A stretch of DNA of 40,927 nucleotides from a virus: positions 1-40,927 of IMG/VR virus record IMGVR_UViG_3300024329_000021; one strand, given 5' to 3'. The translations under genes were made by a program, and so were the position numbers. Position 1 is the first letter of the stretch, and every line of letters begins with the position of its first letter. Below the pieces are notes generated by a model, which saw nothing but the letters and a program-made list of their open reading frames with translations, was not told where the DNA came from and searched no databases. This document shows positions 1 through 40,927 of this stretch, piece after piece.

Positions 1-27
1 TTTTAGACGTAACTGTTTAATATGAAG

Positions 28-83
28 TTCCCTGATTTGAGCGTGGCTCTACTAAGGGGTTGTTGGTATTCACAGAGTCCAAC
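28..83 (+). other. Two tandem hairpins in noncoding sequence (possible structured RNA or 3' UTR)
   Basis: CCCT (30-33) pairs with AGGG (55-58) around a symmetric 5x5 internal loop and an inner GAGC/GCTC stem with a GTG loop. A second stem, GTTGG (62-66) with CCAAC (79-83), follows. All three plus-strand frames are closed within the first 25 nt, so the segment is not coding for long. It directly precedes a terminator, so it may be the 3' end of a transcript entering from outside the window. The pairings were read by eye and are short. Confidence 0.3.
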
Positions 84-99
84 CTATCACTTTATTATT

Positions 100-134
100 A
101 AAGGTCTACCCACTAATGCGGTAGGCCTTTTTTT
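100..134 (+). terminator. Rho-independent terminator upstream of the fibre operon
   Basis: An 11-bp stem (AAAGGTCTACC with GGTAGGCCTTT, one G-U pair) encloses a 9-nt loop, and the 3' arm runs into seven T residues. It would stop transcription arriving from the left, so that the following late promoter starts a new unit. Confidence 0.85.
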
Positions 135-162
135 GTGAACATTTACCCATTTTTTTCTTTTA

Positions 163-170
163 GATAAATA
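163..170 (+). promoter_or_regulatory. T4-type late promoter for the first fibre operon
   Basis: GATAAATA lies just after the terminator. The same [G/C/T]NTAAATA box recurs before most virion units in this window. T4-type late promoters need only this -10-like element, read by the gp55 sigma factor with gp33 and the gp45 clamp. No -35 element is visible. Confidence 0.75.
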
Positions 171-253
171 CATATGTCAGATAGTGTGCCGCAAGGCGGA
201 CTTATGCTGTACCCGCAGCGTAGCTCATAGAACGGGCATAGGACTACTTTTTA
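171..253 (+). promoter_or_regulatory. Structured 5' leader with an 18-codon reading frame
   Basis: The leader between the late box and the first gene holds a GCC-GCAA-GGC hairpin (GNRA-type loop, about 188-197) and CCCG/CGGG complementarity with ATG/CAT flanks (about 210-245). An ATG at 174, only 3 nt after the late box, opens an 18-codon frame ending with TAG at 228-230. It has no Shine-Dalgarno site, so a leader peptide is possible but unproven. The next gene has its own strong AGGAG site. Confidence 0.25.
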
Positions 254-266
254 TAGGAGAAAACAA

Positions 267-716
267 ATGGGAAGACCACTAAACAAAAGATTATTTGGAA
301 CACCAACAGCAGCTGGTTCTGAAATCAAAGTAAACTTTCATAATGGCACAGCCGTTAAAGAAGGTTATATCGTAAAGCAAGTAGGATCAAAAAAGTTTGT
401 ATGTGAAGAAATCGGTACAGGCGGAGAATTTACTTGTACGCTAACAACTGGTAAATTGCCAGCAGCACTTGTAGCAGGTGAAATGTCAATTTCATTCAAA
501 ATGGACGATGCAGAAACATACACAGTAAGTAAAATTGCTGGACGTAAAGTAACATTAGTTGCTCCAAGTGCTACAGGCTCAAACGCATATGACGGCAAAA
601 GTGTAGCTTGGAACTTTAGTACATCTGTAGCAGATGGCGCAGCACAAGTTGAAGAAGCTGGTGACGACAACACATTAGTTGGTGTTGATGACGACGACTT
701 CACAGAAGACGCATAA
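267..716 (+). CDS. Small virion structural protein (MGRPLNK type)
   Basis: This 149-residue protein opens a four-gene late unit behind a late promoter and a good TAGGAG site. Its N-terminus, MGRPLNKRLFG, is the opening I recall from a family of small virion proteins in marine T4-like phages; that link is from memory. The middle looks beta-rich, with alternating small and hydrophobic residues. The C-terminus (from about residue 125) is very acidic, with a GVDDDDFTEDA tail. There is no signal peptide or membrane segment. Position upstream of two structural genes and a giant fibre gene supports a role in the particle, perhaps a decoration or fibre-associated protein. The exact role is unknown. 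Confidence 0.6.
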   Translation: MGRPLNKRLFGTPTAAGSEIKVNFHNGTAVKEGYIVKQVGSKKFVCEEIGTGGEFTCTLTTGKLPAALVAGEMSISFKMDDAETYTVSKIAGRKVTLVAPSATGSNAYDGKSVAWNFSTSVADGAAQVEEAGDDNTLVGVDDDDFTEDA

Positions 717-727
717 GGACTAGCTAA

Positions 728-1777
728 ATGGCTGAACGCATTAATCGCATAGGTGTAGACAAGTACACAATCTCTATAAACACAGAAGGCGAGATTCTTC
801 TCGACACTGGGTTAACAGGTAAAGTTACTGTTAACGGTGACTTAGATGTATTGGGTGCTCAAACTAGTATTGGATCAGCTGAGTTAGTAGTTGATGATAA
901 AACTATCACAATCAATAATGGCGATCCTGGCGGAGACGCTGGGATTACTGACGTATCGGATGGTAACGGAAGAGGCGCTGGTATCATTATTGATCGTGGA
1001 CCTGATGCGTTTGATGCAAAGTTCTTTTATGATGAAGATCTAAACACTATTCGTAATGGTGCAGAACCTGCCAACGAAGGTGCGTTTATTTTTAAACTAG
1101 TTAGTGGAGACCTTTCAGGTATCCACACTAGTAGTATTATTCCAACACTTAATCAAGATTTATATTTAATCGGAGCCGGTACTGGGGTTGTTAATGTTAC
1201 TGGAACTACTGATTACGAAAAACAAATATGGTCATATACCGGAAGTGATATTACTCCAGATCCGTCACAACCCGATGGACTTAGCGTTGCTACAAACGAT
1301 GATGCGTTGGTTAACGTTAGAGGATTACTCGATTATGTTGACGGTTATTTTACATATAACTTTCAAGATAAAATTACAACAGGCACATTGTCTCCAACAA
1401 GTATTCAAGTATATGATACTGAATCAGGTGGCGGAACTAGTAGAGCTGAAATTTCTATTAATGAAAGTACTATTGCTACGTTTTTTGAGTCTAGAGTCGA
1501 GTTTGAAGATCTAAGATTTGATGATAATATTGTTACTACATCAGGTATTAATAGTGATATCATTTTAAAAGGTTCAGGAACTGGAAGAGTACAAATAGAT
1601 GGATGGTTAAACTTTACCGAGGAAGTAACTCCAGTTGATTTGCCAAGTGCAGGTAGCACATTATATAGTAAAACACTCGGAGATGGCGGCACTGGTTTAT
1701 ATTTTATAAACACAGACGGCACACAGGACGAACTTGTAAGCAGAAATAAAGCGTTGCTTTATAGTATTATTTTTTAA
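728..1777 (+). CDS. Virion structural protein, fibre-related
   Basis: The 349-residue product starts 11 nt after the previous stop with an AAGGA site. Residues about 30-90 (a TVNGDLDVLG motif, then VVDDKTITIN and GAGIIID) match a segment of the 3629-residue fibre encoded downstream (TVNGDTTTIN, TVDDLNIVV, GAGITVD), so the two share a beta-rich module. The C-terminal part contains GSGTGRVQIDGWLNF and a closing segment typical of phage fibre tips. It is probably a short fibre or a fibre-attachment protein of the tail. The family name is not certain; the virion assignment rests on the shared module and the operon. Confidence 0.6.
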   Translation: MAERINRIGVDKYTISINTEGEILLDTGLTGKVTVNGDLDVLGAQTSIGSAELVVDDKTITINNGDPGGDAGITDVSDGNGRGAGIIIDRGPDAFDAKFFYDEDLNTIRNGAEPANEGAFIFKLVSGDLSGIHTSSIIPTLNQDLYLIGAGTGVVNVTGTTDYEKQIWSYTGSDITPDPSQPDGLSVATNDDALVNVRGLLDYVDGYFTYNFQDKITTGTLSPTSIQVYDTESGGGTSRAEISINESTIATFFESRVEFEDLRFDDNIVTTSGINSDIILKGSGTGRVQIDGWLNFTEEVTPVDLPSAGSTLYSKTLGDGGTGLYFINTDGTQDELVSRNKALLYSIIF

Positions 1778-1787
1778 GGAACAAACA

Positions 1788-2120
1788 ATGGCGATAGTAA
1801 ATGCAGCAATATTAACAACAGATACAACTCTTTTAACTGTACCAGCAGAAAAAAAGTTTGCATTAACGACTTTGCTAATATGTAATACAGGACTTAATGA
1901 CGGAACAGGTAGTAATGATACCAAAGTTGATGTTCACATTATTCCTAATGGTGCAGTCAAAACAACTGATAACTTGATATTAAATGATTTAGAAATTGGT
2001 GCAGCTGATACTTTTACATTCTCGGCAGAACGATTAATATTGGAAGCAGGAGACAGAGTTATGCTAATAGGACAAACGCCAACAAATCTATCAGCAACAT
2101 TAAGTTATTTGGAAGTGTAA
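1788..2120 (+). CDS. Small beta-rich virion-associated protein
   Basis: This 110-residue protein has an AAGGA site and lies 10 nt after the preceding gene. Short hydrophobic strands alternate with polar turns (for example KFALTTLLICNTG, then VDVHIIPNGAV, then AERLILEAGDRVMLIG), suggesting one compact beta-sandwich. Small proteins of this appearance sit beside fibre genes in marine T4-like phages. Its stop codon (2118-2120) directly abuts the ATG of the giant fibre gene, so the two are probably translationally coupled. Function is inferred only from fold appearance and context. Confidence 0.55.
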   Translation: MAIVNAAILTTDTTLLTVPAEKKFALTTLLICNTGLNDGTGSNDTKVDVHIIPNGAVKTTDNLILNDLEIGAADTFTFSAERLILEAGDRVMLIGQTPTNLSATLSYLEV

Positions 2121-5100
2121 ATGAGTTATATTAAAAGACAGTCGATACATAGCAGAAAAATAGGGGATAAGACCTTTATTCTTACATCCGACGGTGATAT
2201 GGAAATGAACCTTGACGATGGCAAGGAGTTTCGTGTAAATGCCAATATGATCACCACAGGTGATGTTACTGGTCCAAAAGTTACTAATGTATACTACGTT
2301 ACCGAAGATGGTAGTGATACAAACGATGGTAGAAGTGCAGATAAAAATGGCGCATTTGCTAGTATAAAACGTGCATCAGAAGTTGCACCCATTGGCTCAA
2401 CTATTATTGTTGCACCAGGCGATTATTATGAAAACAATCCGATCACATTACGTGACTTTGTTACTGTCTCAGGACAAGGCGAACTTAGAAATACTAGAGT
2501 GTTTCCAAAGAATCCTACTTCGGATTTCTTTCTTATGGGCAATGCTTGTTACTTATATCAAATAACATTTAGAGGATTACGTGCTCCAGGCTGGTGTACT
2601 CGAATACGCCCAGGCGCCCTAGTTACTACTTCGCCATATGTACAAAACTGTACTAACATGAATGGTCCGTGGTTGAACGACGGAACTGAGTTTGTACCAT
2701 TTGAAACTGTACAGATTGAAGGTATTACACCGGGTGCAAAACCAATATTATTAGCAGACAATCCAAACGTTCCTGTAGAAAAACAAATTAATCCAGAAGG
2801 TGGCGGTGGCGGACTACTAGTTGACGGAGACGACTACGATCCTGCATCACTAGTGTTTAGTTTTGTTGCTGACGCATTTACACAGATTTCACAAGGTGGT
2901 ATTGGTTTCCATGTTACCAACTTTGGTTATACACAGATTGTTAGTTGCTTCTCGGTCTTCTGTAGTACAGGATTTATGACTACCAAAGGTGGTTATTTAA
3001 GTATTTCAAACAGTGTTAGTGACTTTGGTACTAACGGTGTTGTAGCAGATGGGTATTATCCAGTAGCATATACCACAGCAACAGCTGATCAAAACTATTA
3101 TTCTACAGTAGGTAGTGTAACACTTTCATTTGCAGGAACAGGATACACTAGTGTACCAACAATACAGTTTAGCGCACCAGAAGGCGCAGGCGGAACAGTT
3201 GCCCAAGCTACTGCTCAGGTAGATTTAACTACAGGTGAACTTGCAGCAGTCAGTATTACTGATAATGGTAGCGGATATCGAAGTGTACCGGATATTACAT
3301 TTACAGGAGGTGGCGCAACAATACAAGCCACCGGAACAGTGAATCTAAGAACAAATGCTAGTATTGCTATTTCAAGTTTAAGAGACAAGCCGCAAACTGG
3401 TTCTGTTATTAAGTTTGACGGTGATGATATATTTTATTATATTACTTCAAACGACATTACAACACAGCCGTTTGTATACAATCAAGAAACTTGCGAACGT
3501 GATGTTAGACGTATCATTGATGCACTAACTAGTGATATTGTTATGGGCACATACTATCAAACAACTACAGCAGCGCAAAGTTATTTACGAGCTACCTCTA
3601 CTAAAGTTCTTTTAGATCAGCTTGCTCCTACTATATATGCACTTGAAGCAACACGTGACGAAATGAAAGCGTTAACTTCAAATCTTGCAATGAAAGAAGA
3701 ACTGGATCAACGATTTAATATTGTTACTAGTACACTTGCAGCAGGCGATAGTACTGGCATTCCATTCGTTGGAGATCAGCTCGGCGACACATTTAACGAT
3801 CTAAGTAGCATAGATGGCGAAATCATTGAAGCAAAAGATAATATTTTAGTAAATAGAGATTTTATTATTGCTGAACTAACTGCTTATATCAACGATCAGT
3901 TTACCGAACTAAGTTATAATCAAGCATGGTACGACGAAGATATGACAGTGTTCTTAACTGCACTTTCTTCATACATTGCCACAGGTGGCGACCATGTTAT
4001 AGTTAGACAAGCAAAAGAGTTTAGATCAAGAACAAGATTTAAAAATCTTTATGTTTCTAGTTTTGCTTATCTAAGATCATTAGTTTTAGGATATACAGAA
4101 GTTAACACAGATCCTACTTCAGTAACTAGAGTAAATGAAGCATTTGATATTATTATTAACGTAGTTGACGATGGCGATAGTACAGGCATTGTACCTGCAT
4201 ATCCAGCAAGTGTTGGAGTTACGCAAAATGGAATAGATTCAAAAGATCATTTACAAGCAAACAAGGATTTTATTGTTGCTGAGTTTATTGCTTACTTAGA
4301 CACACTTGACAGTACACTAACTTATACTGCATCTGAATGGGAAGCATATGTTGAAAACTTTGTTGATGCTTTATCATATGATATTTTATATGGTGGTAAC
4401 AATGCAACAGTACAAGAAACAACTTGGTTCTTTAAAAGTGTAACGTGGAGTAAATTTACTACTACAAATCTAACAGCATTTGAAGACGCATTTGCAAGAG
4501 TAAGATTTATTGTACAACGTGTTATTAGAGGACTTAGTGTTGCAAAAACATCAGGTAATGCAGAAACACAAGACTTTACAAGCGGCGATGCTACACAAAT
4601 TGAAGCTACATTACTAGATGGATTAGTGCAAATAGTTGAAAACGTTATTAATGCACAAACTATTACTGGGTTGCCTACTAAATCTTATCCAAATATTGAA
4701 GAAGAACCAGCCGGACAAGTAAATGCAGCAAATAAACTACTTTCGGTTATTGCAACTATCCTTGAAGATACAATAGATTATAACTTAATCAATAACCCAA
4801 CACTTACTTACAACGAAGAAAAGTGTAAACGTGATGTTGGTTATATGGTTGATGCAGTATATAGAGATGCCCAGCTTGGAACAAATCAAAATAGTATTAC
4901 AGCAGGATTATCTTACAATCGTGCAAATGTTGCCTACGTAAACGGTGAACAAAAACCTGCAACTATTATTGCACTAAGAGAAGCAAAACGTTTGGCTGTA
5001 TTAGCAGCAAGTGGCGAAGCAGCATTCCAGGACAAAGTTTCAGACTTATTTGATAATATTTTTGATATTATTGAGTTTAACCAACTACCTAGTGAAGGTA

Positions 5101-8100
5101 GAGAATATCCTGAACCAGGTCCAGCAGCTGATGCACTTATAAATGCGCACTCGCAGTTTGTTGCAAACAAAGCCTTTTTAACAGGCGAAGTTATTGCATA
5201 TATTAATGATAACAACTTTGTATACGACCAAGCCAAGTGTGAAAGAGATACAGGACTGATTATCTCAGGTGCTGGATACGATGCACTACTTGGAACAAAC
5301 TATAATAGTGTAACCAACGGACTAGCATATTTAAGAGTAAATGCCGGAGCAGTGTTATCTGATCAGTTAACTGAAACACTAGCAGCGATTAACTTTGCAA
5401 AAGGACAATCAACTACAGCAACAGCTAGTGATGCAACAACACAAACAGCAGTTGGCGCAGCGTTTGACGAAGTAGTAGACATTGTTACAAATGGTATTGG
5501 CTTTGCAGATACACTAACATGGACAAACCCAACTGGTGCAACTACCGGCCAGATTAATGCAAAAGATCAAATGGTTGCTAACCGTGCGTTTTTACAAAAA
5601 GAAGCAGCAACATTTATTACAAATAACTACAAAGACTTTACATACAATCAAGAAAAGTGTGAAAGAGATATTGGCCTAATAATGGATGCCGTTGCACTTG
5701 ATGTTGCACTTGGAACAAACTATAATAGTGTAACAGCAGGACTTGCATATCAGAGAGCTAGTAGTGCAGATTTACAAGACGATCAGTTGATACAAACGTC
5801 TGGAGCACTAAGAGAACTTAAAAAAGAAATAGTAAAACTTGGACTAAGTGACACAGCAGAACCAAAAGCTGAAGCAGCAATGGACGAGATTATTGATATT
5901 CTTGAAAACGGAAACATCAGTACAGACGATGCAGCAGACACATTAGTATTTCCAACTCCTGGCTTATTGCCTTCAACAAATGCTGTTGAAGCAAAAGATC
6001 AGTTGATTGCTAACAAAGCATACATACAAGAAGAAATAATACAGTGGATCACTGTTAACTATCCTGCATTAAGTTACGATGCAGTTAAATGTAGAAGAGA
6101 TGTTGGATATATTGTTGATGCATTATGTCACGATATCTTATACGGCGGCAATAGCGCAACTCAACAAGCAGCACAATCGTATTTTGTTGGTGCTGTTGCA
6201 CAACTAGGTGCGGGACAAGTAGCAGCTACAGCAGCAGCATACAATAGACTAGGTCAAGTAGTTAGTGATATTGTTATTGAAGCAGTTGTTGAAAATAGTG
6301 CAGGCAACGTTTTAGTACAAGATACTAGCGGAACTCCGGCAAGTTCAACAGAAGCAGATGATGTATCAGGTCTAGTACAGATTATCGAAGATGTTATTAC
6401 AGCAGGAAATATTGCCGGACTACCATCTGTGCAACTACCATCTGTTAGCTGGTCAACTAGTGTGTTACAACAAGCATACAGTACTATCAAAGGCAACAAA
6501 GATGATGTAAAAGAAACTGTGATTATTTGGATTGCAAACAACTTCCAAAGTTTTACTTACGACGAAGCAAAGTGTGCTAGAGATGTAGGTATTATGATAG
6601 AAGCTGTGTGTTATGATGCAGCAATAGGAACTAACTTCAATCAAGTAACATCAGGACTTGCATATCAAAGAGCAAATGCTGCGGTAGCTGTTGGTTCACA
6701 ACTATTACAAACAGTTAAGTCTATTGAATATCTAAGAGATACTATTAATACTGATGAAATACAGCTATCAGGAACATTTAGAAGTCGTGTACTTGCAGGA
6801 TTTAATGAAATATTAGACATTATTAACAACGGTGTTGTAAGTACAGATACATCAGCAGATACGCTAACATTCCCAGATAGCGGCCTAAATGCTAACTATC
6901 CACTAGCAGTAACTCAGCTACAAGCAAACAGAGATTTCCTAGCAAAAGAGACTAGTGCATATGTTACTAATAACTATCCATTACTAACATTTGATGCAGC
7001 AAAATGTGAAAGAGACACCAAATATATCATTGATGCTGTTTGTTATGATATTATATATCGCGGTAACTTAGCATCTAAAAATGCAGCAGAAAGTTATTTT
7101 GTTGGAGCAGTTTCTCAACTTGGTGCTGGACAACAAGCAGCTACAGTTGCAGCATTTAATGAACTAGCAAATGTAGCATCTGATGTTATTCAAAATATTA
7201 CACACGGAACTGCAGAACAATCAGGTGTAACACAAGATACATCTAATCCAGGTTCTGATGCTGGTACAGCAGGCGAAGCACAAAACCTGTTGCAAATAGT
7301 AGAAGATGTTGTTAATAACAACAATATAGATTCTATTCCAGCAGATATTCTTACAGACATTACTTGGACAGCAGCAGAATTACAAACAGATTTTGCAGAC
7401 TTGAATAGTACTACGAAAGTAGATTTTTACAAAGCAGATGTTATTGATTATATCAATAAAACATTTACAAGAAGTTTTACATTCAATAGTGCAAAGTGTG
7501 AAAGAGATACAGGTTATATTGTTGATGCTCTTACATACGATATTTTATATGGCGGCAATGCTGCAACATATCAAGCAGCACAAGCATATTATGTTGGCTA
7601 TGTAAGTCAAGTTGTAGGACAACAGCCTGAAACAGCAGCAGCATTAGGATGGGTAGATACACTACTTGGTAGTATATTACTCGATACATTATATGATGAT
7701 CCAGAACAAACAGGCGTAGTACAAGATACAACTGCTGGCGCTGCAACTGCAACTGAAGTAGCTAGAGCAACAGAACTATTAACAGTATTCCAAAACGTTA
7801 TCACTGACGGTGTTGATAATCTTCCAGCTGTATCTTATCCAGATACATCATGGGCAACTGCCGGCGCACAAACTGCTATTGCAAGTTTAGAAGCAGCAAA
7901 AGCAACTATTGTTGCTGATACAATAACAGAACTTGAAGATAACTACAATGCATTTTCTTATAACGAAGCAAGTTGTAGAAATGACACAGGTCTTATTATT
8001 GATGCCGTAGCATACGATTTACTATACACAGGCAATATACAAACAATCATTGCTACTAATGCATACTTCTTAGGAGCAGTAGCATATATTCCTGAAAGTC

Positions 8101-11100
8101 AAAGAGCAAACACAGTTGCAGCATATACACATTTACAAGACGTTGCTTTAAAATGTATCGAAGGTATTGGTGTAACACCAACTACTGGAAACACAGAATC
8201 GCAAGTATTAGGCGGAGCATATGGCACAAGTATAGAAAGTTCAACAGCAGTTGGATTAATAGGTATTATCAAAAGTGCTGTTGAAAATAATACACTAGTT
8301 GGTGTTCCAGGAGAAGTTAATCCAGACTTTAGTTGGTTGCCTCAAACAACAAGATCAGCAGCTAATGCATTACTTGCAAACAAGTTGATTATACAAAACG
8401 GTGTTATCACATATATCCAAGATAATATACTAGGATTTGAATACGGTATTGAAGTTTGTGAAAGAGATACCGGCTATGTTATTGATGCTGTACTATACGA
8501 TTTGATGTACGGTGGTAACAAGCAATCTCGCAGAGCAGCCGAAGCATACTACAGTGGCACTATATTAGGTGCAGCAAAAGTAGGCAATGTTGACCAAACA
8601 TTAGTTAGTGCATATAGTTATTATAAGCTAGGCGACATAATGCGTCAAGTTGCAAATAACGAAGTTGTTGCTAAAAGTTTTGGAAATGCAAAAACACAGA
8701 TTTTAACTATTCCAGATGCAGATGCAGCAATTGGACAACGTGCTGAACTTTTAGTTGATAGACTTGCTTTATCGATTATACAAGGATACACTACAGGCTG
8801 GCACGAAGTTGGACACAATCACGAACTTGGTAGTAGTGTTTACAACACTGAAAGAAATATCATCGTTGGAGCAACTGAAGATATTGTAGAAACTGCTATT
8901 AACGATCTAAATGCAACATACGGTGGTAGTGCAGAAATCACAGTGTTCCCAGGTATCGTTAGTGTTGAAACAACACAGCAAGCATACTTGTACAATGTTA
9001 GTACTATTTCAACTTCAGGTCATGCGTTTGAATATGTAGGTGCTGGCGTAACTTATAACGCACTTCCGTTCTTTGGTGGTACAGCAATACCTGAACAAGA
9101 GATTATCGAAACAAGCAACGGTAAAGTATTTGCTGGTGGTACAGTTGACCAAATCGGTAACTTTAGAGTTGGTAACTTCTTTGGTGTTAACGCACTTACA
9201 GGTAGTATCACACTTAATGCTAACGAAATCGACTTAAAAGGATTAACCAGTGTTGGTCCGTTTATTAGAGATGGTATTCCGGTTGGTGTAGAACTTAAAG
9301 AAGTTAGTGACAATGCAAACTTAGTTTCAAGTATTGGTACACAAGACTTTAATACAGCGCCTACACAAAAAGCTGTTAGTACATATGTTGAAAACAGATA
9401 CTTAAACAAACTAACAGGCGGCACTGTTGAAGGCGATATTACACTCAACGGCGACTTTGATGTTAACGGTGATGTGATTAGTACAGATACATCTGGTGCG
9501 TTCAACTTGTTAAACACAAGTGCTACAACTATTAACGCATTTGGCGATGCAACATCGATTATTATGGGTGCAGCAGACGGTACATTTACAGTTAATCCAG
9601 ACTTGTTAGTGCAAGGTAGCTTAACAGTTAACGGTGATATTGTATTCACAGGTGATGTTAGTTTAAACATTCCTGATGAAAGTTTACAAGCATACAGTAT
9701 TAGTACAGAAGGTTCGTTGGACTTTATTAGTATTAACACACGTACAGACGAAGAACTTATTACATTTGGCATCCGTCCAGGATTACTTGTTGAAAATACA
9801 ACAGAGTCGACTAGCACAACTACAGGTTCGGTTGTTATTGACGGTGGTGTTGGTATTGCTAAAAGTTTAACTGTCGGTGTTGATTTTACCGCAGACGGAA
9901 GTATTGTATTAGGCAGTGATAGAGCAGTTGATACTATTGATATCAATGGTGCAACTGATATTGACTTGCCAGACAATAACACTAACGTACTAAGAATACA
10001 CGAAAATGTTAGCGACTATATTATAATAGATACAGTTGACGGATCAGAAGTAGTTGAGTTTGGAACAACTCCAAATATTATTATACTAAACAACGATGAT
10101 GCTACTGACAATGTTACTGGTGCAGTACAAATCACAGGTGGTCTTAGTACACAACGTAATATACACGCTGGTGTTGATATTACTGCTGATAGAGATATTA
10201 TTGCAGATAGAGATATACAAATCAATGGTACTAATATTATTACAGACGAAACTGGTACCTTTAATGTATTCAATACTAATGCTACACGCATAGATGCATT
10301 TGGCGATGCTACAACTATTAACATAGGTGCAACAACAGGCACACTTACTATCAACAATGAGATAGTTGTTATTGATAGTGTTACAAGTTTGCAAATACCA
10401 GTTGGTACATCAGCACAACGACCAGCGTTTGCAACTGGTCAGGTTAGATTCAACACAGATACGCTAGTATTTGAAGGTTATGACGGTATTGCATGGGGTT
10501 CATTAGGCGGCGTAAAAGATGTTGATCAAAATACATTTATACGTCCTGAAACATCACCTGGTGCTAACAATGACGAGCTTGAGTTCTTTACAAATGGAAG
10601 TCAACGTGCTATTATTGGTAACTCATACTTTAATGTTGACAGTAGTGTAATATCAACATTCAACAATACAACTCCAAGTCAAACTTATCAAAGTGGAGCA
10701 GTTGTAGTTGCTGGCGGTGTTGGCATAGGTGAAGAACTACATGTACAAAAATACATTGGCGGTAATAACAATGGTGTACTACAACTTACATCACTTGCTA
10801 CAGACACAGTTGATATTAGAGCAAATACAGTACTTGCACAAGATGGACTAAAACTTATAACCAATGCACCTGATAGTGCAGCAGATGATATTGTATATCC
10901 AATGACATTTGCACATCACAGTATAAGTGGTACTCCAGTAGCAGGAAGCGGCACAGGTGTTAAGTTTGAACTTGAAACAGCAAATGATAACTTTGAAACA
11001 TCGGGTCAGATTGATGTTATAGCACAAGATATTACTGGACTACAAGAAGACTTTGATATGGTCTTTAGTACAATGATTGGTGGCACAGCAGGTGTTGAAA

Positions 11101-11522
11101 AACTACGTTTAAGTGAAGATATATCAACCTTTACAACAGACTTAGCAATCAACAACGATGCATTAACAACAAATCAAGCAACGTTTAACTTGTTAAATGA
11201 TACTGCTACAACTATCAACTTTGGTGGAGCAGCAACAACTATTAGCATTGGTGATGCTACAGGAACACTTACTGTAAATCACAACTTCCATGTAACTGGA
11301 ACAGTAAGTTTAACTAATGATTTAGCAGTTGCACACGGTGGTACAGGTGTAAGTACGTTTACAACAGACGGCATACTTTACGGTAATGCAGCTACTGATG
11401 TTCAAGTAACTGACGCAGCCGGAACAAGTGACGCAAGTAACAGTTTCCAAATACTTACTGTAACAAGTGATGCTGATGCAACACCAGTTTGGACTGATAC
11501 CATAGACGGTGGCGCATTTTAA
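2121..11522 (+). CDS. Giant tail-fibre-like protein 1 (3133 aa)
   Basis: The ATG follows the previous stop directly, with GGAAG 5 nt upstream. Domain order: a short N-terminal attachment segment (1-55); a beta-helix of pectate-lyase/DUF1565 appearance (about 57-315, with YYVTEDGSDTNDG and VAPGDYYENNPI); two GxGYxSVPxIxF repeats (about 335-410); twelve helical repeats of the type Y-x-x-x-K-C-x-R-D (about 453-2140); a junction with the motif YNALPFFGG; then beta repeats of the forms TATTINFGGAATTI and TGAVxxxGG. The C-terminus is an AHGGTGVSTF segment ending in DTIDGGAF, with no S74 chaperone. It most likely forms an elongated host-contacting fibre or whisker. The same architecture, without the repeat expansion, occurs in the next gene. 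No frameshift is visible over 9.4 kb. Confidence 0.8.
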   Translation: MSYIKRQSIHSRKIGDKTFILTSDGDMEMNLDDGKEFRVNANMITTGDVTGPKVTNVYYVTEDGSDTNDGRSADKNGAFASIKRASEVAPIGSTIIVAPGDYYENNPITLRDFVTVSGQGELRNTRVFPKNPTSDFFLMGNACYLYQITFRGLRAPGWCTRIRPGALVTTSPYVQNCTNMNGPWLNDGTEFVPFETVQIEGITPGAKPILLADNPNVPVEKQINPEGGGGGLLVDGDDYDPASLVFSFVADAFTQISQGGIGFHVTNFGYTQIVSCFSVFCSTGFMTTKGGYLSISNSVSDFGTNGVVADGYYPVAYTTATADQNYYSTVGSVTLSFAGTGYTSVPTIQFSAPEGAGGTVAQATAQVDLTTGELAAVSITDNGSGYRSVPDITFTGGGATIQATGTVNLRTNASIAISSLRDKPQTGSVIKFDGDDIFYYITSNDITTQPFVYNQETCERDVRRIIDALTSDIVMGTYYQTTTAAQSYLRATSTKVLLDQLAPTIYALEATRDEMKALTSNLAMKEELDQRFNIVTSTLAAGDSTGIPFVGDQLGDTFNDLSSIDGEIIEAKDNILVNRDFIIAELTAYINDQFTELSYNQAWYDEDMTVFLTALSSYIATGGDHVIVRQAKEFRSRTRFKNLYVSSFAYLRSLVLGYTEVNTDPTSVTRVNEAFDIIINVVDDGDSTGIVPAYPASVGVTQNGIDSKDHLQANKDFIVAEFIAYLDTLDSTLTYTASEWEAYVENFVDALSYDILYGGNNATVQETTWFFKSVTWSKFTTTNLTAFEDAFARVRFIVQRVIRGLSVAKTSGNAETQDFTSGDATQIEATLLDGLVQIVENVINAQTITGLPTKSYPNIEEEPAGQVNAANKLLSVIATILEDTIDYNLINNPTLTYNEEKCKRDVGYMVDAVYRDAQLGTNQNSITAGLSYNRANVAYVNGEQKPATIIALREAKRLAVLAASGEAAFQDKVSDLFDNIFDIIEFNQLPSEGREYPEPGPAADALINAHSQFVANKAFLTGEVIAYINDNNFVYDQAKCERDTGLIISGAGYDALLGTNYNSVTNGLAYLRVNAGAVLSDQLTETLAAINFAKGQSTTATASDATTQTAVGAAFDEVVDIVTNGIGFADTLTWTNPTGATTGQINAKDQMVANRAFLQKEAATFITNNYKDFTYNQEKCERDIGLIMDAVALDVALGTNYNSVTAGLAYQRASSADLQDDQLIQTSGALRELKKEIVKLGLSDTAEPKAEAAMDEIIDILENGNISTDDAADTLVFPTPGLLPSTNAVEAKDQLIANKAYIQEEIIQWITVNYPALSYDAVKCRRDVGYIVDALCHDILYGGNSATQQAAQSYFVGAVAQLGAGQVAATAAAYNRLGQVVSDIVIEAVVENSAGNVLVQDTSGTPASSTEADDVSGLVQIIEDVITAGNIAGLPSVQLPSVSWSTSVLQQAYSTIKGNKDDVKETVIIWIANNFQSFTYDEAKCARDVGIMIEAVCYDAAIGTNFNQVTSGLAYQRANAAVAVGSQLLQTVKSIEYLRDTINTDEIQLSGTFRSRVLAGFNEILDIINNGVVSTDTSADTLTFPDSGLNANYPLAVTQLQANRDFLAKETSAYVTNNYPLLTFDAAKCERDTKYIIDAVCYDIIYRGNLASKNAAESYFVGAVSQLGAGQQAATVAAFNELANVASDVIQNITHGTAEQSGVTQDTSNPGSDAGTAGEAQNLLQIVEDVVNNNNIDSIPADILTDITWTAAELQTDFADLNSTTKVDFYKADVIDYINKTFTRSFTFNSAKCERDTGYIVDALTYDILYGGNAATYQAAQAYYVGYVSQVVGQQPETAAALGWVDTLLGSILLDTLYDDPEQTGVVQDTTAGAATATEVARATELLTVFQNVITDGVDNLPAVSYPDTSWATAGAQTAIASLEAAKATIVADTITELEDNYNAFSYNEASCRNDTGLIIDAVAYDLLYTGNIQTIIATNAYFLGAVAYIPESQRANTVAAYTHLQDVALKCIEGIGVTPTTGNTESQVLGGAYGTSIESSTAVGLIGIIKSAVENNTLVGVPGEVNPDFSWLPQTTRSAANALLANKLIIQNGVITYIQDNILGFEYGIEVCERDTGYVIDAVLYDLMYGGNKQSRRAAEAYYSGTILGAAKVGNVDQTLVSAYSYYKLGDIMRQVANNEVVAKSFGNAKTQILTIPDADAAIGQRAELLVDRLALSIIQGYTTGWHEVGHNHELGSSVYNTERNIIVGATEDIVETAINDLNATYGGSAEITVFPGIVSVETTQQAYLYNVSTISTSGHAFEYVGAGVTYNALPFFGGTAIPEQEIIETSNGKVFAGGTVDQIGNFRVGNFFGVNALTGSITLNANEIDLKGLTSVGPFIRDGIPVGVELKEVSDNANLVSSIGTQDFNTAPTQKAVSTYVENRYLNKLTGGTVEGDITLNGDFDVNGDVISTDTSGAFNLLNTSATTINAFGDATSIIMGAADGTFTVNPDLLVQGSLTVNGDIVFTGDVSLNIPDESLQAYSISTEGSLDFISINTRTDEELITFGIRPGLLVENTTESTSTTTGSVVIDGGVGIAKSLTVGVDFTADGSIVLGSDRAVDTIDINGATDIDLPDNNTNVLRIHENVSDYIIIDTVDGSEVVEFGTTPNIIILNNDDATDNVTGAVQITGGLSTQRNIHAGVDITADRDIIADRDIQINGTNIITDETGTFNVFNTNATRIDAFGDATTINIGATTGTLTINNEIVVIDSVTSLQIPVGTSAQRPAFATGQVRFNTDTLVFEGYDGIAWGSLGGVKDVDQNTFIRPETSPGANNDELEFFTNGSQRAIIGNSYFNVDSSVISTFNNTTPSQTYQSGAVVVAGGVGIGEELHVQKYIGGNNNGVLQLTSLATDTVDIRANTVLAQDGLKLITNAPDSAADDIVYPMTFAHHSISGTPVAGSGTGVKFELETANDNFETSGQIDVIAQDITGLQEDFDMVFSTMIGGTAGVEKLRLSEDISTFTTDLAINNDALTTNQATFNLLNDTATTINFGGAATTISIGDATGTLTVNHNFHVTGTVSLTNDLAVAHGGTGVSTFTTDGILYGNAATDVQVTDAAGTSDASNSFQILTVTSDADATPVWTDTIDGGAF
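3477..8560 (+). repeat. Twelve Cys-containing helical repeats in fibre 1
   Basis: Copies begin near residues 453, 599, 735, 897, 1035, 1175, 1319, 1480, 1624, 1788, 1947 and 2108; from the fourth copy on the spacing is 138-164 residues. The core reads Y-N-x-x-K-C-E-R-D-x-G-x-I-(I/V)-D-A-(L/V/A)-x-Y-D. Two subtypes follow the core: LGTN-x-x-S-V-T-A-G-L-A-Y, and YGGN-x-A-x-x-x-A-A-x-x-Y-F. Copies 2 and 3 have lost the Cys-Glu-Arg core. Near-identical DNA (AAGTGTGAAAGAGA) recurs in several copies. Confidence 0.8.
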
Positions 11523-11548
11523 ACTTACTGAATAAAGTAAAATAATAA

Positions 11549-11576
11549 TAAAAAGGGCTCTACAGGCCCTTTTTTT
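11549..11576 (+). terminator. Rho-independent terminator after fibre 1
   Basis: An AAAAAGGGC arm pairs with GCCCTTTTT around a 7-nt loop, and the 3' arm runs into seven T residues. It lies 28 nt after the stop codon of the fibre gene and closes the first late unit. Confidence 0.85.
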
Positions 11577-11604
11577 ACGAATACAGTAACCATTTTTTAA
11601 ACTT

Positions 11605-11612
11605 GATAAATA
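11605..11612 (+). promoter_or_regulatory. T4-type late promoter for fibre 2
   Basis: GATAAATA lies directly downstream of the terminator and 76 nt upstream of the chosen ATG. A second, weaker box, CTAAATA (11668-11674), overlaps the Shine-Dalgarno region and is probably fortuitous. Confidence 0.75.
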
Positions 11613-11642
11613 ACTGAGTAGCAATTTTTATTGTTTTACATC

Positions 11643-11663
11643 GGGCATCTTCGGATCTGACCC
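11643..11663 (+). promoter_or_regulatory. Leader hairpin with UUCG loop
   Basis: Inside the 76-nt leader, ATC-TTCG-GAT forms a short stem capped by a C(UUCG)G tetraloop, and flanking GGG (43-45) can pair with CCC (61-63) across an asymmetric internal loop. The Shine-Dalgarno site starts 11 nt downstream. It might stabilise the long fibre mRNA; this is inference. Confidence 0.25.
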
Positions 11664-11688
11664 ATACCTAAATAGGAGGCAGTTGCAC

Positions 11689-14600
11689 ATGGCAACAACA
11701 ATTAGACACAAGCGAAGTGCGGTCGCTGGTAAGAAACCAACTATAGCACAACTTCAAAGTGGTGAACTAGCATTAAACACAGCAGACGGTAAAGTATATT
11801 TACTACGTGATGATAACACGGTTCAGGATATTACTAAACGTATCTTTGAAGGCAACTCAGAAATTAAGATTGACGATTTAGCTGATAGTACAGAAGCAGC
11901 AATCACAATGACAGTTAATGATGTTGATAAGATGACTATTACAAATGCCGGATTTAATATTAAAGATAATATTGATATTGAAGACGCCGGCAAGTTAACA
12001 TTTAGAGAACTTACTGCTTCTGGTGAAGATGGTGTTAGTATTAAAGCACCAAATACATTAGATGCTGGCTACCAACTAACCTTGCCTCCAAACTCGGGTT
12101 CAATTGGTCAGCTAATGTCTGTTGATGCTAACGGAAACTTGAGTTTTAGTGATGCTGATATTTTTGGTGGTAATGTTATTTACGTGTCTCAAGAACAAGG
12201 CGATGATGAAAACGACGGACAAAGTGCTCCGGTTAAAACTATTAAACGTGCTTGTCAACTAGCCTCTGCACAAGTATATAATGCAGACAGTACTATTAAC
12301 TTTAAACGTATTAACATCAAAGTTGCTGTTGGTGACTATACAGAAGACAATCCAGTTATTGTTCCTGATAACACAGTTATCAAAGGTGACGGTTTACGTG
12401 GTTGTATTATTCGTCCTGCTAATGCTAACTTGGACATGCTACGAGTTCGTAACGCTTGTTACTTTGGTGAATTTACATTCCGTGACGGTGTTGACTCAAA
12501 CTTTGTTCCACTTATTACAGCTGACTACGCTGTTGCATTCGATGATCCAGATGCTACTGATATTCCAGATCGTGCAGACTATCCAAACTTGCCGAGCACA
12601 AAACCAACTATTACAACATCACCGTATATTCAGAACGCTAGTATTATTTCGTTCTTAGGCATGAACGGCGCTAAGATTGACGGTAGTAAAGTTGAATCTC
12701 CAAACGTACCATTTAATCAAATTGAAGCAGAAAATCCGGTTGTTGGAGCCATACCTGAACAAGGTAAATCAATGGTTGCTAACGCCTTTACTATTCTATC
12801 ATTTGGTGGTACAGCGTGGCGACTAACCAACGATGCTTATGCACAGATCGTGTCTTGTTTTGAAATCTTCCTGCTCAACGGTGTTTATACACAGTCAGGT
12901 GGTTATTGTTCCATTACTAACTCCGCGACAAACTTTGGTTTGTATGCGTTGAGATCAAGTGGTTACTCACCTAAAGCGTTCCAGTTTGACAGAGCATTTG
13001 TAACAGCAACAGGTCAAAGTGAAGGTAAGCAAACTATTACTATTGCTGGTATTAATCGTGATACACCAGTTGAAGAATTTGTATTACGTTTTAGAGAACC
13101 AGATTATAAAACAGCACATGATTTATTAAAACTCAATAAAGATATTATTGCTAATGATGTAGTCACTTGGATTAATGCACAAATTGCAGCAGCTTCTCCA
13201 AGTATATGGGCAGGGTTTACATATAACGAAGATAAGTGTAGACGAGATGTTCAAAGATTGATCGATGCTGTAAGATACGATTTCTTGTTTAACAGTAATC
13301 ACAGAAGTGTTAGTGCAGCATTAAGATATTTTAGTGGATCATTTGCTGGCAATGTATTTGCTGCACAAAAAGATCAACATATTGCAGCATTTGGCCAAGC
13401 TAAAGCATTTACAGCAAATGCCCTTCCGGATCCAACTGCAACTAGCAGAGCAAATGCACTTTGGGACGAAATTATTGATATCGTAACTAATGGAGATGCA
13501 AATACTGTTCCGGGTGATAGTGTTGCAGCAGCATATTCACGCCCTCTACCAACTGGCGGCACAAATAACGCTAGTGATGCAGGATTTGAAAATGCAGTAT
13601 TACAAATAAATGCAAACAAGACATTTTTACAAAAAGAACTTACTGCTTGGTTAAACGCAGAGATTGCTGCTGCAAACCCACCGTTTGAATCAGGATTTGT
13701 TTATAATGAAGCCAAGTGTGAAAGAGACACAGGACTTATTATTGACGCACTTTCTTATGATTTAACATACGGCGGCAACTTACAAACATTGGTTGCATCA
13801 CTAGCATACTTTATAGACGGAGTAGCACAGTACGGCACAGGACAACAAGAAGAAACTGTTGCAGCCTATGGTAGATTAAAAGAAGCAATACAACAAGTTA
13901 TACAAGAACAATCAGTTACTGTAACTGCAGGTAACACTGAAACACAAGATGTATCAGGAACAGCTGGTAGTGAAGCTGCTGCCGACTATGCCGCAGATAG
14001 AATTGATGAAATTATTGATTATCTAAATAGTGCAGGCGCCACACCGCCAGCAAGAATTGAACCAGACATAACATGGACTACAGCAACATTACAAGATAAC
14101 TTCAACGGCTTAGGAACTGTTACTCAGATTAACATTGCACAAAATGTTACACAGTTTATAAACGAACAAATACAAGCAAATATTTGGTATGGATTTACAT
14201 ATGATTCTGCTAAGTGTAATAGAGACACACAACTTATTGTTGAAGCAGTGGCACAAGATACTTGGGATACTGGTAACAGGTATTCACGTAGTGCTGGTCT
14301 TGCATATTACACTGCTAACTTACAAGACTCTTCTCGTATTAGTATTAGTGGCCAAGAACTACAGACTATTGCTGCTATTGAGCAAGCAAAAGTTGAAGCA
14401 TTAAGTTATATTACTAGTGTTAGTTCAGCCGTACAAGATTTTGCAAGTTCACGTTTTGATATTGTAAATACGATCATAAATGATCCAAATGATTTACCAA
14501 ATCCAACAGAAGTAAGCAGTGAAGGTGACGTTACAAACGACTTTAAAACTACTCCTACTGAAACTACTTTTGATGCTGCTACAGCAGTTAATGCTGAAGT

Positions 14601-17600
14601 TGATATTATTACGATTGTTGATCACGGCTTTTCAAATGGTCAAAAAGTTATATATGATCCAGATGGCAACGCTCCGATCAAAGGACTTGATGCAGAACAA
14701 ACTTACTATATTAAAATTGTCAACGACGACGAGTTTGGTCTAACGTTTGATGAATCAGGAGACTTTGATGTTAATATTATTGCAGCAGGTGCAAATACTC
14801 ACAAGTTTTTCTCAAATGTTATTGAATTCTTTGTTGAAGAAATATTAAACTCTCATACAACATACCAGACACTTATATTAGAATCTGGAGCAGAAAGTTA
14901 TGAGTTTGTTCCTGGTCGTGCTATTTCAGGTACAACAGGCGTGAATAATAACAGTGCTATTGTTACAAAATGGGAACCAAGAGAACGTAGACTAGTTGTA
15001 AGTATTGAACAAGTTGCAGTTGGTTCGAGTGTTCTTAGAGTTCAGTTTGACGAAACAAGTATTATCGGACAAGATCATGCAAGTAGTCCAAATTCAACTA
15101 TCGGTGTTAACGAAGTAGCTACAAAGCTAGGTTTAGGTACAGCAACGTTTACCCTTACTGCTACAGATGGTAGTAGTAGTTTAACTAACACTTCAAATCT
15201 TCCAGAAAATCAACTATGGTTCCACAGACCAAGTATTGTTAACTCGTCTTCACACACTTGGGAATATGCCGGTTCAGGCGTTGACTACAACGCATTACCG
15301 CAAAACGGTGGTAATACAAGAACAGAGTTTGAACAGTTTGAAGAACTTCCGGGACGTGTTTACTCATCAGGTACAAACGAACTTGGTGACTTTAAAGTTG
15401 GTGACTTTATTACAGCGTTCAACAGAACAGGTAACATTACCTTTAGAAACAAAGTGCAGGTGGACGAACTTGATGCGTTGAGACTAAGTCTTAGTGATGT
15501 TGCTATTGAAGAGATTTCAACTAGTGTTAACTTAGGTGACGACGAACTTGGCGGTCCAAGTGATGCTCGAATGGTTACACAGTTAGCAGTACGTTCGTTT
15601 ATTAATAATAGACTTGGCGGCTTTGTTGATAAATCAGTTAGTACAGCAGCCGTACCAGGCGCTATTGTTCAGCTTAACACCAACGGTCAGTTGAACGGCG
15701 ACCTTATTCCGGCTACACGTCAGTTTACCAACACTAACACACAAGGTTATCTATCACGACTTGAACAAGTTGATGATATTCCACCAACTGACTTGAAAGC
15801 TGGTGATATTGCTACTGAGAACTACGAGCAAGTTGAACTTACTCTAAGTGGAAATATTTTAAATGTAGCCAACGGCGACACTATTACACAGCCTGGTATT
15901 GAAGGTGCTGTTGCATACGCAAAAGGTGCATATCCATCAAGTGGTAACATACTTGTTGCTAGTGTTCCGGGAGCATGGGACGATACTGATGATAGTACTG
16001 GCGACCCATGGGACGTAAGTGGAACAGCGCCAAACTTGTTTGTTAACGGTGTTGATTCAGGAGTTCGCCCAACTGCAAAAGGTGCAGTATCAGAGATTGT
16101 TGATAACTTCTTCTTACGTAGTTCAAACAGCAGTCAATTCTTAATACTTGATCCAGATGTTGATTACACATTTACTAGTGCAGTTATCACTAATGTTGCA
16201 AGAACAAGTAATATTGCTACAATCACAACAAGCGGAGCTCATAACTTACAAATCGACAACAATGTACAGGTACTAGTACCAGATGATACAACATACAACG
16301 AAAATACATTAGTATTAAGTATACCAACAGCAACTACGTTTACTATTGCAAGTGAAGGCGACAACGAAAGTATAAAATCAGTACCAGGTACTGCACGTAC
16401 TATTGTTACATCAGCAGATGGTAATGCTCAAGGCGCAGTGACAGAAGTAAGATATGGCGTGTTAACTGGAGTCGACAACGGAGCTATTACAAGCGGCTCA
16501 GGATATACACCTACTAACGGAACACTAGTATATAAAGACGTAGCATTTACAAACAACTCAGGATCAGGATCTGGTGCAACAGCAGACGTTACTGTTACAG
16601 CAGGACAAGTTACCGATGTTGATATAAAAACAGGCGGTACTGGTTACGACATTGGCGATTTACTTAGTGTTGCTGCATCGAGCGTTGGAGGCACTGGTAG
16701 CGGCTTTGAAATAGAAGTTGTAAGTTTTGAAAAACGTGCATATGTTAATATATTAGGTGGCGAGCTTTATGTTGCTAGTGCATCGAGTATTGACTTTGTT
16801 GAAGATAACACAGCAGTACAAAATGCAAAAACTATTAACTTAGACGACTTTATTGAAAATAACTTCTTAGCTGGTGTTAGCGGATCAGGTGGTGCAGTTA
16901 ACTATACTGATTCTCGTATTATTGTAACAAATCACGGGTTTGAAAATGGTGATCCGGTAACCTATAATACTAATGGTAACGTTGCAATCGGCGGCCTAGT
17001 AAACGGTTTAGTTTATTATGCTAAAAAGATTGATGCAGATACATTTGAATTGTATTCAGGATTTGCATTGTTAAATCAGATAGACTTTACAAGTACTCCT
17101 GCTAACAATGCACACACGCTTACAAGAAGAACAGTTAATACAGTTGATAATAGTGTTATAACATTAAATCATGGATTTACAACTGGTGATGCTATTAGAG
17201 TTGAATCGTTATCAGACGGAAGTTCGTCAAACGAACTGTTTAGTGTTAATGCAGAAGCTACACCAACAGGCTCAAGATTCTTTGTAGGATCTGTAACAAC
17301 TAACAGCTATACACTTCACGCACTACGTAGTGACGCATTGAGTAGTGCTAACGACCTAGTAACCAATCCAAAACTTATTGACGGCATTGGCGTAGGTAGT
17401 GCTTTGATTATTCAAAACAACGTACAAGTTAATGGTGTTATTAATACTTCAAGTAGGTTGCAAGCAAACTGGAACACACTTGCTGTTACAAACATTGATG
17501 CTGAAAATATTATTTCAGGTACTATTAGTCCAAGCAGACTTGGAGCAAGTGGTGTTCCAAACAGTGATACAGCATTGTTTGGTGATAGTGCATATAAAAA

Positions 17601-20600
17601 TGTTGTACAAACACTTAAAAAACAAAATACAACTGACAATCCTATTACACTAACAGGAAGTAGTTCAGGAGGAGAATTCTACGGAGATCCAGTTCAGATT
17701 GGTATTGCTAACGTTGACCTTGATCCGCTAGGCACATTCTCAACACTAGGTACAAGTAGATTCTTGCAATCACAGTTTGATGTTGCCAATGATGGCAGCG
17801 GCCAGGTCTTTATTAAAGATGCGGTTGTTGATGCTGGTACATTAGACGGTCTTGATAGTGCTTACTTCTTAAACCCAGCTAACTTAACAAGCCTTGTACC
17901 AGTTGCAAGAGGCGGAACAAATATTAGTACATACGCTATTGGTGATTTGATTTACGCACAAACAACAGGTAGTTTAAACACTCTCAATATTGGTAGAAAC
18001 AATAGTTTCTTAAAATCAAATGGTGTTACACCAGAATGGGGAACAGCACTTGATCTATCAGAAGGTCTTGATGTTGGTAACGCTTCACTTAACTCGTCTA
18101 GTACTGGTAGCGGTAGTGTTTATAATGCAAATGTTACAAGTATAGAAATAGGCAGCGATGCAACTAATATTAAGATTGGTAACGCAGATACTACACGCAA
18201 CTTGTTAACATTTATTGACGGGTATGAAGCAACTATCTCTCAAGATGTTGTAGTTAATCTTAGTAGTGTTACTGTAAGTACAAACGGAGTTACAGCTAAC
18301 CAAGAAACTGAAATACCAATGTCAGATACATCAACTATTTTAGCAGGTATGCTTGTTACAGGTAGTGCAAGTATTCCTTCAAATACTGTAGTTAATGGTG
18401 TTACAGATGAGTTTATATATCTAAGTAATAAAACTACAGGTACTATTACAAACTCAACTACACTGTCATTTACATTTACACCAAAAACATTAGGTACAAA
18501 AGTTGGCGATACTATTAATATTTCTGGCAGTGCAGTAACAAACTTAGACGGTAGTTGGCCAGTTGTTGGCGCAACTGATATTGCAACATCGTTTACTATC
18601 AGAACAGATGCTAATGTTACATCCGATCCATTAGACGTTGTACAGGGTACAATTAATATCGGTAATAATATGATTATTAGAAATAGTACTGTAGTATTTG
18701 GTAATGCAGAAGCAAGCGAAACACCAACTACTTCTACAATCAAAGGCACTAGCGGTATTGGAAATAATGTTGCAGGTGGCGCTATTACTATCGAAGGCGG
18801 AAGCGGAACAGGTAATGCAACCGGCGGCGATGTAGTTATTAAAACTGGCGAAGTTTCAACGTCAGGTGATATTGAACATACAGTGCAAACACGTTTAACT
18901 ATTGATACCAGCGGCAAAGCTACATTCACTGGTGAAGTTGAAGTTGATGCTGTAGTAAGCACAAGCGAAACAACTGTTGCGCTATTAAATGATACTGCTA
19001 CAACTATTAATATGGCAGGAGAAGCAACAGCAATCAATGTAGGTGCATCAACAGGTAAAACTACTATTGCACACGATGTCGATGTTAATGGCGGAGACTT
19101 AGACACCAACCAAGCAACATTTAACTTGTTGGCAACTCCGACAACTGTTAACATTGCAGCAGCAGGAACAACAGTTAATATTGGTACTGGTGGTGACGGT
19201 GGTGGCACAACTACTATCGGACACGACTTGGTTGTCACCGGAGACCTAACAGTTAATGGTGATACTACAACTATTAATAGTACAACACTCACAGTTGACG
19301 ATCTTAACATTGTTGTAGCAAGCGGTGCTGCCAACGGCGCAGCAGCAAACGGTGCTGGTATTACAGTTGATGGTGCAAACGCTACACTAACTTGGGATAA
19401 TGCAAATACTAGTTGGGATTCAAGTGAAGACTTTAACCTAGCAAGTGGAAAAGCATATTACATTAATGATGCAGATGTACTTAATAGTACAACACTAGGA
19501 AGTGCAGTTGTTAACAGTAGTTTACAAACATTAGGAACTATCGGAACTGGTACATGGCAAGGTAGTGTTATTAGCAGCACATACGGCGGCACTGGAGTTA
19601 ACAATAGTGGCCGCACTATTACTATTGGTGGCAACTTTACACACACTGGTTCACATACATTAGGATTAACAACAACTGGAAATACTAGTGTAACACTACC
19701 AACAAGCGGTACACTTGCTATCACAGGTAATCCATTAAGTCAGTTTGCAGCAACTACAAGTGCTCAGCTACGCGGAGTAATAAGCGATGAAACAGGAACA
19801 GGCGCAGCAGTATTTGCTACATCTCCAAGTTTTACTACTGGTATTAATGCTGCAAGTGCTACAATGGCATTGTTTGACACAACTGCAACATCAATCAACA
19901 TGGGTGGCTCGGCTACTAGCGTTGAGATTGGTGCAGCAACTGGCACAACAACCATACACAATAACTTGGATGTAGATCTAGATGTTAATGTCGACGGTGG
20001 CGATATTACCACAAATGCAGCAACATTTAACCTAATCAACGCAACTGCAACTACACTTAATGTAGGCGGCGCCGCAACAACAGTTACAGCAGGTGCTACA
20101 ACAGGTAACTTTAACATTAGAAACTCAAATGTTAACTTATCAGGCAACTTATTTGTAAACGGTACAACACTTGATACAGATGAAACAGGTACATTTAACT
20201 TACTCAAAGATAATGCTACAACACTAGCATTTGCTCAAGCAGCAACTGAGATTGTAGTTGGTGAAACTAAAGCAGCAGCAGATTTAGCAGGTGCTTTAGG
20301 CGAAATGGTTGTACGTATGGATTTACGTACAAATACTGATATGTATATTGATGGTGAGTTATTTGTTAGTGCTATCAACAATACACCAATAGGTAACATA
20401 ACACCAAGCAGTGGTGCATTTACTACACTAGCTTCAAATAACCTAGTAACATTTACTGATGGTACAAATGCAACAGGCGCAACATTTGCAGGAGGTAGTG
20501 CAGCAGTTAAAATAACAGGCGGTTTGTATGTAAACAAAGATATACGTGCAGACAACTTTATTGGTGATATGAGTGCTGCTTTCTTAACAAGCGGAACTAT

Positions 20601-22578
20601 TCCAGATGCACGTATACAAGCAAGTGGTGTTACTCAACACCAGTTGAGTCTTACAGGTACAGGTATACTTAATGCCGGTAGTATTAATACTGGATTTGGT
20701 AATATCAACATCGGTACAAGTATATTCTCCGGCAACGGTAGTGGTTTAACAACACTAAATGCAAGTAACTTGAGCAGTGGTACTGTAGCAGATGGTAGAA
20801 TATCATCAAGTAGTGTAACACAACACCAAGGTGATATTACAGGAACAGGTATACTAAACAGTGGTAGTGTTACTAGCGGCTTTGGTAGTATCGACATCGG
20901 TACAAGTACATTTACTGGTAACGGTAGCGGTTTAACAACACTAAACGCAAGTAACTTGAGTACTGGTACTGTTAGTGGTAGTAGACTTGGTGGCAACCAA
21001 AGTATGGCTGGTATAAAAACATTTACCAACACTAGTGCTTCTACAAGTACTACAACAGGTGCTGTTAGAATAACTGGTGGTTTAGGTGTTAACGGCGATG
21101 TATATGCTACTTCACTTAATACAGCAAGTGGAGGTGGCATCCAAGGCTTGAGTGCAAGCAACTTATCCACCGGAACAGTGCCAAACGCAAGAGTTACAGG
21201 AACATACAGTAACCTAACTGGAACTGGCGCACTTGCTGCTGGTGAGATAACAACAACATTTGGTAATGTTAATATTGGTACAAGTACATTTACTGGTAAC
21301 GGTAGCGGACTTACTAATGTAGATGCAGACACATTAGATGGTGTTGATGGTAGCAACTATTTACGTAGTAATACTGCTGATACAATGACAGGCTTACTAA
21401 CAATGTCACATGCTGGCGATGAAATGATTCGCTTGCAAGATACAAGTGCTACTGGTAATCCGTATATTAGTTGGTATCAGTCAAGTACAAGACGTGCTTA
21501 CATGCAGTATAGAGATAGCGATGATAGTCTGTACATTAAAAACGAAGGTGCTAATACTGCACTTGAGCTTGATAATGGAACCAGCGGATTAATATTCCAA
21601 AACGGTAGTACCAACTATACTGTGTGGCACAGCGGCAACGACGGTGCAGGTAGCGGACTAGATGCTGACCAACTTGACGGACTTAGTAGCGGATCGTTTA
21701 TACGTAGTGATGCAAATGATGCATTTAGTGGAACACTAAGTGGTGCTGGTGGTATTAACATTACAGGAAACATTACTGCTAACGCATTTACAGGTGATGG
21801 TAGTGGTCTAACTGGCATTAGTGCCGATGATGCCAACACACTTGACGGCATTGACAGTTCAGGATTTGTAAGAGCTACAGGTTCAACAACACAAACTATT
21901 AATGGTACAAAACGTTTCGACAACGGAACAAGTACTACTGTTTTAATCAAATGTGATAACGCAGGTAATGCTTTCTTAAATGTTAGTGGTGATAGCCAAG
22001 GTACCGGACGAGTCTATGTAGGACAAAGTGATGATTACGGTGGCGGCATTGAATACAACGGTGACGGCACACCTGCTACAACTGGAGCAGGGTCTGATCT
22101 TATTACACTATGGAGAAGATCAAATGGTACTGATGAATGGACAGCTAGAAACAGTTACAACGACAACAACTGGGCTTTCAGAGGTGAACTTACAGCATAT
22201 GCTTCTGATAAAAGACTGAAAAATGTTAGTGGTAATATTGAAAATGCACTCGATAAAGTAAATGCGCTAAACGGTGTACTTTATACCTGGAATGAAAAAT
22301 CAATAGAACATGGGTTTAAAGACGAAGTAGATGATACAGTTGAAGCAGGATTACTTGCTCAAGAAGTTCAAGCAGTATTACCAGAAGTAGTTGTACCAGC
22401 ACCGTTTGATGATATCAATGGTAAAAGTGCATCAGGCGAAGATTATCTAACTGTTAAGTATGAACGTATAGTACCATTACTAGTTGAAGCAATCAAAGAA
22501 GCAGATGTTAAAGCAGAAGCACAAGCAGCCGAGATTGCAGAACTTCGTACAATGGTACAAAAACTACTGGATAAATAA
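11689..22578 (+). CDS. Giant tail-fibre protein 2 with S74 chaperone (3629 aa)
   Basis: The ATG at 11689 is preferred over the in-frame TTG at 11683 because AGGAGG (11674-11679) is 9 nt from the ATG but only 3 nt from the TTG. Domains: an N-terminal segment resembling the Mtd-type attachment domain (residues 4-40, with QLQSGELALNTADGKVYL); a beta-helix (about 160-450, starting VIYVSQEQGDDENDG); three Cys-type helical repeats near 512, 674 and 838; HGFxxGxxVxY modules; a YNALPQNGG junction; many beta repeats; and C-terminal GDGSGLT and DADxLDG fibre repeats. The end is a peptidase S74 intramolecular chaperone: the SDKRLK motif starts at Ser3506, the site before which such domains cut themselves off after trimerisation, and a coiled coil follows. 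It is likely the receptor-binding long fibre. Confidence 0.88.
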   Translation: MATTIRHKRSAVAGKKPTIAQLQSGELALNTADGKVYLLRDDNTVQDITKRIFEGNSEIKIDDLADSTEAAITMTVNDVDKMTITNAGFNIKDNIDIEDAGKLTFRELTASGEDGVSIKAPNTLDAGYQLTLPPNSGSIGQLMSVDANGNLSFSDADIFGGNVIYVSQEQGDDENDGQSAPVKTIKRACQLASAQVYNADSTINFKRINIKVAVGDYTEDNPVIVPDNTVIKGDGLRGCIIRPANANLDMLRVRNACYFGEFTFRDGVDSNFVPLITADYAVAFDDPDATDIPDRADYPNLPSTKPTITTSPYIQNASIISFLGMNGAKIDGSKVESPNVPFNQIEAENPVVGAIPEQGKSMVANAFTILSFGGTAWRLTNDAYAQIVSCFEIFLLNGVYTQSGGYCSITNSATNFGLYALRSSGYSPKAFQFDRAFVTATGQSEGKQTITIAGINRDTPVEEFVLRFREPDYKTAHDLLKLNKDIIANDVVTWINAQIAAASPSIWAGFTYNEDKCRRDVQRLIDAVRYDFLFNSNHRSVSAALRYFSGSFAGNVFAAQKDQHIAAFGQAKAFTANALPDPTATSRANALWDEIIDIVTNGDANTVPGDSVAAAYSRPLPTGGTNNASDAGFENAVLQINANKTFLQKELTAWLNAEIAAANPPFESGFVYNEAKCERDTGLIIDALSYDLTYGGNLQTLVASLAYFIDGVAQYGTGQQEETVAAYGRLKEAIQQVIQEQSVTVTAGNTETQDVSGTAGSEAAADYAADRIDEIIDYLNSAGATPPARIEPDITWTTATLQDNFNGLGTVTQINIAQNVTQFINEQIQANIWYGFTYDSAKCNRDTQLIVEAVAQDTWDTGNRYSRSAGLAYYTANLQDSSRISISGQELQTIAAIEQAKVEALSYITSVSSAVQDFASSRFDIVNTIINDPNDLPNPTEVSSEGDVTNDFKTTPTETTFDAATAVNAEVDIITIVDHGFSNGQKVIYDPDGNAPIKGLDAEQTYYIKIVNDDEFGLTFDESGDFDVNIIAAGANTHKFFSNVIEFFVEEILNSHTTYQTLILESGAESYEFVPGRAISGTTGVNNNSAIVTKWEPRERRLVVSIEQVAVGSSVLRVQFDETSIIGQDHASSPNSTIGVNEVATKLGLGTATFTLTATDGSSSLTNTSNLPENQLWFHRPSIVNSSSHTWEYAGSGVDYNALPQNGGNTRTEFEQFEELPGRVYSSGTNELGDFKVGDFITAFNRTGNITFRNKVQVDELDALRLSLSDVAIEEISTSVNLGDDELGGPSDARMVTQLAVRSFINNRLGGFVDKSVSTAAVPGAIVQLNTNGQLNGDLIPATRQFTNTNTQGYLSRLEQVDDIPPTDLKAGDIATENYEQVELTLSGNILNVANGDTITQPGIEGAVAYAKGAYPSSGNILVASVPGAWDDTDDSTGDPWDVSGTAPNLFVNGVDSGVRPTAKGAVSEIVDNFFLRSSNSSQFLILDPDVDYTFTSAVITNVARTSNIATITTSGAHNLQIDNNVQVLVPDDTTYNENTLVLSIPTATTFTIASEGDNESIKSVPGTARTIVTSADGNAQGAVTEVRYGVLTGVDNGAITSGSGYTPTNGTLVYKDVAFTNNSGSGSGATADVTVTAGQVTDVDIKTGGTGYDIGDLLSVAASSVGGTGSGFEIEVVSFEKRAYVNILGGELYVASASSIDFVEDNTAVQNAKTINLDDFIENNFLAGVSGSGGAVNYTDSRIIVTNHGFENGDPVTYNTNGNVAIGGLVNGLVYYAKKIDADTFELYSGFALLNQIDFTSTPANNAHTLTRRTVNTVDNSVITLNHGFTTGDAIRVESLSDGSSSNELFSVNAEATPTGSRFFVGSVTTNSYTLHALRSDALSSANDLVTNPKLIDGIGVGSALIIQNNVQVNGVINTSSRLQANWNTLAVTNIDAENIISGTISPSRLGASGVPNSDTALFGDSAYKNVVQTLKKQNTTDNPITLTGSSSGGEFYGDPVQIGIANVDLDPLGTFSTLGTSRFLQSQFDVANDGSGQVFIKDAVVDAGTLDGLDSAYFLNPANLTSLVPVARGGTNISTYAIGDLIYAQTTGSLNTLNIGRNNSFLKSNGVTPEWGTALDLSEGLDVGNASLNSSSTGSGSVYNANVTSIEIGSDATNIKIGNADTTRNLLTFIDGYEATISQDVVVNLSSVTVSTNGVTANQETEIPMSDTSTILAGMLVTGSASIPSNTVVNGVTDEFIYLSNKTTGTITNSTTLSFTFTPKTLGTKVGDTINISGSAVTNLDGSWPVVGATDIATSFTIRTDANVTSDPLDVVQGTINIGNNMIIRNSTVVFGNAEASETPTTSTIKGTSGIGNNVAGGAITIEGGSGTGNATGGDVVIKTGEVSTSGDIEHTVQTRLTIDTSGKATFTGEVEVDAVVSTSETTVALLNDTATTINMAGEATAINVGASTGKTTIAHDVDVNGGDLDTNQATFNLLATPTTVNIAAAGTTVNIGTGGDGGGTTTIGHDLVVTGDLTVNGDTTTINSTTLTVDDLNIVVASGAANGAAANGAGITVDGANATLTWDNANTSWDSSEDFNLASGKAYYINDADVLNSTTLGSAVVNSSLQTLGTIGTGTWQGSVISSTYGGTGVNNSGRTITIGGNFTHTGSHTLGLTTTGNTSVTLPTSGTLAITGNPLSQFAATTSAQLRGVISDETGTGAAVFATSPSFTTGINAASATMALFDTTATSINMGGSATSVEIGAATGTTTIHNNLDVDLDVNVDGGDITTNAATFNLINATATTLNVGGAATTVTAGATTGNFNIRNSNVNLSGNLFVNGTTLDTDETGTFNLLKDNATTLAFAQAATEIVVGETKAAADLAGALGEMVVRMDLRTNTDMYIDGELFVSAINNTPIGNITPSSGAFTTLASNNLVTFTDGTNATGATFAGGSAAVKITGGLYVNKDIRADNFIGDMSAAFLTSGTIPDARIQASGVTQHQLSLTGTGILNAGSINTGFGNINIGTSIFSGNGSGLTTLNASNLSSGTVADGRISSSSVTQHQGDITGTGILNSGSVTSGFGSIDIGTSTFTGNGSGLTTLNASNLSTGTVSGSRLGGNQSMAGIKTFTNTSASTSTTTGAVRITGGLGVNGDVYATSLNTASGGGIQGLSASNLSTGTVPNARVTGTYSNLTGTGALAAGEITTTFGNVNIGTSTFTGNGSGLTNVDADTLDGVDGSNYLRSNTADTMTGLLTMSHAGDEMIRLQDTSATGNPYISWYQSSTRRAYMQYRDSDDSLYIKNEGANTALELDNGTSGLIFQNGSTNYTVWHSGNDGAGSGLDADQLDGLSSGSFIRSDANDAFSGTLSGAGGINITGNITANAFTGDGSGLTGISADDANTLDGIDSSGFVRATGSTTQTINGTKRFDNGTSTTVLIKCDNAGNAFLNVSGDSQGTGRVYVGQSDDYGGGIEYNGDGTPATTGAGSDLITLWRRSNGTDEWTARNSYNDNNWAFRGELTAYASDKRLKNVSGNIENALDKVNALNGVLYTWNEKSIEHGFKDEVDDTVEAGLLAQEVQAVLPEVVVPAPFDDINGKSASGEDYLTVKYERIVPLLVEAIKEADVKAEAQAAEIAELRTMVQKLLDK
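20731..21320 (+). repeat. GNGSGLT repeats in fibre 2
   Basis: Near-identical DNA blocks encoding G-N-G-S-G-L-T-T-L-N-A-S-N-L-S-(S/T)-G-T-V start at 20731 and 20917 (period 186 bp, 62 residues). A third GNGSGLT copy starts at 21295. The blocks between them also repeat (FG-x-(I/V)-(N/D)-I-G-T-S). Such collagen-like or beta-spiral units are typical of fibre shafts and are likely recombination sites. Confidence 0.75.
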
Positions 22579-22582
22579 TACA

Positions 22583-22610
22583 AAGGATAGCCACAATGTG
22601 GCTATCTTTA
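22583..22610 (+). terminator. Hairpin terminator after fibre 2
   Basis: GATAGCCAC (22586-22594) pairs with GTGGCTATC (22598-22606) around a 3-nt loop, and the stem can be extended to 12 bp by flanking AAG/TTT. Only three T residues follow, so efficiency may be modest. It separates the late fibre unit from a host-type promoter. Confidence 0.65.
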
Positions 22611-22611
22611 C

Positions 22612-22640
22612 TTGACACTGCTTAAATAATGTGTTATATT
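22612..22640 (+). promoter_or_regulatory. Sigma70-type promoter for the glycosyltransferase cassette
   Basis: TTGACA (22612-22617) is separated by exactly 17 bp from TATATT (22635-22640), a near-perfect host sigma70 promoter. Transcription would start near 22647, 17 nt before the ATG of the 58-codon gene. The three genes after it also have no late box upstream. It implies expression early or throughout infection. Confidence 0.75.
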
Positions 22641-22663
22641 AATAGAGAGAAATAGGAAGTAAT

Positions 22664-22840
22664 ATGGCATTACCAGCAACAGGTTCGACTATAACAATGT
22701 CTCAAATCCGCAACTATTTTAGTGCGGGTAATAGTACTATTGCTATTGGTACATTAGGAACTTACATTGGTATTAGTGTAGGCAATACTATTAGTATGAG
22801 CTCTAGTTTTGGTGGCTACTATTTCCCAATATTACCATAA
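22664..22840 (+). CDS. 58-aa mini-protein of tail-fibre N-terminal type
   Basis: ATG at 22664 follows TAGGAAGT at good spacing; the frame closes with TAA at 22838-22840. The sequence begins MALPATGSTITMSQIRNYF and ends ISMSSSFGGYYFPILP. It has the form 'P-x-S/T-G-x-I-x-(M/L)-S-Q-I' then 'I-S-M-S-x-x-F/Y-G', which I know as a short module in marine phage structural proteins, where it is usually part of a larger polypeptide. Here it stands alone, the first gene behind a host-type promoter. It could be a small tail or fibre-tip component or a remnant of a larger fibre gene. The coding call is supported by start site, promoter and family-like composition. Confidence 0.65.
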   Translation: MALPATGSTITMSQIRNYFSAGNSTIAIGTLGTYIGISVGNTISMSSSFGGYYFPILP

Positions 22841-22851
22841 AAGGAAACAAA

Positions 22852-23229
22852 ATGAAAACATTATACGAAGTATTAAATGTAGACCTTGCACAAGAGTATA
22901 CTAAAGAACGTAAAAAAGAAGTAGCAACATCACTTAACCTTGATGGCGATCTTCACGAAGCTGTTTTTGCAGCTATTGACGATATGATTATTCCAAACGA
23001 CGATGATAGACTCCACTGGATTCAAAAGTTTGGAAGAGCCGCAGGCGCTGACTTACTTACACTAGGTAAAGTACAACCCGAAAGCATGATAGCTATGGCT
23101 TGTTTGCCAGCAGAAGATTTTAAAGAAGCTGTTAAGATTGCAACAAGTGCTGCAAGAACTTGGAACGACTATACTGTACAAGCTGAAAAAGATTTAAACG
23201 AAGAAACTATGCCATCAACAATGTTGTAA
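22852..23229 (+). CDS. Conserved-looking hypothetical protein (125 aa)
   Basis: This gene has an AAAGGAAAC site and lies 11 nt after the 58-codon gene. The product is acidic and mostly helical by appearance, with a middle segment LHWIQKFGRAAGADLL and a C-terminal helix rich in Ala, Lys and Glu. No catalytic motif, signal peptide or membrane segment is visible, and I do not recognise the family. It is in an operon with the two glycosyltransferase-like genes: its stop is one base before the next ATG. A role as a partner of those enzymes or of the virion is possible but not shown. Confidence 0.65.
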   Translation: MKTLYEVLNVDLAQEYTKERKKEVATSLNLDGDLHEAVFAAIDDMIIPNDDDRLHWIQKFGRAAGADLLTLGKVQPESMIAMACLPAEDFKEAVKIATSAARTWNDYTVQAEKDLNEETMPSTML

Positions 23230-23230
23230 T

Positions 23231-23815
23231 ATGAAACTAAGTATTTGTGTTCCATCACGAGACGAAGTTCATATAGGATTTACACGCAGTCTTTGTAACT
23301 TAACAAATAGATTAACAAAGCAAAATGTTGACTTTGATCTGCATATTGTTTGCGGCAGCGTGATTATTGAAAGTCGAACTGCACTAGTAAAAGAAGCATT
23401 AGAAAATAATGCAACGCATACACTGTGGCTTGATAGCGATATGCATTTTCCAGCAAACGTATTTGATAAACTATATGAACATCAAAAAGATATTGTTGCA
23501 GCACAATACAGTACACGATATGCTCCGTATCGTACTGTAGCATTTACTGATTATGAAAATGCAGACAATAGACTAGATGCTAGTTTTGGATTGCACAAGG
23601 TATGGGCAGTTGGTATGGGATGTATGTTGGTTAATACCGATGTGTATAATAACTTGCCAAAGCCGTGGTTTGATCACGAATACAATAAACGACTAGACAC
23701 TTTCAGCGGAGAGGATATATACTTTTGTAATCAAGCAATGCATCATGGTTATGAAGTATGGATAGACGCAAGTATTAAACTTGCACATTTTGGAACAAAG
23801 GCAAACGTGTTATGA
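23231..23815 (+). CDS. Small GT-A-type glycosyltransferase
   Basis: The 194-residue product has the layout of a minimal GT-A (family-2-like) glycosyltransferase: a first strand and loop MKLSICVPSRDE, an ESRTALVKEAL helix, the metal/nucleotide-sugar motif D68-S-D70 in TLWLDSDMHFP, a likely catalytic acidic pair E161-D162 in SGEDIYFC, and a late His186 (AHFG) in the place of the usual metal ligand. It has no membrane anchor, so it should act in the cytoplasm. Its start is one base after the previous stop, and its TGA overlaps the next ATG (ATGA), so it is tightly coupled to the repeat protein. The acceptor is unknown: virion proteins, host surface sugars or DNA are all possible. Confidence 0.8.
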   Translation: MKLSICVPSRDEVHIGFTRSLCNLTNRLTKQNVDFDLHIVCGSVIIESRTALVKEALENNATHTLWLDSDMHFPANVFDKLYEHQKDIVAAQYSTRYAPYRTVAFTDYENADNRLDASFGLHKVWAVGMGCMLVNTDVYNNLPKPWFDHEYNKRLDTFSGEDIYFCNQAMHHGYEVWIDASIKLAHFGTKANVL

Positions 23816-26442
23816 AGGCAATCGACAGATTTGAAAGATTTGGAACACCGGTACACAACGGACAAGATTTTTTAAAGAATCATATTTTTAAAAAATATCC
23901 AGTTGTAAAAACTGACGACTATGAAAACTTAGAACAAGTTTGGACATCAGATTACGATTCCGATTATGTATGGATTGTTGATAAAAATATTGAAACATAT
24001 AGTACATTTCCTTGGTTCTTCAAACCAAAAGTTGATGAAGAAGTTTGTATACATTCCTTTCCTTATGTGTTTGAAAAAAGTCGCAAAGTCAAAGATTGGA
24101 ATAGAGTTAGACTAGTTCCAACTGCAAAGGGCGAATATACTGTTAATCAACACGCTTACATCTGCGGCCATTATGATCCTTATAAAGGAAAAAATAAGTT
24201 TGATATTTTTTATATTGGTGAGGATACAACAGTATTAAAAAATCTCGAAGCAAGAGGATTTGATGTACAGGTAGTTGATTCAATAAACGCAGCTAAACAA
24301 AATAGTTTTACTGATATGTTCTGGGTAGTTTATGATGATACAGAAGTAAGAGAAACATTTAAATTTAGCTACAAACCAGACGAATGGAGTTTCAATATTC
24401 CTCATGTGTTTGGAAATGGAGATATTGACACACTAGATGGTATTGTACTTTGTCCTAAATCTTGCGAGTTAACAGACAAAGAAATCAAACACAGGTTTTT
24501 TGTTAACAAAAAAGAAGTAAGAATATTAGCAAGTAATCCAAGACAATATGATAAGTTTATTATTAACAACTACCAAGATTATACATATGCAGCTGAAGTT
24601 TCAACAACTAATATGTTTTGGGGGCATTCAGATAATATTGTTATTGATGAAAAGTTTGAGTTTGATTATTACATTAGTCATCATAGTAGTGAACAAAAAT
24701 CAAATCATGCTTGGCTAAACGGAAACAAATACGACGGCGTATTTTTGTTTAGCAAGCAAGCACTAGTAAGCAAAGAAGAAATAGAGCACAAAGAACTAAA
24801 ACAAAAGATTGATCATGATGTTGTAGCAAGTGGTCCGAAGGATTATGAAAAGTTTATAATCGAAAACTATGAACAATATAAAAGTGCATTTCACAGTTGC
24901 GGTAGTGATATGATGTGGCTAATACCCTATGATGTAGAGCCGTTGGATGATTTTGCATGGGATAGTTATTTCCATAACCAAGATTCTTTTGATAGATCGA
25001 CAAATCATGTATTTTTAAATGGTGTTGATTATGATGGCATTGCATTATTGAACACTATAGATCTTATATCTGAAAAAGAGTTTGATCATAGATTTTATGT
25101 TAATAAGAAAGAACATGCAGTTGTAGCAAGTAATCCAAAAAAATATAAAAAGTTTACAGTTAACAACTACGAAGATTACACAAATGCATTATACAACGCT
25201 GACACTGAAATGTTTTGGGGAGTACCTACTGATGTTAACATAGCTAAAGGTTTTGATTTTAGTTTGTATTTTAGTCATCAAAACACATTTGATCGAAATA
25301 TTAATCATGTGTTTTTAAATGGCGATAACTACGACGGTGTTGTATTATATAGCAAAAACGTATTAGTAAGTGAAAAAGAAATAGAACATCGGTTTCTTAT
25401 AAAAAAGAAAGAATATGAAGTTGTAGCAAGTACACCAAAACAATATCCGACATATACAGTAAACGATTATCAGGATTATTTAGAAGCAAAAGAAAACTGC
25501 AATACAGATATGTTCTGGATTGTAAACGATTCGTTTTTACCTAATGATGACTTTGATTGGAACTTTTATATCAGTCATCATAATCAGTACGAACGTAAAA
25601 TAAATCACGTTTGGAAAAATGGTGATTTTTATGACGGCATTGCATTAGTTAGTAAACAACTAAACATCAGTCAAAGAGAGATTGATTATAGATTCTTTGT
25701 TAACAAAAAAGAATACGACGAAGTTGGTAGTATACCCAAGCCTTATGACATTGTGTTTATTAGTAATGGCGAACCAAATGCTGACAATAACTACAACGAA
25801 CTAAAAGAAAAATATCCAAGAGCCAAGAGAGTAATGGATATTAAAGGCATTCATGCAGCACATAAACGTGCAGCAGAGCTAGTTGAAACAGAAATGTTTT
25901 GGGTTGTTGACGGTGATGCTGAAGTTATAGATGATTTTGATTTTAGTTATTATGTTCCGGCCTATGACATTGACAGCAAGGATACTGTTCATGTGTGGAG
26001 AAGTTATAATCCAGTAAACGGGCTAGTGTACGGCTACGGTGGCGTTAAACTATTACCTACAAGATTAACAAGGAATCTTGACGAAACTACAACTGATATG
26101 ACCACTAGTATCAGTGACAAGTTTAAGGGTATAGACAAAATGAGTAATACTACAGCATTCAACACTGATGCATTTAGTGCATGGCGAAGTGGATTTAGAG
26201 AATGCTGTAAACTTGCTAGTCGTACTATTGCTAGACAAAAAGATGACGAGACTGAGTTTAGATTAGATGCATGGTGTACACGAGGTGACGATAAGCCTTT
26301 TGGAAAAGCAGCAATAGCTGGAGCAAAAGCAGGCAGAGCTTTTGGAGAAGACAACAAAGGCAATGCACAAGAGCTGGTAAAAATTAATGATTTTGAATGG
26401 CTTAAGAATCAGTTTGAGACATTATATCTACCAAGCGTATAA
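23812..26442 (+). CDS. 876-aa protein of repeated degenerate glycosyltransferase-like units
   Basis: ATG overlaps the stop of the upstream glycosyltransferase (ATGA). The protein contains a diverged N-terminal unit (DSDYVWIVDKNIE, about residues 35-130), then units whose core Met of (D/E)-M-F-W lies at residues 169, 268, 367, 467, 567 and 695. Five are spaced 99-100 residues apart. Each reads roughly: N-Y-x-D-Y-x-x-A, (D/E)-M-F-W, x-F-D-F-x-x-Y-x-S-H-H, N-H-V-(F/W)-x-N-G-x-x-Y-D-G, E-(K/R)-E-I-x-(H/Y)-R-F-x-(V/I)-(N/K)-K-K-E-(Y/H). Only the last unit keeps D-G-D (VVDGDAE), preceded by YDIVFISNGEP, which resembles a GT-A nucleotide-binding half. The last 170 residues differ and are basic to acidic mixed. 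Function is probably glycan transfer or binding together with its neighbour; this is inferred. Confidence 0.7.
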   Translation: MKAIDRFERFGTPVHNGQDFLKNHIFKKYPVVKTDDYENLEQVWTSDYDSDYVWIVDKNIETYSTFPWFFKPKVDEEVCIHSFPYVFEKSRKVKDWNRVRLVPTAKGEYTVNQHAYICGHYDPYKGKNKFDIFYIGEDTTVLKNLEARGFDVQVVDSINAAKQNSFTDMFWVVYDDTEVRETFKFSYKPDEWSFNIPHVFGNGDIDTLDGIVLCPKSCELTDKEIKHRFFVNKKEVRILASNPRQYDKFIINNYQDYTYAAEVSTTNMFWGHSDNIVIDEKFEFDYYISHHSSEQKSNHAWLNGNKYDGVFLFSKQALVSKEEIEHKELKQKIDHDVVASGPKDYEKFIIENYEQYKSAFHSCGSDMMWLIPYDVEPLDDFAWDSYFHNQDSFDRSTNHVFLNGVDYDGIALLNTIDLISEKEFDHRFYVNKKEHAVVASNPKKYKKFTVNNYEDYTNALYNADTEMFWGVPTDVNIAKGFDFSLYFSHQNTFDRNINHVFLNGDNYDGVVLYSKNVLVSEKEIEHRFLIKKKEYEVVASTPKQYPTYTVNDYQDYLEAKENCNTDMFWIVNDSFLPNDDFDWNFYISHHNQYERKINHVWKNGDFYDGIALVSKQLNISQREIDYRFFVNKKEYDEVGSIPKPYDIVFISNGEPNADNNYNELKEKYPRAKRVMDIKGIHAAHKRAAELVETEMFWVVDGDAEVIDDFDFSYYVPAYDIDSKDTVHVWRSYNPVNGLVYGYGGVKLLPTRLTRNLDETTTDMTTSISDKFKGIDKMSNTTAFNTDAFSAWRSGFRECCKLASRTIARQKDDETEFRLDAWCTRGDDKPFGKAAIAGAKAGRAFGEDNKGNAQELVKINDFEWLKNQFETLYLPSV
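24280..25745 (+). repeat. Five tandem ~100-residue units in the 876-aa protein
   Basis: Codons for the (D/E)-M-F-W core Met fall at 24316, 24613, 24910, 25210 and 25510, a period of 297-300 bp. The units are alignable along their full length and hold N-H-V/A-F/W and K-K-E-Y/H landmarks, so they arose by tandem duplication. The DNA has diverged, so the duplications are not recent. Confidence 0.85.
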
Positions 26443-26848
26443 CTGTATCTAGTTTTACTTGATTAGGCTTGCTTCTTAATGTATTACTCAGTCCGTTGTG
26501 CAAAGGCTTTGGCCACTTTCCAAATGTTACCCAAGCATATCCGTTGTGTTCATTATTTAATTCTGGAATAAATTCACAATCAACTACACAAAGATATGTA
26601 TGAAAGCTAAAGTGATTATCACTGCTTATAAATGTTTCTAACGGTATTGTTTTTCTAATACTTGGAAGATTGCCTATTTCTTCTATTATTTCTCGTTGTA
26701 GACCTTCCCACGGTGTTTCAATACCTTCATTGGTGCCACCAACCAATCCCCAAAGATTTTTTGTCTTTCCTTTAGTACGATGTAAAAATAAAAATCTCTT
26801 AGTGTTAAGACTATAGAATAACGCACCACTACAAATTATTTTGTTCAT
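26402..26848 (-). CDS. NUDIX hydrolase (148 aa)
   Basis: The complete NUDIX box is present: G38-x5-E44-x7-R52-E53-x2-E56-E57-x-G59, in GGTNEGIETPW and REIIEEIGN. NUDIX enzymes cleave nucleoside diphosphates linked to another group, using a divalent metal bound by the REUxEE glutamates; substrates include dNTPs, NDP-sugars and capped RNA, and the sequence does not decide which. The start at 26848 (MNKIICSGALF) is chosen because an upstream in-frame start would overlap gp15 and add a non-NUDIX extension. It lies 13 nt after gp15 in the minus-strand unit with gp14 and gp15. Its last 41 nt overlap the 3' end of the convergent repeat protein gene. Confidence 0.88.
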   Translation of the reverse strand: MNKIICSGALFYSLNTKRFLFLHRTKGKTKNLWGLVGGTNEGIETPWEGLQREIIEEIGNLPSIRKTIPLETFISSDNHFSFHTYLCVVDCEFIPELNNEHNGYAWVTFGKWPKPLHNGLSNTLRSKPNQVKLDTVIRLVDIMSQTDS

Positions 26849-26861
26849 ACAAATACTTATT

Positions 26862-28565
26862 TTATAATATAATAGTCCAAGTGCCTCGTGGATAATATCC
26901 ATCAACAGCACTTTGCCAGTAGTATCCATTCCAGTAAAATTGTTGACCAGTAGTTACATTAGTAACATATGTAGTTACATTATTGTCACTGGAGTTCCAA
27001 ATAGTAATCCATTTAGATCCGTCCCATTCAACTATATCATTTGCATCAGCTGAGAAATCTGTATTATCTGTATTTTTCCAAGCCTCTGGACCTTTTTCGT
27101 TTAAGTTTAGTACATACGATACAGTATCATCAATGCTGTATGCTGTAGCTAGATTTATAACAAACTTATCGTCTATATTTGCTTTTGTTGCTGCTACTGG
27201 TGATCCGTTTACAAATACTTCAAAAGTTGTAACACGTTCGTCACCTGCTCTATCAGCTAACTCACTAGTAGCAATAGTAAAGTTAATATCGGTGTCGATT
27301 CTATTACTACTAGTAGTAGCTTTAAAACTTCGTTCAACTTTATATCCTATTGGTCCTAACAATAATAATCTAGTACCAACTGTTTTAGTTGTTAAAGGAT
27401 TAAAAGTTATAGGATTTATAATACCGTCTATAGTTCCGTCAGTTTTAGTCGGACCTTCTATGATAGTATTAGAAGGTAATGTATCCTCGTCCCAATCTAT
27501 AATCATTGTATGAGTATCGTCATCTGGAATATTAAATGTGCCGACAATTTCGCCGCTAAGTTCTGCTCTACGTAATCTTATTTGACTTATGTTAGGTTGA
27601 TATTTTGCTGGTAGTTCTGCTTCTATAACATTTAGCCAACTAATATCTCCTACTCGTAGTGCTTTGTTTTTAGCTAGTTTTGCCTCGTCATCGTCAACTA
27701 TAAGATCAAAATCTCTATAACTTGTTACTAGAGGGTTGTTTAAATCTAAACCTGTGCCGCTTACACTTGAAGTACTAGTAATGCCAACATTTCCTGCATT
27801 AACAACAGTACCATCTGGTAATACGGTAACTCCGCTTGATACAGCCTGATCGCCTGATGTTGGAGGATTAAATCCGTCAAGACTTAGCGTTCCTGTATCT
27901 TGACTGTAAACACCAGTAATAATATCTGTTATGATACCTAGTTTTTTAACTTTACTAGGAGGTGAAATATATATTGGTGCTGTAAATCCTAATGTAGCAA
28001 CATCAATATCATCTTGTGTTCCTACAGGAATAGTTCTACTGCTAAAGTTAATATCTTCTAAATATAATGCACTCAAACTAGTCCAGTCTACATAGTTGTC
28101 AGATGTTTGAAACTCCAAGTCAGGATTAAACAACATAAAAATTTGTTCAAGTATTTGCAGTTTTTGATCAGTACTTGTTGACCATACATCAACATTAACA
28201 CTTAATGTATACGGAGTTGGGTGCAATCTTTCAACTGTATATCCTTTAGCTTGTTGTGCTACGTAACTACTAGTGCTTTCGTCAAATGCTTTTTCTCTAA
28301 GATTAATTTTACTAACATAACTGCTATCACTCAAACGCGATCTGTCCATTTGTAAACTAGTAACATATACACCCATCCTAGGAGCACTCGGTAGTTTGTT
28401 GTCACTGTTTTCTCTAATGATACTACCTACTTGTCGTGTAATATCTCCATACAACACCGGAACTACTTTGATATCGCCTTCGCCGTCACGATAACTAAAG
28501 TTACTAAATGCTCTTACTATTTGTGTTATGTACCGTCTTATTTGTCCGTCATAAAAGTATTGCAT
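26862..28565 (-). CDS. gp15: Tail sheath stabiliser / tail completion protein gp15-like
   Basis: The N-terminal half follows T4 gp15: YFYDGQIRRYITQIVRAFSN at residues 3-22, a PVLYGD strand, the RLHPTPYTLSVNVDVW segment, QKLQILEQIFMLFNPDL, and FTAPIYISPP. In T4, gp15 forms the ring on top of the tail that locks the last sheath ring and connects to the gp13/gp14 neck. At 567 residues it is about twice the T4 length (272 as I recall). The extra C-terminal part (from about residue 215) is beta-rich and ends with two W-D/N-G-x-x-W type motifs (VEWDGSKW, YWNGYYW). The start overlaps the gp14 stop (TAATG), so translation is coupled. Confidence 0.85.
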   Translation of the reverse strand: MQYFYDGQIRRYITQIVRAFSNFSYRDGEGDIKVVPVLYGDITRQVGSIIRENSDNKLPSAPRMGVYVTSLQMDRSRLSDSSYVSKINLREKAFDESTSSYVAQQAKGYTVERLHPTPYTLSVNVDVWSTSTDQKLQILEQIFMLFNPDLEFQTSDNYVDWTSLSALYLEDINFSSRTIPVGTQDDIDVATLGFTAPIYISPPSKVKKLGIITDIITGVYSQDTGTLSLDGFNPPTSGDQAVSSGVTVLPDGTVVNAGNVGITSTSSVSGTGLDLNNPLVTSYRDFDLIVDDDEAKLAKNKALRVGDISWLNVIEAELPAKYQPNISQIRLRRAELSGEIVGTFNIPDDDTHTMIIDWDEDTLPSNTIIEGPTKTDGTIDGIINPITFNPLTTKTVGTRLLLLGPIGYKVERSFKATTSSNRIDTDINFTIATSELADRAGDERVTTFEVFVNGSPVAATKANIDDKFVINLATAYSIDDTVSYVLNLNEKGPEAWKNTDNTDFSADANDIVEWDGSKWITIWNSSDNNVTTYVTNVTTGQQFYWNGYYWQSAVDGYYPRGTWTIIL

Positions 28566-29719
28566 TAGTCACCTGCCTTTGCTCTAAGAGCTTTACTAAG
28601 AGCTTGTCTTTCGACTACATCTTCACCGCTAATAGTATTTACAGTTACATTGTTTATAAACGTTCCTTTTAGAGTATCACGTCCACTAGTTTGTGTAAGG
28701 GTAGTTCTAACAGCGTCTTCAATTTTACGCCAGCTATTGCCGTCATATCTAAATAATCTATTAGGAGACAAGTCAATTCTTAAAAAATAATCTCCACTAT
28801 CTGCTTCGCTAGGAAATCCAATTCCTTGTCCGTATGGTGCTCCGTTTGGAGGAATACCATCGCCTACTAAGTATCCTTGATATCCATTGCCATCAGGAGT
28901 AACAAATACAGTGTCTGCTGTTATCTGATCATCGGCTAATAAACTGTCATAGTCAGTACTAACGATTTCAATTTCGCCTGTGTCACCTAACTGTAGTGTA
29001 TAGAACTGTATAGTAGAATACCCACTAAGTGGAACATCAACTTCTGCTTGTGCAATAACAGCTTCGTTGATTTGCATTTCTTTTTCGTATGTACTAAGTA
29101 CATCTCTAAGTGTATCAGCACTGCCTTCTTCTGCAGGCAAATCTAAAATATCTTTGTATTCTTGCGAATCTAGTATTTGCTTTGCACGTAATCTATACAA
29201 ATGTGGATACCAAGTTTGACTAAATCCTTCTGCTGCCCGTGTTACTTCGTCTACAACGTAAAAACGTTTTAGTGCAACATTGTAATCATTAGCAGCATAC
29301 TCGTCTATCATGTGTGGTAGTTCTATTACATCGCCTGCCATAATTTTTCTGCCTAGCGTTTTTACACTACTATTAATATGTATGGTCATAAACAATGTGT
29401 CGTTTTGTAAAAACAATCCAAACTGACTTAGATCAAAGTCTTGATCTTGTAGGTTGTAATGTCCTCTAATGGTGTAAATGTCTTTGTCGTATTTGCGATC
29501 TCTGTTTTCTAAAAATAACAAGTCTTGAATGTTGGTTTCTTTAACAACATCGTAAACAGGTTGTTCAGCAGTTGCATCATCTTCTAATGTATTCTTTGGA
29601 CCAAGATATTTGTGTATATTAAAATCTGTTCCTCCTACAGTAAATTGTTCATAGACAATGCCGTCTAGGAAGGAATAGTCTTTTGTTTTTTGCGGTCTAT
29701 ATAAACTAAGTCTTGGCAT
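28565..29719 (-). CDS. gp14: Neck protein gp14-like
   Basis: The 384-residue product begins MPRLSLYRPQKTKDYSFLDG. Segments such as VGGTDFNIHKYLGPK, DLLFLENRDRKYD, FDLSQFGLFLQNDTL and EGFSQTWYPHLYRLRAKQ match what I know of gp14 neck proteins in marine T4-like phages. gp14 joins gp13 to form the neck that closes the filled head. The C-terminus adds a FRYDGNSWRKIED motif. The start is placed at residue MPR; an upstream in-frame Met would extend into the promoter. A late box CTAAATA ends 5 nt before this ATG and no Shine-Dalgarno site is present, so the mRNA may be leaderless. The gene is divergent from gp13 and coupled to gp15. Confidence 0.88.
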   Translation of the reverse strand: MPRLSLYRPQKTKDYSFLDGIVYEQFTVGGTDFNIHKYLGPKNTLEDDATAEQPVYDVVKETNIQDLLFLENRDRKYDKDIYTIRGHYNLQDQDFDLSQFGLFLQNDTLFMTIHINSSVKTLGRKIMAGDVIELPHMIDEYAANDYNVALKRFYVVDEVTRAAEGFSQTWYPHLYRLRAKQILDSQEYKDILDLPAEEGSADTLRDVLSTYEKEMQINEAVIAQAEVDVPLSGYSTIQFYTLQLGDTGEIEIVSTDYDSLLADDQITADTVFVTPDGNGYQGYLVGDGIPPNGAPYGQGIGFPSEADSGDYFLRIDLSPNRLFRYDGNSWRKIEDAVRTTLTQTSGRDTLKGTFINNVTVNTISGEDVVERQALSKALRAKAGD

Positions 29720-29724
29720 ATGTA

Positions 29725-29731
29725 TATTTAG
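29725..29731 (-). promoter_or_regulatory. Late promoter for gp14-gp15-NUDIX (minus strand)
   Basis: On the minus strand, CTAAATA is followed by TACAT and then the gp14 ATG. A T4-type late start site, about 6 nt past the box, would fall on the A of that ATG. The box abuts the plus-strand late box of gp13, so the two promoters are back-to-back. Confidence 0.65.
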
Positions 29732-29739
29732 CATAAATA
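29732..29739 (+). promoter_or_regulatory. Late promoter for gp13 (plus strand)
   Basis: CATAAATA lies 16 nt before the gp13 ATG, with a TTGGAGAC ribosome-binding site between them. Its first base touches the divergent gp14 box. Confidence 0.7.
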
Positions 29740-29755
29740 CTATTGGAGACAAACA

Positions 29756-30514
29756 ATGGCTGAACTTACAACACAAAAACAAGAAGTATTTGATTACGTA
29801 ACTGCATTTTTAGGCGGAGGCATGATAGATGTTGAACTTGATCCTATACACTATGAAACTGCACTAGGAAAAGCAACTGCACGATACAGACAACGCAGTG
29901 AAAACAGTGTTGAAGAAAGTTACATTACTCTTGCACTAACAGAAGATGTTAATGCATACACACTCCCTAATGAAATAATAGAAGTACGTAAAGTACATAG
30001 ACGTAGCGTAGGAAGTAGATTAGGCGGCAATAGTGGTGGAACAACCTTTGAACCATTTAACCTTGCTTATACAAACACATACTTGTTAGCAGGTAGTGGC
30101 ATTGGCGGCCTTGCTACATATGATTTCTTTGCTCAACAACAAGAACTAGTAGGAAGAATGTTTGGTAGTTTTATCGAATTTGTTTGGAACACTAGTACAA
30201 AAAAACTAACTATATTAACAAGACCAAGAGCTGAGGAAGAAGTATTGCTATATTGTTATAATCACAGACCTGACTTTGAGTTGTACAAAGACTACAAAGC
30301 ATTTCAGTGGATTAAAGAATATACTCTTGCCAACTGTAAATATATGTTAGGTGAAGCACGTAGTAAGTTTGCTACTATTGCTGGACCAGGTGGCGGAACT
30401 ACGCTAAATGGTGATACGTTAAAATCCGAAGCTCAACAGGAAATGGAAAAACTTGACAACGACTTGGCTATGTCTGTTGCAGGTGGTGTTGGCTACGGAT
30501 TTTTAATTGGATAA
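29756..30514 (+). CDS. gp13: Neck protein gp13-like
   Basis: The 252-residue product carries segments I recognise from gp13 neck proteins of marine T4-like phages: RYRQRSENSVEESYI, YTLPNEIIEVRKVHRRSVG, EPFNLAYTNTYLLAGSG, ATYDFFAQQQELVGRMFGSF and KKLTILTRPRAEEEV. With gp14 it builds the head-to-tail neck after DNA packaging. It is translated from a good TTGGAG site behind its own late promoter. Its 3' end overlaps the TTG start of the next gene by 8 nt. Length is somewhat below the T4 protein (309 residues as I recall). Confidence 0.9.
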   Translation: MAELTTQKQEVFDYVTAFLGGGMIDVELDPIHYETALGKATARYRQRSENSVEESYITLALTEDVNAYTLPNEIIEVRKVHRRSVGSRLGGNSGGTTFEPFNLAYTNTYLLAGSGIGGLATYDFFAQQQELVGRMFGSFIEFVWNTSTKKLTILTRPRAEEEVLLYCYNHRPDFELYKDYKAFQWIKEYTLANCKYMLGEARSKFATIAGPGGGTTLNGDTLKSEAQQEMEKLDNDLAMSVAGGVGYGFLIG

Positions 30515-31334
30515 TAAATTTAATAATATCAAAAAAGTAATAGCAGGTGGTTGTAGTTTTACAGCAGGCTCTGAACTTGCTGACGAGTCTTGGGATCGCA
30601 ATCATAAAGGAATATGCTACGAGTTGAGTCATACAGCATGGCCAAACTTGCTTCAACAAAAAATGTTTACTAATGCAACAGTTGATAATACTGCTGTACC
30701 AGGTGCTGATTATGGAAGTATAGTTAGACGTATAATATACCAAACCCGCCGCCAATTAAAAATACACAAGCCAGAAGATATTGTTGTAGTTGTAATGTGG
30801 ACAAGTATTTTACGTAGAGAATATCCTAGTATATATCCTACAGGCAGAAAAATAAAAACTCATGAAGATAGATTTTTAACTTCATTACCATCAGACGGCG
30901 ACGGCAAAACTAAAGGTTATTCAAATGCAATGTTGTACATGAGAAGACAAATGTGGGCGTCAGAACATCTAACACGAACAAACGTAGAGTTTTATGCTAG
31001 GCGTGACACGCACGATAATCATGTATATTATCCACTACAGCAACTTGAATATTTAACAAACTGGCTCGAGAATCATAATATTAAATATTTTTTTACATCG
31101 GCGTTTAACGATATACAACCAGAGTTATTAAATCAAGATAATATTTTTTTACAAGACATGGTTGGAAGATTAAATCTTCCTAATAATATACACACCGAAG
31201 ATAGCCTTGGATTTTACGATTGGGCAACAAAGTTTAAATACGAAAAAGGAAAAGAATCAGAACATCCTCTCGAACAAGCACACAACGATTGGGCAGATCT
31301 TTTTTCAAAATGGATATTGACAAAATGTAAATAG
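30507..31334 (+). CDS. SGNH/GDSL-hydrolase-like protein
   Basis: The 275-residue protein has the SGNH hydrolase blocks in order: a GGCSFTAGSEL nucleophile motif with Ser17, an oxyanion-type DNTAVPGADYGSIVRR segment (about 57-72, Gly present), a hydrophobic strand VVVVMWTS (about 93-100), and a C-terminal HPLEQAH with His253/His259 as candidate catalytic His. SGNH enzymes are esterases or deacylases acting on lipids, acetylated sugars or cell-wall polymers. The start is a TTG inside the gp13 stop region (8-nt overlap), the only start that keeps the nucleophile block; the next Met is at residue 53. There is no signal peptide. It may modify a surface sugar or a virion glycan, but the substrate is unknown. 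Confidence 0.72.
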   Translation: MDNKFNNIKKVIAGGCSFTAGSELADESWDRNHKGICYELSHTAWPNLLQQKMFTNATVDNTAVPGADYGSIVRRIIYQTRRQLKIHKPEDIVVVVMWTSILRREYPSIYPTGRKIKTHEDRFLTSLPSDGDGKTKGYSNAMLYMRRQMWASEHLTRTNVEFYARRDTHDNHVYYPLQQLEYLTNWLENHNIKYFFTSAFNDIQPELLNQDNIFLQDMVGRLNLPNNIHTEDSLGFYDWATKFKYEKGKESEHPLEQAHNDWADLFSKWILTKCK

Positions 31335-31346
31335 TATGTTACATTT
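31323..31346. repeat. Inverted repeat before the kinase-like gene
   Basis: AAATGTAA and TTACATTT form an 8-bp A+T-rich stem around ATAGTATG, overlapping the stop codon of the SGNH gene and ending 5 nt before the next ATG. No T-run follows, so it is not a standard terminator. It may affect translation of the next gene, whose start has no evident Shine-Dalgarno site. Confidence 0.35.
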
Positions 31347-31351
31347 AAATT

Positions 31352-31852
31352 ATGAAAAAGAAGTTATTAGTAATAGGCCATGGAAGACATGGTAAAGACA
31401 CTGTATGCGAAATTCTGCGAGACGAGTACGGTTATACATTTGAAAGCAGCAGTAAGTTTTGCTCAAAGTTGTTCATCTATGATAACTTAAAGGACAAATA
31501 TGGATACGCTAATGAAGAAGAGTGTTATGCTGACAGGCATAACCACAGAGCAGAATGGTATGATGCTATCTGCGATTATAATGTTCCTGATGCAGCGACT
31601 CTAGGTAGAGAAATGTTTGATGCCTATGATATCTATTGTGGGCTACGCAACAAACGTGAATTCTTTGCAATGCAAAACACAGGTGTATTTGATTACTGTA
31701 TCTGGGTTGATCGCAGCAAATACCTGATGCCTGAGTCAAAAGACAGCATGAGTCTTGAACAATGGATGGCAGATTTTACTATAGACAACAACGGAACGTT
31801 GGATGATCTTTGGTTTAATATTAGACAGCTAATGAGTTATATACATACTTAA
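31352..31852 (+). CDS. P-loop kinase-like protein (deoxynucleotide monophosphate kinase type)
   Basis: The 166-residue protein opens with strand and P-loop LLVIGHGRHGKDT (G9 to T17), whose GKDT ending is typical of the T4 gene 1 dNMP kinase and related short nucleotide kinases; later VFDYCIWVDR resembles a substrate-side strand. Such enzymes phosphorylate dNMPs to feed phage DNA synthesis. T4 gp1 is longer (241 residues as I recall), so a reduced or different substrate domain is likely. The gene sits among tail genes, between the SGNH gene and gp18, without a clear late box or ribosome-binding site, so it may be translated from the gp13 transcript. Confidence 0.7.
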   Translation: MKKKLLVIGHGRHGKDTVCEILRDEYGYTFESSSKFCSKLFIYDNLKDKYGYANEEECYADRHNHRAEWYDAICDYNVPDAATLGREMFDAYDIYCGLRNKREFFAMQNTGVFDYCIWVDRSKYLMPESKDSMSLEQWMADFTIDNNGTLDDLWFNIRQLMSYIHT

Positions 31853-31884
31853 CCCCTAAAAACCGCCTTTTTTACCGGTGATCT

Positions 31885-31892
31885 GCTAAATA
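31885..31892 (+). promoter_or_regulatory. Late promoter for tail sheath gp18
   Basis: GCTAAATA lies 35 nt before the gp18 ATG; the leader contains a strong CAGGAGA ribosome-binding site. It matches the other late boxes in the window. Confidence 0.7.
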
Positions 31893-31927
31893 CTTGTAAG
31901 TGAAACACTTTACAGGAGAAAATTAAA

Positions 31928-34900
31928 ATGGCATTAACTTCACCAGGTGTAGAGGTCAGCGTTATTGATGAGAGTTTTTACACTCCAGCAGAACCAGGCA
32001 CAGTACCTATAATATTTGTCGCAACAGGCGAAAATAAACTAAACGGCGCAGGAACTGGTATTGCACCAGGAACTCAAAAAGCCAATGCAGGTAAACCATA
32101 CCTACTAACATCGCAGCGAGATCTAGTAGATACATTTGGCGATCCTACATTTTATACAGATGCTAACAACAATCCTATTCATGGCGGAGAGCAAAATGAA
32201 TACGGACTTCAAGCAGCATATTCATACCTAGGCGTAAGCAATAGAGCATATGTAGTAAGAGCAGATATTGACCTTACAGCGATATCAGCTAGTTCAACGC
32301 CAACTACTGCAAATCCTGCAGATGGTACTTATTGGTTAGATACTCAAGTAACAAAGTTTGGTATCTTTGAATGGAACGGTAGTGCGCAGTCAGCGACTAA
32401 TAAAGTTGGTCAAACATTTACTAACAAAACACCAACTGTTATTACCGATGCAACACAAACATCAGGTTCATCTCCTTATGCTCCAAAACAATCAGTTGGC
32501 GCTATTGGCGATTACGCAGTTGTAGCTGTTTCAACTATTATACGTACATGGTATAAAAACACAACAGGTGCATGGGTAGAAGTAGGCAGTGCAAACTGGA
32601 AAGGCAGTTGGCCTTCAGTAACAGGTACAGCAGGTACACCGACATTTACAGCAAGTAATACTATTACTATTGGATCTGCAGAAGGTCTTAGTGTAACAGT
32701 TGTACTATCTGGAACTAGTCTTGCTTCAACAGTAAGTGATATTAATACAGCATTAGGTGCTGTTGGAATCACTGCAGAAGCAATAGATAACAGATTAGCA
32801 TTTAAAAATACTGGTGCAACACATTCTAACATCGTTCTTGGTAACGGTACAGGAACACCACTAACTGATGCAGGTATTGTTGCTGGAACATATTATCCAC
32901 CAGCACATCAAGCAACTGCTCACACAAGTGTTCCAGAATGGAAAACAGCAGATTCAGCATCACGTCCAACAGGAAGTGTATGGGTTAAAACAACTACACC
33001 AAACAGTGGTGCAGATTGGAAAACAAAAGTATGGAATGGTTCAACTGAACTATGGGATGCAGTAAGCACACCGATTTATACTTCAAACTCAGCAGCATTA
33101 GCTGGCTTAGATAAAACAGGTGGCGGCGCAAACTTAACAACGCTTAATGTTTATGCAATGGCAAATGTTACAGAAAATGCAACAAACCTAGCTAACTTTA
33201 CTCTTTTCAAACGTAATGCTAATGGCGCAACAACTATTACTAGTGGTGTAGTCGACAGTACTACATTTACAAGTGGTACTAATGATTTTACTATTAGTGA
33301 AACAGTAAAAGGAAGCGCAACATTAAGTACACCAGTAACTATTTCATTTAGTGCAACAGGTGCTACAACTGATGCAGAGTTAATGGCAGCAGCTATTAAT
33401 ACAGCAGGATTAACTAATGTTACTGCTAGTGTTGATTCAACTAATAGAGTTGTAGTATCACATGCTATTGGTGGCGACATTAGATTTGTAGATGGTGCAA
33501 ACACACCATTAGCTGACGCATTTACTGCTTGGAACTACTCAACAAAATCAGGAACTGTAAACTTTTATGATAGTCCAAACGGGTTGTCAGGTGCATATAT
33601 TGCAACACTTTGGAAAGAACTAACTTATACAGCAAGTAATGATGCTCCAACTGCTCTTGCAGCTGACGGCGCATTATGGTATAGTAGTGTTGTTGATGAA
33701 GTTGACATTATGGTACACGATGGCGATAAGTGGGTTGGATATTTGAATACTGATTCACCGTATTACGATGTTACACCTGGAAATGCTCCAGACGCAAGCG
33801 GTCCAATCGTTGCTGCATCTGAACCAGTTGATGGCGACCGTGCAGATGGTGGCAATCTTGTAACTGGCGATATTTGGGTTAGTACAGCAGATTTAGAAAA
33901 CTTCCCAAGAATCTATCGTTGGAATAATACACTAAACAGTTGGGTTGAACTTGATACAACAGATCAAACAACTGAAAACGGTGTACTATTTGCAGATGCA
34001 CGTTACAACACAGCAGGTGCAAACAGCAGTACTGAAGGCGATATTGTTGACATGATTACTAGTAACTATGTCGATGTAGATTGTCCAGATCCAGCACTAT
34101 ATCCAAAAGGTATGTTGCTATGGAACCTACGTAGAAGCGGATTCAACGTTAAACGCTTTGAGCGTAACTATGTCGACTTAGCAGCAGACAACGAACGCTT
34201 TGGCGACGAATCAATGTCAGCATATTATCCACACCGTTGGGTTACAGAATCAGCTAACGAAGCAGATGGATCTGGTAGCTTTGGTCGTAAAGCACAGCGT
34301 AAAGTTGTAGTACAAAAACTACAAGCAATGCTAAACGAAAATCAAGATATTCGTGACAATGAATCACGTATCTTTAACTTGATGTCAACACCAGGTTATC
34401 CAGAGCTAATCGGAGAAATGATTACACTAAACTATGACAGAGGCCTAACAGCATTTGTTATTGGTGATTCACCTTTCCGTTTAACACCGGATGCAACTTC
34501 ACTTAACGAATGGGCAACCAACGTTAATACAGTTGTTGAAGATAATGACAACGGACTTGTAAGTAGAGATGAATACTTAGGTGTTTATTATCCAAGTGGT
34601 TTCACAAGCGATAATGCAGGTAACAATGTTGTTGTTCCAGCATCGCATATGGTACTACGTACATTTGCACTTAATGACCAAGTTGCTTATCCATGGTTTG
34701 CACCAGCAGGTACAAGACGTGGCGGAGTTACAAACGCAACTTCAACAGGTTACATTAGTAACGAAGGCGAATTTGTTGCATCAGCACTAAACGAAGGACA
34801 GCGAGATACATTGTATCAAAACAACGTTAACCCTATTACATTCTTAACAGGTGCAGGGCTAGTTGTATTTGGACAAAAAACTCGTGCAAGAAATGCAAGT

Positions 34901-35224
34901 GCTCTTGATAGAGTTAATGTTGCAAGACTTGTAGTGTACTTACGTAGTCAGTTGAATCAGTTGACAAAACCATATCTATTTGAACCAAATGATAAAATCA
35001 CACGTGATGAAATCAAAGCACAAGTAGAAAGTTTAATGGTTGAACTAGTGGGACTAAGAGCTCTATATGACTTCTTAGTTGTGTGCGACGAATCAAACAA
35101 CACACCAGCGAGAATTGATCGAAATGAACTATATGTAGATATTGCTATTGAACCAGTCAAAGCAGTAGAGTTTATATACATACCATTGCGTATCAAAAAT
35201 ACAGGAGAAATCGCAGGATTATAA
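31928..35224 (+). CDS. gp18: Tail sheath protein gp18 with large insertion (1098 aa)
   Basis: The N-terminus (MALTSPGVEVSVIDESFY, then VPIIFVATGENK and LVDTFGDPTFY, AYVVRADIDL, to about residue 117) and the C-terminal third (from about 690: GMLLWNLRRSGFNVKRFERNY, YPHRWVTESANE, AYPWFAPAGTRRGGV, NPITFLTGAGLVVFGQKT, VDIAIEPVKAVEFIYIPLR) are clear contractile sheath sequence. Between them lie about 570 residues of Ala/Thr/Ser-rich beta sequence with WNG-type motifs (FEWNGS, VWNGSTELW, YRWNNTLNSW). T4 gp18 is 659 residues, so the protein is expanded by an outward-facing insertion. The sheath contracts to drive the tube into the host. It has a strong CAGGAGA site and its own late promoter. Confidence 0.96.
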   Translation: MALTSPGVEVSVIDESFYTPAEPGTVPIIFVATGENKLNGAGTGIAPGTQKANAGKPYLLTSQRDLVDTFGDPTFYTDANNNPIHGGEQNEYGLQAAYSYLGVSNRAYVVRADIDLTAISASSTPTTANPADGTYWLDTQVTKFGIFEWNGSAQSATNKVGQTFTNKTPTVITDATQTSGSSPYAPKQSVGAIGDYAVVAVSTIIRTWYKNTTGAWVEVGSANWKGSWPSVTGTAGTPTFTASNTITIGSAEGLSVTVVLSGTSLASTVSDINTALGAVGITAEAIDNRLAFKNTGATHSNIVLGNGTGTPLTDAGIVAGTYYPPAHQATAHTSVPEWKTADSASRPTGSVWVKTTTPNSGADWKTKVWNGSTELWDAVSTPIYTSNSAALAGLDKTGGGANLTTLNVYAMANVTENATNLANFTLFKRNANGATTITSGVVDSTTFTSGTNDFTISETVKGSATLSTPVTISFSATGATTDAELMAAAINTAGLTNVTASVDSTNRVVVSHAIGGDIRFVDGANTPLADAFTAWNYSTKSGTVNFYDSPNGLSGAYIATLWKELTYTASNDAPTALAADGALWYSSVVDEVDIMVHDGDKWVGYLNTDSPYYDVTPGNAPDASGPIVAASEPVDGDRADGGNLVTGDIWVSTADLENFPRIYRWNNTLNSWVELDTTDQTTENGVLFADARYNTAGANSSTEGDIVDMITSNYVDVDCPDPALYPKGMLLWNLRRSGFNVKRFERNYVDLAADNERFGDESMSAYYPHRWVTESANEADGSGSFGRKAQRKVVVQKLQAMLNENQDIRDNESRIFNLMSTPGYPELIGEMITLNYDRGLTAFVIGDSPFRLTPDATSLNEWATNVNTVVEDNDNGLVSRDEYLGVYYPSGFTSDNAGNNVVVPASHMVLRTFALNDQVAYPWFAPAGTRRGGVTNATSTGYISNEGEFVASALNEGQRDTLYQNNVNPITFLTGAGLVVFGQKTRARNASALDRVNVARLVVYLRSQLNQLTKPYLFEPNDKITRDEIKAQVESLMVELVGLRALYDFLVVCDESNNTPARIDRNELYVDIAIEPVKAVEFIYIPLRIKNTGEIAGL

Positions 35225-35266
35225 ATCATTAAAGTAGGGGGAAAATAAAATCCCCCTACAAATGAT
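35225..35266 (+). other. Strong hairpin between gp18 and gp19
   Basis: GTAGGGGG (35234-35241) pairs with CCCCCTAC (35252-35259) around a 10-nt A/T loop, and ATCATT/AATGAT (35225-35230 with 35261-35266) extends it by 6 bp. No T-run follows. The outer 3' arm overlaps the first three bases of the gp19 late box. It could be an RNA 3'-end or processing element protecting the gp18 mRNA, or a weak terminator. Confidence 0.75.
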
Positions 35267-35271
35267 AAATA
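35264..35271 (+). promoter_or_regulatory. Late promoter for tail tube gp19
   Basis: GATAAATA precedes the gp19 ATG by 22 nt, with AAGGAG in the leader. Its GAT is also the end of the upstream hairpin. Confidence 0.7.
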
Positions 35272-35293
35272 CATGTGATAAGGAGAAACATAG

Positions 35294-35932
35294 ATGGCAA
35301 TCTCAACTCTATTAAATTTAACAGTACCGTTAGCAAACGATACTAGTGCAAGCAGTCAGGGTCTGCTAATGCCTAAACTACAATACCGTTTCCGAGTAAC
35401 ATTGGAAAACTTTGGTATTACAGGCAACACAACTGAATTAACAAAACAGGTTATTGATGCAACCCGTCCAAATATATCATTCCAACAAATACCGATTGAT
35501 GTTTACAACAGTAAAATTTATATGGCAGGCAAGCACGAATGGCAAGCAGTTACAATGAACTTACGTGACGATGTTAACGGAAACGTACAACGTTCAGTAG
35601 GCGAGCAACTACAGAAACAGTTTGATTTCTTTGAACAGTCTAGTGCTGCTACAGGACAAGACTATAAGTTTACACAACGTATTGAAGTACTAGACGGCGG
35701 CAACGGCGCTAATACTCCAGCTGTACTTGAAACTTGGGAACTATATGGTTGCTATTTAACAAGTGTTGACTACGGATCAATGAGTTACTCAGCAAACGAT
35801 GCAATGACAGTAGCTCTTAATATTCAATATGACAATGCTGTACAACTTAACGTAGGTGTTGGAACGCCTAATAACTTCCAAGATCGAAATACTGAAACAG
35901 GCACAGGTGCCACAGGCGCTGCCGCTCTTTAA
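35294..35932 (+). CDS. gp19: Tail tube protein gp19
   Basis: The 212-residue product has the gp19-type tube sequence: PKLQYRFRVTLENFG, the loop VIDATRPNISFQQIPIDVYN, GKHEWQAVTMNLRDD and LETWELYGCYLTSVDYGSMSY, with NDAMTVALNIQYDNA near the end. Hexamer rings of this protein form the tube through which DNA leaves the head. Position after gp18, a strong AAGGAG site, its own late box and a strong downstream terminator suggest very high monocistronic expression. The last 15 residues are a Thr/Gly/Ala-rich tail. Length is slightly above T4 gp19 (163 residues as I recall). Confidence 0.95.
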   Translation: MAISTLLNLTVPLANDTSASSQGLLMPKLQYRFRVTLENFGITGNTTELTKQVIDATRPNISFQQIPIDVYNSKIYMAGKHEWQAVTMNLRDDVNGNVQRSVGEQLQKQFDFFEQSSAATGQDYKFTQRIEVLDGGNGANTPAVLETWELYGCYLTSVDYGSMSYSANDAMTVALNIQYDNAVQLNVGVGTPNNFQDRNTETGTGATGAAAL

Positions 35933-35958
35933 TACTAACTAAGAGATTGCTTGACTTC

Positions 35959-35987
35959 TAAGGAGCCCAATGGGCTCCTTATTTGTT
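35959..35987 (+). terminator. Rho-independent terminator after gp19
   Basis: TAAGGAGCCC pairs with GGGCTCCTTA (10 bp) around a 3-nt AAT loop, followed by TTTGTT. It isolates the tube gene from the next unit. Confidence 0.85.
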
Positions 35988-36008
35988 ATGTGCGCTGTTT
36001 AAATATAA

Positions 36009-36016
36009 GATAAATA
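36009..36016 (+). promoter_or_regulatory. Late promoter, possibly leaderless start
   Basis: GATAAATA ends only 4 nt (CTTT) before the ATG at 36021. No Shine-Dalgarno sequence is present between the terminator of gp19 and the ATG. A T4-type start site would fall on or next to the start codon. Confidence 0.7.
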
Positions 36017-36020
36017 CTTT

Positions 36021-37295
36021 ATGCCGTTAAATAGAAACTTTGATAACTTTACTAATTTTGATACCAACAAAGGTATAATGGGTGACTTTACTCACGCCTC
36101 AAACTTGTATCGTCGCAATAACTTTAGACTTGCGCCTAAAGTCAAATTCTTATATCATGTTGTAATAGATGTAAATCCAATAGCGTTACAATCATTAGGA
36201 AACAATGTTAGTAACTTATTAAACAAACGAGAGTTTAATATATTAGCATCATCTGCTGATTTACCAAACTACGATATTAATACCGAAACAATAAATCAAT
36301 ATAATAGAAAAAAAGTAGTTCAAACAAGAATAAACTATAATCCTGTTAATATTGAGTTTCATGATGATGCTGCTGGGCTAACAACATTATTGTGGGAAGC
36401 CTATTATAGATATTATTATGAAGACGGCAACTATGCTGATCAAGGAACTCGTCCACGTGCATATCAAACTGGCTTATACGATAGTGAGCCACAGAATACT
36501 TATAGACACGGTTTTAACAGATCCGGCAAAACATATCCATTTTTTAATAGTATAACTATACACCAACTACATCATCAAAATACTGATAGTCATTTTACTA
36601 GTTTTACACTTGTTAATCCTCTTATATCTGGCTGGGAACATGATAGAGTAGATCAATCAGATGCTTCTGGTATAATGAAAAATACTATGCGTGTTGATTA
36701 TGAAACAGTATTATACGATAGAGGTTATACCGGAGATGATAATCCAGCAGGATTTGCAGATAACGCACACTATGATAAATCGCCAAGTCCGTATATTAGT
36801 ACAGGATCGGGTAGTGATACAACAGGAATTGAGAATGGTTGGACTAAGGTATTTGCTGATATATTTTTAGACATATTAGGAATAACTGAGTTTAATACCG
36901 AACAGCAACGTAACCTAAGATCTCCATTTGTAACTAATCCAGTTACAACAGATAACAGAGTTCCATTTAATAGTAATACATTCTTTCCACAAAGTTCAAC
37001 TCAGACAGCTATAACTACAGCCTTTTTTGATGCAGCATTTGAATCAACAATATCTCAAAGAGAGTTACAAAATAGTACTATTAAGCAAAGAGACTTGGCC
37101 AGGAATGCTCTTCGAAACTATGCAATAGCACAAGGATCATCAAACTCATTTAATGATAACGGCCAGCTGTTTGATAATTTAAATGCAACCCAACAACTAC
37201 AACTACAACAGGCAGTTGTTGATAACTATAGAGTAGACCCAACACTACAAGGTGCAGCATTTACTAGCACTCTTGAGAATATTATAGGTGGCTAA
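36021..37295 (+). CDS. Tail-tube-fold protein, possible baseplate tube initiator (gp54/gp19-like)
   Basis: The 424-residue product aligns by eye with the tube protein in the preceding gene: PKVKFLYHVVIDVNPIA parallels PKLQYRFRVTLENFG, and SADLPNYDINTETINQYNRK followed by TRINYNPVNIEFHDDAAG parallels the gp19 loop and second strand. It adds a long middle and C-terminal part with Gln/Asn/Ser-rich helices (from about 320). In T4 the tube fold also occurs in gp54, which starts tube growth on the baseplate, so a tube-initiator or tube-cap role is plausible. The late box lies 4 nt before the ATG. The next gene starts directly after its stop. Confidence 0.55.
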   Translation: MPLNRNFDNFTNFDTNKGIMGDFTHASNLYRRNNFRLAPKVKFLYHVVIDVNPIALQSLGNNVSNLLNKREFNILASSADLPNYDINTETINQYNRKKVVQTRINYNPVNIEFHDDAAGLTTLLWEAYYRYYYEDGNYADQGTRPRAYQTGLYDSEPQNTYRHGFNRSGKTYPFFNSITIHQLHHQNTDSHFTSFTLVNPLISGWEHDRVDQSDASGIMKNTMRVDYETVLYDRGYTGDDNPAGFADNAHYDKSPSPYISTGSGSDTTGIENGWTKVFADIFLDILGITEFNTEQQRNLRSPFVTNPVTTDNRVPFNSNTFFPQSSTQTAITTAFFDAAFESTISQRELQNSTIKQRDLARNALRNYAIAQGSSNSFNDNGQLFDNLNATQQLQLQQAVVDNYRVDPTLQGAAFTSTLENIIGG

Positions 37296-37670
37296 ATGAG
37301 TAGTATAACTGATAAAAGTATTAATAAATCATCTGATAGTGCAGCAGAGGTAAAATCATTCTTTGATAGATATTTTTCAAAATCGATATCGATTACAAGC
37401 AATGAAGTTGATAGTGTATTAGGATTTTTTAAAAAAAGAAAGTTTGAAGATAATGCAGCTATTGCTGTAACTACAGTATTATTGCAACAAGCTAAATCTG
37501 AAAATAAAAATATATTTGAGTTATTAGATAGTTTAAAAGGTTTAGATGAGGTAAAACTTAGTCAGCTGGTAGCTGCTATTTTGAATAATAACAGAAGCAA
37601 AGTAAGTGCTCTTGGTTACACAACAGATTATCAGATTGTAACATACGAAAATAGAAACGTTGTATTGTAA
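37296..37670 (+). CDS. Hypothetical protein of the tail/head unit (124 aa)
   Basis: ATG follows the upstream stop without a gap, with ATAGGTGG as ribosome-binding site. The product looks helical: an N-terminal SSDSAAEVKSFFDRYFSKS segment, SNEVDSVLGFFKKRKF, AIAVTTVLLQQAKSENKNIF and a KLSQLVAAILNNNRSKVSALGY end. Proteins of this appearance occur in structural operons of marine T4-like phages as I recall, but I know no function. The stop overlaps the next ATG (TAATG), coupling it to the head-completion gene. It may be a small virion or assembly factor. Confidence 0.65.
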   Translation: MSSITDKSINKSSDSAAEVKSFFDRYFSKSISITSNEVDSVLGFFKKRKFEDNAAIAVTTVLLQQAKSENKNIFELLDSLKGLDEVKLSQLVAAILNNNRSKVSALGYTTDYQIVTYENRNVVL

Positions 37671-38107
37671 TGTCGAGGTTTGCACAAGGCAAGTATACAT
37701 TAAAAAACCCTGAAAAATATGTAGGCGGCAGAACTCCTACTTATAGAAGTAGTTGGGAATTTGCTTTTATGCGTATGTGCGATACAAACGAAAATATAAC
37801 AAAATGGGCTAGTGAAGCAGTTCGTATTCCTTATAGAAATCCACTAAGTGGAAAACACACTATATATGTTCCTGATTTCTTTATAGTATACAATGATCGT
37901 ACAGGTAAACAACACGTTGAACTAATAGAAGTCAAGCCAGCAAATCATACATTTAAAGAACAACTAGGCAACAGCAAAGTAAACAAGTTACACTATGTTG
38001 TTAATCAAGCAAAATGGGCAGCAGCTAGAGGTTACTGTAAACAAAAAGGAATGCTATTTAGAGTTGTTAACGAAGGAGATATTTTCCATCAAGGCAAACG
38101 TAGATAA
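37670..38107 (+). CDS. gp4: Head completion protein gp4-like (TnsA/endonuclease-like fold)
   Basis: The 145-residue product matches the gp4-type pattern: YVGGRTPTYRSSWEFAFMR, ITKWASEAVRIPYRNPLSGK, then a nuclease-like core with E30, D69 (VPDFF) and E87-V-K89 (IEVKP). T4 gp4 (also called gp50/65) acts after DNA packaging so that the tail can join the head. The E...D...ExK pattern is that of PD-(D/E)xK enzymes such as TnsA, suggesting a DNA-end trimming or binding role; catalysis is not proven. It is coupled to the gene before. Its stop codon lies within the late box of gp16. Confidence 0.82.
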   Translation: MSRFAQGKYTLKNPEKYVGGRTPTYRSSWEFAFMRMCDTNENITKWASEAVRIPYRNPLSGKHTIYVPDFFIVYNDRTGKQHVELIEVKPANHTFKEQLGNSKVNKLHYVVNQAKWAAARGYCKQKGMLFRVVNEGDIFHQGKRR

Positions 38108-38110
38108 ATA
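38103..38110 (+). promoter_or_regulatory. Late promoter for terminase small subunit
   Basis: GATAAATA overlaps the last codons of the gp4-like gene (AGA TAA) and lies 25 nt before the gp16 ATG, with ATAGGTG in between. Confidence 0.65.
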
Positions 38111-38135
38111 ATAGTAGCATATTATAGGTGTTATT

Positions 38136-38618
38136 ATGACAAAGAAACTTGAAGAAATGTTGAATCTTCCAGATAACGAAGATATTAAACAAGAAGTACA
38201 ACAACAGGCAGTTGTTGCACAAGAAGAAACTTTTAGAGATATTGCAGAGTTTGACAAGATTGCAAGTGCATTGCCAGCTGTTAAAGGACTTGGCCAAAAA
38301 GCAGACGACGAACTCGAAGACATTGCATCACGTGCATTGGAAGCATATGACGATTTAATGGATTTAGGAATGAATGTTGAATCACGTTACGCAAGCAGAG
38401 TATTTGAAGTTGCTGGCGGAATGCTTAAAACATCATTAGATGCTAAGGTTGCTAAAATGGATAAGAAACTAAAAATGATTGACTTGCAACTTAAAAAAGA
38501 AAAAATGGACAAAGATAGTAACCCTGGCGATGGCGGCGTAGTTAACGGGGAAGGATATGTTGTCTCAGATCGTAATAGCCTTTTAGAGAAGTTAAAAGGC
38601 ATGAACAATGATAAATAG
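38136..38618 (+). CDS. gp16: Terminase small subunit gp16-like
   Basis: This 160-residue acidic-basic protein is helical by appearance: a central helical pair (ASRALEAYDDLMDLGMNV and RVFEVAGGMLKTSLDAKVA) followed by KMDKKLKMIDLQLKKEKMDK, and a flexible C-terminus ending in SDRNSLLEKLKGM. The A-x-E-x-Y/V ... R...VFEVAG...LKT layout agrees with gp16 small terminases of T4-like phages, which form rings that recognise DNA and stimulate gp17. In T4 genes 16 and 17 overlap; here they are 1.5 kb apart. Its final codons (GAT AAA TAG) form the late box of the next unit. Confidence 0.82.
   Translation: MTKKLEEMLNLPDNEDIKQEVQQQAVVAQEETFRDIAEFDKIASALPAVKGLGQKADDELEDIASRALEAYDDLMDLGMNVESRYASRVFEVAGGMLKTSLDAKVAKMDKKLKMIDLQLKKEKMDKDSNPGDGGVVNGEGYVVSDRNSLLEKLKGMNNDK
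38610..38617 (+). promoter_or_regulatory. Late promoter at the end of gp16
   Basis: GATAAATA is built from the last Asp-Lys-stop codons of gp16 and lies 23 nt before the next ATG, with GTAGGATA as ribosome-binding site. Confidence 0.6.
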
Positions 38619-38640
38619 TAACATAACGTAGGATACAATA

Positions 38641-39123
38641 ATGAAAAACTTTGCTGATTATTTGACTGAAAGTAAAAAAACATACGAGTTCAAGATTGGT
38701 GTAGCTGGTGAGCTGCCTGAAAACTTTGAAGATATGCTTGAAACCAGTTTACAAAAATACGGATGCTCGCAAATTGCAGCTGGTAAAAAAACACCAATAC
38801 AAGAACGTCCACTAGACTTTCCACAGTTAGAAAACTGCGAAGCTACATACTTTGAAATAAGTTGTACATATCCAACAACAGTGCAAGTACTTCAAGAGTA
38901 CATCGGACAGTGTTGCGGAGTCAAACAAAGTCATATTATTGTACGTAATCCAAATGAGCCACAAGAGCTGTATCAAGAAGAAGTGTCTTCTGATGTATAT
39001 GTTGCAAAGCTAACAGTTGAAGAACTCGAAGGCGAAAGCGCACAGGATATGGCAGGCGAAAATAGAGTAATGGACCTGCTGAAAGAATTAGAGACAGCTC
39101 GTAAAGAACAGTCAGGAGACTAA
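38641..39123 (+). CDS. Conserved-looking phage protein, possible head/core component (160 aa)
   Basis: The product begins MKNFADYLTE, then FKIGVAGELPENFEDMLETSL, the TPIQERPLDFPQLENCE segment, and a late RNPNEPQELYQEE and NRVMDLLKELETARKE helix. I recall similar proteins between the terminase genes or in head genes of marine T4-like phages, with no solid function. Two ferredoxin-like alpha/beta halves are suggested by alternating strands and helices. The gene is in an operon with the next one (AGGAGACTAATATG). Role in scaffold or core assembly is a guess. Confidence 0.6.
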   Translation: MKNFADYLTESKKTYEFKIGVAGELPENFEDMLETSLQKYGCSQIAAGKKTPIQERPLDFPQLENCEATYFEISCTYPTTVQVLQEYIGQCCGVKQSHIIVRNPNEPQELYQEEVSSDVYVAKLTVEELEGESAQDMAGENRVMDLLKELETARKEQSGD

Positions 39124-39124
39124 T

Positions 39125-40060
39125 ATGAAAAAAGTAAACGAAGCTAATATGAACATTAGTGTAAATGGCGAAAGCGCATCGGAAGTATCAGAACTACTGC
39201 GCATTATGCAACTAGCAGGTTCTGATGCAAAAGAAGTTGATATTGATGATATTAATCAAAAAATGTTACCGAGTCCAGAAGATGACGGCCCGTGTGATGT
39301 ATGTGGCGGCGATCATGGTCCTTCAGATCTTATGGCAGGCTGCGGCGGCAAGTCGTCAAGTGAAACAATGGCAGACACTATCAGAATGATTTCAAAAGAA
39401 GAAGATGATTATGATGGTAACTTTGGTGATGCAACTACAGAACCAGATGACGAATATATGAGATCAAATGCAGGCGATGTAAGTGACATGATTCCAAGTG
39501 GTGACGACTTACACAAAGAAAAAGGATCACATCCAGCAACAGCAGGTGGCGACAATCCAATGAATACTAGAGAAAGTATTCATGCAATGCTTACAAAAGC
39601 ACTTGCTGAAAAACAAGCATCAAAAGAGCCAAAGCCAGACTTTCCAGACTTAGATGGCGACGGCAACAAAGAAGAGCCAATGAGTCAAGCTATTGCACAG
39701 CGTGATGGCGAAGATGAAGACGAAGACAAAAAGTCTAAAGGTATCAAAGCAATGATTGATGCTGGTAACAAAAAAGCAGATGCAGAAGTTGCTGAATATG
39801 ATGTTCCAAGTAACTTTGAAAACAAGCACAAAGACATCAACAATCTTGGACGCAAAATGATGGACATGAGTTCAAATATGTCAGGAACTGATGATACTAG
39901 TTTAATGATGGCAAATGCACTTTCAAGACTTGGTGAAGTATTAGCTGAGTTTGGTGGCAGCGGATTTGCTGCTAACAACATGAACGATGTCATTAAAAAA
40001 TCATCTTTGAACAAAGAGATTGTTCAAATGCTAATGAAAAAAGCCAAAGAAGAAGATTAA
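39125..40060 (+). CDS. Acidic protein with zinc-ribbon-like and EF-hand-like sites (311 aa)
   Basis: A strong CAGGAGACTAAT precedes the ATG. The product is very acidic and low-complexity in the middle (about 90-220). Two metal-site candidates are visible: C57-x2-C60-x3-H64-x8-C73 (PCDVCGGDHGPSDLMAGC), and an EF-hand/dockerin-like loop D175-x-D177-x-D179-G-N181-x2-E184. The C-terminus (about 245-311) is helical with MMANALSRLGEVLAEFG. No enzyme motif is seen. It might be a scaffold or DNA-mimic-like assembly factor for packaging, since it sits between the two terminase genes; this is inference. Confidence 0.6.
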   Translation: MKKVNEANMNISVNGESASEVSELLRIMQLAGSDAKEVDIDDINQKMLPSPEDDGPCDVCGGDHGPSDLMAGCGGKSSSETMADTIRMISKEEDDYDGNFGDATTEPDDEYMRSNAGDVSDMIPSGDDLHKEKGSHPATAGGDNPMNTRESIHAMLTKALAEKQASKEPKPDFPDLDGDGNKEEPMSQAIAQRDGEDEDEDKKSKGIKAMIDAGNKKADAEVAEYDVPSNFENKHKDINNLGRKMMDMSSNMSGTDDTSLMMANALSRLGEVLAEFGGSGFAANNMNDVIKKSSLNKEIVQMLMKKAKEED

Positions 40061-40063
40061 GAA

Positions 40064-40090
40064 CGTTCTACCGACTGAGCGAACGGACCC
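40064..40090 (-). other. tRNA-like fragment (5' half of tRNA-Lys type), antisense
   Basis: Read on the minus strand, this segment begins GGGTCCGTTC and continues GCTCAGTCGGTAGAAC, which resembles the acceptor strand and D-arm of bacterial tRNA-Lys (GGGTCGTTA, then GCTCAGTTGGTAGAGC, from memory), with one inserted base and about three changes. No anticodon or T-arm half follows; the continuation is the coding end of the previous gene. It is therefore at best a remnant or a mimic, not a tRNA gene. Confidence 0.4.
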
Positions 40091-40118
40091 AAATAGCACC
40101 TACGGGTGCTATTTTTTT
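40091..40118 (+). terminator. Rho-independent terminator before gp17
   Basis: AAATAGCACC pairs with GGTGCTATTT (10 bp) around a TACG loop closed by C-G (a UNCG tetraloop), followed by seven T residues. It ends two bases before the gp17 late box. Confidence 0.92.
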
Positions 40119-40119
40119 C

Positions 40120-40127
40120 TATAAATA
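40120..40127 (+). promoter_or_regulatory. Consensus late promoter for gp17
   Basis: TATAAATA is the exact T4 late consensus. Only 5 nt (ATATT) separate it from the ATG at 40133, so the predicted start site is the A of the ATG. No ribosome-binding site can lie in this gap. Confidence 0.85.
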
Positions 40128-40132
40128 ATATT

Positions 40133-40927
40133 ATGGCAGCATCATTAGACGGCGTCTTAATCAAAAAGGCGAATAGAAAAGAAACATTTACAGAAGAACA
40201 AATAGCAGACCTTTTGGCCTGCATGGATCCAGACGAAGGATACTTGCATTTTTCTCGTAAGTTTGCTTATATACAACACCCAACTAAAGGCAAACTACTG
40301 TTTGATCCTTATGAATATCAGCTAGGGTTAATGGATAGTTATCATAGTTTTAGATTCAACATCAATATGATGCCTAGACAAACAGGCAAGACTACATGTG
40401 CTGCAATCTATCTAGCATGGTTTGCAATGTTTAATCCAGATCAAACTATTCTTATTGCTGCACACAAATACACAGGTGCACAGGAGATTATGTCACGCAT
40501 ACGTTTTGTATATGAAACTTGTCCGGATCATATTAGAGCAGGTGTCACAAGTTACAACAAAGGTAGTATTGAGTTTGAAAATGGCAGTCGTATTGTAAGT
40601 CAAACAACAACAGGTAATACAGGACGTGGTATGAGTATTTCATTACTATACTGTGACGAGTTTGCATTTGTGCAACCCAACATTGCAGAAGAGTTTTGGA
40701 CATCGATATCGCCTACACTAGCAACAGGTGGTCGTGCTATTATTACTAGCACACCAAACAGTGATGAAGATACGTTTGCTACTATCTGGAAACAGGCAGA
40801 ACAAAAGTTTGATGAATACGGCAACGAACAAGATGTAGGTATAAACGGATTTCATAGTTTTATTGCAGAGTGGCATGAACATCCAGACAGAGATGAAGAG
40901 TGGAAGAAAGAAGAAATAGGACGTATT
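40133..40927 (+). CDS. gp17: Terminase large subunit gp17, N-terminal part (cut by window end)
   Basis: 265 codons are present; the C-terminal nuclease domain lies outside the window. The ATPase motifs are clear: Walker A P81-RQTGKT, Walker B LLYCDE (171-176), and coupling motif TSTPN (205-209). An adenine-binding Gln is likely within FDPYEYQ (57-63). gp17 is the motor that pumps DNA into the prohead and cuts it. The ATG at 40133 starts 5 nt after a consensus late box and 15 nt after a terminator, without a Shine-Dalgarno site, suggesting a leaderless mRNA. An upstream start is excluded by the terminator and promoter. Confidence 0.97.
   Translation, partial: MAASLDGVLIKKANRKETFTEEQIADLLACMDPDEGYLHFSRKFAYIQHPTKGKLLFDPYEYQLGLMDSYHSFRFNINMMPRQTGKTTCAAIYLAWFAMFNPDQTILIAAHKYTGAQEIMSRIRFVYETCPDHIRAGVTSYNKGSIEFENGSRIVSQTTTGNTGRGMSISLLYCDEFAFVQPNIAEEFWTSISPTLATGGRAIITSTPNSDEDTFATIWKQAEQKFDEYGNEQDVGINGFHSFIAEWHEHPDRDEEWKKEEIGRI

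Follow-up and report, generated by a model that had tools for sequence, protein, structure and literature searches.

Leaderless mRNAs have been described in phages before, the cI mRNA of lambda being an example from a temperate phage, and the late transcription of phage T4 is a textbook system, in which no boxed first ATG is found 4-5 nt from its box. The closest parallel to the locus described here is presented by the T4 late promoters (gp55/gp33/gp45; PMC2988020, PMC1524935), whose box spans -13 to -6 (PMC1524935). The likeness consists in the TAAATA core, a gp55 homolog in two relatives and virion genes downstream, while the spacing differs, with 45 of 171 boxed first ATGs of the clade at 4-5 nt versus 0/33 in T4 and 0/25 in Syn9. 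Another parallel is the leaderless mRNAs of bacteria and temperate phages (mycobacteria, PMC4633059), with which the locus shares a predicted 5'-terminal AUG, the lack of a Shine-Dalgarno (SD) sequence and a promoter fused to the start codon; here, in contrast, the class is one of T4-type late-sigma virion genes, conserved in a clade and standing beside SD-led late genes, with 5' ends predicted from sequence. A third parallel is the bidirectional promoters of E. coli and Salmonella plasmids (PMC12825309, PMC10268837), whose pseudo-symmetric back-to-back elements resemble the junction between a gp13-like gene and its minus-strand neighbor, except that the boxes here are late-sigma boxes, one arm being predicted leaderless while the predicted leader of the other, 10-14 nt long, opens with an SD. 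A literature search, with subscription papers mostly outside its scope, showed, among the titles and abstract openings listed, no earlier description of leaderless T4-type late mRNAs, and the system appears to join known ingredients in a lineage-specific combination.

The window, that is, the whole stretch analysed, comprises 40,927 nt of the virus record IMGVR_UViG_3300024329_000021. A first-pass annotation had pointed to three genes in it whose late box ends 4-5 nt before the ATG and that lack an SD, and both points are borne out, the first by the coordinates of boxes and spacers. The features are as follows.

40092..40119, plus strand: terminator-like hairpin and T tract directly before the gp17 box (from sequence)
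40120-40127, plus strand: gp17 late box TATAAATA; spacer ATATT, ATG at 40133, predicted +1 at 40133 (A of ATG)
40133..40927, running past the window end, plus strand: gp17, terminase large subunit, predicted leaderless (PHROG terminase families, Pfam Terminase_6N)
35960..35989, plus strand: terminator-like hairpin before the second tube-like gene (from sequence)
36009-36016, plus strand: late box GATAAATA of the second tube-like gene; spacer CTTT, ATG at 36021, predicted +1 at 36021 or 36022
36021..37295, plus strand: second tail-tube-like protein, predicted leaderless (tail tube families phrog_13438, E 1e-11, and phrog_4542, E 4e-10)
29732-29725, minus strand: late box GCTAAATA of the minus-strand gene; spacer TACAT, ATG at 29719, predicted +1 at 29719 (A of ATG)
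28565..29719, minus strand: virion structural protein in the gp14 position, predicted leaderless (phrog_11591, E 1.2e-88)
29732..29739, plus strand: late box CATAAATA of the gp13-like gene, back-to-back and divergent; predicted +1 at 29745, the first G of GGAGA
29756..30514, plus strand: gp13-like head-tail adaptor, leadered with SD, serving as the control gene (phrog_211)

The name gp14, earlier given to the minus-strand gene, derived from its position between gp13-like and gp15-like genes and is not retained, homology to T4 gp14 being unsupported (4% probability in a profile comparison). Taken by itself, the window makes a weak case for a short-spaced class: TAAATA-N2-7-ATG occurs six times versus 7.8 expected in shuffles, and a first-ATG rule yields two short-spaced starts (p 0.015), missing the minus-strand gene; it is the comparative data that carry the case. 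A further match, TAAATA-CAT-ATG at 165, was considered as a fourth leaderless gene and rejected, since no more than 12 of 35 distinct relatives show an ATG 6 nt or less from the box and since the sequence there continues into the Rfam RNA freshwater-2.

We consider it highly probable that T4-type late promoters are present here in two layouts, the short-spaced one giving leaderless mRNAs. A gp55-dependent TAAATA box would serve both. In the leadered layout the ATG follows the box at a distance of about 13-44 nt, and most of the mRNAs would carry an SD; in the leaderless layout the box lies 4-5 nt before the ATG, so that RNA polymerase would start on the A of the AUG, the message presumably being translated as a leaderless mRNA by ribosomes that must initiate on a 5'-terminal AUG. 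Homologs of gp55 are encoded in two of the ten relative contigs searched (phrog_12791, E 6.9e-79 and 2.4e-79; a second family, phrog_234, E 4.1e-22 and 1.8e-22), with no match in the other eight contigs, whose completeness is unstated. The first base of the TATAAATA-like box is variable, A, C, G or T preceding TAAATA, and the distance from box to start was taken to be roughly one turn of the helix, as in a T4-type late promoter. The profile used to check for a -35 element spans 22 nt before the box, a stretch that in gp17 is the terminator.

Relatives were fetched with the sheath protein, and the best 80 sheath loci are the source of all ortholog counts given here. A locus was entered if it contained the N-terminus of the gene and 60 nt upstream (53 loci for the minus-strand gene, 61 for the tube-like gene and 30 for gp17), and rows that matched over the final 40 nt upstream and the first 15 nt were collapsed into one, leaving 32, 40 and 22 distinct regions, respectively; the exact TAAATA core alone was sought, variant boxes being outside all counts. 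The box-to-ATG distance in relatives supports the earlier prediction of leaderless mRNAs for the three genes: of 94 distinct upstream regions, 88 have TAAATA at exactly 4-5 nt from the ATG (gp17 18/22, tube-like gene 39/40, minus-strand gene 31/32), with the spacing fixed while the spacer sequence varies. A box within 60 nt is present in 91 of the 94, the remaining six regions comprising three whose box stands 19, 23 and 30 nt away, each carrying an SD-like string, and three box-less gp17 orthologs. An SD-like string is found in only 2/88 distinct short-spaced regions versus 151/177 in five leadered genes. When proteins are clustered at 85% identity, the minus-strand and tube-like genes form 53 clusters, 51 of which have the short spacing, and gp17 forms only two clusters, one of them mixed. 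Among 12 ortholog sets, two of them without any box, none shows a box at 6-14 nt. In one locus (L062) the minus-strand gene has ATA in place of ATG and a TTG three codons in, the box lying 30 nt from the TTG and 21 nt from the ATA.

That transcription would start on the AUG is suggested by the T4 box-to-start distance together with an initiator-like signature. A pyrimidine occupies position -1 in 44 of 45 short-spaced starts of the clade (the window and ten relatives' contigs), versus 57/111 leadered and 220/532 unboxed starts, and in 88/88 short-spaced orthologs. A C after the box pairs with spacing 4 (32/34) and other bases with spacing 5 (47/54; p 7e-15, this and the other p values being inflated because contigs of one clade are not independent), and the base just after the box may shift the start site by one nucleotide, with the ATG following. 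A point against an exact start on the AUG is that, under a strict 6-nt rule, +1 at spacing 4 falls on the T of the ATG. Counted over 13 records, the in-frame codons that follow TAAATA at 4-5 nt are ATG 65, TTG 1, GTG 0, CTG 1, ATA 4 and ATT 4, the background being ATG 1235, TTG 351, GTG 183, CTG 153, ATA 982 and ATT 1013; among the orthologs 88/88 starts are ATG, partly by construction, since the script favored ATG over GTG/TTG. As a rule, RNA polymerase selects its start site with a scatter of 1-2 nt, which speaks for transcripts that start 1-4 nt upstream of the AUG, with ultra-short leaders and functionally near-leaderless, as does the gene after gp17 (so placed by its coordinates), for which five of ten relative contigs show the box at 7 nt and one shows it at 8 nt. 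We regard such leaders as unlikely, however, as the -1 pyrimidine and the covariation of spacing and base point to one exact base.

The upstream context also bears on the predicted leaderless starts. The hairpin before gp17 has an equivalent ending 6-8 nt before the box in 19/19 distinct boxed orthologs, and the tube-like gene is preceded by a hairpin with a T tract in 39/40, the stem ending 6-40 nt before the box, making 58/59 versus 1/176 for five leadered genes (the scan covered 80 nt 5' of the box in all genes, one gp13 row being skipped as too short). In the clade, terminators alone precede 17/45 short-spaced versus 6/111 leadered starts (p 1.4e-6). Insulation by terminator or divergence was rejected as a class-wide rule (24/45 versus 41/111 leadered, p 0.07). 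In 21 of the 45 clade cases the upstream gene is on the same strand, with no terminator detected and a gap often of 8-15 nt, and read-through with translational coupling could therefore occur in these. That expression in general depends mainly on read-through from upstream promoters, with SD-free translation through an AU-rich start or coupling and with the box minor or accidental, seems to us distinctly improbable, given the hairpins of gp17 and the tube-like gene, the divergence of the minus-strand gene from its upstream neighbor and the retention of box and spacing in the orthologs.

Genome-wide counts point in the direction of the two layouts as well. In the window and ten relatives' contigs, no hexamer precedes first ATGs at 4-5 nt more often than TAAATA (45/740 ORFs); ten further starts, which count against a clean division, show the box at 6-12 nt. 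Anagrams of TAAATA reach 0-5 each, except for two words at 15 and 16 that overlap the same boxes, shifted by one base. The notion that the short spacing reflects chance or AT-richness, with mis-called start codons and true starts elsewhere, is hardly credible: raw string matches in the window are not above shuffles, and the match at 165 is indeed no gene start, but chance is rejected on the anagram controls and on the low counts in T4, Syn9 and PA5oct (1/57), mis-called starts are rejected on the third-position excess of coding phase, which begins directly after the ATG and is absent upstream, and the orthologs of the three genes speak against both.

The short-spaced class is also shared by two cultured SAR11 phages, HTVC008M (13/30 boxed starts, with predicted leaderless AUGs at 18916, 18943 and 31132, among others) and Mosig (7/37, or six short-spaced starts once short ORFs are left out), and the two classes of late mRNA proposed in the first-pass annotation are well supported as sequence architecture. 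These phages and the clade, of uncultured, T4-related viruses of bacteria, appear to put 19-43% of boxed late starts at the AUG. In P-SSM2 (first 240 of 252 kb) 4/59 boxed starts are short-spaced, probably by chance, since three of the four are without the -1 pyrimidine. The suggestion that alphaproteobacterial hosts give the class is unsupported (phiM12 0/11, Cr30 0/5 boxed starts, though boxes are few), and a host search in genome contigs gave one match, 32% identical, in a Methylophilaceae bin, which is uninformative. The short spacing is seen in some of these phages for gp17, gp25, gp2 and gp4, which are low-copy parts in T4, but for neither gp23 nor gp18; on the other hand, HTVC008M and Mosig have no box before gp17, and gp13 has a leader in the clade. 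One may speculate that leaderlessness holds down the output of low-copy virion parts, or that it makes translation 70S-dependent, as the first-pass annotation proposed. More broadly, and tentatively, these genes could form a second late translational regulon, in which promoter and start codon are fused at single-base precision, about a quarter of boxed late genes (45/171), mostly for low-copy virion parts, are leaderless, output is set by how the ribosomes of the infected host treat 5'-terminal AUGs, and SAR11 phages acquired or kept the layout on their own. Genes that occur both with a leader and, as predicted, without one (gp17, gp4, the gp14-position gene and the tube-like gene) offer a natural replicated comparison, bearing on why leaderless mRNAs exist and on how phages set protein ratios, and the class calls for caution with start-codon callers that expect an SD.

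As to the other late genes of the window, the leader and SD earlier ascribed to them are present in gp13, gp18 and gp19 (box at 16, 35 and 22 nt), while two genes require correction. Gene 267 does possess a leader and an SD, but its box lies 96 nt upstream and the leader contains the Rfam RNA freshwater-2; in gene 11689 (TAAATAGGAGG) the box overlaps the SD, which would therefore be missing from a transcript that begins 6 nt past the box. The gp13 gene is leadered in the clade, with the box at 15-19 nt and an SD-like string in 37/37 distinct orthologs, and its predicted leader opens with GGAGA in 32/34. At its junction with the minus-strand gene, the predicted starts of the two transcripts lie 26-33 bp apart in all but two of the 32 distinct pairs (30/32).

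In the window, the first-pass annotation had proposed leaderless late mRNAs for three genes, in which a T4-type late box (core TAAATA) would end just before the ATG, and the three box-ATG junctions are confirmed in the sequence:

40133, plus strand, start of gp17, box-ATG junction
36021, plus strand, start of a second tail-tube-like gene, box-ATG junction
29719, minus strand, start of a virion gene in the gp14 position, box-ATG junction

From the window alone (40,927 bases of a virus record, whose matches among named phages, very near records possibly omitted, are jumbo phages such as PA5oct), the pattern is unremarkable, TAAATA-N2-7-ATG matching 6 times against 7.8 expected. The proposed comparison with relatives bears the pattern out. 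Among the best 80 relatives by sheath protein, counting only loci that hold the gene start, TAAATA lies 4-5 nt before the ATG of the minus-strand, tube-like and gp17 genes at 52/53, 60/61 and 26/30 loci, or 31/32, 39/40 and 18/22 distinct ones after merging of like upstream regions, with spacer length constant and spacer sequence widely variable. Exceptions carrying an SD-like string have the box at 30 nt (minus-strand gene, locus L062, its start uncertain, being ATA where other orthologs have ATG), 19 nt (tube-like gene, L080) and 23 nt (gp17, L069); in three gp17 orthologs (L035, L062, L064) the 60 nt before the start contain no box, and each of these regions scores for an SD-like string.

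In the same relatives, the box lies at 15-19 nt in the gp13-like gene (37/37 distinct orthologs), at 30-44 nt in the sheath gene (42/43, the remainder boxless), at 19-26 nt in the tube gene (36/36), at 23-27 nt in the gene at 38136 (31/34, the remainder boxless) and at 17-25 nt in the gene at 38641 (31/31), these five being leadered in every boxed ortholog, and a spacing of 6-14 nt is absent from all 12 ortholog sets. Of 88 distinct short-spaced regions, 2 have an SD-like string, versus 151 of 177 leadered ones (gp13-like 37/37, sheath 42/42, tube 36/36, 38136 6/31, 38641 30/31); the 38136 gene is leadered, yet mostly without a string that the rule used counts as SD. The earlier assignment of a leader and an SD to gp13, gp18 and gp19 holds. 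In gene 11689, a giant ORF, the late box overlaps the SD (window 11668-11691, CTAAATAGGAGG), so that a transcript initiated from this box would lack the SD. Two giant ORFs adjoin here (2121-11522 and 11683-22578; 3133 and 3631 aa), and a 3156-aa ORF of one relative (G004, 19935) begins with the same overlap.

As the T4 late box is described as spanning -13 to -6 (PMC1524935), or as lying one helical turn before the start (review, PMC2988020), the former places +1 at the sixth base past the last A of the box, which at a spacing of 5 would be the A of the ATG. Further signs agree with this predicted start. Polymerases tend to start on a purine (+1) that follows a pyrimidine (-1). A pyrimidine directly precedes the ATG in 44/45 short-spaced, 57/111 leadered and 220/532 unboxed starts of the clade contigs, in 88/88 short-spaced orthologs from the best 80 relatives, and in 12/13 and 6/6 short-spaced starts of the SAR11 phages HTVC008M and Mosig. 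Codons 4-5 nt past a box are ATG in 65 cases (TTG 1, GTG 0, CTG 1, ATA 4, ATT 4). When C follows the box the spacing is 4 nt (32/34), and with other bases 5 nt (47/54; p 7e-15, inflated by relatedness). Applied to the gp13-like gene, the T4 ruler predicts +1 at the first G of GGAGA in 32/34 distinct orthologs. As to the gene starts themselves, N-terminally alike pairs show an excess of third-codon-position differences over codons 2-12 in all three focal genes, with no such excess upstream.

At genome scale (window plus ten relative contigs; 740 greedy ORFs of at least 60 aa taken from the first ATG, a rule that overlooks starts further in, such as 29719), boxes lie at 0-3 nt in 5 ORFs, 4-5 nt in 45, 6-12 nt in 10, 13-27 nt in 80 and 28-44 nt in 31, counts that are not independent, as the contigs have orthologs in common. 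TAAATA (45) is the first-ranked hexamer at 4-5 nt, above GGAGAA (25); its anagrams reach 0-5 each, bar AAATAT (16) and ATAAAT (15), both of which overlap TAAATA with a one-base shift. Per-contig p ranges from 5e-13 (G003) up to 1.5e-2 (window and four small contigs). Unlike the clade, T4 has no short-spaced start among 33 boxed ones; the figures are 0/25 for Syn9, 1/57 for PA5oct, 0/11 for phiM12, 0/5 for Cr30 and 4/59 for P-SSM2. In HTVC008M 13/30 boxed starts are short-spaced, 12 of them with a spacing of precisely 5 nt, and in Mosig 7/37, every one at 5 nt; the fraction is 19-43% of boxed starts across the clade and these two phages. The presence of the class in HTVC008M and Mosig suggests repeated gain or an old origin. 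In cultured jumbo phages, homologs of the minus-strand gene in PA5oct, Phosso, Atu_ph07, Vibrio 2.275 and RaK2 have the box farther 5', mostly with an SD-like string (5/6 examined), and that in Salicola SCTP-2 is boxless within 70 nt; none of these six homologs therefore shares the predicted leaderless layout of this gene.

By matches to T4 proteins in eight records, gp17 is short-spaced in the window, G002 and G003 and unboxed in G001, HTVC008M and Mosig; gp25 is short-spaced in G001 and HTVC008M, and in Mosig its box is 8 nt from the ATG. HTVC008M and Mosig share a short-spaced gp2, and HTVC008M has a short-spaced gp4 as well. In G001-G003, other genes with this spacing have matches to virion structural families, to a nucleotidyltransferase and to a DnaJ protein, the last excluded from the 45 since its start is not the first ATG. 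Low-copy parts appear prominent among the predicted leaderless genes. By the same matches, gp23 has an SD but no box, and gp18 has either a leader or no box; gp13, leadered in the clade, breaks a simple low-copy rule. The late sigma factor gp55 (phrog_12791) was matched in G001 (E 6.9e-79) and G002 (E 2.4e-79), and in none of the other eight relative contigs. The gene following gp17 by coordinates has its box at 7 nt in five contigs (G002 34386, G004 49533, G005 49381, G006 3814, G009 17535) and at 4 nt in G001 and G003.

Within the 80 nt 5' of the box, a span common to all genes, a terminator-like hairpin with a T tract was found in all 19 gp17 orthologs that have a box, its stem finishing 6-8 nt short of it, and in 39/40 orthologs of the tube-like gene (6-40 nt); the counts are 2/32 for the minus-strand gene and 1/176 for five leadered genes. 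gp13 and the minus-strand gene point away from each other; their boxes adjoin back to back, and in 30/32 distinct pairs 26-33 bp separate the inferred starts. Together, terminators and divergence make it likely that same-strand read-through would be blocked or absent at the three focal genes. Genome-wide the picture is mixed: terminators precede 17/45 predicted leaderless versus 6/111 leadered starts (p 1.4e-6), mostly at gp17 and the tube-like gene, while 21/45 of the former lack both a terminator and a divergent arrangement, and several lie 8-15 nt past an upstream ORF. At the gp13 junction (window 29719-29756), the divergent boxes are near-palindromic in some relatives, e.g., TATTTATCGATAAATA; one arm is predicted leaderless, and the predicted 10-14 nt leader of the other opens with an SD. 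In HTVC008M, both arms of a divergent gp2/gp4 pair (18916, 18943) are predicted leaderless, with facing boxes close together.

Leaderless phage mRNAs in general are already known, phage transcripts being called 'often leaderless' in a paper on AR9 (PMC5312081), and in Prochlorococcus 6-8% of primary starts are reported to map no more than 10 nt from a translation start (PMC5607370). Among the papers listed by literature searches on leaderless mRNA, none dealt with T4-type late transcripts of this kind. As a sequence architecture, the leaderless reading is well supported; that leaderlessness controls translation, as first suggested, we offer as a hypothesis.

The freshwater-2 RNA is tied to a T4-type late promoter: the leader before gene 267 matches this family (RF02980, 67.1 bits, gathering 49.9, in an Rfam scan of the window), a box is present within 160 nt in 35/35 distinct relatives, and 20 leaders align. 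In the window (163-269), the late box (GATAAATA) is followed by the matching leader and then by an SD.
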